Below are positions 1 to 64,000 of a stretch of DNA of 64,000 nt, piece by piece. Every line of letters starts with the position of its first letter. Position 1 is the stretch's first letter. A model generated the notes under the pieces. That model did not search any database, had not been told where the DNA came from, and was given only the letters and a program-made list of their open reading frames with translations. This stretch comes from Tetraselmis striata (lineage: Eukaryota; Chlorophyta; Chlorodendrophyceae; Chlorodendrales; Chlorodendraceae), in NCBI GenBank assembly GCA_006384855.1, contig VCJN01000708.1:372001-436000 (forward strand), in the 5' to 3' direction. The translations under genes and the position numbers were made by a program.

Positions 1-420
1 CCGCCCTCCGGCCTGCACAGCCCCCGTATCGCGAGGCCGCTCCCCGGCGCTTGCCTCGTCGGCACGGCCGCCGAGCTGCGGCTGCGGCTGCGAGCGGCCC
101 GGCGGAGGGGCGCCTTGAGACCGGCGGCGGCGGATACTGCAGCCGCCGGTCCAGGCGGGGGGGGCGGCGGCCGGGGTACCGGGGGCCGTGGGGGCCGGGG
201 CTCCGGCGGCGATGGCGGCGACGAGCCTGACGCATGGCCGTGGCGGTGGCGATGGCGTGTGGCGGCGCTGCTTGTGGTATGTCGCCCCCCTTTTGCGTGT
301 GGCAGACTCTATTTGGACACAGATAGGGAGATCGGATGTCGGTCACTCAGGCCACGTAGCGCGATCCATCCACCTCCACAACAGGTGGCGACTGGGCTCC
401 AGCTCAGCCTAGGGCCGGCT

Positions 421-3400
421 AGAGCAAGCGGAGAGTCCACAGGCGGTCCCTCCGTCTCCATCATCATTCCCGTCCTGAACGAAAGCAAGCACATCACGCA
501 GACGCTGCGGTTTCTGAAGCTGCTGGACCCGCTGCCGCTGGAGGTCATCGTGGTAGACGGCGGCAGCCAGGACGGGTGCGCCCCCTTGCTCGTTGTGGGC
601 GTGTACCGCCTCGGGACCGTGCTCCGCTCTGCTGACACGCGGATGTGGGCTGGCGCAGCACCGCAAAGCTGGCTGCCAGGCAGGGCGCCAAGGTGGTGGG
701 GTCCGTGAAGGGGCGCGGGCGCCAGATGAACGAGGGGGCGGCGCTGGCGAAGGGCGATATTCTGTGCTTTCTGCATGCGGACACGCTGCCGCCGCTCAAC
801 CTGGTGAGGCTTGTCCGACTCGCACTAGCAACATCCGAATCCCAAGCCACAACTTGCCACCACCAAGCCTTACCACTTGCCTTCCCAGACGATGGCCTGA
901 TTTCGCATGGCATCTAGCACCCTATCATCCCATCCCATCCCATCCCATCCCATCCCATCCCATCCCATCCCGTCCCATCCCATCCCAATCCCAATCCCAT
1001 CCCAATCTCAATCCCATCTATTCCATCCCATCCCATCCCATCCCATCCCATCCCATCCCATCCCAATCCCAATCCCATCCCATCCCATCCCATCCCATCC
1101 CATCCCATCCCATGCCATGCCATGCCATCCCATCCCATCCCATCCCATCCCATCCCAATCTCAATCCCATCCAATCCCATCCCATCCTATCCCATCCCAT
1201 CCTTCCCATCTTATCCCATCCCATCCCATCCCATCCAATCCCATCCAATCCCATCCCAATCCCAATCCCATCCCAATCTCAATCCCATCCCATCCCATCC
1301 CATCCCATCCCATCCCATCCCATCCCAATCTCAATCTCAATCCCATCGCATCCCATCCCATCCCAGCTTAGCCCATCCCAATCCCATCCCATCCCATCCT
1401 ATCCCATCCCATCCCAATCCCAATCCCATCGCATCACGCCGCATCATGCTCGCCCATTGCATCCCGGCTGCGGCCTGCTAAAAAGTAGCTTCCCAACGTA
1501 TGCACTCAGGTGGCGCAGACACGGGCCACACTGAGCAAGGAGGAGGTCGTGCTGGGCGGCTTCTTCCCCCTGATCCAGGGTAAGCAGCCACCTACCCTGT
1601 ACTTACCCACCCGATCCTCTCTGCCTGCGCAATGGGCCTCTCTAAGCAGCCCCCCCCCCCCCCCCCCCCCACCCGCCCCGCCCACCCCCCGTCCATCCAC
1701 CTTGACCAACAGAGCCGGACCGCGTCCTGTGGTTTCCCACACTGCACAACGCTGCGAAGACATGGTACCCCTACCCGCAGACCCCACTGTCTTCCTAACT
1801 TCCCCCCCCCCCCCCCCCCCCTCTGCCGCCACCCGCCGCTCTCCCCCTATCCCACAGTCTGCCTATCCTTGCTCACTGGACGACTGACTCCAGGCACATG
1901 CACGGCAGGTATGCCCCGATGCTGTTCCGGCCCGTCAGCTTTGCGCGAGGCCTGCGGCTGCTCTTTGGTGCGTCATCTCCCCCGCACACACTCTGCTCAC
2001 AGCTCCTTTGGGGTCTGCAGTGCGCCTACGCAGCACCAGTACCCCCGCACCACCCAAAGTAGGGTGATGTCCCGATTTGCAGCACTCCCAGACTTTTTGT
2101 CCTAGCGGCGCCAACAAGCCTATTGCGGTCTTCAGGCGACCGCAAGCGTTTTTTTCCTGCACCATGCCTGCCGGTTTTCGTCCTGTGCAGTACATAACAA
2201 TGACATCTTGCAACACGGTAAGTAGAAGTAAACTCCGACCAGGCTCGCATGCGCCTGAAGACCGCAGCAGTAGTACAAGGACTGTATCAAGGAAAAGCTA
2301 CCTGTATGAGCGATCCGTATACTCACCAAGGCAGTGTTAGAAAGTCTGCTTTACAAGTGGGTTAGACACCATGAACTGCAATCTTAGCTATGAGTCATGT
2401 ATGTCGGTGTTTTCGTTAAAGATACTCAGTAAGGAATTAATTGGTCTAGCAATTGGTTTATACCTCAGAACCTCGATGTTTGCCCAGCCCCTGCGGAACA
2501 TATTCCCCCGATAATCCTAATAAATGCCCCGGTCTGTGCCCGGATGCTGCAGGCGACCAGGCGCAGTTCTGCCGGGCGTCCGACTTTCGGCGCCTGGGCG
2601 GCTTCGACCCGGAGCTCATCATAATGGAGGACGCGGACCTCTGCATCCGCATGCACATGCAGGCGCGAGGGGGGCGGCGGCGCGGCGCGGTGCGCATGCT
2701 GCCCAGCGCGGTGCAGACCTCGGGCCGCCGCATCGGAAGCTGGGGCAACCTCCGCGCCACCTGGATCCATTTCCGAATCGCCCTGCAGTGGTATCTAGGT
2801 GCGTGCCATTTGCCCATAAACGCACTCTGAGTCTGCGCATAAGTATCTTTGTCGACCCCCCCCCCCCCCCCCCTCCCCCCCCCCCCCCTGTATGTGTGTG
2901 TGTGTGTGTGTGCGTGTGCGTGTGCGTGTGCGTGTCGATGCCGGTGCACTGACTCGCTGTTACCTCTGACTGTATATGTCTTGGGGTTACTGTCAACCCA
3001 TGCCACACATCTTGCGTCCTCCTCTTCAGTTGGGGCTGGTTTTCAAGGGTACACCATGGGAACATCAATGCGAAGAGGCAGAACAGTTCATTCTTCTGGG
3101 GATCTACAAACCAGGGTATAACGTGTCAAGTGTAATCCTGAATACTTAATTGCCGCACCACAAACTTGCCCCGATGGCGCTATAACAACTCACTGCAGCG
3201 GTCTATCAGCACGGTCTAGCCACGGGGGCCAATGTCGAACAAAGGTGACAAATATATGCCTGTCCAAATATATGCCAAACGCTGAGATCCCCACGCCCCC
3301 CACTGTTGCCGGGCTGCTGGATTCTCTGGCCACTTTACTTTTCTGATGCTGCCTCCCTGTCTTCTGACGAGCCCTATCTTTGCCGCAACTGCCATGGCGC

Positions 3401-3475
3401 ATGTGCCTGACAGGGGGCACGCCAGGCGAGCTTCGGACCACATACAACAAGATATACACCGACAACTTCAGATAG
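421..3475 (+). CDS. Family 2 glycosyltransferase, multi-exon host gene
   Basis: Transfers a sugar from a nucleotide donor, in a GT-A fold; the acceptor is unknown. The first readable exon ends at 575 and carries the GT2 start (SVSIIIPVLNES, then VVDGGSQDG). The others are 659-803 (AKLAARQGAKVV, GRGRQMNEGA, FLHADT: the DxD-like site), 1510-1579 (LGGFF), a poorly bounded exon ending at 1967 (YAPMLFRP, ARGLRLLFG), 2553-2798 (DQAQFCRASDF, GGFDPELIIMEDADLCIR, TSGRRIGSWGNLRAT) and 3414-3475 (TTYNKIYTDNFR, stop TAG). Reading phase is kept across 575/659, 1967/2553 and 2798/3414. This matches the GT2 group often labelled rSAM/selenodomain-associated transferase 2 (TIGR04283-like), which also occurs in algae. 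The start codon is not resolved: the frame is open upstream, low-complexity and without a clear ATG. The frame after the TAG stays open to a TGA at 3749-3751 but is low complexity. Confidence 0.8.
915..1445. repeat. CATCC pentanucleotide satellite in an intron
   Basis: About 530 bp of nearly pure CATCC units, mixed with CAATC variants, fill most of the intron between the exons at 659-803 and 1510-1579 of the glycosyltransferase gene. Open frames through it on both strands are repeat artefacts (HPIPS- and GWDGM-type peptides). Confidence 0.95.
2857..2936. repeat. poly(C) run followed by a TG/CG microsatellite
   Basis: A run of about 30 C, broken by one T, leads straight into TGTGTG/TGCGTG repeats inside the last intron of the glycosyltransferase gene. 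Confidence 0.9.
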
Positions 3476-3889
3476 AGCCTGAGTGCCTGCACGTGCTCGC
3501 ATGCCGGCCTCCACACCGCCGCGGGCGAGCATGTGTGGCTCAGCAACAGCCCGCCTAACGCGGTGTTGACTGTGGACTGGAGCGCACATTGGCCTGGGGG
3601 GGGGGCGGGGGGGGGGGGGGGGGAGGGAGGGGGAGACTTCAACCGTAAGCTACATCAAAAGGCGCGCAGAGAACACAATGTGGCTGAGGGCCGTGACCCC
3701 GCCTGGACTGTGTGTGCTTTCAGCCCTGTGCTCGCGGAGGAATCTTTTTGAATACAGACATAGAGCAATTTGCCTCGCGATGAGCAGTACATAGCTATAC
3801 TCCGCCCAGGACTATCGGCATCCTTCAGCCGACAACCCCAAGCACGGCGGCTAGAGCTCCATATGCACGCAGAGCAGGGGAGTCGCAGG
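3476..3889. other. Intergenic, no gene seen
   Basis: Downstream of the glycosyltransferase stop. It holds a 30-base G-rich run near 3597-3630 and no recognisable coding sequence or RNA gene. Confidence 0.5.
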
Positions 3890-4140
3890 TGTTGACATCA
3901 GTGTTGGTACACTACTGCACGTGTACAAAGTAGGTATGCCTTAGTACTTTAGTCCGCACTAGCACATCGCGCGTACCAGGCACCGCCTCGCCTGCCTACA
4001 GGCGTTTGGTGCCCCGGGCCTGCTCACTTCTCTATAACCAGCCACTCTACGCGCTTTACGCTCCCTCCCACAGTCGCCGGGACCCGCACAGGCGGGTCGG
4101 TAGGATTGCGCTCCCGAGGAACGACCAGCGAATGCACACG
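3890..4140 (+). repeat. 5' LTR-like end of an older LTR element
   Basis: Starts TGTTGACATCAGTG. It matches the sequence that begins at 4938 and resumes after the copia insertion at 10761: shared blocks include CACTACTGCA, GTACAAAG/GTACAATG, GGTATGCCTTA, CCGCACTAGCAC and CGCGCGTACC. The two copies diverge beyond about 10950, so the end of this LTR is approximate. Confidence 0.6.
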
Positions 4141-4937
4141 TTACTGCAATCTGCTCCACTCTTTGTCTCAACCTGCAGAGTGCTGGGATTATACGCCAGT
4201 GGTGTTCAAACACAATGAGCCTACTTGACTGTAGTACGCTGCGTACAACATGTTATGGGCCCTCTACTAGGCACGGTGGTCTGTTGATGACGCAGAAAGT
4301 CCGTCTAGACTCCAGCATAGACGTTAAACTGACATCACCGGTGGTGAGGAACCGGTTCTCGCACTCGCACGTCACCCTCGCGGCGAAATGTCGCCTCAGG
4401 TTCGCGCACCTTCAGCGAATGATAGCGCACACCTGGAACCTGGCTACCATGATGCCAACAACTGACATGTACGGGGTCGCAAGCTACAACGACGCCAGCG
4501 ATCGCCGCGTATTTCATTTCCCGCCCGAAGGATTTCTACTGTCGGCCGATCGGGCAACGCTCGTCGACCAGGCAAAAAAAATCGTATATCAACGCTCGGA
4601 CCTTAGGAGCCTCAGCACCACGGACGGCAGCAAGGGCAGCAGCATGGGCGTCGGCGACCATGCTACGCCAGCCGCCCCGCCGCTGCGCGCCGCCATGAAC
4701 AGTGATGTGCCCGCACGGCTCGACCAACGGGAAATTCGTATGCGAAGCTAGGCACACCACCGCAGAGGAGAAGCATTCAGCCGCGAGTTCATTAGTCCGG
4801 TCCGCTTGGCCAGCCCCGATCCACGCCGAGGTCATGGCATGGCGGGCGGCCTCTCCCGCAGCTCTCGAGGCTAGCGACGACTAGCGTGAGCAACCGGACC
4901 CCCTGCTTCGAGCATCCCCTTGCGACATTAAGGGGGG
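4141..4937 (+). mobile_element. Internal region of the older LTR element
   Basis: Lies between the two LTR-like copies and ends in a purine tract (ATTAAGGGGGG at about 4927-4937) directly before TGTTTGTCATC, as expected for a plus-strand LTR element. An open frame (4215-4751) exists, but I recognise no gag or pol motif. At about 800 bp it is too short for an autonomous element: a non-autonomous (TRIM-like) or internally deleted copy. Confidence 0.5.
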
Positions 4938-5008
4938 TGTTTGTCATCAGTGCTGTTAATTCACTACTGCATATGTACAATGCAAGTATGTAACTGGGGT
5001 ATGCCTTA
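4938..5008 (+). repeat. First part of the split 3' LTR of the older element
   Basis: Begins TGTTTGTCATCAGTG after the purine tract and stops at GGTATGCCTTA, where the copia element entered. The rest continues at 10761 with CCTTAATTC. Confidence 0.6.
5004..5008. repeat. Target site duplication (CCTTA), left copy
   Basis: CCTTA occurs immediately outside both LTRs of the copia element (5004-5008 and 10761-10765). Confidence 0.85.
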
Positions 5009-5488
5009 TGTCGGAGATTGTCGAAGTGATGGCTGAGTGCCACTGTCACTGATGGGGGGAGATTCGGCGAGAGTCGGCGTTCACGCGTCGAGTCACGTCG
5101 AGTGCCAGCAAGCAATATGCAGACCGGGAAGGCAAAGGGCTGCTATGAGCCGTGGGCGATGGACGAAAGGTAGTCGCTGTCGCCGTGGTGATGGCTGAGT
5201 GGCACTGCCATGAGAGAGAATGGGTGAGTCGTAACATTTCTGGGAAGAGCAGTTGACTGAATTTACAGGAGCCGAGGCTGACAATTTATAACAGCCGGCT
5301 AGTTGTCGACTAGGGCAGACACCGCTCCGTCAAAGAAGGTAATCTGGCAAAGAAGTCCAAGTGCTGTACTCTGGCAGCATCTGGGTGTCGTACATCTTAG
5401 GCACATGTACGGCAATAGCGCTTCACAATGCGGATTTCACAGAGAGAAAATGGCGGATTCAGGGTACCGGGGTACCCTGGGTCCAACA
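5009..5488 (-). repeat. 3' LTR of the copia element
   Basis: 480 bp. On the minus strand it runs from TGTTGGACCC to CTCCGACA and carries a TATAAAT-like box (near 5285-5295). By eye it differs from the other LTR at roughly 20 positions plus a few small gaps, so the insertion is not recent. Confidence 0.9.
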
Positions 5489-5500
5489 CCCCTCCTCATC
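5489..5500 (-). promoter_or_regulatory. Polypurine tract of the copia element
   Basis: The minus strand reads GATGAGGAGGGG directly before the 3' LTR (TGTTGG), the expected site for plus-strand priming. Confidence 0.75.
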
Positions 5501-5588
5501 CTGTGGAATCCCGCGGGCGCAGGATTGATGGCGGCAGAGGCGCAATGGAAGGCTCCTCGGAAGACCCCATCAGTGAAGCGCGGAAGTG

Positions 5589-6285
5589 AAGAAAGGTAGT
5601 CAGTGGCAGCGCTTTAGTGAAGAAATCGGCCATGTGGTCTGCGGTAGGCGTGTAGTGAATGACGATGACGCCGTCTTGGCAGAGTTGGGCCGCATACTGA
5701 AACTAGAGGTCAATGTGGCGTTGCGCGCTTTTAATCATACCATGCTTCACCTGAACGATGCACGCCTGGTTGTCCTCGCATACCCGCACTGGGTCAGTGG
5801 TGGGGTGGCTGAGCTGGCGCAGAAGAATGCGAACAAATGCAAGACATTTGCAGGCCATGCAGAGCGCCACGAACTCCGCCTCGGCAATAGACAGGGCCAC
5901 GCTCTTCTGAAACTGCGCGCGGCAGGCGACTGGGGTGCCGTGCACCAACGCAAGATAAACGGTAGTGGAGCGGCGTGAGGGCATGAAGGTCGCCCAGTTA
6001 GCGTCCACAAAGAAGATGAAGTCATGCGCCCCGTTGTCCAGTTGCTTCCGGAAAATGAGGCCATGGCTGGGGGTGCCCTTGAGGTAGCGCAGCACCGATA
6101 TGGCGATCTGCCAGTGACGCTCGGTGGGGGACGCCATATAGGCGCATTGTCGGCCGACCACGAAAGCGATATCATGACGCGATGCCACGGCCAGCCAGAT
6201 AAGGCTGCCAACAATATTGGGATAGGGAAAGAGTTTAGTGTCGAGAGGTGCGCTTGTAGGGTCATGAAAATCGGTATCCGGCGTT
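5589..6285 (-). pseudogene. Copia RNase H domain and pol C-terminus
   Basis: Minus-strand frame with the copia RNase H signature: DIAFVVGRQCAYMASPTERH, RYLKGTPSHGL, FVDANWA, SIAEAEFVAL, CEDNQACI and RHIDL, followed after an in-frame TAG by HYTPTADHMADFFTKALP, the usual end of copia pol. The acidic residues of DANWA, AEAE and EDNQ match the catalytic positions of this family. It removes the RNA strand of the RNA:DNA hybrid during reverse transcription. The in-frame TAG makes this copy defective. Confidence 0.85.
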
Positions 6286-7180
6286 CATGGCAGGCGGCGA
6301 GGCGTGCACTCCGTCATGTTGAAGGTAGTCAGGATGTCGTTGATGTATTTCTCCTGATGGAGGTGGATCACGCCGCACGGCTTGCGGTCAATGGCCATGC
6401 CAAGAAGCCAGGTGCATAGGCCGTCAGTGGTTGCATCAAACACAGTGAAGAGAGAAGTCTGAAAAAGCTCCCGGATGTTGGACAATGGGGAGGTAGCCAG
6501 CATGATGTCATCAACGTAGACGCATAGAATGGCCAGCAGGGATCCATCGGCGGCGAGCATTGTCCATACGCCGGGATCGCACTCGGAGTTGATTAAGCCG
6601 AAGTCATGGAGAAAGGAAGAAAACCGCAGAAACCATGCCTTGGGCGTCTGCGGCAGACCGTAGAGTGCCTTAACGAGTTTCCAAGCCTGGTCCTTGCGGC
6701 TGTAGCCGGGGAAAGAGGGGGGTAGACGTAGACATCTTCAGCGAGGTGAGCGTTGAGGAAGGCACAGGTGACGTCGACCTGGTATAGCTCCCAGTCGAGT
6801 TGAAATGCGAGAGCAATAGTGGTGCGCAAGGCGATGAATCTGGCGACTGGGGCGTAGGTCTTGGTGTCATCATAGTTATCGCCGGCAATGAGTTGATCGC
6901 CGCGGACGACCACTCTAGCCTTGCGCTTGATGAGGTTGACATCCTTGTCGTGTTTCTCCGCGAAGGCCCACGCCGTCTGTATGATGATCGCTGACGGGTT
7001 GTTGCGTCGAAGCTCAGGGACGCTGATCCAAACAAAAGTCTCCATCTTGCTGATAGAGGCGATCTCACGGTCCATGGACTGTTTCCAGTCATCGCGGTAA
7101 TTGCTAGTGGTGGCCCCCTTGTAGTTGCGCGGCGCCTTGGACACGCGGACAGTGGGTTTCGGTAGGGCGAGGGCGGCCAT
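6285..7180 (-). pseudogene. Copia reverse transcriptase domain
   Basis: Two minus-strand frames together cover the RT. The upstream part (7180-6720) has the copia entry block (DDWKQSMDREIASI, KARVVVRGDQ, YAPVARFIALR, YQVDVTCAFLNA; the D of this last motif is the first catalytic Asp). The downstream part (6720-6285) has KLVKALYGLPQTP in another frame, then LCVYVDDIMLA (YVDD, catalytic) and YINDILTTFNM. The break is one frameshift at the C run near 6715, possibly a homopolymer error. Synthesises cDNA of the element. Confidence 0.88.
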
Positions 7181-7224
7181 TTATGCTGAGTAGGGGCGCA
7201 CAACCTCCGCGATGGCGGATTCCA

Positions 7225-8394
7225 CTAGCGTGGGGTGGTAGTCGCTGAGGTCGAAATAAGGGGAAGGCAGTTGCGCCGATCCACTGATGTGAGGAGATGA
7301 TAGTGCTGTGGCGCCCCCTCCTGATGACGCGGAAGATACTGCTCGTCTTGACGCGGAGGTGGGGGCCCCTCCTGCGCCGAGGCAAGCGCCGCTGATGGTG
7401 GCATGGGTGGCGGTGCTCGGGGCCCATCCTGTTGGTCCGCGGGTTGCAGCTCGTCCAGCATATGGTCATCGTCGGGGAACTGGAAGACTGGCATAGAGAG
7501 AGCCGGTGTGCTGGAGAAGGGTTGTGTTACCTCGTCAAAGATGACATCGCGTGTCGTTGTTTCGTGCCTGACAACCGGGTTGTAGATGCGGTAGCCAGCG
7601 GTGTCCTCATGGTGGCCAACGTAGATGCCCGGCCAGGATTTAGGTGTCATTTTGCCCTTGGCTGTCCTCACAGGCACAGGGATGTTGACCCAGGCCACGC
7701 AGCCGAAGATATGCAGGTCGGTGAGGTCGGGCTTGCGGCCGGTCATCAGCGTGTAGGGTATGGCGTTGACGGACGAGCCCCACTGGCGGTTGCAGAGATA
7801 GACGGCGTGAAGATACGCCCAATCCCAGAAGGTGCAGTCGTGGCCGGCGTGGAGGAGCATGGCTTGGGAACACTCACCGATGGTGCGGAAAGAGCGCTCC
7901 GCCATGCCCGCCTGGTGATGAGAGTGAGACGCGGTAAAGTCCAACGCGATGTTGAGGTCGTCGCATGCTTGACGAAACGGAGAGCCGGTATAAACCGCGC
8001 CGCGATCGGCACGTATGCGTTGGATGGCGTGACCTATGCCGAGCACTGCCGCATGAAGTTGATGGACGGCTCGGACGGCCTCGTCCTTGGTGCGCATAGT
8101 GATTGCGACCTTCACGCCAGTGTAGGAATCCACTGCGCCGAAGATACGCTGCGCTCCAGTGACCGACGGGCAAGGTCCCTTCCAGGCGTCGATGACCACG
8201 AGCACGTATGGTGCTGTCGGGCGTGGGGAGGGCTGCCGGTTGACCGAATGCTGCTGGTGGCACGGCAAAAATACATGGTCGACGACCAGAGAGGTTGGCA
8301 GCTGGAGGATCGGCGCATCGGTGAGGGGCGGTAGCGTTGGTGGCGGGTCGCCACGCAGGGCGCCATGCTCCGCATGAAGGACGTGGGACGCCAA
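7225..8394 (-). CDS. Copia integrase region
   Basis: Open minus-strand frame with the retroviral-type integrase core. The D,D-35-E triad is seen in FGAVDSYTGVK, IRADRGAVYTG and HHQAGMAERSFRTI. The C-terminal part keeps copia-type motifs (GRKPDLTDLHIFGCVAWV, AGYRIYNP, TTRDVIFDE) before a proline-rich linker into RT. I do not see a clear protease motif. The protein joins cDNA to the target DNA. Frame intact over about 390 residues. Confidence 0.88.
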   Translation of the reverse strand: MASHVLHAEHGALRGDPPPTLPPLTDAPILQLPTSLVVDHVFLPCHQQHSVNRQPSPRPTAPYVLVVIDAWKGPCPSVTGAQRIFGAVDSYTGVKVAITMRTKDEAVRAVHQLHAAVLGIGHAIQRIRADRGAVYTGSPFRQACDDLNIALDFTASHSHHQAGMAERSFRTIGECSQAMLLHAGHDCTFWDWAYLHAVYLCNRQWGSSVNAIPYTLMTGRKPDLTDLHIFGCVAWVNIPVPVRTAKGKMTPKSWPGIYVGHHEDTAGYRIYNPVVRHETTTRDVIFDEVTQPFSSTPALSMPVFQFPDDDHMLDELQPADQQDGPRAPPPMPPSAALASAQEGPPPPRQDEQYLPRHQEGAPQHYHLLTSVDRRNCLPLISTSATTTPR

Positions 8395-8499
8395 CGCCGC
8401 TGAGGCCAGGAATGTGGGCGAGGTGAGGCATAGGGGTTGGGCCGGGGTGGGGACGGGTTGAGGACGTTGCCAATTGATGTCGTATAGGTGGATGGGGGG

Positions 8500-10086
8500 G
8501 GGGGGGGGGGGGTCGAGGGGGTAGGGATGGGAGTAAATGTTTCAGCGGGGGGGGGATGTCGGGGGTATTGAAGATCGCGAAGGTGTCGAGTTGAGGGCGG
8601 AAGTGATGGACACGCCATGAGTGTGTGAACGGGGACTCGAAGCCGTCATCAGAGTCGGAGTAGGGGACGTGCCAGGGGTTATGTAAGTCATCCTCCGCGT
8701 TGTCCGCGCCTTCCCCCTCCTGGGCTCCGGTGGCCGCCCCTCCTTGGGCTGCGGTGGGGCAGGTGAGCATGATGGACAGGCTGCTGTGGTGCTGTGCCGA
8801 CGGGGACACACCCACGAACGGGAAGGCCTCCTAGTGTCTTGTCGGCCGGTGGTTGGAGTTGTTGTTGGCCTGCTAATGCCGCTGGTTCTGATGTCCGGTC
8901 GGGGAGACGAAGCCGACCGGCTGCTGATGGCGCTACCTGCCGTCGTTGCCGCCCTGGTTGGTCCAACGCTGCTGCCGCTGGAGCCGGTCCTGATTGGTGC
9001 GGTTGTTGTTGTAGAAATGCTGACCTGGTGGCGCCTGATAGTTGTAGTTGTCGCGTTGGTTGTGGCCATAGCTGGCGTTAACGCGACGCTCCGCAGGTTC
9101 GCTCTGATGGCGGTCATAGCGAGGGTCGTTCATGGTGCTGGTCGGCATGGTGTCCTCTAGGATACGCATGCCGTTGGCATGGCGCATGTCCACGCACTGT
9201 TGTTGGGTATGGCCCGGACGGTCACACCTTTTGCAGACGACGTCGGGCATGATGGCGTGCTGCGGGTCCCTGGGGTTATAGTAATTGAGGTTTGGCGGGT
9301 ACGCACGGACACGCACGCTGCTGACGCTTACGCTTGTGCGCCTCCATGTATTGTCCGGCGCTGATGATGGTTGCCAGCTTCTCGTTGACAGTGTCCGCCG
9401 AGATGGTGGTGTCGACGATATGATCGAAGTCTAGGTGAAGTCCTGGGATGAGGTAGTTGGTGGCCACGTACTCGAAGGTCCACTGGCCATGTGCCTTGTT
9501 TCACAGATTCTTGAGGTTGTGGTAGCGCCGAACATACACCGGAACTGGCTCATTCGGGAGCTGTCCTGCTGTAATCTCCTCCGAGCGCTTGCGCTCCTCC
9601 ATGGCCGAGCCCTGGAGCTCAGTAAGAAGGGCCTTCCAAACTGTATATCCACAGTTCCTGGAGTCCATGCTGATGCTGTTGACGATGGCCAGTGCCATGG
9701 GATAATTCGTTGTTGCGTGGCGCAGGGCTTCCAAGAGGATCATTAATTTGTTCCTGACGGGTACCTTTGCCCTTGGTGGTGTCCAAGTAGCCGGCGCTGC
9801 CGAGAGAGATCTTGATGGGTTGAGCGTTGTCCCGCGTAGAGATGGTGTTGTCTCAGATGGGGACGTTCTTGAGGTCGAGCGTCGGCTTCACTGCAGCCGG
9901 CTTGATATGCTGGATGTCACCTGAGTGACTGTCTGATGCATCGTCCATGCCGAAGGCGTCCTCATAGCTGGTATCATCACGGAAGTTAGGTGGTGGTGGA
10001 GCGCCGCCAGGGTCCGTCTTGATCGCACTCTGCCGAGCCAGATTGGCTAGGGGGGTGTTCATGCCGGTGGTGATGCTGGTAGACAT
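8500..10086 (-). pseudogene. Copia gag with CCHC zinc knuckle
   Basis: Starts at the minus-strand ATG ending at 10086 (MSTSITTGMN). A gag-like segment follows near 9743-9501 (AWxxL-type block VWKALLTELQG, then EPVPVYVRRYHNLKNL), then a zinc knuckle CKRCDRPGHTQQQC (CX2CX4HX4C) near 9250-9210. Several frame changes separate these blocks, so this copy is broken. The long plus-strand frames in the same place are shadows. Confidence 0.7.
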
Positions 10087-10277
10087 TGTGTAAAGATGGC
10101 GCCCTTGTGCTGAAAGATGTATAATTGCAGGGGTGGGCGGGTGGGAAGAAAATCTCGTCGCACGTCGCACGTCGACCGTCGAAAGCTATCGAGGGTCGAG
10201 ATACACGTAGATTGAAGCCTCTGGCAGGCGTCGAGCACTGGGCAAGACGTCGAACCAAAGGAGAGGGCCCAAAAACC

Positions 10278-10760
10278 TGTCGGAGGGAGATTGTCGAAGT
10301 GATGGCTGAGTGCCACTGTCACTGATGGAGGGAGAGTCGGCGAGAGTCGGCGTTCACGCGTCGAGTCACGTCGAGTGCCAGCAAGCAATATGCAAACCGG
10401 GAAGGCAAAGGGCTGCTATGAGCCGTGGGCGATGGACGAAAGGTAGTCGCTGTCGCCGTGGTGATGGCTGAGTGGCATTGTCATGAGAGAGAATGGGTGA
10501 GTCGAGACATTTCTGGGAAGAGCAGTTGACTGAATTTACATGATCCGAGGCTGACAATTTATAACAGCCGGCTAGGTGTCGACTAGGGCAGACACCGCTC
10601 CATGAAAGAAAGCAATCTGGCAAATAAGTCCAAGTGCCATACTTTGGCAGCATCTGGGTGTCGTACATCTTAGGCACATGTACGGCAATAGCACTTCACA
10701 ATGCGGATTTCACAGAGAGAAAATGCGGATTCAGGGTACCGGGGTACCCTGGGTCCAATA
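10278..10760 (-). repeat. 5' LTR of the copia element
   Basis: 483 bp, pairs with 5009-5488. The outer end reads TATTGGACCC on the minus strand, one change from the TGTTGG of the other copy. No standard initiator-Met primer site is evident next to its inner end (GGTTTTTGGGCCC). Confidence 0.9.
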
Positions 10761-10955
10761 CCTTAATTCTTTGCGGTCCTCTTTAGTCCTCCGCACTAGC
10801 ACTTCGCGCGTACCGGGCACCGCTTCGCCTGCCTACAAGCGTTCGGCGCCTCGGGCATGCTCACTTCTCTGTAATCATCCGCTCTCCGCGATTCACGCTC
10901 CCTCCCACATCCCCCGGCTAGCGCCTGGACCCGCATAGGGCGGGTTATGGAGACG
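10761..10955 (+). repeat. Second part of the split 3' LTR of the older element
   Basis: Resumes the LTR interrupted at 5008 and matches 3940-4130: CCGCACTAGCAC, CGCGCGTACC, CGCCTGCCTACA, TGCTCACTTCTCT, ACGCTCCCTCCCAC. Its first five bases are the right copy of the CCTTA duplication. Confidence 0.6.
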
Positions 10956-12900
10956 CTGGGCACAACAGCATGTCTTGCAACGCCGCCCGCTACACAAGAT
11001 GTATAGTCACATTGTATTCCGAGTCGCCCACCATTTGAGAAAATTGACAGCATTCATAGCGATGACGAACGGCAAAACAATGAGTCTGCATGTTGTAACG
11101 CAATGTGATTCTAATTGTTGTGTCCATGCTGTACTGAGAAAATGCCGATAGTCTATTTTTCGAAACACGTCCTTATGCTGCTTGATATATTCGCTTAATT
11201 ATCGCGCAGTGCTCCAAGCCCTCCTTGGCTTCTCGCCCTGAGGGTGCTTTTCACCTGCTGAACGCAATATTCCCGGGGTGAGTCATTCCACATGTAACAT
11301 GCCACGGCGCGGAATGACACACCGTCACGAATCGCCTCAACGAACCACAAGTCTCTCATAGGTCCTTTGTCTGCGGTGTAGCTGCACATGGGCTAATCTG
11401 TGCGCAAGCTGGAGAGCGCATTAGAGGTCGCAGCGGGTAGATGTCGTCATGTAGCAGATGCCCGCGGGCAACATGCGTTCAAGCATGTATTTTCATGCAC
11501 TTTGTTACTCAAGGGAATACGGCAGTCTATTCTATGTCTATTAACACCCCTCCACGTAAGTCCTAGGCCCCTTTCTCGCCGAATCCGCGCTTACGAATAG
11601 TAGGGCAGCTGAATCTAGGGTTTATGACCTGAAATCCTGGAATGTTGCACATTTATGCTCAGCCGTTATCACCATAGGATGTAAGCAAGCCCTTTGGCCC
11701 TAACAAGTGTCCTACACGAGTGGCACTTGCGCCACAATGAGCGTTTTTAGTACCCCCAAAACAACGGAGGCTGGTGCCCGGCACGTACCGCCGCGCCTGC
11801 ATAGACCATTGCATGTTGGGGTGGCCATGGGTGGGCGAGGAACCATGTCAGCAAAGAGGCTAAGATATTTGTGGGTGGGGTGGGGCCATAGTGGCGTGCG
11901 CCCGTGCACGATAGATGTGGCGTTATTCCATCGCCACTGCAGTGCTGCCTTGTGGTGCAGCTCTCAAACTTGCGGTATCGCTCAGTGCGTTTCGATTCTC
12001 CTTTAATAAATACCACCAAAATATACGCGAGCAGGGCTACAAGTTACCCACCAAAGGCACGGTCGTCCGAGGTAATTTAGGCCCTTTTCGGGTTTTTTTA
12101 GAAATAATAGGTTAGAATACGACGCGTGGGTCAGCGTGTGGTGGTCAACACATCGGCGTGAAACTATACGCCAAGGGGATCTCAAAACCTCATACACGGT
12201 GGCGGGACAGTGCGTTGCGTGTACTTGTGCACGGACCACTCATATTTGGCACATGTCCCCCCTTGAGCTATACCCACGGCCACCAGCATGCCGGACCTCC
12301 TTTCACATCATTATTTCCACCAGCAGCGACGCATCAAGGTGTACGCCATTGCCTTCCCACCGCTGGGCTCACCATGGCGCGCTATGAGCATGCGGCCATG
12401 CAATACTGTAGAAAAACTTTGCCCTACGGCAAGGAGGCTGCGAGAACCCTCTCCCGCCTGCGCGTGCAACGATCACAACCGCATTTTGTCCAAGATTTTG
12501 GCCATAAATCACCGTCATCGACACGTAGGGCTTCGTCCAGGTCGTGAATAACCATATTTCAATGCCCTGCGTGTATGGTGGATAGTGATCATACCAAGGG
12601 TGATGTGGTATGAGTACGGGGGCATTGGTGTCCTAGGCCTATTCATGCACACGAGTAGTGGCGTAATCTGTGGCGGTTTTGAAGCGCTGGCGCTAGAAGC
12701 CCTGCTTTTGCCTAAATGAAAGTTGACGGCAACGGCTACCACGTGGCAATATCGGGTGTATCGTGCTATCGCGGCATTCCCGACCAGCCGTACGACCCTG
12801 AGTAACATGCATGCACGCGTGCACGGTCTCAGTGTAGCCGCGCATGGGCATGTGGATCGAACTCGCACACCATACTTATGTTGAGGGGTGTATTCCTTCT
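10956..12900. other. About 1.9 kb without a recognisable gene
   Basis: Only short open frames on both strands, none with a family signature; base composition is nearer even than in the flanks. I see no LTR, inverted-repeat or RNA signal strong enough to name. Confidence 0.4.
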
Positions 12901-12909
12901 TAGCTGCCC

Positions 12910-15290
12910 ATGACACGACATCATCACGGCATGACGGCGCTCGATAGAATTCCAAGGCCAAGCCCGGGGTGGCCGCCGAATGACGGCGTGGCCCGCCGTC
13001 TCGGTTCTCCGCCCCGCGCGTCTGCGTTCCCGCGACACGAAGTGCGGAAACAGTGGCGCGAGTGGCGGCGAATTTGGGCCAGCGGGCGCGTCTTGCGGTG
13101 GATTCACGAGGGCGTGCCGGTGCCCTTCACCGCCAGCCCGCCTCCCCGTTTCCATCGCGGAGTCTCCCTACAGGACGCCACGGACGCGCAGCTCCGGTGG
13201 CGGAGCGAGGCGAATGCGAGACTAGTCCGCGTCGGCGCCCTAGAGCCGGGGGTAATGAGCCGCTACGTCTCGCGGATTTTCCTAGTCCCAAAACCGGGCA
13301 GCAACAAGTGGCGACTAGTTATCGACCTGCGCCACCTCAGCCTCTATTCCTGCGCGGTCTAAAGAATGCGCTTCGAGACGCTCCGCCGCTTGCGCTACCT
13401 GTCGTGCTAGGGCGATTTGGCGTTCTCTTTCGATCTGCATGACCTACGCCTTGGGCTGCGGGAGGACGTCAATGACTATTTTACGATCAACGCCAGGGGC
13501 ACCCTTTGGCGCTTTGGCGCGCTTCACATGGGGTGGTCCATCAGCTTTAAATACGTTTTCACCCTAATCAACGTCATTGTGCGATACCTACGGCAGCCGG
13601 ACTTCGCGGTCTACGCGCGGTCCCCCCGGCCCTCGCGGCGACGCATGATCGGATGGGATTTGCCTACTACCCGTTGTCGAAGATTTTATGTTCCTAGCCC
13701 CGTCCCGAGAGCTTGCGCTTCGCCTACGTGCGACAGTGGACGCATGTGGGGGCGTTTGGGCCTATCCCGGCACCCTACCAAGGCTCATCCCGAGCCCAAC
13801 ACCCAGCGGCTCCAGCACCTAGAAGGGCCGGAGATCAACCTTTGCGACATGCGCTTCACCGCCCCGCCCGATAATAAGCTCCGCCGGCTATCCGCTCTAG
13901 CCCGGGACCTGCTATGCCGCGCGGCCGGCCGCCGCCGTGTGCCCGCCCGCATGCTGGCCCATCTGGCTGGGAAGGGCCAGTTTTTGTACGTAGCCATCCC
14001 TCCGGCGCACTTCTACCTCCGTGAGGGCACTCCGTCATGGGCTTGTTCGACCCGGAGCGGGGACGTAAAACCTGAAGAGGCAATTAATGCGCGCCCTGGA
14101 GTGGTGACGCGATGTGCCGACCCGGCACAATGGTGCCCCGATTTTTCGGCCCGTCGAGTCCTGCTCACTGCACACCAACTCCAGCCAGTACGCCTGAGGT
14201 GCGGTTTTGAACAGGCGCGCGGAGGCGCGCGGATTTTGGTACGAGGACGACCGAGCGCAACACATTACTTACAAAGAATTGAAAGCGATACGTCTTGCTG
14301 TGCATGCCTTTCTTCTCCACGTGAGCGGGCGCGATGTACTGTTGCCCGAGGACAACCATGCAGTAGTCCACGTGCTCTCCCATCTCACCTCCCGCTCCCC
14401 GGTACTTATGGCCGAACTCCGGAAACTCTGATATTTACTGGATGTGCACGACATTCGGCTACGCGTCCGTTACATTTGGTCCGCGGCGAACGCTTGGGCG
14501 GACAGGCTGTCGTGCGAGACGGACGAGTCGGATTGGGCACTCAATCCTCGTATTTTCCAGTACGTCAACCGCGTGTGGAGGGCCCACTATGTTAGCTGTA
14601 TTCTTACCGATAATCAGCTGCCCGATATCGGTACGAGTACAGCGCGGTATACCGGTGCCCGGCTGCCTGTGTACCGGCTATTGGCTATATATGCGGTATA
14701 CGACATACTCGGATCTTTTGAATTGCTTTCACTGGTTTCGGAGCCTTGGCTGCGATTCAGGAGGTCACTGATTCGTTCTCCCGCCTATCACCCGGAAATC
14801 GAATTAGTCGTCCATGGATTGGACAATATGGAATTTTAGCTATACTCGTACCGAGAATTGGCTGCCCGATATCCATATGAGTACAGCGCGGTATGCCAAT
14901 ACCCGTGTACCGGATGTATGGCTATATATGCGGTTGCTCGCGTGTATATGACATACTCGGATCCTTTGAAGTGCTTTCACACTCAGGGGATCGGTTCGCC
15001 ACTACCATGGAGAACGCCCAGGTACCCCGGTACAACTCTCGGTGGTGGGACCCTCGTACCGAGTCAGTCGACTCCCTCTCCATGTTGGACGCCCCGTGGC
15101 GCCGCGAGGTGACATGTTGCAACCCCCCTTCAACATGATGATGGACGACCTCGTCCTCAAGCTGCGCATGTCGGGCGCAGCGGCGACAGTGGTCGTTCCG
15201 GCGTGGCACGATCGGCCGTGGATGCCGCAGCTACACGACCTTGCTACCGGGCGCTGTACTGCCCCCCCTCCCGCGACTTGTTCTACCCCG
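12910..15290 (+). pseudogene. DIRS/PAT-like retroelement: RT and RNase H
   Basis: The RT opens with SRIFLVPKPGSNKWRLVIDL, then MRFETLRRLRYL, AFSFDLHD (first catalytic Asp), GALHMGWSIS, and EDFMFLAPSREL, where the usual VDD reads VED. It continues with FTAPPDNKLRRLSALARDLL and LAHLAGKGQFLY. The RNase H follows: GFWYEDDRAQHITYKELKAI, LLPEDNHAVVHVLSHL, TSRSPVLMAELRKL, RYIWSAANAWADRLS. Near 15050-15230 comes the CNPP block and DDLVLKLRMSGAAATVVVPA, normal for this family. In-frame TAA (13360), TAG (13415) and TGA (14429), plus frameshifts around 13630-13780 and 14170, show decay. It copies element RNA into DNA; integration would be by the recombinase downstream. Confidence 0.85.
14625..14985 (+). 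repeat. Imperfect direct duplication inside the DIRS-like element
   Basis: About 120 bp at 14621-14735 recurs about 245 bp later (14861-14978). Both copies contain GCTGCCCGATATC, GAGTACAGCGCGGTAT, GGCTATATATGCGGT and GACATACTCGGATC.TTTGAA. It falls between the RNase H end and the CNPP block, where the frame is disrupted. Confidence 0.7.
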
Positions 15291-15639
15291 GGCGTCAGGG
15301 CGTGCGCGCCGGCGTCGGGCCGCCTCGTTGGAGTGTGTTTCTCTTTTGAGTGCCGTGCCGTCATTTTTTTACCGACCCCGTCGGCTCGGCCTTGCGGAAT
15401 TAGTTTCCCGTTCTACGGTTCCTTTTCGGCGCCCCGCGCGCGCGGGGCTACACCTTAAGCGCGCAGTCACGCGCTGCCGCGGTACGCATTGCGCGCGCAG
15501 TCGCGCCGGTACCCTCACTGGCCAGCGAGCATGCGCGCCGGCGCGCTTCGGTTGGTGGGCGCGGACGACATTGGTTAACGCGCCGCGGGCTTCCTGTCCG
15601 CTACACTGAGGCCACGGTCAATCGCAGCCTCCTCGTCGG

Positions 15640-16646
15640 AGCTTAACCTCTTCTTGGAGTTATGCGCTCTACATGGCATGTCCCCTTTGGAGGCGGACAC
15701 GCCTTTCATCGTCCTCTACATAGCATGGGCGGCGGGCCGCGGACGTAATAAGGCCGGCGCGTTCCATGCCTGCTGTCCGCGCTCAAGACCTTCTTCCGCG
15801 ACCAGACACCTCAAGGAGCCCCTTGCCCTCGGCTCACGGGTCAATCAGGCGGTACGCGGTTGAAAACTGGCACAGGTGGACACCCGGGTGGCGGACGTCC
15901 GCGTGCCTATCGCGGCGGACGTCGCCTTTCGGTGCGTGCGGAGCGCGCATGCCCTAATGGACAGCCCTTCTTGCGATTGGCACACTTTCCGCGCCTGCCT
16001 GACTACTATTGCGGTCGGTTTCATGTTTTTAACCGGTCACAAACAAGCCTTACCAGTCTCGTGGGCGATCTCGCGGTGGATTCCCGGGAAATCACGCTTT
16101 CCCGTCGAGTGGCAAAGACCTGCGGCCTGGACAAGTTGGTTCCTGCCCTTCACCCAGAAATCGCGGATTACTTTAGGACTTCGTTCGTTACTAGGCAGCC
16201 GTTTTGCCCGCCGCCACGGACTTCTGGCATCTGCCCGACTACAATCCGGGCACTTGGTTGTCGGACACGGTTACCCAGTGGGTTACCGCGGCTTGCTGGG
16301 CCCTCAACGAGCTGCCGCCGCCCCCCGGCTTCGTCTGGACATCGCACAGTATCCGCAGCGGCGGTGCCTTGGCGGCTTCCGCCGCTGGGGTCACCCTGCC
16401 CAAAATCTGTTGGCTCAACGACTGGGTGCGTGGTAGCAGCGTCGTCCACACTTACATCGTGCCTGGGATTCTGGACTCCGCCGGCGGCCAATTCTTTTTC
16501 TCTTTTTTTGACGCCGTTGGCCTTTCGGCCGCCACCGTCATCGCCAGTCTAGTGACCGCTTCCCGGCCGTTACTGGACTGCCCCCATCGACTACCCCGGC
16601 AAAATGAGGCTCGCACTTTGTCTGATCGTTGTGTAGTACCTAACTG
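15640..16646 (+). pseudogene. DIRS/PAT-like tyrosine recombinase
   Basis: Spread over two frames. The N-terminal part (MELCALHGMSPLEADTPFIV) resembles the SAM-like domain of DIRS recombinases. The middle has SREITLSRRVAKTCG. The C-terminal part has HSIRSGGALAASAAGV (the HxxR motif) and SSVVHTYIVPG, with the expected nucleophilic Tyr. These residues cut and rejoin DNA when the circular cDNA integrates, without the DDE chemistry of LTR integrases. Frameshifts near 15860 and 16200 disable this copy. Downstream (16620-17000) the phrase CTCGCACTTTGTCT occurs twice (about 16609 and 16985), possibly part of split direct repeats. Confidence 0.8.
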
Positions 16647-17430
16647 AGGTTAGGGAGACAGACCGCGTGGAGCGAAGGTTAGCGGCGCATAATATTTCCA
16701 GTTATTTCCGTACGGCCTCGCATGTCGTGCCGGGAGCCGGAAATTCCTAAAAAGGTCCCTAGCGAGCTACTGTCAGCTCTTCGCGGACAGCTCCCGAACT
16801 CTAGCACAGTCCTACCACTGAGCTCCAACATTACTTAGGTTGTTGTACCATCGAAGTAGTGTTGGACCGACATCGTGCTCATCCCTTTTGTTGTAGCGCT
16901 ACTCGCACCCGCCTCGGCCCGCCCTTCTCGTTAGGGTAGGCGAGCGCCTTATAATCAAGTCACACGCTCCTTTACGTACGAGACTCGCACTTTGTCTAAT
17001 ACCCCTGTGGTACATCCCTTGTCCGCTCGGTTGAGCGGTCGTCTCGTACGCAAGAGTCCCGGTACCGATTCATGGCCGATGTATTTTCGGCAATATCGTC
17101 CCGGCGTGTCCTGGGTTCACCCGGTTGATGCCGCCCTTCGGGTTCGAATGAGGCAATGGTCTACGGGCTATGCCAGACCTACCAAGACCATGGACCAACG
17201 ACTGCAATGGGAGCAAGAGGTCAAGTGCTGGGGCGGCTTCGGCCGATGTCCGGGGGCGAACTTCACTTCACTTCACCCCTCAGTTGATCGAGTTCCGTCT
17301 TAACTTCAAACCCCCGCGGGCCACATCCGCACAACCCTGGAAAACACCCACATCGTCAGACCACACCAGACCACACTACCAGTACCAAACACCGCCACCA
17401 CCACCAGCCCAACGGCCCGGCGGAGGCGCC
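16647..17430. other. Non-coding tail of the DIRS-like element and spacer
   Basis: No family motif. It contains the repeated phrase CTCGCACTTTGTCT and a short inverted repeat around 16770-16790 (GCTACTGTCAGCT ... CGCGGACAGCTCC). The long minus-strand frame that begins further right is GC-driven and shows no motif. Confidence 0.4.
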
Positions 17431-17439
17431 CCGGGGCCG

Positions 17440-20400
17440 TGCGTCGCCATGCATCACCCGCCGCCCAAACCGCGTAGCTGCCCTCAACCCCCCTCCCACG
17501 CGACGGCACCGTTATGCCCGGCCTTGGCGGGTCGCTTGCATCCGGCGGGCGCCGCGCGATGTCTGCGCCTTCCGACGATGGTGCGGCAGAACGCGCCGTT
17601 GACCCCGGGTCGTCGCCGCCCGTAGTACATCGTCCAGTACATCAGGCAGCCCCGGCGCATCGCGGGCGGCGGGATAGTCGCCCGCGGCATCACCGTCCAA
17701 CGGCAGTGCGCCCGGCGCCACCCAGCCAAGGCCAAGCCCGCCCGCGCCGCCCTCGCATGCTGCCCCGCCGGCTCCCACGTACGCTCAGGCGGTGAGCCGG
17801 TCGGCGAGTCCCGAGTACGCAACGAGCTTGGCAAGCTACACGGCAGCGGGCCGGCGCGGCGGGGCGTAGCGCCGGCGGCGGCTTGGACAGTCTCCGACGC
17901 GTTTTCAATCATTGGCGTCGCCGCGGGGGCCGCGTGGGCGCCGAGGATCGACGCCGCAGCTAGGTCGCTCCAACCCGCTCCCGTCAAGCACCACCCGGCC
18001 GACGTGATGGCCTTCGCTGAGGTCGCCGGTACGTGGCTAGCCAAGGCGCGCGCCGTGCTGGCCGAGCGGCACCGCCGTCGGGGGGCGCGCCGCGCCGGTG
18101 GAGGGAAACGATCGTCAGTGTTGTTGTCGCCCGGATTGCCGTCCGTCACTGCGTTCCGGGGCGTCGTAACGCCCCCGCCCGGTTGTTGCTCCCGCGCCGC
18201 CAGAGGGCCCAAGGCCGAGGCGGGCGGCGGCGGCAACAATACTTGGCGTGGCGCTTCCGCGCTTTCGCCGAGCGGCGCATGACCGAACTCGTGCGCTCAT
18301 GGGACGACGCGCGCACTGAGGCGCTCTACGCCGGTCATGCCCGCTAGCGTCGAACGGGCGCTGACCTCTTTGCGGCGCTACTAGTGGGCACCGTCGTGGC
18401 GTTGGTGGAGGACGGAGAGCTCTCCCGAGCGGCGGGTCGACTATCTTCTAAGGCACGTGGCGGCGGGACCCTCAGGCATGCGCAACGAGAATCTCCTCTG
18501 CTCGGTCGGCGAATACGCCCCGGCGTCGGGGCCTCCGGCGGTCCGCGCCATGTCATAGGTCGCCTCAATGTACCTCCAAGGTCGCCTGCCCGGGTGGTTC
18601 AGCCGGCTCTTCGCCTCTGCTAAGCTCGCATCATACGTCAAGATGCTAGGCGAGGGCGGGGCCCCGGACGTGCGGCTTGTGGCAGTCTGGGAGGCGGAGC
18701 GGCGCGTATCGGAGCGAGCAGTGGTGGACAACATGAATGCGGCTTATGTGTCGTTGCTTGCTCCATCTTAGCTTGGCGTTGGCATTTCCGCGGGCGACTC
18801 TGATCATCAACGGCGTCCGCCTTATCGCCGAAAACACAGCCAACCCTCGTACAGGAAAATGTAAGCGGGAATGCGATTCAATAATTAGCTCACGCGCGTG
18901 CCGCGACTACCTAAGTGGCTCCTCTGACTAATGGGCCGCTGCCAGTACTGCTCCCTGTGCCGCTCAATTAGGGATTGTTATTGGATACCCGTAATACGAC
19001 GGGTACCTTATCCTACGGCGGGCCGCGGGCACGTCGTCGCGTCGCCAGGCACTAGCCCTTACATACTTACTGCCAGATATATGACAGCCACGCTGTACAA
19101 AATGACGTGCGAGGGGGTGCGAGGGGGGGGAGGGGGGATCGACGGGGGCGGACGGCGCCTCGCGCGGGCTGATGGTGAGCTGCGCCGAGCGCTGATCCGC
19201 AGCTGCAGGAAGCCCGCCGGGGGGCGAGGAGGGGCTGTAACAGCAAGGTTATTGTGACGCCCCTGACCGGTGTGACGCCCCGCTTGTTGTTAGCTGTTGC
19301 CCCAGCCACGGCCAATCCTCGTGCGCGCCGAGCAGGCGCGCGACTGTTCGCTGATCTAGGCCGGTCAAGCATCGTACGCATGTGCAGCGCGGAAGCGCCA
19401 GGCTGGCGATGACCAGCTGACCGGCCGGCTGATGCGTGCAGCGCGCGCTGATGGAGGGCGAGTACAAAGTACTGAAATCATCCGAGTTTTTCCTACAGGG
19501 CAGTCGTAGTGGTGCTCATATCATCGTCATTTAGGCATACTAGCGCGTAGTGTTGAAGTACTGCGCGGCGCCGCGGAGCATAGCGCGATAAATACGAGGG
19601 TCGGCTGTGAAGCATGGCCCACGTGCCGTCATCGTCCACACCGACCTTCGCAACGCTTACAACGAGGGGTGGCGCCGCACCATCATCCAACGCCACATCG
19701 ATTGCTCTCCACTACATCATGTCACCCTTGCGCTCCTGGCGTCCCTCTCCACGGATTCGTATATGGTCGTTGACGATCGGCCCGCCCCCTATGCGGTCGG
19801 AGGACGGCGTGCAACATGGCGCACCGTTGGCCACGACTTCCTTCTGCGTCGCGATTCACCCCGAGGTGCAGCAGTGTGACAGAACGTTGGAGGTCACAGA
19901 CAGGGCTGCGCGCTTCAACGCCGACGATGGATGTTTAGTGGGCCTCCCGGAGCACGTTTGGCCGGCCCTTCACGCCTTTCGCACGTCCATGAAGGCGCCC
20001 GTGGGGCTTGAGATGCGCTTCGACAAGACGCACGCGTACACCGCAGACATGGAGGCCGCGCGGCGTGAAACTCCGGCCGACATTGAGTGGCCCGAGCTAG
20101 ATGGCCACCACGGCATACCGGTCCTCAACGTGCCGCTCGGATCGCTGGAGTATGTGCAGGCGTACATGCGCGGCAAGGCGGAGGAGCTACGAGAGGAGGT
20201 GGACGCTAGCCTGAGCAAGCTCCTATCTGCCAAGCCCAGCCGTCGGCACACCCACGCCCTGCATCACCACGCATGGGCTCTCCTCAAGCATTGCATGCAA
20301 CACAATACGGAGTATTGGCTTCGCAACTGCCTCTTGTCCGAGGTAGAGGCCTTTGCAGAGGCGGTGGATGCCACCGTCCTCGTGGCGGTCGAGCGGGTGC

Positions 20401-20956
20401 TAGGGGTCTCTTTCATCCCTCCACGTACAGCACCAACACCAATCCGGTGGTCACCGATTTCTTGGCGGAGCTTTTGCACGATCCAGACCCCATGGCCGCA
20501 GAGGCGGCTACCTTGAGCGAGGATGCAGTGGCCCGGGCGCGCAGCAAGCTTCACCTCCCCACGCGGTTGAAGGGCGATGGCATCCGCCGCATGGCTACCG
20601 TTCGTAATGCCGCCTTTATCGGCTACATGAATGACATCCTCCCAAGGTTCCTCACTAGGAACTCCAACACCAACACCCCCACCCATGCTTTCTTTGACCC
20701 ACAGCTTGGGTCCGTACTTGGCCGAGGCAACTTCAACGCAACTTCTTCCGCCCGCCGGTATGACCATTTCCTCAGCGATGCTTGTGGGTCGGGCAGCTAT
20801 GCCGCGGCGGTGTGCGAGGCGTGGGGCCGCCTCCAAGCGGCTACTGCTGGCCACCTCAGCGACGCATATGCGCGCGTGATGGAGCGGGAAGCGGCGGCTG
20901 CGTCGGGCTCGCAAAAGGAGCTGCCGGCATTTCTAGATCAGGCCAACGAGCACTCT
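17440..20956 (+). pseudogene. Non-LTR retrotransposon reverse transcriptase, broken
   Basis: Blocks of a LINE-type RT in order: a basic Gln/Arg-rich stretch ending EALYAGHAR (18345), ALVEDGELSRAAGRLSS, PSGMRNENLLCSVGEYAP, QGRLPGWFSRLFASAKL, GGAPDVRLVAV, LIINGVRLIAE; then after an intruding segment HTDLRNAYNE (motif A Asp), EDGVQHGAPLATTSFC, ARFNADDGCLVGL (motif C, ADD), LDGHHGIPVLNVPLGS and YWLRNCLLSEVEAFAEAVDA. A second frame carries VVTDFLAELLHDPD, IRRMATVRNAAFIGYMND and KELPAFLDQANEHSLL, where the next insertion lies. There are TAG stops at 18345, near 18560 and near 18769, and several frameshifts. The C-terminal part resumes at 28122. Confidence 0.78.
18865..19595. other. Segment intruding into the LINE RT
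   Basis: Separates RT blocks that are adjacent in the family (LIINGVRLIAE, then the motif A region). About 0.7 kb with no motif I recognise; probably a small insertion or a rearranged piece. Confidence 0.4.
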
Positions 20957-21015
20957 CTACTTTCCTTCACAGCCTAGTACTAATACGTACCGACGTTCAC
21001 CAATAGCATCGGACG

Positions 21016-22049
21016 ATGAAATCACCGGTAGATGTGCCATTCAAAAATCCTTCCCCCGTCGCTACACCACCACAGTCCACAGGGCTAAAGTACAGAGTGG
21101 CCGAAATTCCTACCCCGCCAGGCGCCGACCACCGCCGCCTGCCGCCTCCTGCTCCCGCCATGCGAATCCCACCGACTGCCTCCCCCCAATCCTCCCGCGA
21201 CAGTCGGAAGGACAAACCCCCCGGTCAGCCCTTAGACGAGGACATGGAGGTGGAAGGCGAGGAGTCGCTGGGGGATCCGGAGCGGCCGCAAGCGGGCCAG
21301 GCCGCAGCAGACCTGCCCCCACCGGCCGGCGGCCCCGCCGCCCCGCCGCCATACACAACTCACCGGCACGTCCCACAGGACGCACCGGCCGACCCGGCCA
21401 CCACAGACCCACACACCCTACTCCCGGGAGACGCGATGGAGGTCGAGGCGGACGAGATCCCGACCGGTCAAGCCGCACACGCCCCCCCGGGCAGTGCGAA
21501 CCCGACCGCGCCGGTTGATCAGACCCTCCACACCCCGCGCATATCCTTACGGATTCAAAAGCCACAGGCACCAGGGCCCCCGCCGAACGACGCCCCGGCT
21601 GCCACTGCCCCTCGCGGCAGCGGCAAAACAAAAAAAACCGAAATACAACGCTTCCTAAGAAACGCAGTCTCAGCAAGGGCCGCCAGGCCGCTGCGACCTC
21701 AGCCGCCTCTGATCCAGGGCCGCCCGCCCGACCGGCCGCCCATGCGGCCGGCGCCACCCCCCCCCCCCCCCCCCCCCCCCGCCCGCAAAACGGCCACATA
21801 CGCCGACGCACTTGGGCACCATACGCCACGTCATGGAATCGCCCCATGATCCCCATGACGCCAAACTCGCACCACTCGCCCCAGCCTGTCGGCTGCTCCG
21901 GCAGGTACAGAGGTGCCGAAGATGGGTCGCGGGCTGCCACTAACGGCGACCGACGACCTGCCTCACTCCAAGCGGCGCGCGCGCCCTCGCGCCCCACCCC
22001 CAAAATTCCGCGCGGGGTGGTCGCAAAGGCGGCCGCTAAACGGCAGTGA
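21016..22049 (+). CDS. Proline-rich ORF1-like protein, truncated
   Basis: The frame from ATG 21016 gives a Pro/Ala-rich, acidic-patch protein (repeated motif DAMEVEADEIP / EDMEVEGEES) with a C-terminal basic part (KTKKTEIQRFLRNAV) and ARKTATYADALG, a phrase resembling the linker before nucleic-acid-binding domains in LINE ORF1 proteins. A poly(C)/Pro run is at 21758-21781. The frame breaks at 21849 and related sequence continues to 22049. It probably belongs to the outermost nested copy, which resumes at 27063. No function can be assigned beyond a possible ORF1 role. Confidence 0.4.
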
Positions 22050-23019
22050 GTATTTGTTGTATGTGGGGTTTGTGGTAATCTGCGATGGGGTGTCCTGTGT
22101 TTTGGGCGGTGTTGTCCTTAGTGTGTGATGTCAGAGTAGCTGCGTCGGGCACATGGGTTAGTAGTGGCCGGTGTTCTTGAGGCAGCTTGTATGTTCGTTG
22201 CTGCTGTGGGTCGCGCGGCAGTTATTGATGCGAGATGCGAGATGGCTGGGCTGTTTCGTCGTCCATTTCCCATTCGCTGTCGGAGGCGTGAGTGCCAAAG
22301 AGGCGCGGCTTGCTCCTGCTACGGTTGCGGGTGGTGCCGCCTGAGTGGCTACGACCCTTGGGCTGCTTCTTCTTGTCCTTGGCAGATGTGGCTGCCTTGC
22401 CCTTGCCTATTGGGAAGGGCTGGTGGGGGTGGTGTTCGAGCTGAATCGAGTGGCGATGTGGGTTGCGCAGTTGATGTGACTCCGCTGTGAGTCGTGCGAG
22501 TTCGGCCGCGAGTGCAGGCTGGCTGGCTGGGGAGGTATGGGCGAGCAGCTCTGCGGTTGTGGTGGTGAGGTGCTGGAGCTCGACCAATCATTATGTGGTG
22601 CCGTCTGGTGTGCCTTCGCGGAATGTGCGTTGCACAGTTGAGCGTTGGGGGGAGTCAAGGGTGATGTCATCCAGACCTCGTGCCTCCGCTGCCCCGTGCT
22701 GGGCGGTGTCCACGTCCATGGACGGTGTTGTCGTTCTCCTCGTAGTTCAGTTCCGGCTCTGCCTCGTTATCCGCCTGCACTCCACTTGTGGCGGTTGCTG
22801 TTGTGGCTGTGGCTGTAGGTGCAGCGGCTGGATGGGCTGCTCCGGGGGCGTGTTCCGTTGCTGCTCGGCGCTGGTAGTCGATGGCTGCAACGGCATCAGC
22901 GACCACTCCTCGCTTTTGTATCATGTGCTCGAACCCAGACTTCTCACTTTCTAGCCGGCCCTTAACACCGGGCGAAGTACTGCATATGTACTAAATCCGG
23001 GCGAGCCGGCGCGGCTCTA

Positions 23020-24498
23020 TTGGTGACGATAGTGCACTCCTGTGAACCGGTGGACCGCCCGACAACCGGCCGACCCACCACCAAACAGGCCCCACAGGAG
23101 GTCATCACTACAGCCACCATGGAGATCAACATACCCGAGGAGCAACAGAATGCCGCGGTCGGCGCCGCTCTCGATGCGCCGCGCGGCGGCAAGACCCAAC
23201 TTCCCAAGATCCGATCCGCCATCACTGCGGAACAAATCGCAGGCACCCGACTTCCACCGGCCGCCCGCCCCAGGCTAACTGACGGCCAGCGCCCTCCGCG
23301 GCGTGAAGAGCATGCTCCGCAGGAGACTGCCATAACGGCCAACATGAACATCAACAGACCCGAGGAACACCAGGCGGCCGAGGCCGGCGCCACTATCGAT
23401 GCGCCGCGCAACGGCAGAGCCGTACCCCCCAAGAACCCAGCAACCATTGCCGCGAAAAACTTCACATACACCCGCCTCCCACCTGTTGTCCGCAGCCCCC
23501 TCCGCGTTTCCTGCCGTCAGTCCCGCCAGCCCCCAATCGATCTTCCCCTTGATACCAACTGTGCCACTCAAGTCGCTCTGCTATTAGGCAATCCGGCGAC
23601 CCGCAACCGTGCGACCCAACCTCCCAAGATCCGATCCGCCATCCGTGCGGGACAAATCGCAGGCACCCGACTTCCACCGGCTGCCCGCCCCAGGCTAACT
23701 GACGGCCAGCGCCCTCCGCGGCGTGAAGAGCATGCTCCGCAGGAGACTACCACAACAACCAACAAGAACATCAACAGACCCGAGGAACACCGGGCGGCCG
23801 AGGTCGGCGCCACAATCGATGCGCCGCGCAACGGCAGAGCCGAACCCCCCAATCAAGAACCCCAAGATCGCGACTGCTCACCACCCGGCGCCGCATACAG
23901 CCGACTTGTCGGCGATGCACCACGGCTAGCTCCCCCAAGAGCTCCAGCCACCACCAACTACCCAGCTACAAGTGGCCCACGACCCGGCCGCGGCAGCCCC
24001 TCAAGCCACGGAGATGGACAGCGGCAACACGCCACCGGCAGTCGCGCAGCCGGCGACAAGCGTCCAGCCCCGCACCCCGAGCCGGCTCCACCGGCCGCAG
24101 CCCAAGCCCCCACCGCGACAAGAGAGACCTTGGAGGCCACGCACCAACCCCTCGAGCATACCCCCACATCCAGCACACCAGCCCAGGCGTCCCGGCTGGC
24201 CCAGCTCGCGGCACAGGCTCATCGCCCCCGACGCCCCCCGCGCCGGAAGGCCCCCTTGCAGCCGCAGGTGGATCGTATGCGGATGCTCCGCAGGCAAGGC
24301 ACCCAACCCCAAGATGGACGCACGCCTGCGACTATCAGCGCCGCCACCCAAGAACTCCAGACGTTTCTAGCCGGTATGCCCGGAATGCATTTTTCGAATT
24401 TACCAGCACTATTCCCCGCAAGTTTTACAAACAGTGTATCGCCCGACCCGCGGGCTTGGTACCGGTACATGCACGAGACGAAGTCATCATGCCATTAA
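23020..24498 (+). CDS. Repeat-module proline-rich protein in the inserted copy
   Basis: 492-residue open frame. The first half holds a repeated module: MEINIPEEQQNAAVGAALDA, then NINRPEEHQAAEAGATIDA, then NINRPEEHRAAEVGATIDA, each followed by PRNGRA- or PRGGKT-like text; a linker ARPRLTDGQRPPRREEHAPQ occurs twice exactly. The second half is Pro/Ala/Gln-rich and ends with ATISAATQELQTFLAGMPGM. The same module is readable on the minus strand near 26900-26820, at the start of the opposite copy. Role unknown, probably an ORF1-type protein. Confidence 0.5.
   Translation: MVTIVHSCEPVDRPTTGRPTTKQAPQEVITTATMEINIPEEQQNAAVGAALDAPRGGKTQLPKIRSAITAEQIAGTRLPPAARPRLTDGQRPPRREEHAPQETAITANMNINRPEEHQAAEAGATIDAPRNGRAVPPKNPATIAAKNFTYTRLPPVVRSPLRVSCRQSRQPPIDLPLDTNCATQVALLLGNPATRNRATQPPKIRSAIRAGQIAGTRLPPAARPRLTDGQRPPRREEHAPQETTTTTNKNINRPEEHRAAEVGATIDAPRNGRAEPPNQEPQDRDCSPPGAAYSRLVGDAPRLAPPRAPATTNYPATSGPRPGRGSPSSHGDGQRQHATGSRAAGDKRPAPHPEPAPPAAAQAPTATRETLEATHQPLEHTPTSSTPAQASRLAQLAAQAHRPRRPPRRKAPLQPQVDRMRMLRRQGTQPQDGRTPATISAATQELQTFLAGMPGMHFSNLPALFPASFTNSVSPDPRAWYRYMHETKSSCH
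23190..23850 (+). repeat. Internal direct repeat, about 200 bp units
   Basis: 23195-23430 and 23620-23845 are nearly identical, sharing CAAGATCCGATCCGCCATC, GGCACCCGACTTCCACCGG, GGCGTGAAGAGCATGCTCC and ATCGATGCGCCGCGCAACGG. Confidence 0.85.
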
Positions 24499-26829
24499 AC
24501 GCAGTAAATTGTGCCAAAAAGAAACATATGTATACTTTAGAAATGGAGGGCACTGTAGCCCCCCCCCCCCCCCCCCCAAGCTAGCCGGCTCAGCGGTACA
24601 TAAATACTGAGCACCATATAGCTATTCCGGTTGGCTCCCCTCCCCCATCACACCTCAGTAGCAGCAGGCGGGACGCCTCTGGCTGCCTTATTAGCGTGCC
24701 TGCTGAGCTATGGATGGGATGGGTCTGACTTAGGTAGGGACAGCAGGGGGGCGCTGTTGTCTTAGCTATAGCCCGCTGAAAGGAGGAGGGGCTAGGAAAC
24801 ATTGGAGGATGGCCGGTAGCTTGAGATGTGATAACACTTCGTGTTCCCCACTGTGGTTAGAGATAGCATGTCCTGAGAGCAACTCAGTATGAGCGAGTGG
24901 ATGCCGCTGACTATACGTGGTAACAAATTTCAATTTCAATTTCAATTGCTCGAATCCAAGGGGGGAGTGTCGCGGGTCCGGGGTTTGGCCCGGGCTGTTG
25001 GGTTTGCTGTTGGTGTCAGGTGGGCTAGGCTTGCTGGCGGTGGTGTCGGCGTGGCGCCCGCACGTCGCCCCTCGGCAGTTATCTCAGTTGGCGCGGCCTT
25101 GATCTTCCCGCACGCTGTCGAGACTGTCTTACGCCACTGCTCCGTTTTGTCAGTCCCGCGGGTGCCACCGATGATGCTGTGGTGGTGGGCGGTCAGCTGC
25201 AGGGTGAGAGTGTATACTGTGCGTTGTTCTGCCCGAAGGGCTAGGGATGCTGGAGGGGTCTTCCGAGACTACTTGCACATGCCCATCGCTGTGCGTCGGA
25301 GCTGGTTGTGGCCGGTGTGGTCGCCGAGTTCCCCACTTGCCTGACCATCTGGCTAAAGCTGTGCACGAGGGGTTCCGAGGGATCGAACTCTGACTCCGTG
25401 AGGTAGGTGACGATGGTTCTGAGGCGTACCGCCCGCGGTAGTGCGACACGAGAGGTAAGGGCCACTTCCTGGCGCAAGGTGTCCGCGAACTCCTCGTCCT
25501 CTTTGCCAAGGGAGATGGCGCAGAGATTGTCGTCCCCTACTCGCAGCAGTGTCGGCTCGGTGTGGTGTTGCTGCATCTCACGCCAACAACCATCATGGTA
25601 TCCGTCAGCCATTGGGCGTGCTGCAACTCCGGGGGTGTGTTGATACGCTGGCGGATGGTAGCTGGCTGCGACGGCCTCTGCTAGCTGCTCGACCGTCGGC
25701 AGCTCCATGTTGGCTAGGGGGCCGGTGCTGATCGCTTTGGCCGTCAGCGCGCATCGGAAGATTTGCTTGGACAGAGCTGGGGGCATCACTCCCTTGTGTG
25801 GGGTGGTTGCCGGGTCCTCGCGTTCTTCGCTACGTTCGACGGTGATCTGGACCACCGCTATGCCCTTCTAATGGTCGCCAAACGGCAGCGCCGGTACGGC
25901 ATCGCGGCACACGTCATGTAGTAGGCGCGCCGCATCGGGATCAAGGAGCTTGAGTCGCACCGAGTCGGCCGAGCGGCGGGCCTTCTACACCTCGCGGACC
26001 TCCATGCCAATAGGGTGCGGTTCGGGGGGCAGATGACGGCGTCGTATGCGTCTGTGTCGGCCTCGTACTCGGCCCAAGCTCTCACGCCGGCGCGTGCCAA
26101 AGTGTCTGCTGTCGTTTCCGCCGTCTGGTCTACCGCCGCTTCGCCAGGTTGGGGTTGGTCGTACGCCGGGAGGAGGCCCTCTGCGAAGTGCTGCCACATG
26201 TCAGCCTTTGTGAGGCCTCTGAACGAGGGGGAGCGGAGCCACACGTGGTGTACTGGGCGCTCGATGTCGTCGAGCTGCGGCGCTCCGAGCGGGCGGGTGG
26301 AACAGCGGCGGCGTCCCTGGCTGTCGAGGATCGCGGCGCACTCTCCTGTCCATTGGGTCTGCAGTACGCTAGCGGCGGTTTCTCGGCGGGCCAGTCGCAT
26401 GATGACGGACCCGGTGGTAGTGGGAAGCCTGGTGCCACTCGATCCGGTTGGGTCAGCGGCGGTGGGTTTGGGAGGGCGGCGAGTCACCACCCGGACGTCC
26501 GCCGGTAGGACTTGGGCACCGATTTTGGGGCTGAGGGTGCGGATCAGGTTCGTCACAATCCGGCCGCGTGACTCCTCGTCCATAGCTTGATGTTGGGCCA
26601 CCAGATCGCCGAACAGTAGGGCCACATGGGTGGAGTCGTCCGTGCCGGCAGGGAGGCCGGTGAAGAGCAGGTGGGATGGGCGTTGCAATGCGCGTATGTG
26701 GCGACGGGTTGCGGGTGGGAGTTGGGTGCCTGCAATTTTTTTGCAGTTGCAACCGTGCGGATCGCTTGCTGTTGTACTTTGCCGCCCCTCAGCGCGGCCA
26801 GAAAAGTGCTGGCCCCGGCGTCATGTTGC

Positions 26830-27062
26830 TCTCAAGATCTGTCGATGTCCATGGTAGTTGTGGTGGTGTCCTCCTGGAGGGCCTGCTCTTCACGCCACTG
26901 TGGGCGCAGGCCGGCAGTTGGCATGGTGGTGGGTCGGCCGGTCGTCGGAAGGTCCACCGTTTCGCAGGAGGAACACGGTGGACCAATAGGCGCGCCGGCT
27001 CGCCCGGATTTAGTACATTCGCAGTTTTTCGCCCGGTGTTAAGGGCCGGCTGGAAAGTGAGA
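26830..27062 (-). repeat. Inverted partner of 22937-23150
   Basis: The reverse complement reads ACTTCTCACTTTCCAGCCGG, then CCCTTAACACCGGGCGAA and TGTACTAAATCCGGGCGAG, matching the left arm almost base for base. I read it as the 5' end of the minus-strand copy of the same family, not as the terminal inverted repeat of one element. Confidence 0.8.
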
Positions 27063-27063
27063 A

Positions 27064-28121
27064 GTGTGCTCGGCCGGACCGTCCACAGCCCCACGGGCGC
27101 CCCCAACCCTCTATTCCCGCCCACACTCTGCGCTGACATGGGCCCAACGCGTCTACAGACCCCCACCTGGCGCCGGCGGCGGCCCAGCCATGCCGGCGCT
27201 CTACAAAATTCCCCTACACCGCGTAAAGCACCTAACTCTTTCGGGCGTATACAGCCCTTTCCCCCCGCCGGACACAGCCACCCTTGTGCTCAACGGCATA
27301 GCCAACCCCCAACACGACATCACCACCTCTGTCGAACGCCACAACGCGTCGGCAACCATCCTCCACAACCCCAAGGCCAGCGTCTTCTCTCCCGGTCCGT
27401 ACCCGGGCCTCAGAGGACCTCTCATGCCGAGACAACTCCCCCAATGCCGACCTCCGCAAGAGCTCATCTCGGAGGCCGCCATCTTACTCACCGGACGCTC
27501 CCCCGCACGCATCCCCGCCTCGCTGCCGGGATCGCGCGCAGCCCGCTGCACCCCATCACACGCAATCCCTCACCGGACTCCTCGGCGAGCACCCCGTGCT
27601 CCCTACTCGCCAACACCAGCACAGGCAGCACTCCCATCAACGCCCCCATCTAACAACGGCCGCGATGGCGCCCAATTCGGGATGGGGCCCCATGCACGAT
27701 ACCTACAGCGGGCGGGACGCTCCGGCTGCCTCAGTCCAACTAGGTCTCCTCTGCATGCCACCCATACCTTAGTCGGAGAGGACGGTAACATGGCACCGCC
27801 CTAGCCCGACGCCTACCTGAGCAGCGGGTAGATGTTGCAACCAGCGTACCAACAACCAGCGGACTGCTTAGGGCTCTATGCCGAACTGGGCGCGGCAGAC
27901 GGAGAAGCCACGAAGCCGGTGATAGTAGACATGCGGGGCAGCCGAAGGTTGCAGCGGAAGGAGGTGGGGATGGAAACAGAAGAGGGAGGCCGGTAGCCGG
28001 AGCTGCAATACACATATGTGTTCCCTACTATGGTTAGAGATGGCAGGCCCTAAGAACAACTCAGTTCGGGCGGCGGATGAGAGCAGCGAATTAGCATGTT
28101 GTAACTCCATTTCAATTTCAC
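27064..28121 (+). mobile_element. 3' part of the outer nested copy
   Basis: A Pro/Ala-rich frame (27064-27804, with LYKIPLHRVKHLTLSGVYSP) is followed by a non-coding tail region ending in ATTTCAATTTCA. No known domain. Confidence 0.4.
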
Positions 28122-28950
28122 CAGGCCAACAACTCTCGGCTTCGAAATGAGGTGTGCGCTCTCCCTCTTACATGTAAGGAACGGATCTTGTTCAACCAGC
28201 TCGATGCGGCGTCGGGCATATGGACGGTGGCCATCCTCACCACACGGACGGTCATGACTCCGCATGAGCTGCGGGAGGTCGCGGCCGGGTACTTCTTTCT
28301 GCCTAGCCCGTGCTTGGCCCTGGTGGTTGGGAGCCAGATCATTCTGCCCTCGACACAGCACAACCCCGTCACCGTTGACCTGTACGGCGACGCGCTCATG
28401 AACCTCCCGGCACCTGGAGACGCCCACTGGCGTGTACAACACGACGCTATCGCAGACGCCTTCCGCGATCACTGTGTCCACGACATGGGTATCGCTGTAC
28501 GCCGGGAGGTGGATGACTTGTTCAGGCAGTGCCTCTTAGCAGCACCGTACAACGGGGGTTGGCAGTGCGGGATGCGGCGTGGCACAACACGGAGCCCGGA
28601 CAGAAGGGCCCTCTCCGAGACATCCTGGATATGTCGGAGTACACGGGCATGGTCTTCGGCACACTGGGTGGTGTGAGCAAGGGGGTGCGCCGCACTGTGC
28701 GCTGTGTCGCATGCTTGGCTGCGGATCGGGGTGGCTGCCCTCTCATCGCGGGGCACTCGGTGCACCACCCGGGCTCACCAGGAGGCCTTACTCGCAAGAG
28801 ATTTCCTCGGGGTCCTAAGCTTGGTGGCGGCTCGAGAGCGTGCTCGCTGCCTCATCAGACGGCGCAGATTCGTCCGCCATCCCGTTGCCGAAGCTGCACA
28901 GCACGTCCGGGGAACACCCTCGGGCACACGTGCACGCGGGGCCAGGACTG
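28122..28950 (+). pseudogene. C-terminal part of the LINE RT, resumed
   Basis: After the nested insertion the RT-family C-terminal domain continues: QLDAASGIWTVAIL, VTVDLYGDALMNLPAPGD, WRVQHDAIADAFRDHCV, VRREVDDLFRQCL. A frame change leads to VRDAAWHNTEPGQKGPLRDI and GMVFGTLGGVSKGVRRTV, then ARDFLGVLSLVAARERARCL in a third frame. In this family the domain follows RT and thumb and often holds a zinc- or nuclease-like fold. Broken by at least two frameshifts. Confidence 0.65.
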
Positions 28951-29275
28951 AACCGTGCGCGCATCACTCGTCCATCCCGCCTCGTGCGGGAGGCGGATTG
29001 CTGTGTTGATGTGTTAGTACGAGGTACTACTTTTAGCAGTAGGTGGATTTATGACTGCCTTTTTTGTAAATCACACCAGCCATCGCACCAAACCCCCACA
29101 TCTGTAGTTTGTACAGTGCCGTATAGGCATACTGGGAGTCTACCACCTGCTGGTCAATTGGTCATAGAGTATCGAAACTGTAGTTTGTACAGTAGTCATG
29201 CCAGCACCCAAACCAGTACCCGTATATTCCGTATCGTCATCAGAGCCAGTCGCGCAAACCCTAATTTTATTACAT

Positions 29276-29735
29276 AAGGGCTTTCACAAAAGCGCACTAC
29301 AAACAGAACTAACAGCAACTATGAAAGGTGGCCAGCAAAAGAGAGACACAAGGCTGAAACCAACCAAGGTCGAGCAGGAGTACGGGAGCCAGGAACAAAG
29401 AAGGAGACAAGGGAACCTCGAAGTCACTTAGCTGCCAGGCACCAAAGGAACTCCCGCCCCGGGGTAGGCTATCAGCCGCGGCGAGGACGCTTGCAGCCAA
29501 TGACCCGGGTCATAGCAACACATAGCAACACACGCGCACACCCTTCTGTAGTATTACTCGCAACAAATGGTACGAGCATGCTGTTTGAGCGCAGGAGTAT
29601 CGTGTAGTAAACAACAAGACGCTGCAAGGGTTTCACTGGTGCCAGTCCTGTCCCGGGGGCGAAAAAAACAAAAAAAGTAAACAACTGGGTCATAGGGCGT
29701 TTTTTGTAGTGCGCTTTTTTGAAAGCCCTTATTTA
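29276..29735. repeat. Short inverted-repeat (MITE-like) element
   Basis: AAGGGCTTTCACAAAAGCG and CACTACAAA at 29276-29304 are matched in inverse by TTTTGTAGTGCGC and AAAGCCCTT at 29702-29731, with related TTATTACATAA / TTATGTAAGCAATAA flanks. There is no convincing gene between them. Confidence 0.6.
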
Positions 29736-29830
29736 TGTAAGCAATAACAACTGGGTTAGTACCTTGGCACAGTTGAGGATGAATTGGTGTTTTTCCCCGC
29801 TCCCGGGGGACAGGACTGGCACCAGTGAAA
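29632..29830. repeat. Second inverted repeat, interleaved with the first
   Basis: TTTCACTGGTGCCAGTCCTG at 29632 recurs as CAGGACTGGCACCAGTGAAA at 29809-29828, with GTCCC/GGGAC extending the match. A stem of about 24 bp. Confidence 0.75.
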
Positions 29831-30009
29831 ACCTTCCAGCGGCTATGCGACGACGGCCGTTTAGGCAGCGAATAGCCGATGAATTCGTCATTCATGGAGT
29901 AGTCGCTATATTTGTTTAATGTCGATGTTGTAAGGTACAATTTGTCTTGTGGTACGAGCAGTGTGGTTTGGTGTGGTTTGTGTTGTAGCTGAGCGCATCA
30001 CATTGAGCG

Positions 30010-30017
30010 AGATATAT
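30010..30017 (+). promoter_or_regulatory. Possible TATA element of the receptor phosphodiesterase
   Basis: TATATTTT lies about 160 bp before the chosen start codon. Position and sequence are only suggestive. Confidence 0.25.
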
Positions 30018-30171
30018 TTTACGGTGGGCACGGGCGCTTGAAAACCGGAATACTACACCCGCCAGCGTGTACACCGCCGCCGACTACAACCGGCGGTACC
30101 GGCTCCACCACAAGCGCGGTGACAGCAGCTCTTCACAAACCAGCTCTGGGTGCAGGATCGTTAATGCAGTC

Positions 30172-33100
30172 ATGGGCATCCTAAAAGCACTCTCCATACT
30201 CACACCCATGCGACTGGCGGGGCTGTTACTGTTGGTTGTCGGCACGGTCGCTCAGTTGGCGGGGCGCTCAACATTTGTGGAGGCGCCCTTCTGCGTGTTG
30301 AACCCGATTTTCCTGCAGTACGACATGCGCGACGCCGAGCTCGGCAACGGCACTTCCCATGGTCGTGTGGTCACGCTAGGCCTGCAGTCCACTCTAGCGA
30401 TGCAGCTCGCCGTGGAGCATGTCAACAGCGGCCAGTGCGGTATCCTAGGCCCGCAGTGCGAAAAACTGCTCGACGCAGGCGGCGGCCGGCGACTCGTCCT
30501 CAAGCCCTTCCTGTCCAACGTCTGGAGCTCAGCCCCACACGGTGCCACGCCCGCGGTGCAGGCGTGCATCTCCACCGATGCGGAAGTTATTGCCGCTGGC
30601 TTGAGCTCCGACCAGGTATCACTGGTCTCGAGCTTCATTGGCGGCTTGGGTAAGCCCAAAGCACCCGCCCTCGCGATCTGACTGGCACGCGGCCGTACCG
30701 TACGAGTAGCGGACGAGTTTATGCGGGTTTATTCGAAACGGAAAAGGATAAAACAGTAGTAAAAACAATTCGAAACTACTGGGCGAACGCGTTTCCTGTT
30801 TACTGTTTGGGAGTTATCCACGGGATATATGGACCGGTGAAGGTGAGGCCCGTCACGGTGGACAGGGACGCGAGCCCTGACGGGCGGCACTGCCGAGAAA
30901 AGGCGCAGGGCACTGCTGTTGCTGCTGGGAAAGCGCCGCGGGAGTCGGGAGTGCAGCCGGGAGTGGGGTAAATTACTGGGCGCTGCCTGGGAGAGGGCTG
31001 GGCACTGGCGTGCACTGAAAAGGCTGGGCAATCGAACTCGCGAATCAGACCCACGGCATATTATTGTGTTTGGAGTCGGGATCGTAGTATCGCCAAGCTC
31101 CCAGGCCATGTACTCGGCACGAGGATTTCCGCGCGCGTGGGGGTGCGTTAGCGGCGGTGGCTTTTAGGGAGCGCCGGAAGGGAGTGGAGAAGGGGAGGCA
31201 TGCTGCGGGCGGGAACCACCAGCCTGCGTCAGGGTGATTTCTGCCCCGCCACCCGCTCACTCGATTCGGTGTTTTGCACTGCAGGCCGCTTGTTTGTGTC
31301 GCACACAGCCACCAGTTCGGCGTTCACCGACAAGGTACAGCTGCGCTGTTGTACGCGGCTCTCGAACTGCCCAGTGCAATTGCGATCCTGCTATCAAATA
31401 GTCTGCAGGCTCTCATCTGGTGGAGCTGACAGCCTCAGACATGTGCCGTACCGCCGGTGTCTCGGAAATTCAGGACACGTATCCGACGTTTGCAAGGACC
31501 GCAACAAACAGCGCTACGCTTGTGATAGCCTCGGTGCACCTGGTGCAATTTTTCGGATGGAAAGATGTATGCCCCTTCTCTGACACCTCCCAACTTCCTT
31601 TCGCTTCCACAGACATGCTGGGGGCGCATGATTGTGTGGAGGCATTCAGGGGCAATGTTCTTACCTAGGGTAAGATTTCTCAGGGTTGATATGGCCTGTG
31701 TTTGCCCGGTATTTGAGCAGGTGGCATTGGTACACAGCCAGAGTCCGTCTGGCTACCAAGCTGTTGAGGTCAGAATGCCAACATCTACTGTCCACCCCTC
31801 CTCTACTGCATGACCCTTTGCTACGGCATTGACCTGGTAATCGAGCACCGCGATACAGCCTGACCATGCTGCTTGCGAACGGATGTGCTACGCAGGTGTT
31901 TACAAGTCAGCTCAAGACATCCAAAGCTCTGGACCCCACACTGATCTCTCTCAACCCCACGGAAGCTGACGGCTATGCGAGCGCTGCCGCGCGCCTGATT
32001 GAGAGCAATGTTCACGTAAGCACGACATGCTCGCTCTCCAGAGTCAACAGAACTGTGATAGACGCACACCTGGGCATACATCTTGAATGAGCCCGCCCAC
32101 CTGAACCAACGCCATTCTCACCATACTGCAGGTCGTGACTCTCTACATGGTGCCGAACGCGCTGCTACGATTCCTCGCCGCCATGGAGGAGGCGGTCACG
32201 GCAGCTGGACTTGATTACACATCTTACACATGGATTGTCCCGTACAGCACAAAAGTAAGCAATGGCTTCCTGCCTGCACCCCCCTTTCCCCCTGGGAGAT
32301 TTGCTCCGCCCTGTGCCACACGATTTCAGGAACACTGCGCTGTGGCATGTCCCGCACAGACCATCACGGAGCTCTACTCTGGCCCAGAGTTTGAGGAGCA
32401 GCTTGTTCTTTTTGAAGGCATGTTGGGCTTGGAAGTTGGATATTCAGCAACAGGCCGGGCCTGGCTGCAGGTGAAGTTACCTGCAATGACTCGCAATAAA
32501 TGCCACCACTGGAGGAACCACACATGTGTTTTGAGATGTGGAGAGCAGGAAGGGCGGGATGCTAATGACATTGTGTTGGTTCATGTTTGCCAGGCGCAAT
32601 TGCGACAAATGGCACCCAGTGAAACGTACACCACGCTGGGCGGATACTACATGAATGCAACTGGAGCATGTGCGAACAAGCCCACTGTCCTCGCTTGAAT
32701 CACGGCTACTTTAATCGCTGCCTTGTTTCCCTATTTGAGCCGTTGCCTGTAGGCACAATACATGCCGCCTGAGCTGTGTCGACATTACGCAGGGGACAGC
32801 TACATCTCCATGGACGAGTTTTCGGCAGAAATTGCCAGCACGACGTATGCGCATGACTACTCATTGAACATGTATGACGCTGTGTGGAGCATTGCGTTTG
32901 GAATGGCCGCCGCTGCGTTGGCAAAGTGGAACAGCACTGAAGGATCTCAGGCTGTGACCGGCACTGAGGTGGAGGAGTTGATTCAGTCTGGCCGGTTCCC
33001 GGCATTTGAAGGGGCGTCGGGCCGGCGGGCCTTCCTTTCCAACGGAGACTGGGACCTGAACCACACGGATATCATCGTCAGCAACTATGCCACGCCCCCG

Positions 33101-35182
33101 GGGCTTGCGGAAGCGCGCCATGTGGACGTTGCGGCAATCCATGTCGCCACCTATGAGGTCGAGCTGCTGGATGAGCCAGTGGTCTGGTCCAATGGCCGAG
33201 AGTACCCATACGTGCGTCAACCCCTGGAAATGTGCCCTGCCGCCTGTGTTACATTGGCAGCGAGCCTCACGCAGCATGCTCCCATGAGTGAGAAACGTAG
33301 TGGCTTTCCGGCGTTTAGTACTTTTGTGCGGCGATCCGCAGGTACCTGCTGACAGTCGTGCCATGGCCACTTTCTCGATCTTCATCACGTGTGCGGTGGT
33401 TGGCCTGGGCGTCCTGCTTGCAGTGAGTGTGTGGCTCATATGGCGCAACTGGCGTTTGAAGAACCGGGTGCACACGCTGATGAGTCAGGTACATGCCTGC
33501 GTTTGAGTGAGAGTCGGCCAGGCATGCATGCTTAGGTTGGAGTGAAGAGTGCCCGTCGCACATGTTGAATTGCCGTCACCTGGTGAGTATCTGGGGGGGG
33601 GGGGGGGGGGGGTCATATTAAATACAGGGGAAGAGACGTGCAGGGCGGACGCTCTAATTGCTCGGGGCTGAGAGACGTGACATTGTCCTGTTTTTAGGCA
33701 CGCGAGGATGTACCGGTGGAGTCGCCGCTTGGGAGGATGCTGGAGTTTCTCCATCAATATGGGGACGGGGGGCGGCGCCATCGGCCGACGCGCAACGCTG
33801 CGCGTCAGTTGGCGGAGTACATCACGTCCAATTCCAGCGCGCTCACTGTACCGGATATCGGTGCCATGACCGATGACATGAGTTCGGGCATCAAGGACTT
33901 CCTGCTGTCGAATGCTCGGCAATCACCTGACAAATTGAGGCGGATGTCAAAGAGCCTTAGCATGCTTCGCCCAGCCGGAAGCATGATCTCAGCCTCAGGA
34001 TCAGGTCCTGGCTCTCAACTCGAGAACGGCCTTCAAGCAACTAGCGCTGCATTGATGGAGGTGCTACAGAGTGCCACTTCGGACCTGCAGTGCAAAATTG
34101 GTTGCGACTTTTTCCTGGATTTTGTCACGCCGCAGTCGCCTTTCCAGTCGTGCCCTTCTCCGCTGCCACTTGTGGTGCTGCAGAGCGCCCGGTCGTTGGG
34201 CCTGCTGCAATCCGCCAATGCCCTTGACCATCTTGTGAACTTCAGCCGCTGTGTGGAGTCTGGATACGCAGATAGTCTGTGTACGCCCCCGAACCCATTT
34301 TCCTGCACGGACACAGAGTTACATGTTGAGCGGACTGGAATTACATGAGCAGGCGCACACAAGGTGTACCGGATGCTCACCTACCATGTATGTATACCCG
34401 CCACGCAGATCACTGCAAGTCGCATGGCGCAGATGTGACGCAGCGGCTCATCACAATCTTGAACAGAGCTGGCCTGGCCAACCTTCCGTCTGATCCGACA
34501 TCCAGGCATTCTCCCCTTGTAGGCCTGGTGTCTCTGGTGGCCGCCACGGTTCACGATTACGGTACAGCTGCCCACCTCGATGCGGTCATCGAGTCCATGT
34601 AGTGCACATGAGTGCCCGTGTAGAGGGTGCCAGCCATCGATCGGTGTGTGTCTCAATGTGCATGCTTACCATGCTGCCTCCTCTGTGCAGGCCATCCGCA
34701 GGTCAGCAACCATTTCCTGGAGGAGCAGGTGATCACCCAAGTCCCCTATAGCGACGATGGTTTGAACACCGGCTGACGTGTTGCTGATGTTTGGCAGCAA
34801 GCTCAGGTTGGCCTGGCTGTTGCATTGTGCAGGAGGATGCCATGGCCATCGAGTCGAATTACCAGGCCCCCGCAGAGCACTTTGCCCTCCGCGAGACATT
34901 GAAGCTGCTGGAGGACTCAAGCTGCGACTTTCTCGCCCGCGAGCAAGAGGAATGCAGCGGCACAGTGAAGAGGCGCAAGGGGTTCAGGAAGATGGTGGTG
35001 AAGCTAGTGCTGGGCACGGACATGAGCGCACACTTTGACCTTGTGGCGCAATTCAAGGCCCACTTTGAGAACAAGCCAGAGCTGAAATGGATGAACTCGG
35101 CGGAATTGTGGGTGGCTCTGGAGCAGAAGCACAGATTGCTAGTCCTTCAGGTCGCCCTCAAGGTGTGATGCACATCTCATCT

Positions 35183-35215
<33 letters not shown>

Positions 35216-36606
35216 GCAAGTCCCTCTTTCCAGATATACGCGACATGACCCAATCACCCAGAAGCTGGGATTCTCCATGATATGATGGATTATTTGTTAG
35301 CTAGCATAGCACCCATGTGGCGCAGTCAAGAATACGCACCGCTTCACAGTACTGACACCTGCGCTCTGCACGGCATGCAGGTTGCCGACATCGGGCATTG
35401 CGCGCTTCCATGGGATATTCACCGGGAATGGCTCCAGAGGCTGGAGGACGAGTTTTTCGAACAGGTGGCCTGCGCCTCTGCGTCTGTTCACTGCGTTTAC
35501 CCGTGCCCCCTGCATAAAGAGCTTCCGCATGCGTGGGTGGGATGCACGTCATATTTGCGCATGCGATGAGATGAACCGCGTTTTTTACTGCTCCGGAAAA
35601 TGTTCAGACCACCCTGGACAAACTCATCATGTCTGCAATTCATGCAATTGTTGGGCAATTACATTCTCACGCGGATAAATTCGTTTTTGTTATTGCGGCG
35701 AGGCAGTGGTGGCCGCTGTTGACACTCCTGGTGATGTCTGTGTGGGTCAGGGTGACAAGGAGCGTGCCGCTGGGTACCCGGTATCCGCCCTGATGGACCG
35801 CAACCTCCCGGGGTGAGGCTACCTGACCCACTTCGCAGCAATGTTTATTGCCGTACTGCATGCCGAGAGCTGATGATTGTCAATGTGCTGCCGGTGGTTG
35901 TGTCCGATTCAGGGCGACTGCTGCCAGCAATCAGGTATGCCGGCAATGTGTTTATTTTTAGGGTGGACATCGGGCGTTGTGCCCGCTGTGGGATGTTTCG
36001 AACCGGAGTCGATGCGGTGTCGCGCCATGGAACCGCTAGAACTGCCACCTGTCGTCCACGGCGTGTGTCCATGCTAGCTGAATGCCATTCAGACATGGCA
36101 GCTGATCGCTAGCGTCAATGTGACTCTTTTGCCGTTCACGCAGGTCGGGTTCTACAAGGTGATCGTCCTCCCTTTGCTGAAGGCCTGGGTTTCCGTTTTT
36201 CCATCGTCTGCACCGCTTCTTGAGCAGGTGCAGCACCGCGCCGTTGCGGCCATGCTCTCCCCCCCCCCCCCCCCCCCCGCCCCCTAACCCACGACCATCA
36301 CCACCGCCACCACCACCACCACCGCCCGCCACTCATTCATACTCCGCCTCAGCCTGGCGCTGCTTGCTCCACAGCAGCGTCCGGTACAGGCATGAGGATG
36401 GGTGTATTTGCTCAGTCGGAATATAATGCCATGCTGCGCTCTCTGCGCGGACTCGACAGGCGCACGAAAACTTGGCCCGATACAACGCCGAGGTGGCCGC
36501 AAGCGCGCCTTCAGTCAGCGTACCAAGCACTGACGCAAAACAAGGAGCAAAGGGCCGCAGTTCTCTGACCCAAATGTTGCCAGGAGTACTACCAGGGCGG
36601 CGCTGA
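30172..36606 (+). CDS. Receptor-type cyclic-nucleotide phosphodiesterase
   Basis: Predicted single-pass membrane protein of about 1,130 residues. Order: signal/anchor (MRLAGLLLLVVGTVAQLAG); extracellular type I periplasmic-binding (ANF-receptor) fold (ALQ-like AVEHVNSGQCGILG, SAGSHLVELTASD, LVQFFGWKDVALVHSQSPSG, VTLYMVPNALLRFLAAMEEA, NMYDAVWSIAFGMAAAALAK); one helix (IFITCAVVGLGVLLAVSVWL); cytoplasmic PDEase I domain. The catalytic part shows HCKSHGADV, the signature HDYGHPQVSN (HDX2HX4N), VLGTDMSAHFDL, VADIGHCALPWDIHREW, GDKERAAGYPVSALMDRN and TQVGFYKVIVLPL with the invariant Gln. Exons read with consistent phase: 30172-30649, 31285-31334, 31402-31566, 31721-31768, ~31860-32015, 32132-32254, 32360-32470, 32594-~32685, 32753-~33287, ~33319-33488, 33698-34274, 34409-34561, 34691-34728, 34833-35162, 35381-35464, 35751-35812, 36113-36227, 36460-36606 (TGA). 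Expected to hydrolyse cAMP or cGMP in response to an external ligand. ATG 30172 is preferred because it precedes the hydrophobic segment. Confidence 0.85.
33594..33613. repeat. poly(G) run in an intron
   Basis: About 19 G between the membrane-helix exon and the next exon. Similar runs of C lie in two other introns of this gene (35188-35216 and 36257-36279). Confidence 0.9.
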
Positions 36607-38200
36607 CGGGCCTTGAAACTGACTTCAGCTCGGCATGCTCACGACTGCTGGGAAATGCCCAGGACGCTGTGGCGGCCATGTGGCCCCGCAAAAAAGCATC
36701 CGACTTTAACGATGGCAGTGTTCTGCAGCATGCTCTTGGCCCTGCTGGACGTACGGCGGTGGCGTGATTAGCTGCGTGCTTGACTATGAGCTTGTTCATG
36801 AAATATGGTATAACGGCAGGTGGCTCATGGTGGTCTCCGCATGTACGGGTGCCGAGGTACTCTGAAAAACGCATTCCAAGAACGTGCCATATACCCTGTT
36901 TGATTTGGTTGACACAAAACAATCCTGGCTGATATATTACGAATTTAAGAACGTTGTGTTGCCACCTTGATTTCTACAGCAAATCTTCGCGTTACTGTAC
37001 AAGTGCGTCGCGGCACCAGTACCGGTACCCGGTACACTACCTCTGCGCACTGCTGTCTCAAACAATATATACTGGAAACCATACTGGGCAGCAGGGTAGT
37101 GTGCAGGGGCATGCGTAACGTAATAAATAAAGCAGATGGCGCTATTAAAATTGAATGTCCCTATTTTACCGCCAATGATACCGACCCGAAACAAAAATCC
37201 GAGCTTTAGTCGCTACCGGGTTAGTTATTTTAAAAACGGATGCTCTTGCCGGGCCACGTATGCATGCACGCATCACCCTCACAAATGTGTGCACCACATG
37301 ACCACTACCCATTGGTCTCCGATATAAAGTCATTATCTTCAAATAAGCTCACAATGATGATACAAATGTAGAATACATGTAAAAGGTTTTCTTGACAAAT
37401 CCAGCACTTCAAGCAACGAGATAACTTGGTAGAGGATAGTTGTTTTTTCGAGCGTTTCAAGCGGTCAGGTTACTCTGAGCATAGCAGCTAGTAGTCTCCA
37501 GGTGTCCGCATGTCGTTGCTAGCGCATACGCTACACTACTGCGTCAACCCAGCGATGCATGGCATGACACCCCCACAGCCATCGGCCAGCCATCGTGATT
37601 GGCTGCCGGCGTGTTGCAGGCATGCGTATTGGCTGCCTACTCATCAAGCAGAATGCCAAGGTCGCCAAAAATATATAATGGGATTCATTGGGGTGTGGGG
37701 GGATTCGTCAAATAATGTACACATACTGCCGCCTGGTAATCCAATCTGGCGACTTTCTTGGCTGTGCTATCAAAATCTGTTTAAACTTATTGCTGCAAGC
37801 GAGTAGAATTGTATTATATTACATTGTGCCCGTACCTGTGTCGAAGCACTTGAATACTCGAACTTCCGATGGCGGAATGGGACGTGGCGGACGAAACATT
37901 TCGATTTAATATTCGAACGAAGTCCGCGACTCATCATATCGGCACCGACTACCGGTATATTGTACGTACTCGTACTGCTGGAATCGAGCGATCATATCAT
38001 GTCAAAAAGTTCGGGTTAAGACACGGGTGACCCCGGGAACACTGTCACACCCCATATACTCAACATAGAGCGTGTCCTCTGACAGGGGTGCCCCGCTTCC
38101 CTCCTCATATTTAACATATGTGTTAACGATATATTCGATGGGGTAGAACATCTAGGGTGTGACGTACCAAGGTGCATTAGCGGCTAGGCAACCACTGCGG
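36607..38200. other. Intergenic, no gene seen
   Basis: AT-richer than the gene. It contains short palindromic GGTACC phrases near 37015-37035 and no supported ORF or RNA gene. Confidence 0.45.
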
Positions 38201-38207
38201 GTGCCGG

Positions 38208-39330
38208 GTGAGTTATAGTTACGCGGACGACGCTGTTGGTCTCACATGCTCGTTCCATATGATATGCATGCCATGTTCGCCCACTTCTCCCACTGGGCGG
38301 AGGACCATTTTGTGGGGTTTGGGGTACTTGTGTGGGGTGATAGAATCATACGGATATTCCGACGAGACCGCGTTACGCGAACAAGCTTCCCGATGGCAAG
38401 TTGAGCTGGGGTGGGGGGGGGGGGGGGGGACATCGGTTGTAAATGAACATAGGTATTTCGATACGGTCATTAACTCAGACTTAGGCATGCGGCACATGGT
38501 AGACGGCCGGGTCAAGAAGGGCACGCGCGTCATCGAGGCGCTAGATCCGGTATTTGTCAGTGGACGGGGCATAATTCATGTTAAGAGGCATGTGTATGTC
38601 GTTAAAACATGTATACTACCGGTTATAAGTTCCGGGTGTGAAGTATGTGGAATGGATACAACTAGTGGCGCAAACAAATTACAATCCGTACTCAGTCAGT
38701 GCGTGCGGTGCCTTATTGGATTGGGTAAAAACTCACTTGGGGTGGCCACTGCACCGATAATGCGGGGATTGTTGGATGTTGCGCCCATAGAGGCTACGGC
38801 CACTGTGGTACGGGCTCGGGCGTTCTTAAAGCATACGACTTGAATACATGTGTAACCCATATAGGAGATCAGCCAAGTCGGGCGCGCCCTAACACGTGGA
38901 CGTCGGGGACTGTGCGGCGGTTAGATCGGCTAGCAAGGGCAAACGTAAGGCAAGCTAAGGGGGCGCACCTTCCACTTGAGTGGGGGTCACTAGCTGCGCG
39001 CGATGCCGTTAAACTAGTAAAGGCATTAGCGTGGGTGCGTTACGAATCGTCGGCAGCGTTATCCCGTACTCACACCTGGGGTATTATGTCCATGCGTCTT
39101 ATGCGTCAAACCCGTTGCCTCAGTACGGTACGGGTGTCCCCGCGGGGGTTGTGGCCGGGCTGCTCATTATGATACAATTACGCACCCGAATATTTCACAC
39201 TGCCCGCCGATTGGACCGGATTCATGCCATGCCTAAGCGGTTCCTTGAGCACTGCCTTGCATGTGGCGGAAGTGAATCTAACAGTTATGCAACCTATTTT
39301 GCACCGAGGCACGCGGTGAATTGTGGTTAG
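38208..39330 (+). pseudogene. LINE reverse transcriptase C-terminal fragment
   Basis: Begins at YADDAVGL, the catalytic YADD box. It continues with FDTVINSDLGMRHMVDGRVK, IKRHVYVVKTCILPVISSGCE-like text, LQSVLSQCVRCLIGLGKNS and ARAFLKHTT, then in other frames KGAHLPLEWGSLAARDAVKL and MPKRFLEHCLACGGSESNSY (a C-terminal cysteine motif). Everything upstream of YADD is missing, as in 5'-truncated LINE insertions. A poly(G) run (38411-38430) breaks the match locally. It is a different LINE lineage from the RT at 17-21 kb, and ends just before the large DNA transposon. Confidence 0.7.
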
Positions 39331-39378
39331 GTCTAAATTAGGGTTTGGGGGCAGCAGTGGGATTGATGGCTAATATGA

Positions 39379-39415
39379 ATGCCGGTTGGTTCATTTGTGC
39401 CAAGTCGGGAAACCA
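39379..39415 (+). repeat. Left terminal inverted repeat (tentative)
   Basis: Pairs with the inverse of 58925-58960 over about 35 bp with mismatches. The strongest shared blocks are AATGCYGGTT, CATTTGT and CCAA. Confidence 0.5.
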
Positions 39416-39605
39416 ATTCCGTCCAAACTTGGACAAATCAAAGAAGTGAAGGAAACGGGATGGTTACAAGAAGGTTGCGCCGTCGGGGGCTGAAACTCCG
39501 TCCAAACTGGGACAAACATAAGGGCGAGGAGGACGTGATGGCTACAAGTAGTTTGTGCTGTTGGGGGCTGAAACTCCGTCAAAGCCGGGACAAAACATAT
39601 GAGCG
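39400..39605 (+). repeat. Subterminal repeats, left end
   Basis: Three copies of a roughly 75-bp unit carrying CCGTCCAAACTKGGACAAA or CGTCAAAGCCGGGACAAAA. The last two also share GATGGYTACAAG and GGGGCTGAAACTCCGTC. The right end has inverse TTGTCC/GGGACAAA phrases at about 58232, 58285 and 58924. Confidence 0.7.
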
Positions 39606-39625
39606 GCTAATTTTGCGGAATTGTA

Positions 39626-42600
39626 CTACATATCATCATCTTCGAGCACATAATCCCCTCGACGCTCCGCCGCCTCAAGTCTTCTCTTATCCGCCGCTTG
39701 GCGCTCTTCCCGCTCCTACCTCTTTCTCGGGCATTGGAAGGGGTAGACCCGGCCACTTCTCGAAGTCGTATGGGCGCAGTCTTTGAGTCTCGTCCCATGG
39801 CTTCTCTTTGAACCATGAGGTCATTCTGGACTTCATCCCCGCGATTTGCGTCTTCTGGTTGTCAATGAGGATCGTCTTCAAGTTATTGTTTGTGAACGAG
39901 TAGCTCGGATGCATATGGTCCCACCACACGGAAAAGGCCACATCGACCTAAAGGCGTGGCAAACCGCACAAGGCGTTAATTTCTTATATTGATTGCATTA
40001 TGTCACTCGCCCGGGTTGCACCCCTCACGCACCGCGGTTGTCCCGGTTCCGGCTGTGACGTCAACGATTGTTGTCCCGTTTGTTGCTGCCATCTTCAGGT
40101 GCTTGGCGAAGAAAGCGATATACTTTTGGTACTTGTTCACTGTCTGCCTGTTCTCATCCTTCCATTTCGCAGTGTCTTTGAAGTGACCCAGCAGAATTGA
40201 TGTAGAGAACATGGAAAGGCACAACCGGCTCAGCGAGTGATGATGAATACAAGCCGGCTACTTGCCACGAATCAAATCTCACCTTCGGGGATCATCAAAA
40301 CGGATGTTGTCAGCTATGATGCTTGGCGGGGCTTCCTGATGCAGAGGTAGTACTCAGCGTCGTGATGCAGAGAACTGCTCATCTTCATCCCGCAATCCTT
40401 GGCCCAAGTCAAGACGTGATAGATGAGGTCTTCAGCTTTGTTTTGTACGGCTGTGATTGCGGATCCAAGCTGCTGGTCCGAGAGGTGAATGAAGAAATGG
40501 CACCCATCAAGAGCAGTGTAGACGTCAGAATATTTAGCTAGGATATTCAACTGCCTGCGGGGAAAATAGGAAATTAGGTAAATGAAAGCACAGCCATCTA
40601 CGCACCCGGGTTGTGGGGGGTATCTTACCTGGCGAAAGCAAACACGTCGTCGAAGTCGTCCGTGCCCCACGCAGCATCCTTCGAGTCCCAGTTGTGCGAA
40701 CCAGCTCCGAAAAGCGCATCGGCAATGATGATTGTGGCCTTTCTCGTACGAACTGCCGACATGGCTTCTACGAAGAATTGTTTTGCCGCGGGAGCCTTGA
40801 AGTCCCCCTCCACAATGCAAGTCTTGCAAAGCTCCGTGTTCAACCAGACCCTATCATCCTTGTGGACCTCTTCGCCCTTGGGCATCACCGGAAGTTCCTC
40901 GGCCTGAGGTGTGTATTTGAAAACCGATTCGAGTTAAAAGCTCACAATGAAATTTCAGAAGACGACATTTGCGGTTGCACAAAATCTTACCTTCATCGAT
41001 ATCCATAGCTCATCATAACATTCGGAGCGGAAACCGCGATAAGCTCCGGGGCACATGCCAGAAGAGCAAACTCTGAGGAGAATGAGATGACCAAGTCCGG
41101 CATCTGATTCTTGATGCGATACGCCTCACTCCTTGTGTTGGTGTTGGTAGCGGCGATATGCTTTCGAACCGGTAGTGGTGTTAGATAATCGGCGGATTTC
41201 ATGCCCCCCCAACTCGCAGGAGGGGTCAGCAAGACCATCAAAGGACCGCAGCGATGAGCACCTTTGAACAACTCATGGAACTTTCTGGGGAAGCATGTTG
41301 GGCCGAGGTCATCAACCTTGGCTCGGAATTTGGTGATGGCGTGAGTCAAGGCGAGCGGCTGCTTGCTGGCCCTACACTTGGTCTTCCACATCCCAATCGA
41401 TGACGTGGTCCGAGAGATATTTCCCCGAGTTCCGGGCCGGTTCGTCTGGCGTCCGCAGTCGGATTGCCTCCCTGCCCTTCGCCGTGTCAATGGCATTCAT
41501 GACCTTGATGCTTGCTCGACGCAAGAGATCGCGAAACCTCCATGTCTCAATCATCGCGAGCTACTCCGCGTTGGTGTGCGCAACAGTCATGGGGTCTTTG
41601 TCGCCGGCATGCTTTATGTCATCCATCAAATCGTGGAGGTTCGGGGTCACATTGTGCTCCCCGTGGATGAGCGGTCCAGCCACCAAGTACACTTGGCCCA
41701 CATGAAGACCCGTGTTGTTGCTCTGCTTGGCAAGAGACGGCTCGTCAAGCCATGGCGTACCGGGGCCAAAGCCAGCATCCTTGGCCGGAAAACAAAACTT
41801 CAGTACGGAGAAAGGAATGATAGTATTCCATGTGATTGATAGACAATGGGGTAGGTCGCAACTTTCCTCCATGAGGGCGACTCGGAATTGAGCTCTATGT
41901 TTGCCAAAGCCGTACTTCTTGTTATCGAGGATTGCATTGATAGGCTTCCGAATTGTTTCGTAAACCTTGCTCACGACCTTCGGGGAAAGTTGCCTGCCGT
42001 AATTGAGACGCTCAAGACTAGCGACTTCATTCCGGTAGTGTGCGTAGAGCTCGTGTATTTTTTCGCAGGCTTCCCTCCATCCTCGAACCCCGAGCTTAAC
42101 ATGCCGGTAGGCTTCAAAAATCTACTCAAGTGGCTCAAAAACACTACGCAAAACAATTGAGTCAGAACCCCGCAGCATTATCAACAAGATACAATTTCAT
42201 CATGTAGGCAGCTAACCGTTGTGGGCGCGAGCAGGGCTCAATCAAATTTGAGAACTCGCTGCTCTTCTCAGCTTTGATGCCGATCTTCTCAAGTTCAACT
42301 TGAAGAACTTCGTCAGACTTCTTGAACTCGTTCACGACTCTAATTTGCGGAAGTGCCCTAAAGTCCGGACGAATTGCAGCTTGTTGGGCATACCCGCTCT
42401 CGAAACATCTTCGAAGCTTATGCACAAACAATCCGATTTCAAATATACCGAGTGATTATGTACCTCTGATGACAAACCGATTTTGTCCCGCTGATGACAG
42501 CCCGTTTTGTCCCGCTGATGACATACCGTTTCGTCCCGCTGATGACATGCCGTTTCGTCCCACTCAGGACGGAATGATTTCGTCCTGGTGATGACAGACC

Positions 42601-45600
42601 GTTTTGTCCCGCTGATGACAGACCGTTTCGTCCCACTGAGGACGGACCGACTTCGTCCCGCTGATGACAAAACATTATGTCTTGGTGATGACATACCGTT
42701 TCGTCCCATTGATGACATACCGTTTCGTCCCACTGATGACATACCTATTTCGTCGCGCTAATAACAGACCGTTTCGTCCCACTGATGACATAACGGTTTC
42801 GTCCCACTGATGACAGACCTATTTTCGTCCCACTGACGACAGAACGATTTTTGTCACACTTGATGACTATTTGGTCCCACGGTCAGCTTAGTAATAATGT
42901 GATAGATTTGGTCGCTCACAAGGAGTTTTTGCATGGACGTGTCTCATACAATGGTGTGACCCGCCTCGTTGAGCTTCATAGACATGTAGCGGCAGACTTC
43001 CGGCGAGAGACCGAGGTACATCTTGTCCGACGTGAAGCGGATGCCTTTGTTTGTTTCGTAGATTTCCGGATAGTTTTCCTTCTCCACGCGCTTCGCCTCC
43101 CGTCTGTGGCTGCCGTCGATGTTGGCTTGAAGCGCGCAGTGGGAGCCCAAAAAGTTGATGATGACGTCGATCTCTGGCTTGTAGGAACTTGCATCCGTCA
43201 ACCTCGGCTTTTCCCCGCCTTCGAATGCTGCGACTAGGTCCTTGAAGTTGGCCATGGTCGGAGCGAGGGGCTTTTACTCTCCGGAGAAAACTCCGTTCTT
43301 GCGAACTACCGGAAAGGACACTGAGAAATTCTCGGCGGATAGGGAAGGATTCTTCTGAATAACAAATGCAAAGGCATGTGAGTAAGTTGCATTGTGTATT
43401 AATTTGGTTTTGTTTACGCATTTGATCCGGATAGGTACAACAGGTCACGATAGGCTTTGCCTTGTAGCTTTGCGCCACCATATTGCAGTCTTGTAGCTTT
43501 ATTAGGGGAACGGAATTCAAATTCCGGCGGCGGAGCGACGAACTTATCGGATGGGAATAACCTGAAAATGTGAGGTAACCCCGTATCCTTGTCGGTGACG
43601 AGGTTGACTTTGTCGGCGTATAAGATGTTGATGTCGCCACCGTGAGATGTCTCCACCTCTAGATCAGCAATCTCGACTCTGAGGTGGCTGTAAGAGATCC
43701 ATGCGACGGCACCGGTGTTGCTAAAGCCATTCAAGGCCGGCGGGACGGCAAACGTATCGACGTATGGAAGCGCGTTCTCAAAATCGTTGTCAATGTTGGC
43801 CAAGTCATCGATGGTAATCGTACCATCCGCGAAACCTCTCCGCGCATGCGCCAGCACATTGCGCTCAACCAAAGTCCACGCGTAGTACGACTGGAACCGC
43901 GGTTGGAAGGAGAGTGGCGGGTGGATCGCGTGGAGTAGCAACCTCTCAAAGACGACTTCGATCCCGATCTCCTGGTGCAATCCCAAGCGATAAGGTTGCA
44001 GACAGATCTGCGGAAACATATGGGGATATTCATACTTATTGAGACACGATATTGATACACGAATTCAGAAACCTCAACTGTGTTACTCACCTACTAGCGT
44101 CCTCTTCCGTTATAGCCGACGTCCGTAATTTTTCCGAGGCACGCGAGAAGTGCCCCCTTCGGATCATCGAAAAATTCCTTGCCAGTCAGCAGGCTCGCCT
44201 TGTGCAATTCGATGTACAAATAGATATGTTTGTGAATACTCCAACCCCACGAAGTGAAGTCGCTGTAGCCCCCATCGTGCTCTTGAGATTCGTCGCTGTC
44301 GTCGAAGAAGTCGTTGAAAGAGGCGATTGTCATCAGCTTTGTCTTCCTCTCGGGTCCAGGAGTTCCGGTGATGTCGAGAGCTTGCTTGCGCTTCTCTGCC
44401 GCCCGTTGCCTCCGTTCTTCCTTTGTGCCGAAGACCTCTTCATCCGTGCACATACTGAGGAATTCAGGAACCCTTCTTCTCGAAGCCTCGGCAATAGGGG
44501 CTCGAGAACCAAAAGCTCCAGAATCGGATGCTTGCCCGGTAGTCGGCGCTGGAGTTTCGAGCTTGGGCTCCGGCTCAGCTTCAGGCTCAGGCTCAGGCTC
44601 GGGCTCCGGCTCGGGCTTACACTGTGAGATTCAGATGTGACGTAAATGTGCCCTACTGGTGACGAACGACGACATACGGGGACGATACGGGACGGACGAG
44701 GGACGTGGATTTCATACCCAGTAGCGACGACTATCGCGCGCGACCTGTAAAGTACTATATGAATTTCTCGTTTCCATAATTTCATCAAATTGATATGCGC
44801 ACGCGGGCTCGCGTGTCGCCCGCCGACGCGGAGCACCCGGGCTAAGTACAGGCGGATGTACGCACTCATTGCACATCGCCGCACATCGCTGACCGCACAT
44901 CGCTGACCGCTGACCCCGCGGTGTGCCGCGATGTGCGGCACGACGGGCGGAGGTGTGGGCGGATGTAGGTGGTACGGTAGGTGGTAGGCGGTAGGTGGTG
45001 TTCGTAGGTGCGCGTTTTAATGCAGCCGCCCTAACTGCTGATGATTGTGTAACGCCCCAGCACGCGCATGAAGTACGGGGTCGCCTCACGGTCACCGCCG
45101 CTCACCGTTGAATCAAGCGCGGACAGCCGCGCACTCGCATCTGTGTTGCCTGCCGGTGGTGGGTTACATCCACCCCAACTCTCAACCCCCCCCCCCCGCC
45201 CCCCGCGCGCGGCAGCAGGCATGCCGGCAAAGGGATGGATAGCGAGTGTGTCGAAGGATGGCGTGTACACATGCAAGCACTGCCACGGCATCGTGACGGG
45301 TAGTAGTGAAAGGACGGCGCGAGAGCGGCACTTCCGGAAATACCCGAACTGTAGCCACTCGTTGAAGCGTGCGGCTAAGTTGCGCCGCAAGGCCGCCTTA
45401 TCACAAGCAGCAGCAGCAGGGGCGGCAGCAGCAGCAGCAGCAACAGCAGCAACAAGCGCGGCAGCAGGAGTAGCTGCAGCCGTCGGAAACGGCCCGCCGG
45501 CGCCGGTCTCGGACGACGGCGGCTCGAAGGTGGACGATGTGATGGGCGTGGGGGAGGACCCCGTTGGCGAAGACGGTATGGACATCGACGCGCCTGCGTG

Positions 45601-48600
45601 GCCGCCGGCGGGCGTCGAACCCGCGATGAGGGCGTGATATGGAAAGGCGATCCCGGCGACTTCTACATGAAGGTCATCGCCAAGAAGTTCCGGGGAGTAT
45701 GGCACTACGGCGTGATAACCGGCGTCGTTACCGAGTGGGTGTTGGAGGACTACGGCGGGGCGACCCAGTGGCGCGCTGTTTTCGAGGACGGTGACATTGT
45801 GGACCTTCTGCGTTCAGAGGTGAGTGGGCCCGGCCTGCGTGCTGGTGGCACCACTCAACTGCGGTTGTATGGAATCACACGCACCCGCCCGGTCGGCGTG
45901 GCAGGTTGTGGAGGCTATGGCGGCTGCCCAGGAGCACCCCCCTGTGGATGCGGACGGGGAGGCTCGCTTGGTAACCGTCCATCAAGGCGATGACTTGTCC
46001 AGTGAATCACGCACCTTGCCCGGCGTGCGTTCAACACAACCCGGCTGGCGGAGGCCAAGCAGAACACTGGCTGCCATGGCGTGTGCCATGTGCATGTGGT
46101 CCTGGGCTATGTCAGCATGATCAACCTCTTCCCCCTCGCGCCGTTCCACCTGTTTTTTTTTGGCTTGGGAAGGGACTTCTGGAGGAAATTTGTCACCGTG
46201 CAGGGCCACATTGGATTCCGAGCTATGAAGCAGGAAGACCGGCGCCAGGCTTTAGTCCCGATACCCAGCAACTTTGAACGCGGGTTGCGCCCTTCGTTTG
46301 CAGTGTCCAAGAATCGAAAGGTAACCCCCCCCCCCCCCCCCCCCCGGGCGTGGGCGTGGGCGTGGGCGTGGGCGTGACGGCATTCCCCTCCATGAATGCA
46401 GGGTCAGGCAAGGTGACGGTGCAGTCCGGCTGGGTCATGGAGGACTGCTTGCACCACATGGAAACGTTTTCCATTCTTAACGCCGGTCCGCTGCTCGAGG
46501 AGGCCCGGGTGAAGGCGATCATGACCGAGAAGGAGCTTCGCGTCCCTAGGCGGTGCTTGGGCACATGTACAAGCGCATGCAAGGAGCTGCGTGGTTCGTC
46601 ACGCGGTGGGGGTTGCAGAATGTGGTGACGGAGGAGGACGGCCCCGAGCGCAAGGCGCAGGTGGACGCGCTCACTAGGGAGGGGAGGACTCGATACCCCG
46701 CGCGGCGCAAAGGCGCGGCGGCCGGGGCAGCGCGGCGCCAAGGCGCGGCGGCCGGGGCAGCGCGGCGCCAAGGCGCGGCGGCCGGGGCAGCGCGGCGCCA
46801 AGGCGCGGCGGCCGGGGCAGCGCGGCGCCAAGGCGCGGCGGCCGGGGCAGCGCGGCGCCAAGGCGCGGCGGCCGGGGCAGCGCGGCGCCAAGGCGCGGCG
46901 GCCGGGGCAGCGCGGCGCCAAGGCGCGGCGGCCGGGGCAGCGCGGCGCCAAGACAGCGCATACAGCGGAATCGGCGGAAAGGGATGCATTACAAGCTGTG
47001 GACGGCAGCCGCTGAAAACTATGCGGTCATGCCGCAACAACCCCAGCACTGGCTTCTGGATACCTCTGATCTGGCTGACGGCGGCGGGCTGCGGGATGCA
47101 GGGCCGCATGACTGAGGTGGCGGTGCTGGTGAGCCCGCAGAGTCTGCATGCGGCGGAGGCGGCGCAGCCGCATAGGCACTAGACAATGCTCTGAAGCGAG
47201 CCCCAATTGTCTGCCCAGCGCCTGCCCCAATGTAACGCACCAGCTTGACAGCAATTGGCAGCTCTTTTGCCCCCCCCCCTCCACCCCACAGACACACTAC
47301 CAATACCAGTTTCTCATCCCGGCGGGCAGTTGATGCGTATACCCAGGCTTGTGCGTACGCGGTGCGGGGGGGGGGGGGGGGGAATCACTATAGCTAAGCT
47401 AGTGATGTGAGATATGAGTGCAGCAACAGATATTGTGCAAGATATAATACGATGGCATGCAAGCGGGTCCCCGCTCTTCCACAATCATTGGCCCTGCTCC
47501 CTCTTGCCCCGCCCCCGGTGCCCTTTAGCTGCTCTCAGCATCCCGAGTGGGATGGGCGGGGCAGCGGTTGCTACCGAGTGAGGCGTAGCATCGTTTGCAG
47601 TGGCAACGCAGCCTTTCCGGTGTGACGCCGCCTGGATGTAACCCAGCAGTACGCGCAAAGTGCAAGTGCAAGCTGCTGATGGCGGGGATCCCGCGCGGGG
47701 GGGGGGGGGGGGGGCAGCGGCTGTGGGATAGGCGCGGCAGCGGTTGCTACAGAGTGAGGCGTCGCATTGTTTGCAGTAGCAACGCAGCCTTTCCGGTTGC
47801 ATAGTGTGACGCAGTCTGGATGTAACCCAGCAGTACGCGCAAAGTGCAAGTGTTACACGTCCGTGTGCCCCACCCAATGACATTGCGCCCGACCTCACTG
47901 ACGGCATGTCTCGCTCTCCTTCAGCTCCTGGGCCGTCCGCCGCCTCACCCTGCGCACCCTACCAGCCGCGCGTGCCTTCTCGGAAGCCTCACACACGGCG
48001 GCGCGAGTCGCGTCGTGGAACGCGTCCCTGACATGGCGGAACTCCGCCCTCTTCGTGGCCGTGGTCGGGCAGGGGACTGCCCGCTGATGGGTCGCCATGC
48101 ATGGGTACTTGGGGCCGCACAAAGCCGGGGTGCCGTCGCAGCAACACTCCCAGTCCGTCCGTTGGCCGCAGTCCACGCATGACGGGCGTCCGGCCAGGAC
48201 ACGCACATGATAGTGCATGTGGCCGCCTCCCGCCACTGCTCGTAGTGCTCCGGTCAACATGGCGACGAGCAAGTCGGCATGTCCCGCAGGTGGCTGCGGG
48301 GCGGGTGGCGCGAGCGCAGCCTCGCTCGCCTCGACAACCCCCTCAGCCCGATCAGTCGCCTCGACCACGGCCTCCTCTGCCTCCTGACGCGGCGCACCAG
48401 GCGCATCATCGTCGCCTGGCAGGGCGTCCCCCCCCGCAACGGCGCCGTCGGCGGTGGCCGACGCCGTCGTGGCGGGGTGTTGTGAGGAGGTGGCCCTAGA
48501 CATAGGTGGGGCCGGCACCGCCATGTGTTGCTCCACATGCGGTGCGGTTCCTGACGCGACAACTCCGTCGCACCAGTACCGGCGCCGGCACCCCATGCAC

Positions 48601-51600
48601 GCCTGCTGGGCTTACCACCAACCGGCATGTTTCCTTTGGGAGGCGGTTCATCCGCGTCGGAGGTGAGCGGCGGTGCCTGTGTGGGTGTGGATACTGCCCG
48701 GCCATTAGGGCTCCCGCCGCCTGTCGCTCCGCCGACCCACGCCGCGGCGTGTGCTGCGCCCCGCATAGTCGCCTCAAATATAATATACATGACGCGGGGA
48801 CGGGGGGGGATTCGTGCGTTTCGTATGTCGGCGGAAAGGCGTGCGAAGCTGCGGCTGGCGAAGGTGGTGGAAGTAAGCGTGGCGGCGTCGGCGGCGTATT
48901 ACCGTGCGTGCATGCGTGCGCAACCCCGCGGCAGCAAGCGCCGGACTCGGCGTGTGCCAGCGGCAGAGCTGCGAAGCCATGGACACGGTACGGGATGCCA
49001 AGTCTGGCTAAGCAACTGCCGAGGCTGGCGGCTTAACCCCCATGTCCGGCGGTTGAGGGACGGAAAGTGCGTAGAAGTTAATCGGGAAAGCGGGCATATA
49101 AGCCTGGCTGTGCTAGGTTCCTATTAAGTAATGGCGGTTTGTGCTAAGTAATTCTTAGGGGTAGACCATGCAGCGCAGGTAGGGGGCGGTATAAATGAGG
49201 CCGGGCACATATACTGCTCCACGAAACGACACTGTCGCACGTGTAGTTGAATAGACGCCCCCCCCCCCCCCCCCCGCCGGGTCGGCCCGCCGGGTCGGCC
49301 CGCCGACCCGCCACGGCATGTAGTATTTGTCATGCATCGCCGGGGTATGTGTGAGTGGATGCCCCGCCGCCACACCCCCCCCCCCCCCATTTACACTTGT
49401 GCACTCATAAAGTTTGGGCTGGTTTCGGAGCAATACATGTACGTATGTATATACATACAATGGAACGTAGGACCTGCGCGGAAAGAGGGGGGGGCTGGCG
49501 GAATGCGTTGGGGGTGCGTAGAGTAGCGTGTTGGTGAGATTCGGGGTGCATCGGACGCCGGATGCCCATCCACCCAGCGTAAAAGACGCCTACGTAATAC
49601 TCACACTATATATATTCACACGCAAATGTGTGAAAACCGGACATTCCGTGCCGGATGGGTGGGAATACGGCGTCCGATGCAGCCAAAACCCCAGCAACAC
49701 GCTATTCTGTGCACCGCCAATGCACTCCGCCAGCACCGCCTCATTCTCTGTCGATTTCGAAAACGCCTTCACATTACCCACCGCTAATTGCAATTGCCAC
49801 CGTGTAATGTTGTCACGATGTGCGCACACAACAACACTTACTACCGGTTCCGACGCGGATGGAGGCGAGGCTTGCGGAGTGCGTTGGGGGTGCGTAGAGT
49901 AGCGTGCTGCAAATAATTGGGGTGCATCGGACGCCGGATGCCCACCCACCCGGCGTAAAAGACGCGTAATATTCACACTTTATTAACACACAAATGTGTG
50001 AAAACCGGACATTCCGTGCCGGATGGGTGGGAATACGGCGTCCGATGCAGCCAAAACCCCAGCAACACGCTATTATGTGCACCGCCAATGCACTCCGCCA
50101 GCACCGCCACATTCTCTGTCGATTTCGAAAACGCCTTCACATTGTCCACCGCTAATTGCAATTGCCGTGTAATGTTGTCACGATGTGCGCACACAACAAC
50201 ACTTACTACCGGTTCCGACGCGGATGGAGGCGAGGCTTGCGGAGTGCGTTGGGGGTGCGTAGAGTAGCGTGCTGCAAATAATTGGGGTGCATCGGACGCC
50301 GGATGCCCATCCACCCGGCGTAAAAGACGCGTAATATTCACACTGCTTTATTAACACACAAATGTGTGAAAACCGGACATTCCGTGCCGGATGGGTGGGA
50401 ATACGGCGTCCGATGCAGCCAAAACCCCAGCAACACGCTATTCTGTGCACCGCCAATGCACTCCGCCAGCACCGCCTCATTCTCTGTCGATTTCGAAAAC
50501 GCCTTCACATTATCCACCGCTAATAATTGCAATTGCCACCGTGTAATGTTGTCACGATGTGCGCACACAACAACACTTACTACCGGTTCCGACGCGGATG
50601 GAGGCGAGGCTTGCGGAGTGCACTTGCGGTGCACAGACTAGCGGGAGACTAGACCCATTGTCGCTTATTTACAAGCACGGGCGGTGCTGCCAGACCTGAT
50701 CGTCTACGGCCGATATAATATTCACACTATATTAACATCGGTGCACACCGCCGCACACCGCCGCACACCGCCGCACACCGCTGCGCGCGCACATTCGTCG
50801 CACACATTATCCCGGATTCACTCGCCGTATCCATTACGCCGTGCTACTTCAACAATAAACATTGCGAAATTACACCGACACAATGCCGCACCGACTAGCT
50901 CTTGACAATACGTGCATATAAATAGTAGTGGCGCGCTGCTCCTCGCCTCCGATGTGTCGTTGACTGCTGCGGAAGGCGGTCGTCGACTGGGTGTTAGTTT
51001 CTCCACCTCGGCCGCCCCCCCCCCCCCCCCCCCCGCCCCCCCCCCCCCCTTCACCGCTCACAGCGCCATGGCCGACCTCGCCCCCCCGGGCAAAAGTGGG
51101 CGGCGAGCCTTGTTGTCTCGCGTGTCCGCGCCGCCGGCATCGAGGAGGACGAGAAAGACATGAGGAAACCCGTGACAAGGTGGGCGCGCAACAAAACACT
51201 CCATCCTCCGCATTAGCACGCACCCACTCGTGGCTAACTTGTGCCGCGCGCAGGTTCGTCCGGGAGCGCCGTAAGGCCCACCTCAACGCCAAGGCTTCCA
51301 CAGTGCCAGCGGCGCAACTCGTGGTGGCCGAGGAGGCCGCATCCTCAGCCGCTTAAAGGCGAAACGATTGTGGCTTGTTGTGGGTGTCTGGGCACAGGGG
51401 GCGTCCCGACGCCAAGGTAAGGAAGCTCATGGCGGCGTCGTCGACGGCACAGCCTCCCGGGGTGGTGAAGACACTGACGGATGACAAGAAGCGGAAGAGG
51501 CCAGTGAAGAAACGCCGAGGTAAGAAACTGACGGTCGCGGAGTCGGAGGCGCAGGCGGAGGCGGAGGCGGAGGCGGAGGCGGAGGCAGCGAGATCGTCGA

Positions 51601-54302
51601 AGCGGAGGGTCCCCCGGGCACGCAAGAACAAGAACAAGCAGTAGCCCCCGCCCCCTTTACCCCCCCCCCCCGCCCCCCCCCCAGGCGGGAGCGGCTGGCG
51701 GCGAGGGGGGGCGGGGGGGGGCGGGGCGGGCGTGGTCCCCCCGCCCCCGCACCCCCCCCCCCCCCCCCGGGCCACATCCCCCGATGGCAGCTGTCGCGAA
51801 TATTGTAATTCAATCATTCTTCGGCAAACCGCTGCCTGCCCCCGCCCTCCCCCTCGCGAATATTTATGTAACGTGAGCACTCTTTGGCAAAACATGGCAG
51901 CCAAACCGCCCATCTGATGACCTTTGATCGGACGGCTGGCAGGCCCGATCAGCAGTACTAGTACTCCAAATTCCCCAGTGTTACCAAGTACGTACGGCTG
52001 CGATTTGCGCTCCCATGTACTAATAGTCGTAGTTATCCACAGGACCACTCGTCATCGTCAGGGGGTTCGTACTGATACCCGGTACCGGCTTAATAAATGT
52101 ATCGCGTACTACCCGGTACCACCCGGTACCACCCGGTACTACACGGACAACCTCGCACCTTTACTTCAGTGCCATGTAGCACATCACACGTCATGTACGG
52201 CTACCAGAATGATGACAAAAAGGATTTATCGCCCGCCGGCAATAACGCCGGATGTACTCGCACGTAACTGGATGGACATGCCGCCACCAGCAGCAGCTTT
52301 CACGGATAATAGTGGTACCGGAACGGTAGTGCTTCGTCACCCGTATGTCACATCTGAATCTCACAGTGTTAGGCTCCGGTTCAAGCTCCAACCGAGTGGG
52401 CTCAATTTCAGGCTCATGCCCAGGCTCGGGCTCGGGCTCAAGCTCGGGCGCAGTGGGCTATGTTTCAGGCTCGGGCTCCGGCTCGGACACCCGCTGAGTG
52501 GGCTCAGTTTCAGGCTCGGGCTCAGGCTCCGGCTCGATGTCGATCGGTGGCTCTGTTTCCGGTACTTGAGGCGGCCCCTTAGACGAAGAAGAGCATGGAG
52601 TCGGGGAACCTGTAAAGAATGAGTAGAGAGTACTCAACACACATGCAGTGGGCATCACGATTAACTAATGAACGGTATCGCCATGCACAATCAAAGTCAG
52701 TCGTGATTTTCTTACCTGGGGATCCCGCTTTACCGGCTGCTTCCGACGCGGTTGCCTGCGCCAATTGACGGCATGTTGGATCTTCAAAAACTCAGAAATC
52801 TAAGGGATTGGGAAGGGAAGGATTGATACTTTCAGTCACAATTACGTGGAGTCACAATCGTCTCGGAAACCTGTTCTTTTCCCTTGGATTCTTGTGGAGC
52901 TTGAGGCGCTACTGGCTCATGTGCGCGTCCTTGCGAACCTGTCAAAACACATAATTTCAAACTATTCAGATATCACACTACACACACGAAAATCATATGA
53001 TTGGAGAGGCAAGGACCTAATTGATAGTAAGCTTGCATGAGCTTATCGTAATCGATCAGCCTTCGCGATGCCTGCATTTGAGCATATGAGAGGACTTGGC
53101 CGCTCGTGATTCGGGCCCTCAAAAGAGCGGCGGCCGATCTTGCTCCTTGCGAGTGCGTGCCGTAAGCCGGCACTCTACCTCCTAAAAGGCTCGGTTTCCA
53201 TGGGTTACCTGATGCTTTAGCGCCCGCTCTAGCTGCAGAAGCTGAGGCTGCACGGCTCTTCTTCGCCGCCGGCTGCTCGGGCACAAAAGATGACGCCTTG
53301 TGTTTTCTCCCGACTAGCGCTCCGAGCGCATCAAACTCTTTTGTTTTCTCAGTAGGTTTTGATGTCCGCTTGGACCTTCGACCTATTAACATCACATTCT
53401 GTCAGTCCTTTTCGTCCCGCTGTTACATACCGTTTTCGTCCCACTGATGACAGACCGTTTCGTCCCGCTGATGACAGACCGATTTTCGTCCCACTGATGA
53501 CATACCGATTTTCGTCCCGCTCATGACGGAACGAATTTCGTCCCACTGATGATAGACCGATTTTGTCCCGCTAATGACAGTCCGATTTTCGTCCCACTGA
53601 TCACATAACGATTTTTGTCCCACGGATGACAAACCGATTTCGTCCCGTTGATGACAAACCGGTTTCGTCCCACTGATGACATACCGGTTTTCGTCCCGCT
53701 GATGAAACAACGATTTTCGTCCCACTGATGACGTACCGATTTCGTCCCTTTGATGATAGACCGTTTCGTCCCACTGATGACAGAACGCGTTTCGTCCCGA
53801 TGATGACATACCGGTTTTCGTCCCGCTGATGACAGACCGTTTCGTCCCGCTGATGCAAGGATTATTTCCAATAATTAAGTACTGCTGTTTAATATTGTTT
53901 TGTCTTTAACTACTGCGCTTGACACTAATATTAAACCACTCATGATGGCGGAGTACGGGTACAAGGTTCATCTGGCCGCCCTCCACCCCCCACCCCCCGT
54001 CCACCACCAATAAGCATCCTTACTGATCATGCCACGGCGGCCTCGACGGGACGTAATACTACCGTGCAGGACCATGATACCGCTCGTCTCGTTTGGGTTT
54101 GTATTCCGACTAGTCTGCCTATCCACCTCGAACGGTCCTAGATTACACCGCTTCTAGTGGGAACCCTAACCGAACTCGCTAGATCCGGCCGCATCACGCG
54201 TCGAACATGCACGCAGCTACTGTACGCGCGCGCAACTCACTTGGGGTGGCGTAGTCCTTGTCTTCCTTGTCCTTGGCAGGCTCGTTCTTCTTCGGCGCCA
54301 TT
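39626..54302 (-). CDS. DNA N4/N6 methyltransferase-like protein of the transposon
   Basis: Multi-exon gene read right to left. Start MAPKKNEPAKDKEDKDYATP (54302); a basic exon at 53385-52990 (RSKRTSKPTEKTKEFDALGA); a Pro/Glu repeat (EPEPEPEPE) at about 52560-52370 and 44620-44560; MCTDEEVFGTKEERRQR (44453); ERLLLHAIHPPLSFQPRFQS (43950); MANFKDLVAAFEGGEKPRL (43255); KVYETIRKPINAILDNKKYG (41970); WRFRDLLRRASIKVMNAID (41530). The methylase part comes last: IIIADALFGAGSHNWDSKD (40790, motif IV place), GCHFFIHLSDQQL, HVLTWAKDCG, HDAEYYLCIRKP (40330), then TTIVDVTAGTGTTA (40060, motif I), and an acidic end DYVLEDDDM. IV before I is the beta-class order. Probably methylates DNA bases, but IV reads DALF, not DPPY. 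TAG codons near 52470, 42090 and 41560 interrupt it. Split by the CACTA-like insertion. Confidence 0.6.
42466..42870 (-). repeat. Satellite array 1, in a methyltransferase intron
   Basis: About 16 units of 24-27 bp of the type CGTCCCACTGATGACATAC plus CGTTT/CGATTTT. Lies between the exons at 43255-42944 and 42431-42162. Confidence 0.9.
44620..44641 (+). repeat. Left terminal inverted repeat of the CACTA-like element
   Basis: Identical over 22 bp to the inverse of 52347-52368; preceded by TTA. Confidence 0.92.
44870..44945. repeat. Subterminal repeats of the CACTA-like element, left
   Basis: GCACATCGC recurs three times (with TGACCG spacers) and once inverted as GCGATGTGC. The right end has GCACACCGC four times at 50742-50792. 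CACTA elements usually carry such arrays as transposase-binding sites. Confidence 0.55.
45221..47182 (+). CDS. CACTA-like transposase gene with zinc finger and Tudor-like module
   Basis: ATG 45221 opens a BED-like finger (YTCKHCHGIVTGSSERTARE, then H and C about 5 residues apart), followed by an Ala/Gln-rich and an acidic stretch. One frame later, WKGDPGDFYMKVIAKKFRGV, HYGVITGVV and WRAVFEDGDIVDLL resemble a Tudor/agenet-like chromatin-reader fold. After a donor at the end of LLRSE (near 45821), exons carry VVEAMAAAQEHPPVDADGEA and VSMINLFPLAPFHLFFFGLG plus RDFWRKF, a pattern like Tnp2-type CACTA transposases, then SGWVMEDCLHHMETFSI. The last part runs into a coding minisatellite. The frame change near 45620 may be an intron or a mutation. 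It probably recognises and moves the element; the assignment to Tnp2 rests on short similarity. Confidence 0.5.
46707..46952 (+). repeat. 30-bp coding minisatellite
   Basis: About eight nearly perfect copies of a 30-bp unit (GGGGCAGCGCGGCGCCAAGG, then CGCGGCGGCC), encoding AARRQGAAAG repeats in the transposase-gene frame. The opposite frames give long artefact peptides. Confidence 0.95.
47555..47855. repeat. Direct duplication, about 115 bp
   Basis: 47561-47672 and 47738-47852 share GCAGCGGTTGCTAC, GAGTGAGGCGT, GCAACGCAGCCTTTCCGG, GGATGTAACCCAGCAGTACG and CGCAAAGTGCAAGTG, separated by a poly(G) run. Confidence 0.85.
47895..48596 (-). CDS. Cys-rich zinc-ribbon-like protein in the CACTA-like element
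   Basis: 233-residue open frame. The N-terminal half is Ala/Glu/Pro-rich and acidic (RQEAEEAVVEATDRAEGVVE). The C-terminal half has HYHVRVLAGRPSCVDCGQRT, then WECCCDGTPALCGPKYPCMA and TH, an arrangement of CxxC, CxxxC and CxxxxH pairs like the zinc-binding tail of piggyBac-type and related transposases. It ends in a basic segment (RAAGRVRRVRRRTAQEL). It lies opposite to the transposase gene and could be a second, accessory element protein. No known function; the clear Cys pattern and intact frame argue for a real gene. Confidence 0.5.
   Translation of the reverse strand: MGCRRRYWCDGVVASGTAPHVEQHMAVPAPPMSRATSSQHPATTASATADGAVAGGDALPGDDDAPGAPRQEAEEAVVEATDRAEGVVEASEAALAPPAPQPPAGHADLLVAMLTGALRAVAGGGHMHYHVRVLAGRPSCVDCGQRTDWECCCDGTPALCGPKYPCMATHQRAVPCPTTATKRAEFRHVRDAFHDATRAAVCEASEKARAAGRVRRVRRRTAQELKESETCRQ
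48790..49127 (+). CDS. Small basic protein of unknown role
   Basis: From ATG 48790, MTRGRGGIRAFRMSAERRAK, then LRLAKVVEVSVAASAAYYRA and a Lys/Arg-rich middle, about 112 residues. An AT-rich TATAATATA motif stands just before the start. No family recognised; support is weak. Confidence 0.3.
49540..50640. repeat. Three tandem copies of a 368-bp unit
   Basis: Landmarks recur at 368-369 bp: TGTGTGAAAACCGGACATTC at about 49627, 49996 and 50364, and GTTGTCACGATGTGCGCACA in each copy. The units differ by few bases and small gaps (for example ATTACCCACC, ATTGTCCACC, ATTATCCACC). Each contains TCTGTCGATTTCGAAAACGC. Open frames inside are repeat-derived. Confidence 0.93.
51069..51647 (+). CDS. Small Lys/Arg- and Glu-Ala-rich protein, probably spliced
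   Basis: Pieces in sequence: MADLAPPGKSGRRALLSRVS (51069), then RFVRERRKAHLNAKASTVPA (51250), then GRPDAKVRKLMAASSTAQPP through KKRKRPVKKRRGKK (bipartite nuclear-signal-like) and an EAEAEAEAEA repeat, ending in a basic tail and TAG at 51645. Introns between the pieces are likely but not proved. It may be the DNA-binding accessory protein of the CACTA-like element; this is a guess from its composition and place. Confidence 0.35.
52347..52368 (-). repeat. Right terminal inverted repeat of the CACTA-like element
   Basis: Ends CTGAATCTCACAGTG, followed by the TTA duplication. Confidence 0.92.
53400..53860 (-). repeat. Satellite array 2, in the first methyltransferase intron
   Basis: About 17 units of the same 24-27 bp repeat as array 1 (CGTCCCACTGATGACATACC plus GATTTT). 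It sits between the start-codon exon (ending near 54240) and the exon beginning near 53385. Confidence 0.9.
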
Positions 54303-54930
54303 CTGGCGGTAGGTTGGTTGACACGGTAGATGAGCGGGTTTCTGGGTGGGTAGCGGTGAGGGAGATAGAGGTGGAAATGACCTGGTCTCCGTCTGCCGCC
54401 GCTCTGACCCCTGATGGACTAACGGCGCGCGTGCGCACACTATAGTGCACCTCGTCGTCGTCATATATAAGGTTAATGTATTTTGCACCGCAACGAATAT
54501 ACATGGCAAACTACTCCGACTATATATTACTATTACTGGTAGATAATATATTCCCTACTCGAGAGTCATAACGGTACGAGAGTACAGTAGCGTGGCAAAA
54601 ATATTCCTTTATGGGATGATATATTCCTTGGATTGGATTCGGGTGTACATACTTGTAAAGAACTATTTACGTAATACGAAAGAAATACGAAATAACACGG
54701 AAATATTTTGTGTTGTACGATATACATAACCTTATCTGTACGGCATCATGTATTCTGGCTCATTACCGATCTTGTGTTTTTAGTCATCAGGTTCATTTAT
54801 TTTGACCCGTAGTTGGATATTATGCACCCCGGTCAACGGCCCGTCCGAGAACGGTCATCGGCTGTCACCCTTCCTCGCCACATATCACAGTCCTTCACCG
54901 CCCCGCCGACCATTCGCCCCACGCTGCAGC
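53865..54930. promoter_or_regulatory. Divergent promoter region of the DNA transposon
   Basis: Holds only the first methyltransferase exon (to 54302) and AT-rich sequence with several TATA-like motifs (TATATATAA near 54468 and TATATATTA near 54520) between the two divergent start codons. The plus-strand frames at 54802-55013 are short and may be 5' leader. Confidence 0.4.
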
Positions 54931-57900
54931 ATGGTCTCTTCTCCAGGATCCGGCACGTCGGACACTACAGTTACAGTACCGCCGTGTTCGTGCCGCAGCG
55001 GGTAATCGTGTGATTGCGACGCGCGTGTTAGTGATCGTAAGGAGGTTGAGAAAAGAAAGTACACATGGGGCAAGGGTTCCGATGAGGTCGCCGACAGCGA
55101 GACTGGCAAGGGCTCGTCTCTGATCAGCAAGCGCACCTCTTGGGACTACATCCGCATCATGCTCGCCAAGGAGGCTAGCGAGCAGTCGCCGTGCTGTTCG
55201 CGAAAGTGCGTGCACAAGGTGTACACTCAGTGTGGAGAGGCCCTTGTTGGTGCCGTGATGGACCGTGCGTTGACCGTATACTATGGCAATCGGAACCGCT
55301 CCTCTGACCGGCTCGCTCAGGTTCTCAGGGGTGGCTACGACTCGTAACAGTTCGACTACATGTTTGATCACGGTGGCTACTTGGGCTCTTTCGATCATCG
55401 AGGCCCCATCTACACGTGCGGGCGTGCATGGGAGGTCTTGCATCATGTCTCGAAACGAAGACGTCTCGTGATCCAGCGGTCGGTGGTGGATAATGTACCC
55501 ACGTACATCAGGCAGCGAAAGCAGTACGAGAGCAGACAAACCGGACCGAGGGAGCATGTGCGCATGTTTCTCGAGCACTTCTTCTCAGATGACCTCGGTC
55601 ACGTCGAGATCATGCCTTTTCACGACGGCAACAGCGAGACCTTCAAGAAGCACCTACCTCCCTGGATGACCAAGATTTGCGTCTACTACTTTTACAAGTC
55701 GTGGGCTGAGGACGACAACGCCATTCTCCGTGGTAAGTAAGGCCCAAACTGTGCAGTTGATGACATAACGATTTTCGTCCCGCTGATGACAGACCGATTT
55801 CGCCCCGCTGATGACAGAACGTTTCGTCCCGCTAATGACAAACCGTTTCGTCCCACTGATGACAGACCGATTTCGTCCCGTTGATGCCGGAACGTTTCGT
55901 CCCACTGATGACAGACGGTAAAACCTGATAACAAAACGTTTCGCCCCGCTGATGACACACTTTTACGTCCCACTAAGGACATACCGATTTCGTCCCACTG
56001 CTGACATAAGGTTTTGTCCCACTGATGACAGACGGTTTTGTCCCGCTAATGACATATATGCCGTTTTGTCCCACTGATGACCAATCGTTTCGTCCAACTG
56101 ATGACATACCTATTTCGTACCGCTGATGACAAACCGATTGTTTTCCCACCCATGACATACCGTTTTGTCCCACTGAGGACAAGCCGATTTCGTCCCGCTG
56201 ATGATATATCGGTTCTGTCCCGCTAATGAAATACCGATTTCATCGCCCTGATGAGAGACCTTTTTGTCTCTCCGATTACTAAATTGTCGTCCCGCTGATA
56301 CATCCATGTTTTCTCGCTGATGATATAAGTTTTCGTCTTGCTTGGTACGGACATGTTTCGTGAAGCTCGTGACGGGACCGCTGATGGTAGAAATCGTGAT
56401 GAGACTAGTTTGCCCCGTTGATGACATATCGTTTTCGTGTATTGACAGAACTAGTTCATCCCACTATCGATATAATTATTTCGACCCCATGTAGACCGAA
56501 CATTTTTGTCTCACATCATGACACCTAATTTGTCCCTGCTTTGTATACCGACCTATTCTGCCCCTACCGCTTTATAGATTTGGCTGCCGAGAGCGAAGTG
56601 AAGCTCGCGTCGTTCGACACTTTCCGCCGGACTTGGAAGGAAGATTTCCCGGATGTCACCACGCCAAAGGTGAAGCGATTCAGCCATTGTCCCATTTGCG
56701 CGGCGGGCAAAGCGCTCAGAGACCAAGCTCGCGAGGTTTGCACAAAGGACATGACGCTCGAGGAACGTCAAGTGCACCGTCAACATCAACAACTCGTGAG
56801 GTGCCAAGTCGGAGCCGAGCAAGAGGTCCACCTCGAGAGAGTGCGCCAGGAACGAAGGGATCTGAACAACGCCGTCTTCCAATCGCGCCTTGGCCGTGGA
56901 AACTTCTTCTTCTTCGAAATTGATAGCATGGACTACTCCGCGAAGACCATGTAGCCTCACTGGGTTCGCATCCCCAAGACTGTGAAGCCCGACATGCTCC
57001 TCAAATACCACCTCACATGTGTGAAGAACGACGGCTACCGCCCGGACGACATCTACTACTACACCAACACCATACCCCATGATTCGTCCACGAATTGCAC
57101 TTTGATATGGATGACGATCATGAAGGTGAGCTCGTTGACTGTTGTCCTCCCGACAGATTCGCCGTCGTTGTCCAATAGCCGTGGTCTGATGAAATCCGAT
57201 CTCCGATGCAGGAAATTCAACTCGGTGGTCGAAATTCCGTGCATCAGAATTTAGATGGACAACACCGTCAGGGAGAACAAGAATAGGAACGGGGCGGCCC
57301 TATACAATTGGCTTGTGTCTATCGGCATCTGTGACGTCATTCATTTGGTCTTCCTACCTGTCGGGAACACTCATGAACGGGCTGACCAGATCCTCAGCCG
57401 CATCAGTCTTGCACTATCTCGCAGCTCCGCCTCCACAGTCGAGGCCTTTCTTGACTTGGTGGCGAAGGCATTCTCGCCCACTCCGGAGATTGCTGAGCTC
57501 TCATTCTCCTTCGACTTCTCTGGGTGGTTAAGGCCCCATTTCCAAGACCACATTCAGGACATCAGTAAGCCGCACAAATTCGAATTCACCCGTGACGACG
57601 CCGCCGCGTCTGGCGGCTCGTTGCGCACCGCCTTGTGGTCCAACACACCGCTTTCTGAGCCCGTGCAGATCTTGAAGAGCGCGCCAACTGGGACGCCCGA
57701 GATTCGTGCGGGCCGGCCCCTTTTGTACGCTCTCTGCGACAAAAAGAAGCCCGACGCGGTGAAGGTCCAGGGGTACTTGGATGCCTTCAAGAAGGTCAGG
57801 TCGTACATCACGGACCTGGCGGTCCAGTGGCACTTCTCCCCAGTCGAGCACGAGAGCTGGAAGAATCTGCTCGACGACTTGGATGAGATACAAACTGCTC

Positions 57901-58855
57901 CTTTGGCAGCTTTCTCGGGGTTCCGGCCACACCGGAAAGAGAAAGTTGACGACTTCTTGGCGAGCACGGGCATACCGCGCTCGCTGAGGCACGTCACACG
58001 ATGGCTACCAACGCCGACCTCAACAATGCCGAAGCCGCCCGCGTTGAAGCCGAGGTTTGTGCTCAAGTGCTTCGTGCTCAAGTGCTTTAAGATGTCAGCG
58101 CCTTCCAGGGAGTTCACGCCGCGCCGGCGCCAAAGAGAGGCTTCATGACAACACAAAACCCAGCGATGCAAAGGGCACGAACCTCGTTGTCATTGACGTC
58201 TCCGATGCGAGTCCCATTGTTTGTCATTCTTGTCCTTTACGGGACAAAACAATTTGGTTAATCTACCTTGCTTGTTATTTTGTCCCAACTTGGACAAAAA
58301 TGGTGGGGCGTCTCGCTCGGGACTGACATAGCTCGCGGTCTTGGCCATCATTAGGTGCATGAGGAAGACAAGTGCCATGAAACTCTTGGTGATTGGGAGT
58401 CGAGATTCGTCATCGGGCTTGTGAAGTCGCGCGAGACTACCGAAGACACGTTGACCGTGGCCGTATACGAGCCCTTCCATGCCGATGCAAAGATGGTTGT
58501 ACGCGCAGATAAAAGGAGGGAAGAAGCCAGTTGACACAAGCTGGGAGAAGTGTCTGACGCTTCCTTGGAAGCTTGTTGAAGCCGCCCCCCTATCGTACGC
58601 GAAGACCATCCACGAGCGTCGGGAAGTCGCGAGGTGTTCCACGAGGACGGCACCATGGTCAGAAAGAAGTGGTACAGTAAAAGCGTCGAAATCGTGAAGA
58701 CATATGCGCAAACTGGGTGGCAAATCAGCCAGCCACGAAACAACTGCGTCCACGTCATGTCAACCACCCCAGCGCAACGCAAACCCGGCGGAGTCGTCAG
58801 TTTTAACGCAGCCACGAAGAAGGACTTGCTTGAGTTGGGGATGCTCAACGAGTAA
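54931..58855 (+). CDS. DUF7869-type transposase-like protein of the transposon
   Basis: ATG 54931 (MVSSPGSGTSDTTVTVPPCS), a 39-bp intron, then EVEKRKYTWGKGSDEVADSE. The N-terminal region has CCSRKCVHKV and the block IYTCGRAWEVLHHVSKRRRL, usual before the core in this family. An intron (55737 to about 56570) filled with satellite follows. Then FDTFRRTWKEDFPDV, FSHCPICAAG (zinc pair), FFFFEIDSMDYSAKTM, and the core: MDNTVRENKNRNGAALYNWL, LVFLPVGNTHERADQILSRI. The D/N...H/E pattern looks like an RNase H-fold nuclease core. A C-terminal exon (WYSKSVEIVKTYAQTGWQIS, LLELGMLNE) ends near 58855. TAA/TAG codons interrupt it at about 55346, 56953 and 57253, each where Gln is plausible. Presumed to move the element. 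Confidence 0.65.
55755..56540 (+). repeat. Satellite array 3, in a transposase intron
   Basis: Same repeat type as arrays 1 and 2; regular to about 56260, then increasingly diverged up to the next exon. The intron donor is GTAAG at 55735. Confidence 0.88.
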
Positions 58856-58924
58856 ACTAATAGCAACGTCTTGTGGCTAGGCGGTGGATTTAATCATCAT
58901 CATGAATATTGATTTGCCTCATCT

Positions 58925-58960
58925 TGTCCCATTTTGGACAAATGCTCCAAAACCAGCATT
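58925..58960 (-). repeat. Right terminal inverted repeat (tentative)
   Basis: Inverse partner of 39379-39415, ending CCAAAACCAGCATT. Confidence 0.5.
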
Positions 58961-60060
58961 GCATATGCGTCGCGGCTGGCATGCACGCTGATGAATGTTG
59001 CACTGCACCCCAGGTCTACAAACCCAAGCTACACAACCCGTGAGTCTTAAGTACTGATAGTAGCCCCGGGAACTAGGATATAGCCAAACCCTACGGTGCA
59101 AAATGAATTCCACGGTGCAAAACAGGTTGAATTACTGTTCAAAGTTGTACCAGTAAAGGACCCTTTGTTGGCGTTGGGGCGGGGTGCCACCCCGGCCGCA
59201 GAGGCGGCGCAAGCGTCGAACCCCGCGCCCATCCCTGTTGGGCAGTAGCGCGAGTGTATTGTAAAAGTTTTATTTTTGGAGAGTCTGGGCTACACTCGAT
59301 TAAGATGTAATAAACACAATACATTACAGTGTTTTCTCGAAGTGGCCCCTGCCGCATAGTAGCTTTAGCCGGTCTGAGATGCCGGCTCTAGCTTCATCGA
59401 TATTAAGTCTTATCGAAGAGCAGCCAATAGCTTAGACCTGACTTCTACTCCACTAGATTAATTCGCGTTGGGCGAGGTGGGCGGGAGCAATTAAAAAGCC
59501 GGAACTGAGTCGGATCTTGCAGACCTCCTAACTATTTGTAGTGGGATACCCGAGGCTCCTACAACCCCCGCGGCCCACTACACCCTGACCTAGTGTCACT
59601 TGACCTTCCTCTTCCGTCACTCCTGCGGATGTGAGCCCGTTGGAGGGCAACGCTTCTTCAGCTGTCGCATCAGCTGTCGGGAGACGATACCATAATTAGT
59701 TAAAGTATTTGTAAAGTCGCCAGTAAAACGGAGAGCGCGCGACGCGCGCGGCCGTGCCGCCCCTGCCAAAACATTATTTCGCCGCCACTTTCACCGCAGC
59801 TCCGAAGTCGATGGAACATAATTTCTTGGAGTGGCTGGACCACACTCAATTGAGATGAAAACACAACAATACATCACAGTGTTTGCTCGAAGTGGCCCGT
59901 GTCGCACAGTAGTTTTAGCCAGTCTGAGGTGCCGGCTCTAGCTACTTCATCGATATTCAGTATTATCGAAGAGCAGCAAATAGCTTAGACCTGACTCCCA
60001 ACAGACCCCACGCACAAATTTTCTGGTAACGCCGTAGATAACGGCGCCCGTTTTAATACC
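58961..60060. repeat. Intergenic segment with a direct repeat pair
   Basis: 59280-59450 and 59828-59998 are about 170 bp and highly similar: CTCGAAGTGGCCC, GCCGGCTCTAGCT, CTTCATCGATATT, CTTATCGAAGAGCAGC/ATTATCGAAGAGCAGC, AATAGCTTAGACCTGACT. About 380 bp lie between them. No coding sequence is seen; a small terminal-repeat (TRIM-like) element is possible. Confidence 0.65.
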
Positions 60061-61250
60061 CGCTGGATTAGCCACGAAGTGTACGCCGACGTGTACGCAG
60101 CTGCGTATTACGTAGCGTCATCAGCGACGAGGTCGCCGCCGGAAAGGTAGATTGAGGAGCGCTTTGTACCGTCCATCGAGCTCTGCCGGTGCTGCTGCAT
60201 GGTGGTTGGCGTAGCGCCCCCAAAGCAAACCAACCCTTCGCATGTCTTGCGGAGCACGCCGGCATGTACGCGCTGCGTACATCGGGGCGTCATCAGTGAA
60301 GAAGATATTCCACCAGTGAACTCGTCCGCCGTGTAGGCTCATGCAGCGCGCTAGTGCACGCACGGCACGACGGTACGAGGTTCTTTTAGTGCGCGTGTCG
60401 TGCGCTGCGCGACGCGGCCTCGCTGAATCTTGTCTTGTGTCTATGCATGCTAATCTGTGATATGCGAAAATACGCATCCCTCGCATCTTCTATGTAGACC
60501 CAATGCCCCACATCCGCGATCAATCCAACCGCCGACTCTGCTATGCGTTCCATAACCAAGTGGCGAGCGACTTCCGGCCTAGATGGCTGGAAACACGTGC
60601 CAAGTCCGCGGTACGGGTTGCCGCGTCGGGATGCGCCCGGACGTATGCTTGCTTAAATATTACTGAAAATCTAGAATGAGGCTTGCCAGATTATGTAGGC
60701 GGCCTGAACCTAGGTGTAGTCGGTGGTGTGAGTAAGTAGCCGCCCGTTGGGGGGCGGAATACCTTCAGGTATCGTTCTAGCAACTGCACCGGTTTGATCT
60801 TTAATGATGCGATGTGGTCTGAAATATAATAGCAAAAGCCTCTTGCCTACTGACCACATTTTTATCAACATTAACGCAGATGCGAATATAGGGATGTGGG
60901 GAGTGCGCAGTTCTGCAGATCTGCACATCTGAGGCTGAACCAAATGTTATGGACCCATCCCGGAAGATATGATAGTTTACCGAAAGCTGCGCAGTACCCA
61001 TCCTCCGAATGCAACCAATATTTAGAAACACTAGGGGTAAATGCTGGCGGATTGAAGCGATATGACCGGCTGAGGTTGAAGCTTCGTCTGTAGATATTGC
61101 GGAATTCGCCCAAGGCAAGTGCTAGGCGTGTGCCGGGCTTCCTGCAGCCCGCTTTGCCACCACCGCTAGTAATTCTCGGACCGCCGCCTCATGGAGGGGT
61201 TTGGCAATGACCAACCGGCGCATGAGAGCGATCGATGCGGGCGCCCATGC
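60061..61250. other. No supported gene
   Basis: A minus-strand frame (60121-60486) is open for 121 residues with an Arg-rich composition, but no family was recognised. Nothing else stands out. Confidence 0.4.
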
Positions 61251-61253
61251 CAA

Positions 61254-61517
61254 TCACTGAAAAGCTATTCGAGCCCCTACCGTTATAGGCCGGTGTTTTA
61301 AGTCACAAATGCAGTGTGCAATACATGTTCGCAGCAGTCTTGCTATTGCAGGAAGGGGTGACACACCTTTGGCTCTACAGAGCCGCTGAAAATTTGCCAG
61401 CGATGCCTCATAAGTTTTCTTAGATGCCGTCCCCAGGCGCCGTGCTTCCACATTGTCCACCAATTGCCCCAGCCTCGTGCATTCGTGCGCAGCGTGACCC
61501 GTTGCTCCGGCTGGCAA
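61254..61517 (-). pseudogene. Tyrosine recombinase N-terminal domain, truncated
   Basis: Minus-strand frame with RRLGTASKKTYEASLANFQR and LPAIARLLRTCIAHCI, the SAM-like N-terminal domain of DIRS/Ngaro-type recombinases. The catalytic part with the HxxR and Tyr motifs is not found to the left, so the element is 3'-truncated or diverged. Confidence 0.6.
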
Positions 61518-61599
61518 ACCGCACGCTGCGCATATATACCATTAAGTGGCACCGGTGTCTCTTCGCCCTGCGCATGTCGCGCACAATAAAGCCAACCCA

Positions 61600-64000
61600 T
61601 CACAATCCGTGCAACAATTTACAGTCCGCGTGTCGGTTGTCTAACAGGCGAGGCAGGTCGACGTCCTGCGAGCCGCTGCCCTCCAACGACACAGCGGGGA
61701 ATTGAACTAGCACGACGCCCCATTCAGTGGGGCCGCCAAATACGTGCTGCTGCGGCATCGGTTGCTCTCGCGTCGCGAAGCGCAAGTCGGGGCGTGGAAA
61801 CATGGCCTTACTTGCTCTGCCGGGATGGAGTAGCCCACGATGCGCGCGGGCCCCAGCGAGCAATTTCCGCCACGGTGCCAAAAACCATGTTGGCAAGACG
61901 AATGTGGCCTGCCTCGTGGTTGGGGCCGTATGAAATTCGACTCAAAAATGATATCGAGAATTGCTTTGATCAAAGCGAACGGCGGGTTGCAGTAAACATG
62001 TTGATGTCGCCACTGATGGCTTGCTTGGACAGCGATCAACTACCGACAAAAAGACTTTGCCGTAAGCGTTGCGGTCAAGGGGGTCGGAGCATGCGTCGAC
62101 GACGAAGGGTCCGACCTCGGCGAGCAGCCGCTGGTAGATAGCGAGCAGCAGATGCCAATCTTGATCGTCCAACCGCCCCTTTAACCGGGAAAGGCTGTCC
62201 GCCAGACCGTTGTGTTTGCCCGGAATGTGCCGTGCCACTACATTTAGATTGCACGTCTAGCATACTTTGTGGAACGCGATCATCAACCTGTTATTGATGT
62301 GGGGTACGTCGAACCACCATTGTTAATCGCCCACTGCTTCATTGTCCAGACTGCTCAAAATGTGTTTATCGCGTAAGCGTGGCCCCACTTGGTGTAAAGT
62401 GTCCGGCGCCATGTATAGTTCCCGCATATTCGATGACCCGCCGAGATTCGTACGCGTCAGCTGTTGTTGCGTAAAGCCGAGTAAGGCATCCGTTCATAAC
62501 GCCACCATGCACCACCCGCAAAGCCCGATGCGTCCGAAGTAATGACTTCGAGATCTTGAAATGGCTGCAGCACCCCCGGTACCTTCGGTTCATCGGGCCG
62601 GGTCTTGTGCAATGGTTGCCACAATTCCGGATCGTCCGGCGGTAAATGTAAAACGGGCTTGTCCCAGAGCGTACTCGGGCCATCATCGCCCCTAAAAACG
62701 GTCGCGCGAGTACCACGTCCTTGGGCTGCACGCCTCGACCAGACGGCACCGCACACCCGTGGTGTGGCAGGTCCAACCACCAACGCAATTCCGTGATGGC
62801 GGGGTCGCCGACGCGGCACAGTTCTTCCGGGCCCCATTCGTCCGTCGGGCTCGATGTCGGGCCGGCGAGGAGCGTGTCTTGCGCTGCGCATAACTTTATC
62901 AAATATGCCTGCTCTCGGGGTAAAACGGCACAACACCACTACTGCATCGATCTTGCCGATGATTGAGGCCAAACGCCCCTGCGGTACCGCTCTTGCGGCT
63001 ACTAGGGCCGACTCATAGACGGGTTGGGCCGTCGCAGCCCACATGGCCGCCCGCAAAGCGGTAACAAACACCTCGCCCCGCGCGGAATCGATAATCACGC
63101 CGGTATATTCCATTCGCGTGTACGGCGGCCACTCGGTCTTTACGTTCTTCTTTGGGCAGTCGTAATCCTCGGGGGCCAAAAGCACGGAGTAAAACATCAT
63201 CTGATGTCGCCACCGCGAAAGTGTTCGGCAGAGTTTAAGCACGATGTCGTCTTAGTACGCCCCCGACAGGCGCAGCTTTGAATAGTCGGCCTCAAGACTG
63301 GCCGGGCGACAATATTTCAAGCCCTCAGGGAGCAAAATATTGCGAATTACTCGCGTCCACAGTTGTTGTAAAGCCGCTGGGGACGGGGCGTTCATCACGG
63401 CAAAACAATGTCAGAAATACTCGCCGGTCATCGGATGTTTGAACCGCACATAGTCGGCGTCGCCGACATAAATGGGCCAACAGTAAAATGCGTCCGCCGT
63501 GAGGTCAACCTTCGCAAACAAAGCAAATCAAACTGCTGAATGCCCGAGAGTACATTGGAAAGGAGGTCTGACATGCACGCATGTAGCGCGATATCCGGGT
63601 TCACTTCAAACCGAAGGAAATCGAACACATTTCGAACCTTGTACGGGTTATCATGTTCGATAATGCATGCGATCGCGCTAACCGTCCAGGACATGTACTT
63701 AAGGGCCTTCAACATACCCGTGCTCGTGCTGCCGGTCCACCTCGGTTCCCGCAGCGGGGCCTCCTTCTTGGAAAGATCGGCAATTATTCTTCCGCAGCTT
63801 CGGCGGTCGCCCGGTCCACCGCTGTGCGTACCCATATTGCAGCGCCTCTTTCAACTCCACGGGGACTTGTTCCGATGCAAGTAAAGCCTCGACATTGACC
63901 CGCATCCCGGGATGATAAATATCGTATACAAAGCCCAATCTCCCCGGTTGCACTTCGTACCAGGCCCCCCACTCCGCCGACAATGCGCGCGGTGGTACAA
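61600..64000 (-). pseudogene. Second tyrosine-recombinase retroelement: RT and RNase H
   Basis: Read right to left: a leading block (63983) with EALQYGYAQRWTG; GRIIADLSKKEAPLREPRWT; KVRNVFDFLRFEVNPDIALH; ADAFYCWPIYVGDADYVRFK (motif A Asp precedes it); CFAVMNAPSPAA; then GAY, TAA, DDIVLKL at about 63250, where the YxDD box has a stop as its second codon. RNase H begins EVITSDASGFAGGAWW (near 62545) and reaches ARHIPGKHNGLADSLSRLKG (62238). Then FVVDACSDPLDRNAYGK and HVYCNPPFALIKAIL, the same CNPP block as in the element at 13-16 kb. An in-frame TGA precedes HCFAV. The element continues beyond the window. Confidence 0.72.

Follow-up and report, generated by a model that had tools for sequence, protein, structure and literature searches.

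A two-gene DNA transposon of Tetraselmis striata carries a methyltransferase-like gene (gene B) divergently beside a gene for a DUF7869 transposase (gene A): it is found in many copies with defined ends and 4-bp target duplications, both genes have Pfam matches, and the pair travels together in two families of element. The copy first noticed lies in a window of 64,000 nucleotides, part of a 224 Mb assembly. From this window alone, the preliminary description had proposed an element with two divergent genes between imperfect inverted ends, and the arrangement was borne out when other genomic copies were aligned and common borders were found.

Borders, repeats and a nested insertion

Alignment with nine other copies places the whole element at positions 39280-59139 of the window, between imperfect inverted ends of around 30 bp beginning AACAGT. 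The interval originally proposed, 39379-58960, was nearly correct, the true borders lying 99 and 179 bases further out; apart from this small shift, the other copies do not place the borders elsewhere.

39280..59139, no strand: whole element, a decayed copy interrupted by a nested element, approximately 12.1 kb without it
39280..39309, + strand: left terminal inverted repeat, AACAGTTATGCAACCTATTTTGCACCGAGG (border alignment, inverted ends)
59110..59139, - strand: right terminal inverted repeat (border alignment, inverted ends)
39418..39605, no strand: left subterminal tandem repeat, 2.4 units of 78 bp, in which a dyad-like motif stands three times (39421, 39500 and 39578)
58279..58298, no strand: dyad-like motif near the right end, within the last predicted gene A intron
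58923..58939, - strand: dyad-like motif near the right end (motif search)
42466..42843, no strand: 24-bp minisatellite between predicted gene B exons
53409..53855, no strand: the same minisatellite, in another predicted gene B intron
55758..56268, no strand: the same minisatellite, between predicted gene A exons
44620..52368, no strand: nested CACTA-like element, high-copy, younger and separate from the two-gene element (inverted ends, TTA duplication, junctions)

The left border is present in nine of ten copies and the right border likewise in nine of ten, the window copy being counted (the left end of C1496 is disrupted, and the right end of C1531 falls outside the piece examined), and the flanks differ between copies. 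Of eight copies readable at both ends, four have a 4-bp target duplication; the other four, namely the window copy, C809, C1146 and C2669, do not. Inverted repeats at the ends, borders that stay the same in many copies whose flanks differ, and a target-site duplication of constant length are features of a cut-and-paste DNA transposon.

The shared subterminal repeats previously described are real, though few: three copies of the dyad-like 17-mer GTCCAAACTGGGACAAA lie in the 330 bp next to the left end, and two in the 0.9 kb next to the right end. With up to three mismatches allowed, the motif has seven matches in the 64-kb window, all inside the element and one (56164) in a minisatellite. The intron minisatellites may themselves be degenerate copies of this motif, a suggestive resemblance only: of 4000 mononucleotide shuffles, 7 scored at least as well as the best of five sites, and 96 to 320 did so for the remaining four.

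The middle of the interval had been read as part of the one element, whereas positions 44620-52368 are a separate insertion into gene B, bounded by inverted ends of 22 bp (CACTGTGAGATTCAGATGTGAC) and flanked by a duplicated TTA target. Junctions of this nested element were also found in L022 and L074, and a first look at the genome gave 1310 candidate copies, 40 of which were scored. Eight of its reading frames were compared with Pfam, and none has a convincing match.

The transposase and its linkage to gene B

54927..58855, + strand: gene A, DUF7869 transposase, predicted exons 54927-54956, 54999-55732, 56578-57125, 57179-58206 and 58355-58855
57179..58206, + strand: gene A core exon, with MDNTVRENKN and GHTHERVDQ (GNTHERADQ in the window; motif positions, exon map)

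The two motifs on which gene A was originally recognised, VRENKNR and GNTHERADQ, lie on the + strand at 57267 and 57363. The second is present as had been described but in decayed form, since the motif reads GHTHERVDQ both in the C363 copy and in gene model P0067. In the profile search that had been proposed as a check, the spliced protein matches PF25273 (DUF7869) at 128.4 bits, well above the cut-off of 26, and the transposase of the second family does so at 90.7 bits. The predicted core has an RNase H-like fold resembling those of mariner transposases and retroviral integrases; candidate catalytic acids are the D of EIDSMD, the D of QMDN and the acids of GHTHERVDQ, in a placement that is plausible by predicted secondary structure. 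Gene A is therefore likely to encode an RNase H-fold DDE/D transposase, the fold coming from prediction and the chemistry from inference. Proteins with the PF25273 domain occur in T. striata, Acanthaster, Mercenaria and metagenomes.

All 33 of the listed pairs of genes A and B within 13 kb of one another are divergent, in one order and orientation, which is the opposite of the outcome that had been named as refuting the element, that the two genes never travel together. Because every one of these close pairs has the same order and orientation, the linkage exceeds chance. A second list of pairs gave 15 of 17 divergent, two pairings being out of the standard order. The same arrangement recurs in a second family of elements (14 of 15 pairs, with one out of order), whose transposase is around 35% identical to that of the first and whose methyltransferase-like domain is around 30% identical. 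That the arrangement is kept in two such distantly related families suggests that the element brings its own tool for marking or binding DNA.

The methyltransferase-like protein

39626..54301, - strand: gene B, interrupted by the nested element and by stops; exons predicted in the C363 copy and mapped onto the window (also gene models P0001 and P0005)
40606..40903, - strand: exon with motif IV (IADALFG; motif reading, exon map)
40283..40554, - strand: exon with motifs V-VIII (GCHFFIHLSDQQ, LTWAKD, EYYL), its start putative
40033..40210, - strand: exon with motif X (KYQK) and motif I (TTIVDVTAGTGTT; motif reading, exon map)
39626..39947, - strand: last exon, with motif II (ILIDNQ) and the C-terminal tail (gene model, exon map)

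Gene B has N-terminal regions without a convincing Pfam match and a C-terminal domain resembling beta-class amino-methyltransferases (Pfam N6_N4_Mtase). Motif names were assigned by eye; TTIVDVTAGT is indeed at 40074 on the - strand. The beta-class motifs claimed for the protein are there in the permuted order, IV-VIII followed by X-I, but motif IV reads DALF rather than DPPY. DALF is found in all six copies compared and in seven of the nine gene models examined, the other two being without that stretch, whilst the second family has DSNY; neither family has the catalytic consensus (D/N/S)PP(Y/F/W), both prolines having been lost, and the acidic and aromatic ends of the motif are kept in both. 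Because of this departure we call the protein methyltransferase-like. Also kept in both families at 30% identity are the motif I glycines (DVTAGTGTT and DVTCGTGTT) and the KP of motif X.

The start of the exon at 40283..40554 was placed from an in-frame GT-AG intron of 47-53 bp in all five other copies examined. In the profile search proposed for this gene, the family 1 domain passes the PF01555 (N6_N4_Mtase) cut-off of 26.7 bits only with this exon included (30.7-31.2 bits, as against 26.1 without it); that of family 2 scores 36.4-38 bits. Pfam and PDB matches of the domain rest mainly on motifs V-X-I, and in the match to MboIIA the motif IV stretch scores just 6.7 bits. An NCBIfam search returned only a weak match to CcrM (19.9 bits against a cut-off of 830), an alignment of profiles with two of the assembly's ordinary methyltransferases extends over only 62 columns, around motifs X-I-II, and the structure predicted for gene B has a mean pLDDT of 29.2, too low to support a Rossmann-like methyltransferase fold. 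A ParB-like domain had been suspected by eye midway along gene B (HRREA, NHRRAA), but Pfam gave no such match up to an E value of 10, and we do not claim one.

Both genes have been under purifying selection, with dN/dS of 0.26 for gene A, 0.50 for gene B and 0.36 for the methyltransferase-like domain. By exon, the lowest point estimates in gene B, 0.25 and 0.23, belong to the exons with motifs V-VIII and X-I, with intervals that overlap those of other exons; the motif IV exon, at 0.62 (0.30-1.46), is not distinguishable from 1. The window copy has five stops in each gene and, in the parts compared, 12 gapped codons in gene A and 14 in gene B. Some young pairs look like the products of decay after insertion, such as L094 and C363, which differ by 1 silent and 21 replacement changes.

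Proposed function of the element, and its relatives

We think it probable, though far from certain, that this is a two-gene cut-and-paste transposon whose gene B protein acts on the DNA of the element itself, as a binding protein and probably also as a methylase. Gene A would recognise the AACAGT ends and insert the element with a 4-bp duplication. Gene B, as the second element protein, would combine its N-terminal regions with a permuted beta-class domain of presumed bacterial or phage ancestry; its most likely role would be to bind, and probably to methylate at adenine N6 or cytosine N4, the DNA of its own element, which may set when the transposase or host silencing can act there. More tentatively, DUF7869 may mark an unnamed eukaryotic superfamily of DNA transposons. 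One of its branches would have acquired a bacterial-type amino-methyltransferase before the two families diverged, and would have retained it to write 6mA or 4mC actively on the element's DNA; such a selfish epigenetic system would compete with host silencing.

Other two-gene DNA transposons have a second, DNA-binding protein, such as TnpA of En/Spm and the Myb-like protein of Harbinger. Gene B could likewise have ceased to methylate, its domain having turned into an accessory of the transposase that binds DNA or a cofactor; we regard this as possible, if rather doubtful. The loss of both motif IV prolines in both families and the dN/dS of the motif IV exon are consistent with such a role, the dyad-like motif and intron minisatellites are possible binding sites, and purifying selection does not require catalysis. 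However, the conserved glycines of motif I, KP of motif X and acidic and aromatic ends of motif IV argue against it, as do the low, if overlapping, dN/dS estimates of the exons with motifs V-VIII and X-I. An active enzyme aimed mainly at the host genome or at incoming DNA, remodelling chromatin or benefiting its bearer, is improbable: high copy number would spread any activity genome-wide, and a report on Symbiodinium describes retrotransposon-borne DNMTs accompanying an unusual host methylome (PMC5890265), but nothing in this analysis ties gene B to host loci.

That chance placed the two genes side by side, or that a host methyltransferase gene merely lies beside transposons, is scarcely credible. 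Twenty-six of 59 methyltransferase-like matches of family 1 have no DUF7869 match within 13 kb among those listed (150 of 548 candidates); nevertheless, the pair counts and the borders shared by copies with different flanks rule out chance adjacency, and the pair recurs in a second, diverged family. Tetraselmis is a host of polinton-like viruses, which might favour derivation from, or membership of, an integrated virus. Chloroviruses have many methyltransferases (PMC7248222). A viral origin is very unlikely, as a gene finder run on the C363 copy returned one gene per strand, neither with a capsid-like Pfam match, and a scan of viral contigs for the methyltransferase-like domain gave 88 pattern stretches and no confirmed relative.

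Known systems resemble the Tetraselmis transposon in part. DNA transposons carried by viruses can combine a transposase with a methyltransferase gene, but these have a mariner transposase, a TA duplication, an extra endonuclease gene and a methyltransferase of the Cyt_C5 or Methyltransf_26 type, and are carried in large viruses. Sola duplications are 4 bp long. Neither duplication length nor sequence signature is given for Sola in the portions seen of PMC4455052 and PMC10294476. Fungal DNA transposons with TET/JBP genes (KDZ, hAT, EnSpm, Plavaka and others) also place a DNA-modifying enzyme beside a transposase in several lineages, but theirs is a dioxygenase oxidising 5-methylcytosine, and the Tetraselmis transposase is of the DUF7869 type; nor does its 4-bp duplication match those of the KDZ (Kyakuja-Dileera-Zisupton) group, 8 bp in Zisupton and 7 bp in Kyakuja (PMC12730594). 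DNMT-carrying retrotransposons of Symbiodinium and charophytes, and DIRS elements with Dam-like, adenine-type methylases, likewise bring their own DNA methyltransferase, but are retrotransposons without a DDE transposase and use other methyltransferase classes (PMC5890265). Bdelloid N4CMT also has a permuted N6_N4_Mtase domain of bacterial kind in a eukaryotic protein; it differs in being described as a host gene, in its SPPY and in its chromodomain, and has been shown to make 4mC (PMC8885841). The PF25273 proteins of T. striata, Acanthaster, Mercenaria and metagenomes share the transposase family of gene A. In the literature searched, which included few subscription papers, we found no paper on DUF7869, nor any that describes a DUF7869 element or places an N6_N4_Mtase-type gene within a DNA transposon of a eukaryote.

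Few mobile elements carry DNA-modifying enzymes, and each probes the contest between parasite and host over epigenetic control. In this one alga, two diverged families, both high in copy number, link a transposase with a prokaryote-type amino-methyltransferase-like gene, hence the idea of a transposon that writes its own DNA mark becomes directly testable by long-read sequencing. The element also offers a likely function, that of a DDE transposase, for a Pfam domain of unknown function that animals also have.

Borders of the element and an insertion within it

The preliminary description placed a DNA transposon at 39379-58960, in which imperfect inverted ends enclose two divergent genes, the first methylase-like and the second bearing a DUF7869 core. 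Both signatures are located as claimed and an element is present, but its exact borders did not stand: when the ends of nine other copies are aligned with the window copy, they fall at 39280-59139. The left ends begin AACAGT and the right ends close with ACTGTT, the inverted repeat being imperfect and around 30 bp long, and the flanking DNA is unlike between copies.

Features of the window copy
39280-59139: whole element, from aligned copy ends
44620-52368: nested element, from 22-bp inverted ends and a TTA duplication
42466-42843: 24-bp minisatellite, between predicted exons of gene B
53409-53855: same minisatellite unit, in a further predicted intron of gene B
55758-56268: same minisatellite unit, between predicted exons of gene A

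Both ends could be read in eight of the ten copies, including that in the window; the left end on contig C1496 is disrupted, and the C1531 piece stops short of the right end and is therefore outside these eight. Four have a perfect 4-bp duplication (ATGT in C363 and C1721, AAAT in C2772, ACCC in C1562), and none was found in the remaining four (the window, C809, C1146 and C2669). The C363 copy measures 12,455 bp, and the window copy is 88.8% identical to it across 11,792 columns, excluding the nested element.

The sequence at 44620-52368, which sits within gene B of the window copy, was rejected as a component of the two-gene element: it has its own inverted ends, opening with CACTGTGAGA, its own TTA duplication and near-identical copies elsewhere in the genome (1310 first-look candidates, of which the best 40 were scored). 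Its two ends are also found in junctions at loci L022 and L074. As CACT ends and a 3-bp duplication are traits of the CACTA/EnSpm group, these features suggest that it belongs there. It is young and high-copy, and the end of another copy adjoins the two-gene element on C1146 (L074). A further reading frame, at 61942-62256 on the (-) strand, contains HIPGKHNGLADSLSR and looks like the RNase H portion of a retroelement.

The methyltransferase-like gene

Gene B is oriented opposite to gene A, which encodes the DUF7869 transposase; in gene models P0001 and P0005, and in the prediction made here, its product runs from MAPKKNE to DYVIED and an acidic tail. Its C-terminal portion, taken from another copy, matches 81 proteins among the 7999 candidates scored, 80 being Tetstr1 gene models and one from a JGI source; P0001 is 87% identical across the full query, and others reach at most 96% over parts of it. 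These matches identify the alga as Tetraselmis striata, in Chlorodendrophyceae, or as a very near relative. The C-terminal domain has motifs in the beta-class order: IADALFG, GCHFFIHLSDQQ, LTWAKD, EYYLYVRKP, KYQKPIAL, TTIVDVTAGTGTT and ILIDNQ. The proposed match to Pfam N6_N4_Mtase is obtained with the GCHFFIHLSDQQ exon (30.7-31.2 bits) and lost without it (26.1 bits, against a cut-off of 26.7). This exon is skipped by models P0001, P0003, P0005 and P0017. It is predicted to be part of gene B from a scan for GT-AG introns that would keep it in frame: all five other copies examined (C363 and L092-L095) have such an intron, of 47-53 bp, in an identical position, with a second acceptor in L092. 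In the window copy, the upstream exon is interrupted by a stop, and the one intron available is a different one of 74 bp.

The best solved relatives are MboIIA (E 2.7e-4), RsrI (0.0023), DpnA (0.011) and CcrM (0.068), matched mainly via motifs X-I. The two families of elements match PHROG 67 DNA methyltransferase with 36.9 and 38 bits. Motif IV is DALF in the window's family and DSNY in the second. According to PMC8885841, bdelloid N4CMT loses its activity when the Ser and Tyr of its SPPY are replaced; the algal motif retains an acid and an aromatic residue at these positions and lacks both prolines. Because motif IV is altered in this way, we use the name 'methyltransferase-like'. Other N6_N4_Mtase matches (L039, L040 and L042) have the more usual DPPY, DVPY and DLPY; some such matches may stem from contaminating bacteria or be genes of viruses.

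Association and conservation of the two genes

The two genes do travel together. Profile searches covered the 224-Mb assembly (2903 contigs), scoring the best 150 of 548 DUF7869 candidates and the best 150 of 259 for N6_N4_Mtase, the latter giving 104 matches. Among the matches listed, 33 of these 104 have a DUF7869 match within 13 kb, in identical divergent order in every case and with a spacing of 9.4-10.0 kb in 18. All 33 belong to the 59 assigned to the window's family by interrupted frame and list position, a rule that missed at least one member (C501); for the other 26, no DUF7869 match was found within 13 kb among those listed from the best 150 of 548. Five more methyltransferase matches have one at 13-30 kb, three divergently and two not. 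Searching the DNA with the methyltransferase part found 40 places (best 40 of 403 candidates scored). These gave 17 pairings at distances of up to 13 kb, of which 15 have the standard order, the exceptions being C2114 and a second DUF7869 match at C2206; two of these copies overlap with the profile-search pairs. In the annotation, 15 of 50 first-family DUF7869 models have a methyltransferase-like gene number at most two away (78 such numbers), compared with a mean of 0.33 and maximum of 4 in 2000 trials with random gene numbers.

Between the window and C363 copies, dN/dS is 0.26 (0.20-0.36; 911 codons) for gene A, 0.50 (0.39-0.64; 973 codons) for gene B and 0.36 (0.20-0.60; 239 codons) for the methyltransferase-like domain, with 0.62 (0.30-1.46) in the motif IV exon and 0.25 and 0.23 in the two exons after it; as stops and gapped codons occur in each gene of the window copy, these figures should overstate those of functioning copies. 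When the DUF7869 exon of the window is compared with that of 30 copies, the values are 0.35-0.51 for 29 of them and 0.72 for L014. The young copies L094 and C363 differ by one silent and 21 replacement changes, a pattern that fits decay after insertion.

A second family and a possible role for the pair

A distinct high-copy group with the DSNY motif was evident among the other N6_N4_Mtase matches.

Second-family members
L044-L068
G000:C2208:330626-355047, partly covered by L089-L091

The methyltransferase-like domains of the two families are 30% identical, with their motifs aligned. Three database proteins match the second family: TSEL_020998 adjoins TSEL_020997, and TSEL_043279 is two gene numbers from TSEL_043277, both neighbours being DUF7869 models around 35% identical to the first transposase, whilst TSEL_027403 has no DUF7869 neighbour among the matches listed. 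When places were hand-picked, one per copy, out of 115 and 75 rows, 45 methyltransferase-like and 54 transposase places formed 15 pairs within 30 kb, all divergent except that on C2618. At the loci read, the end on the methyltransferase side runs inward as AACATTGATTC, with unrelated flanks beyond. Relative to L050, dN/dS of the methyltransferase-like exon is 0.30-0.37 for L061, L065, L066 and L067, 0.45-0.46 for L045 and L068, and 0.55 for L064; L044 and L063 give 1.23 and 1.26, and the remaining copies have three or fewer differing sites. On C363, a second-family transposase match (G000:C363:41633-43057) lies about 1 kb outside the first-family copy, on its right-hand side. On C2208, this family has its own minisatellite, differing from the 24-bp one, and frames resembling those of the nested element lie directly upstream of its predicted gene B (L091).

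Transposase A would cut and insert the element, whilst protein B would act on its DNA, more probably by methylation than by binding alone. The minisatellite arrays and a dyad-like motif located towards each end are candidate sites. With three mismatches allowed, the minisatellite unit is matched 45 times in the window, always inside the element. Any methylation target, methylated base or purpose assigned to protein B would be putative. The closest known kinds are DNA transposons carrying TET/JBP (PMC12730594), mariners that reside in viruses and encode methyltransferases (PMC3627910), and retrotransposons encoding DNMT along with DIRS elements whose enzymes are Dam-like (PMC5890265). No earlier description of the DUF7869 and methyltransferase-like pair was found in the literature searched. 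DUF7869 proteins in Acanthaster and Mercenaria (P0141 and P0143) suggest that this transposase family occurs in animals too. As the pair recurs in both diverged families, it either predates their split or was assembled twice.
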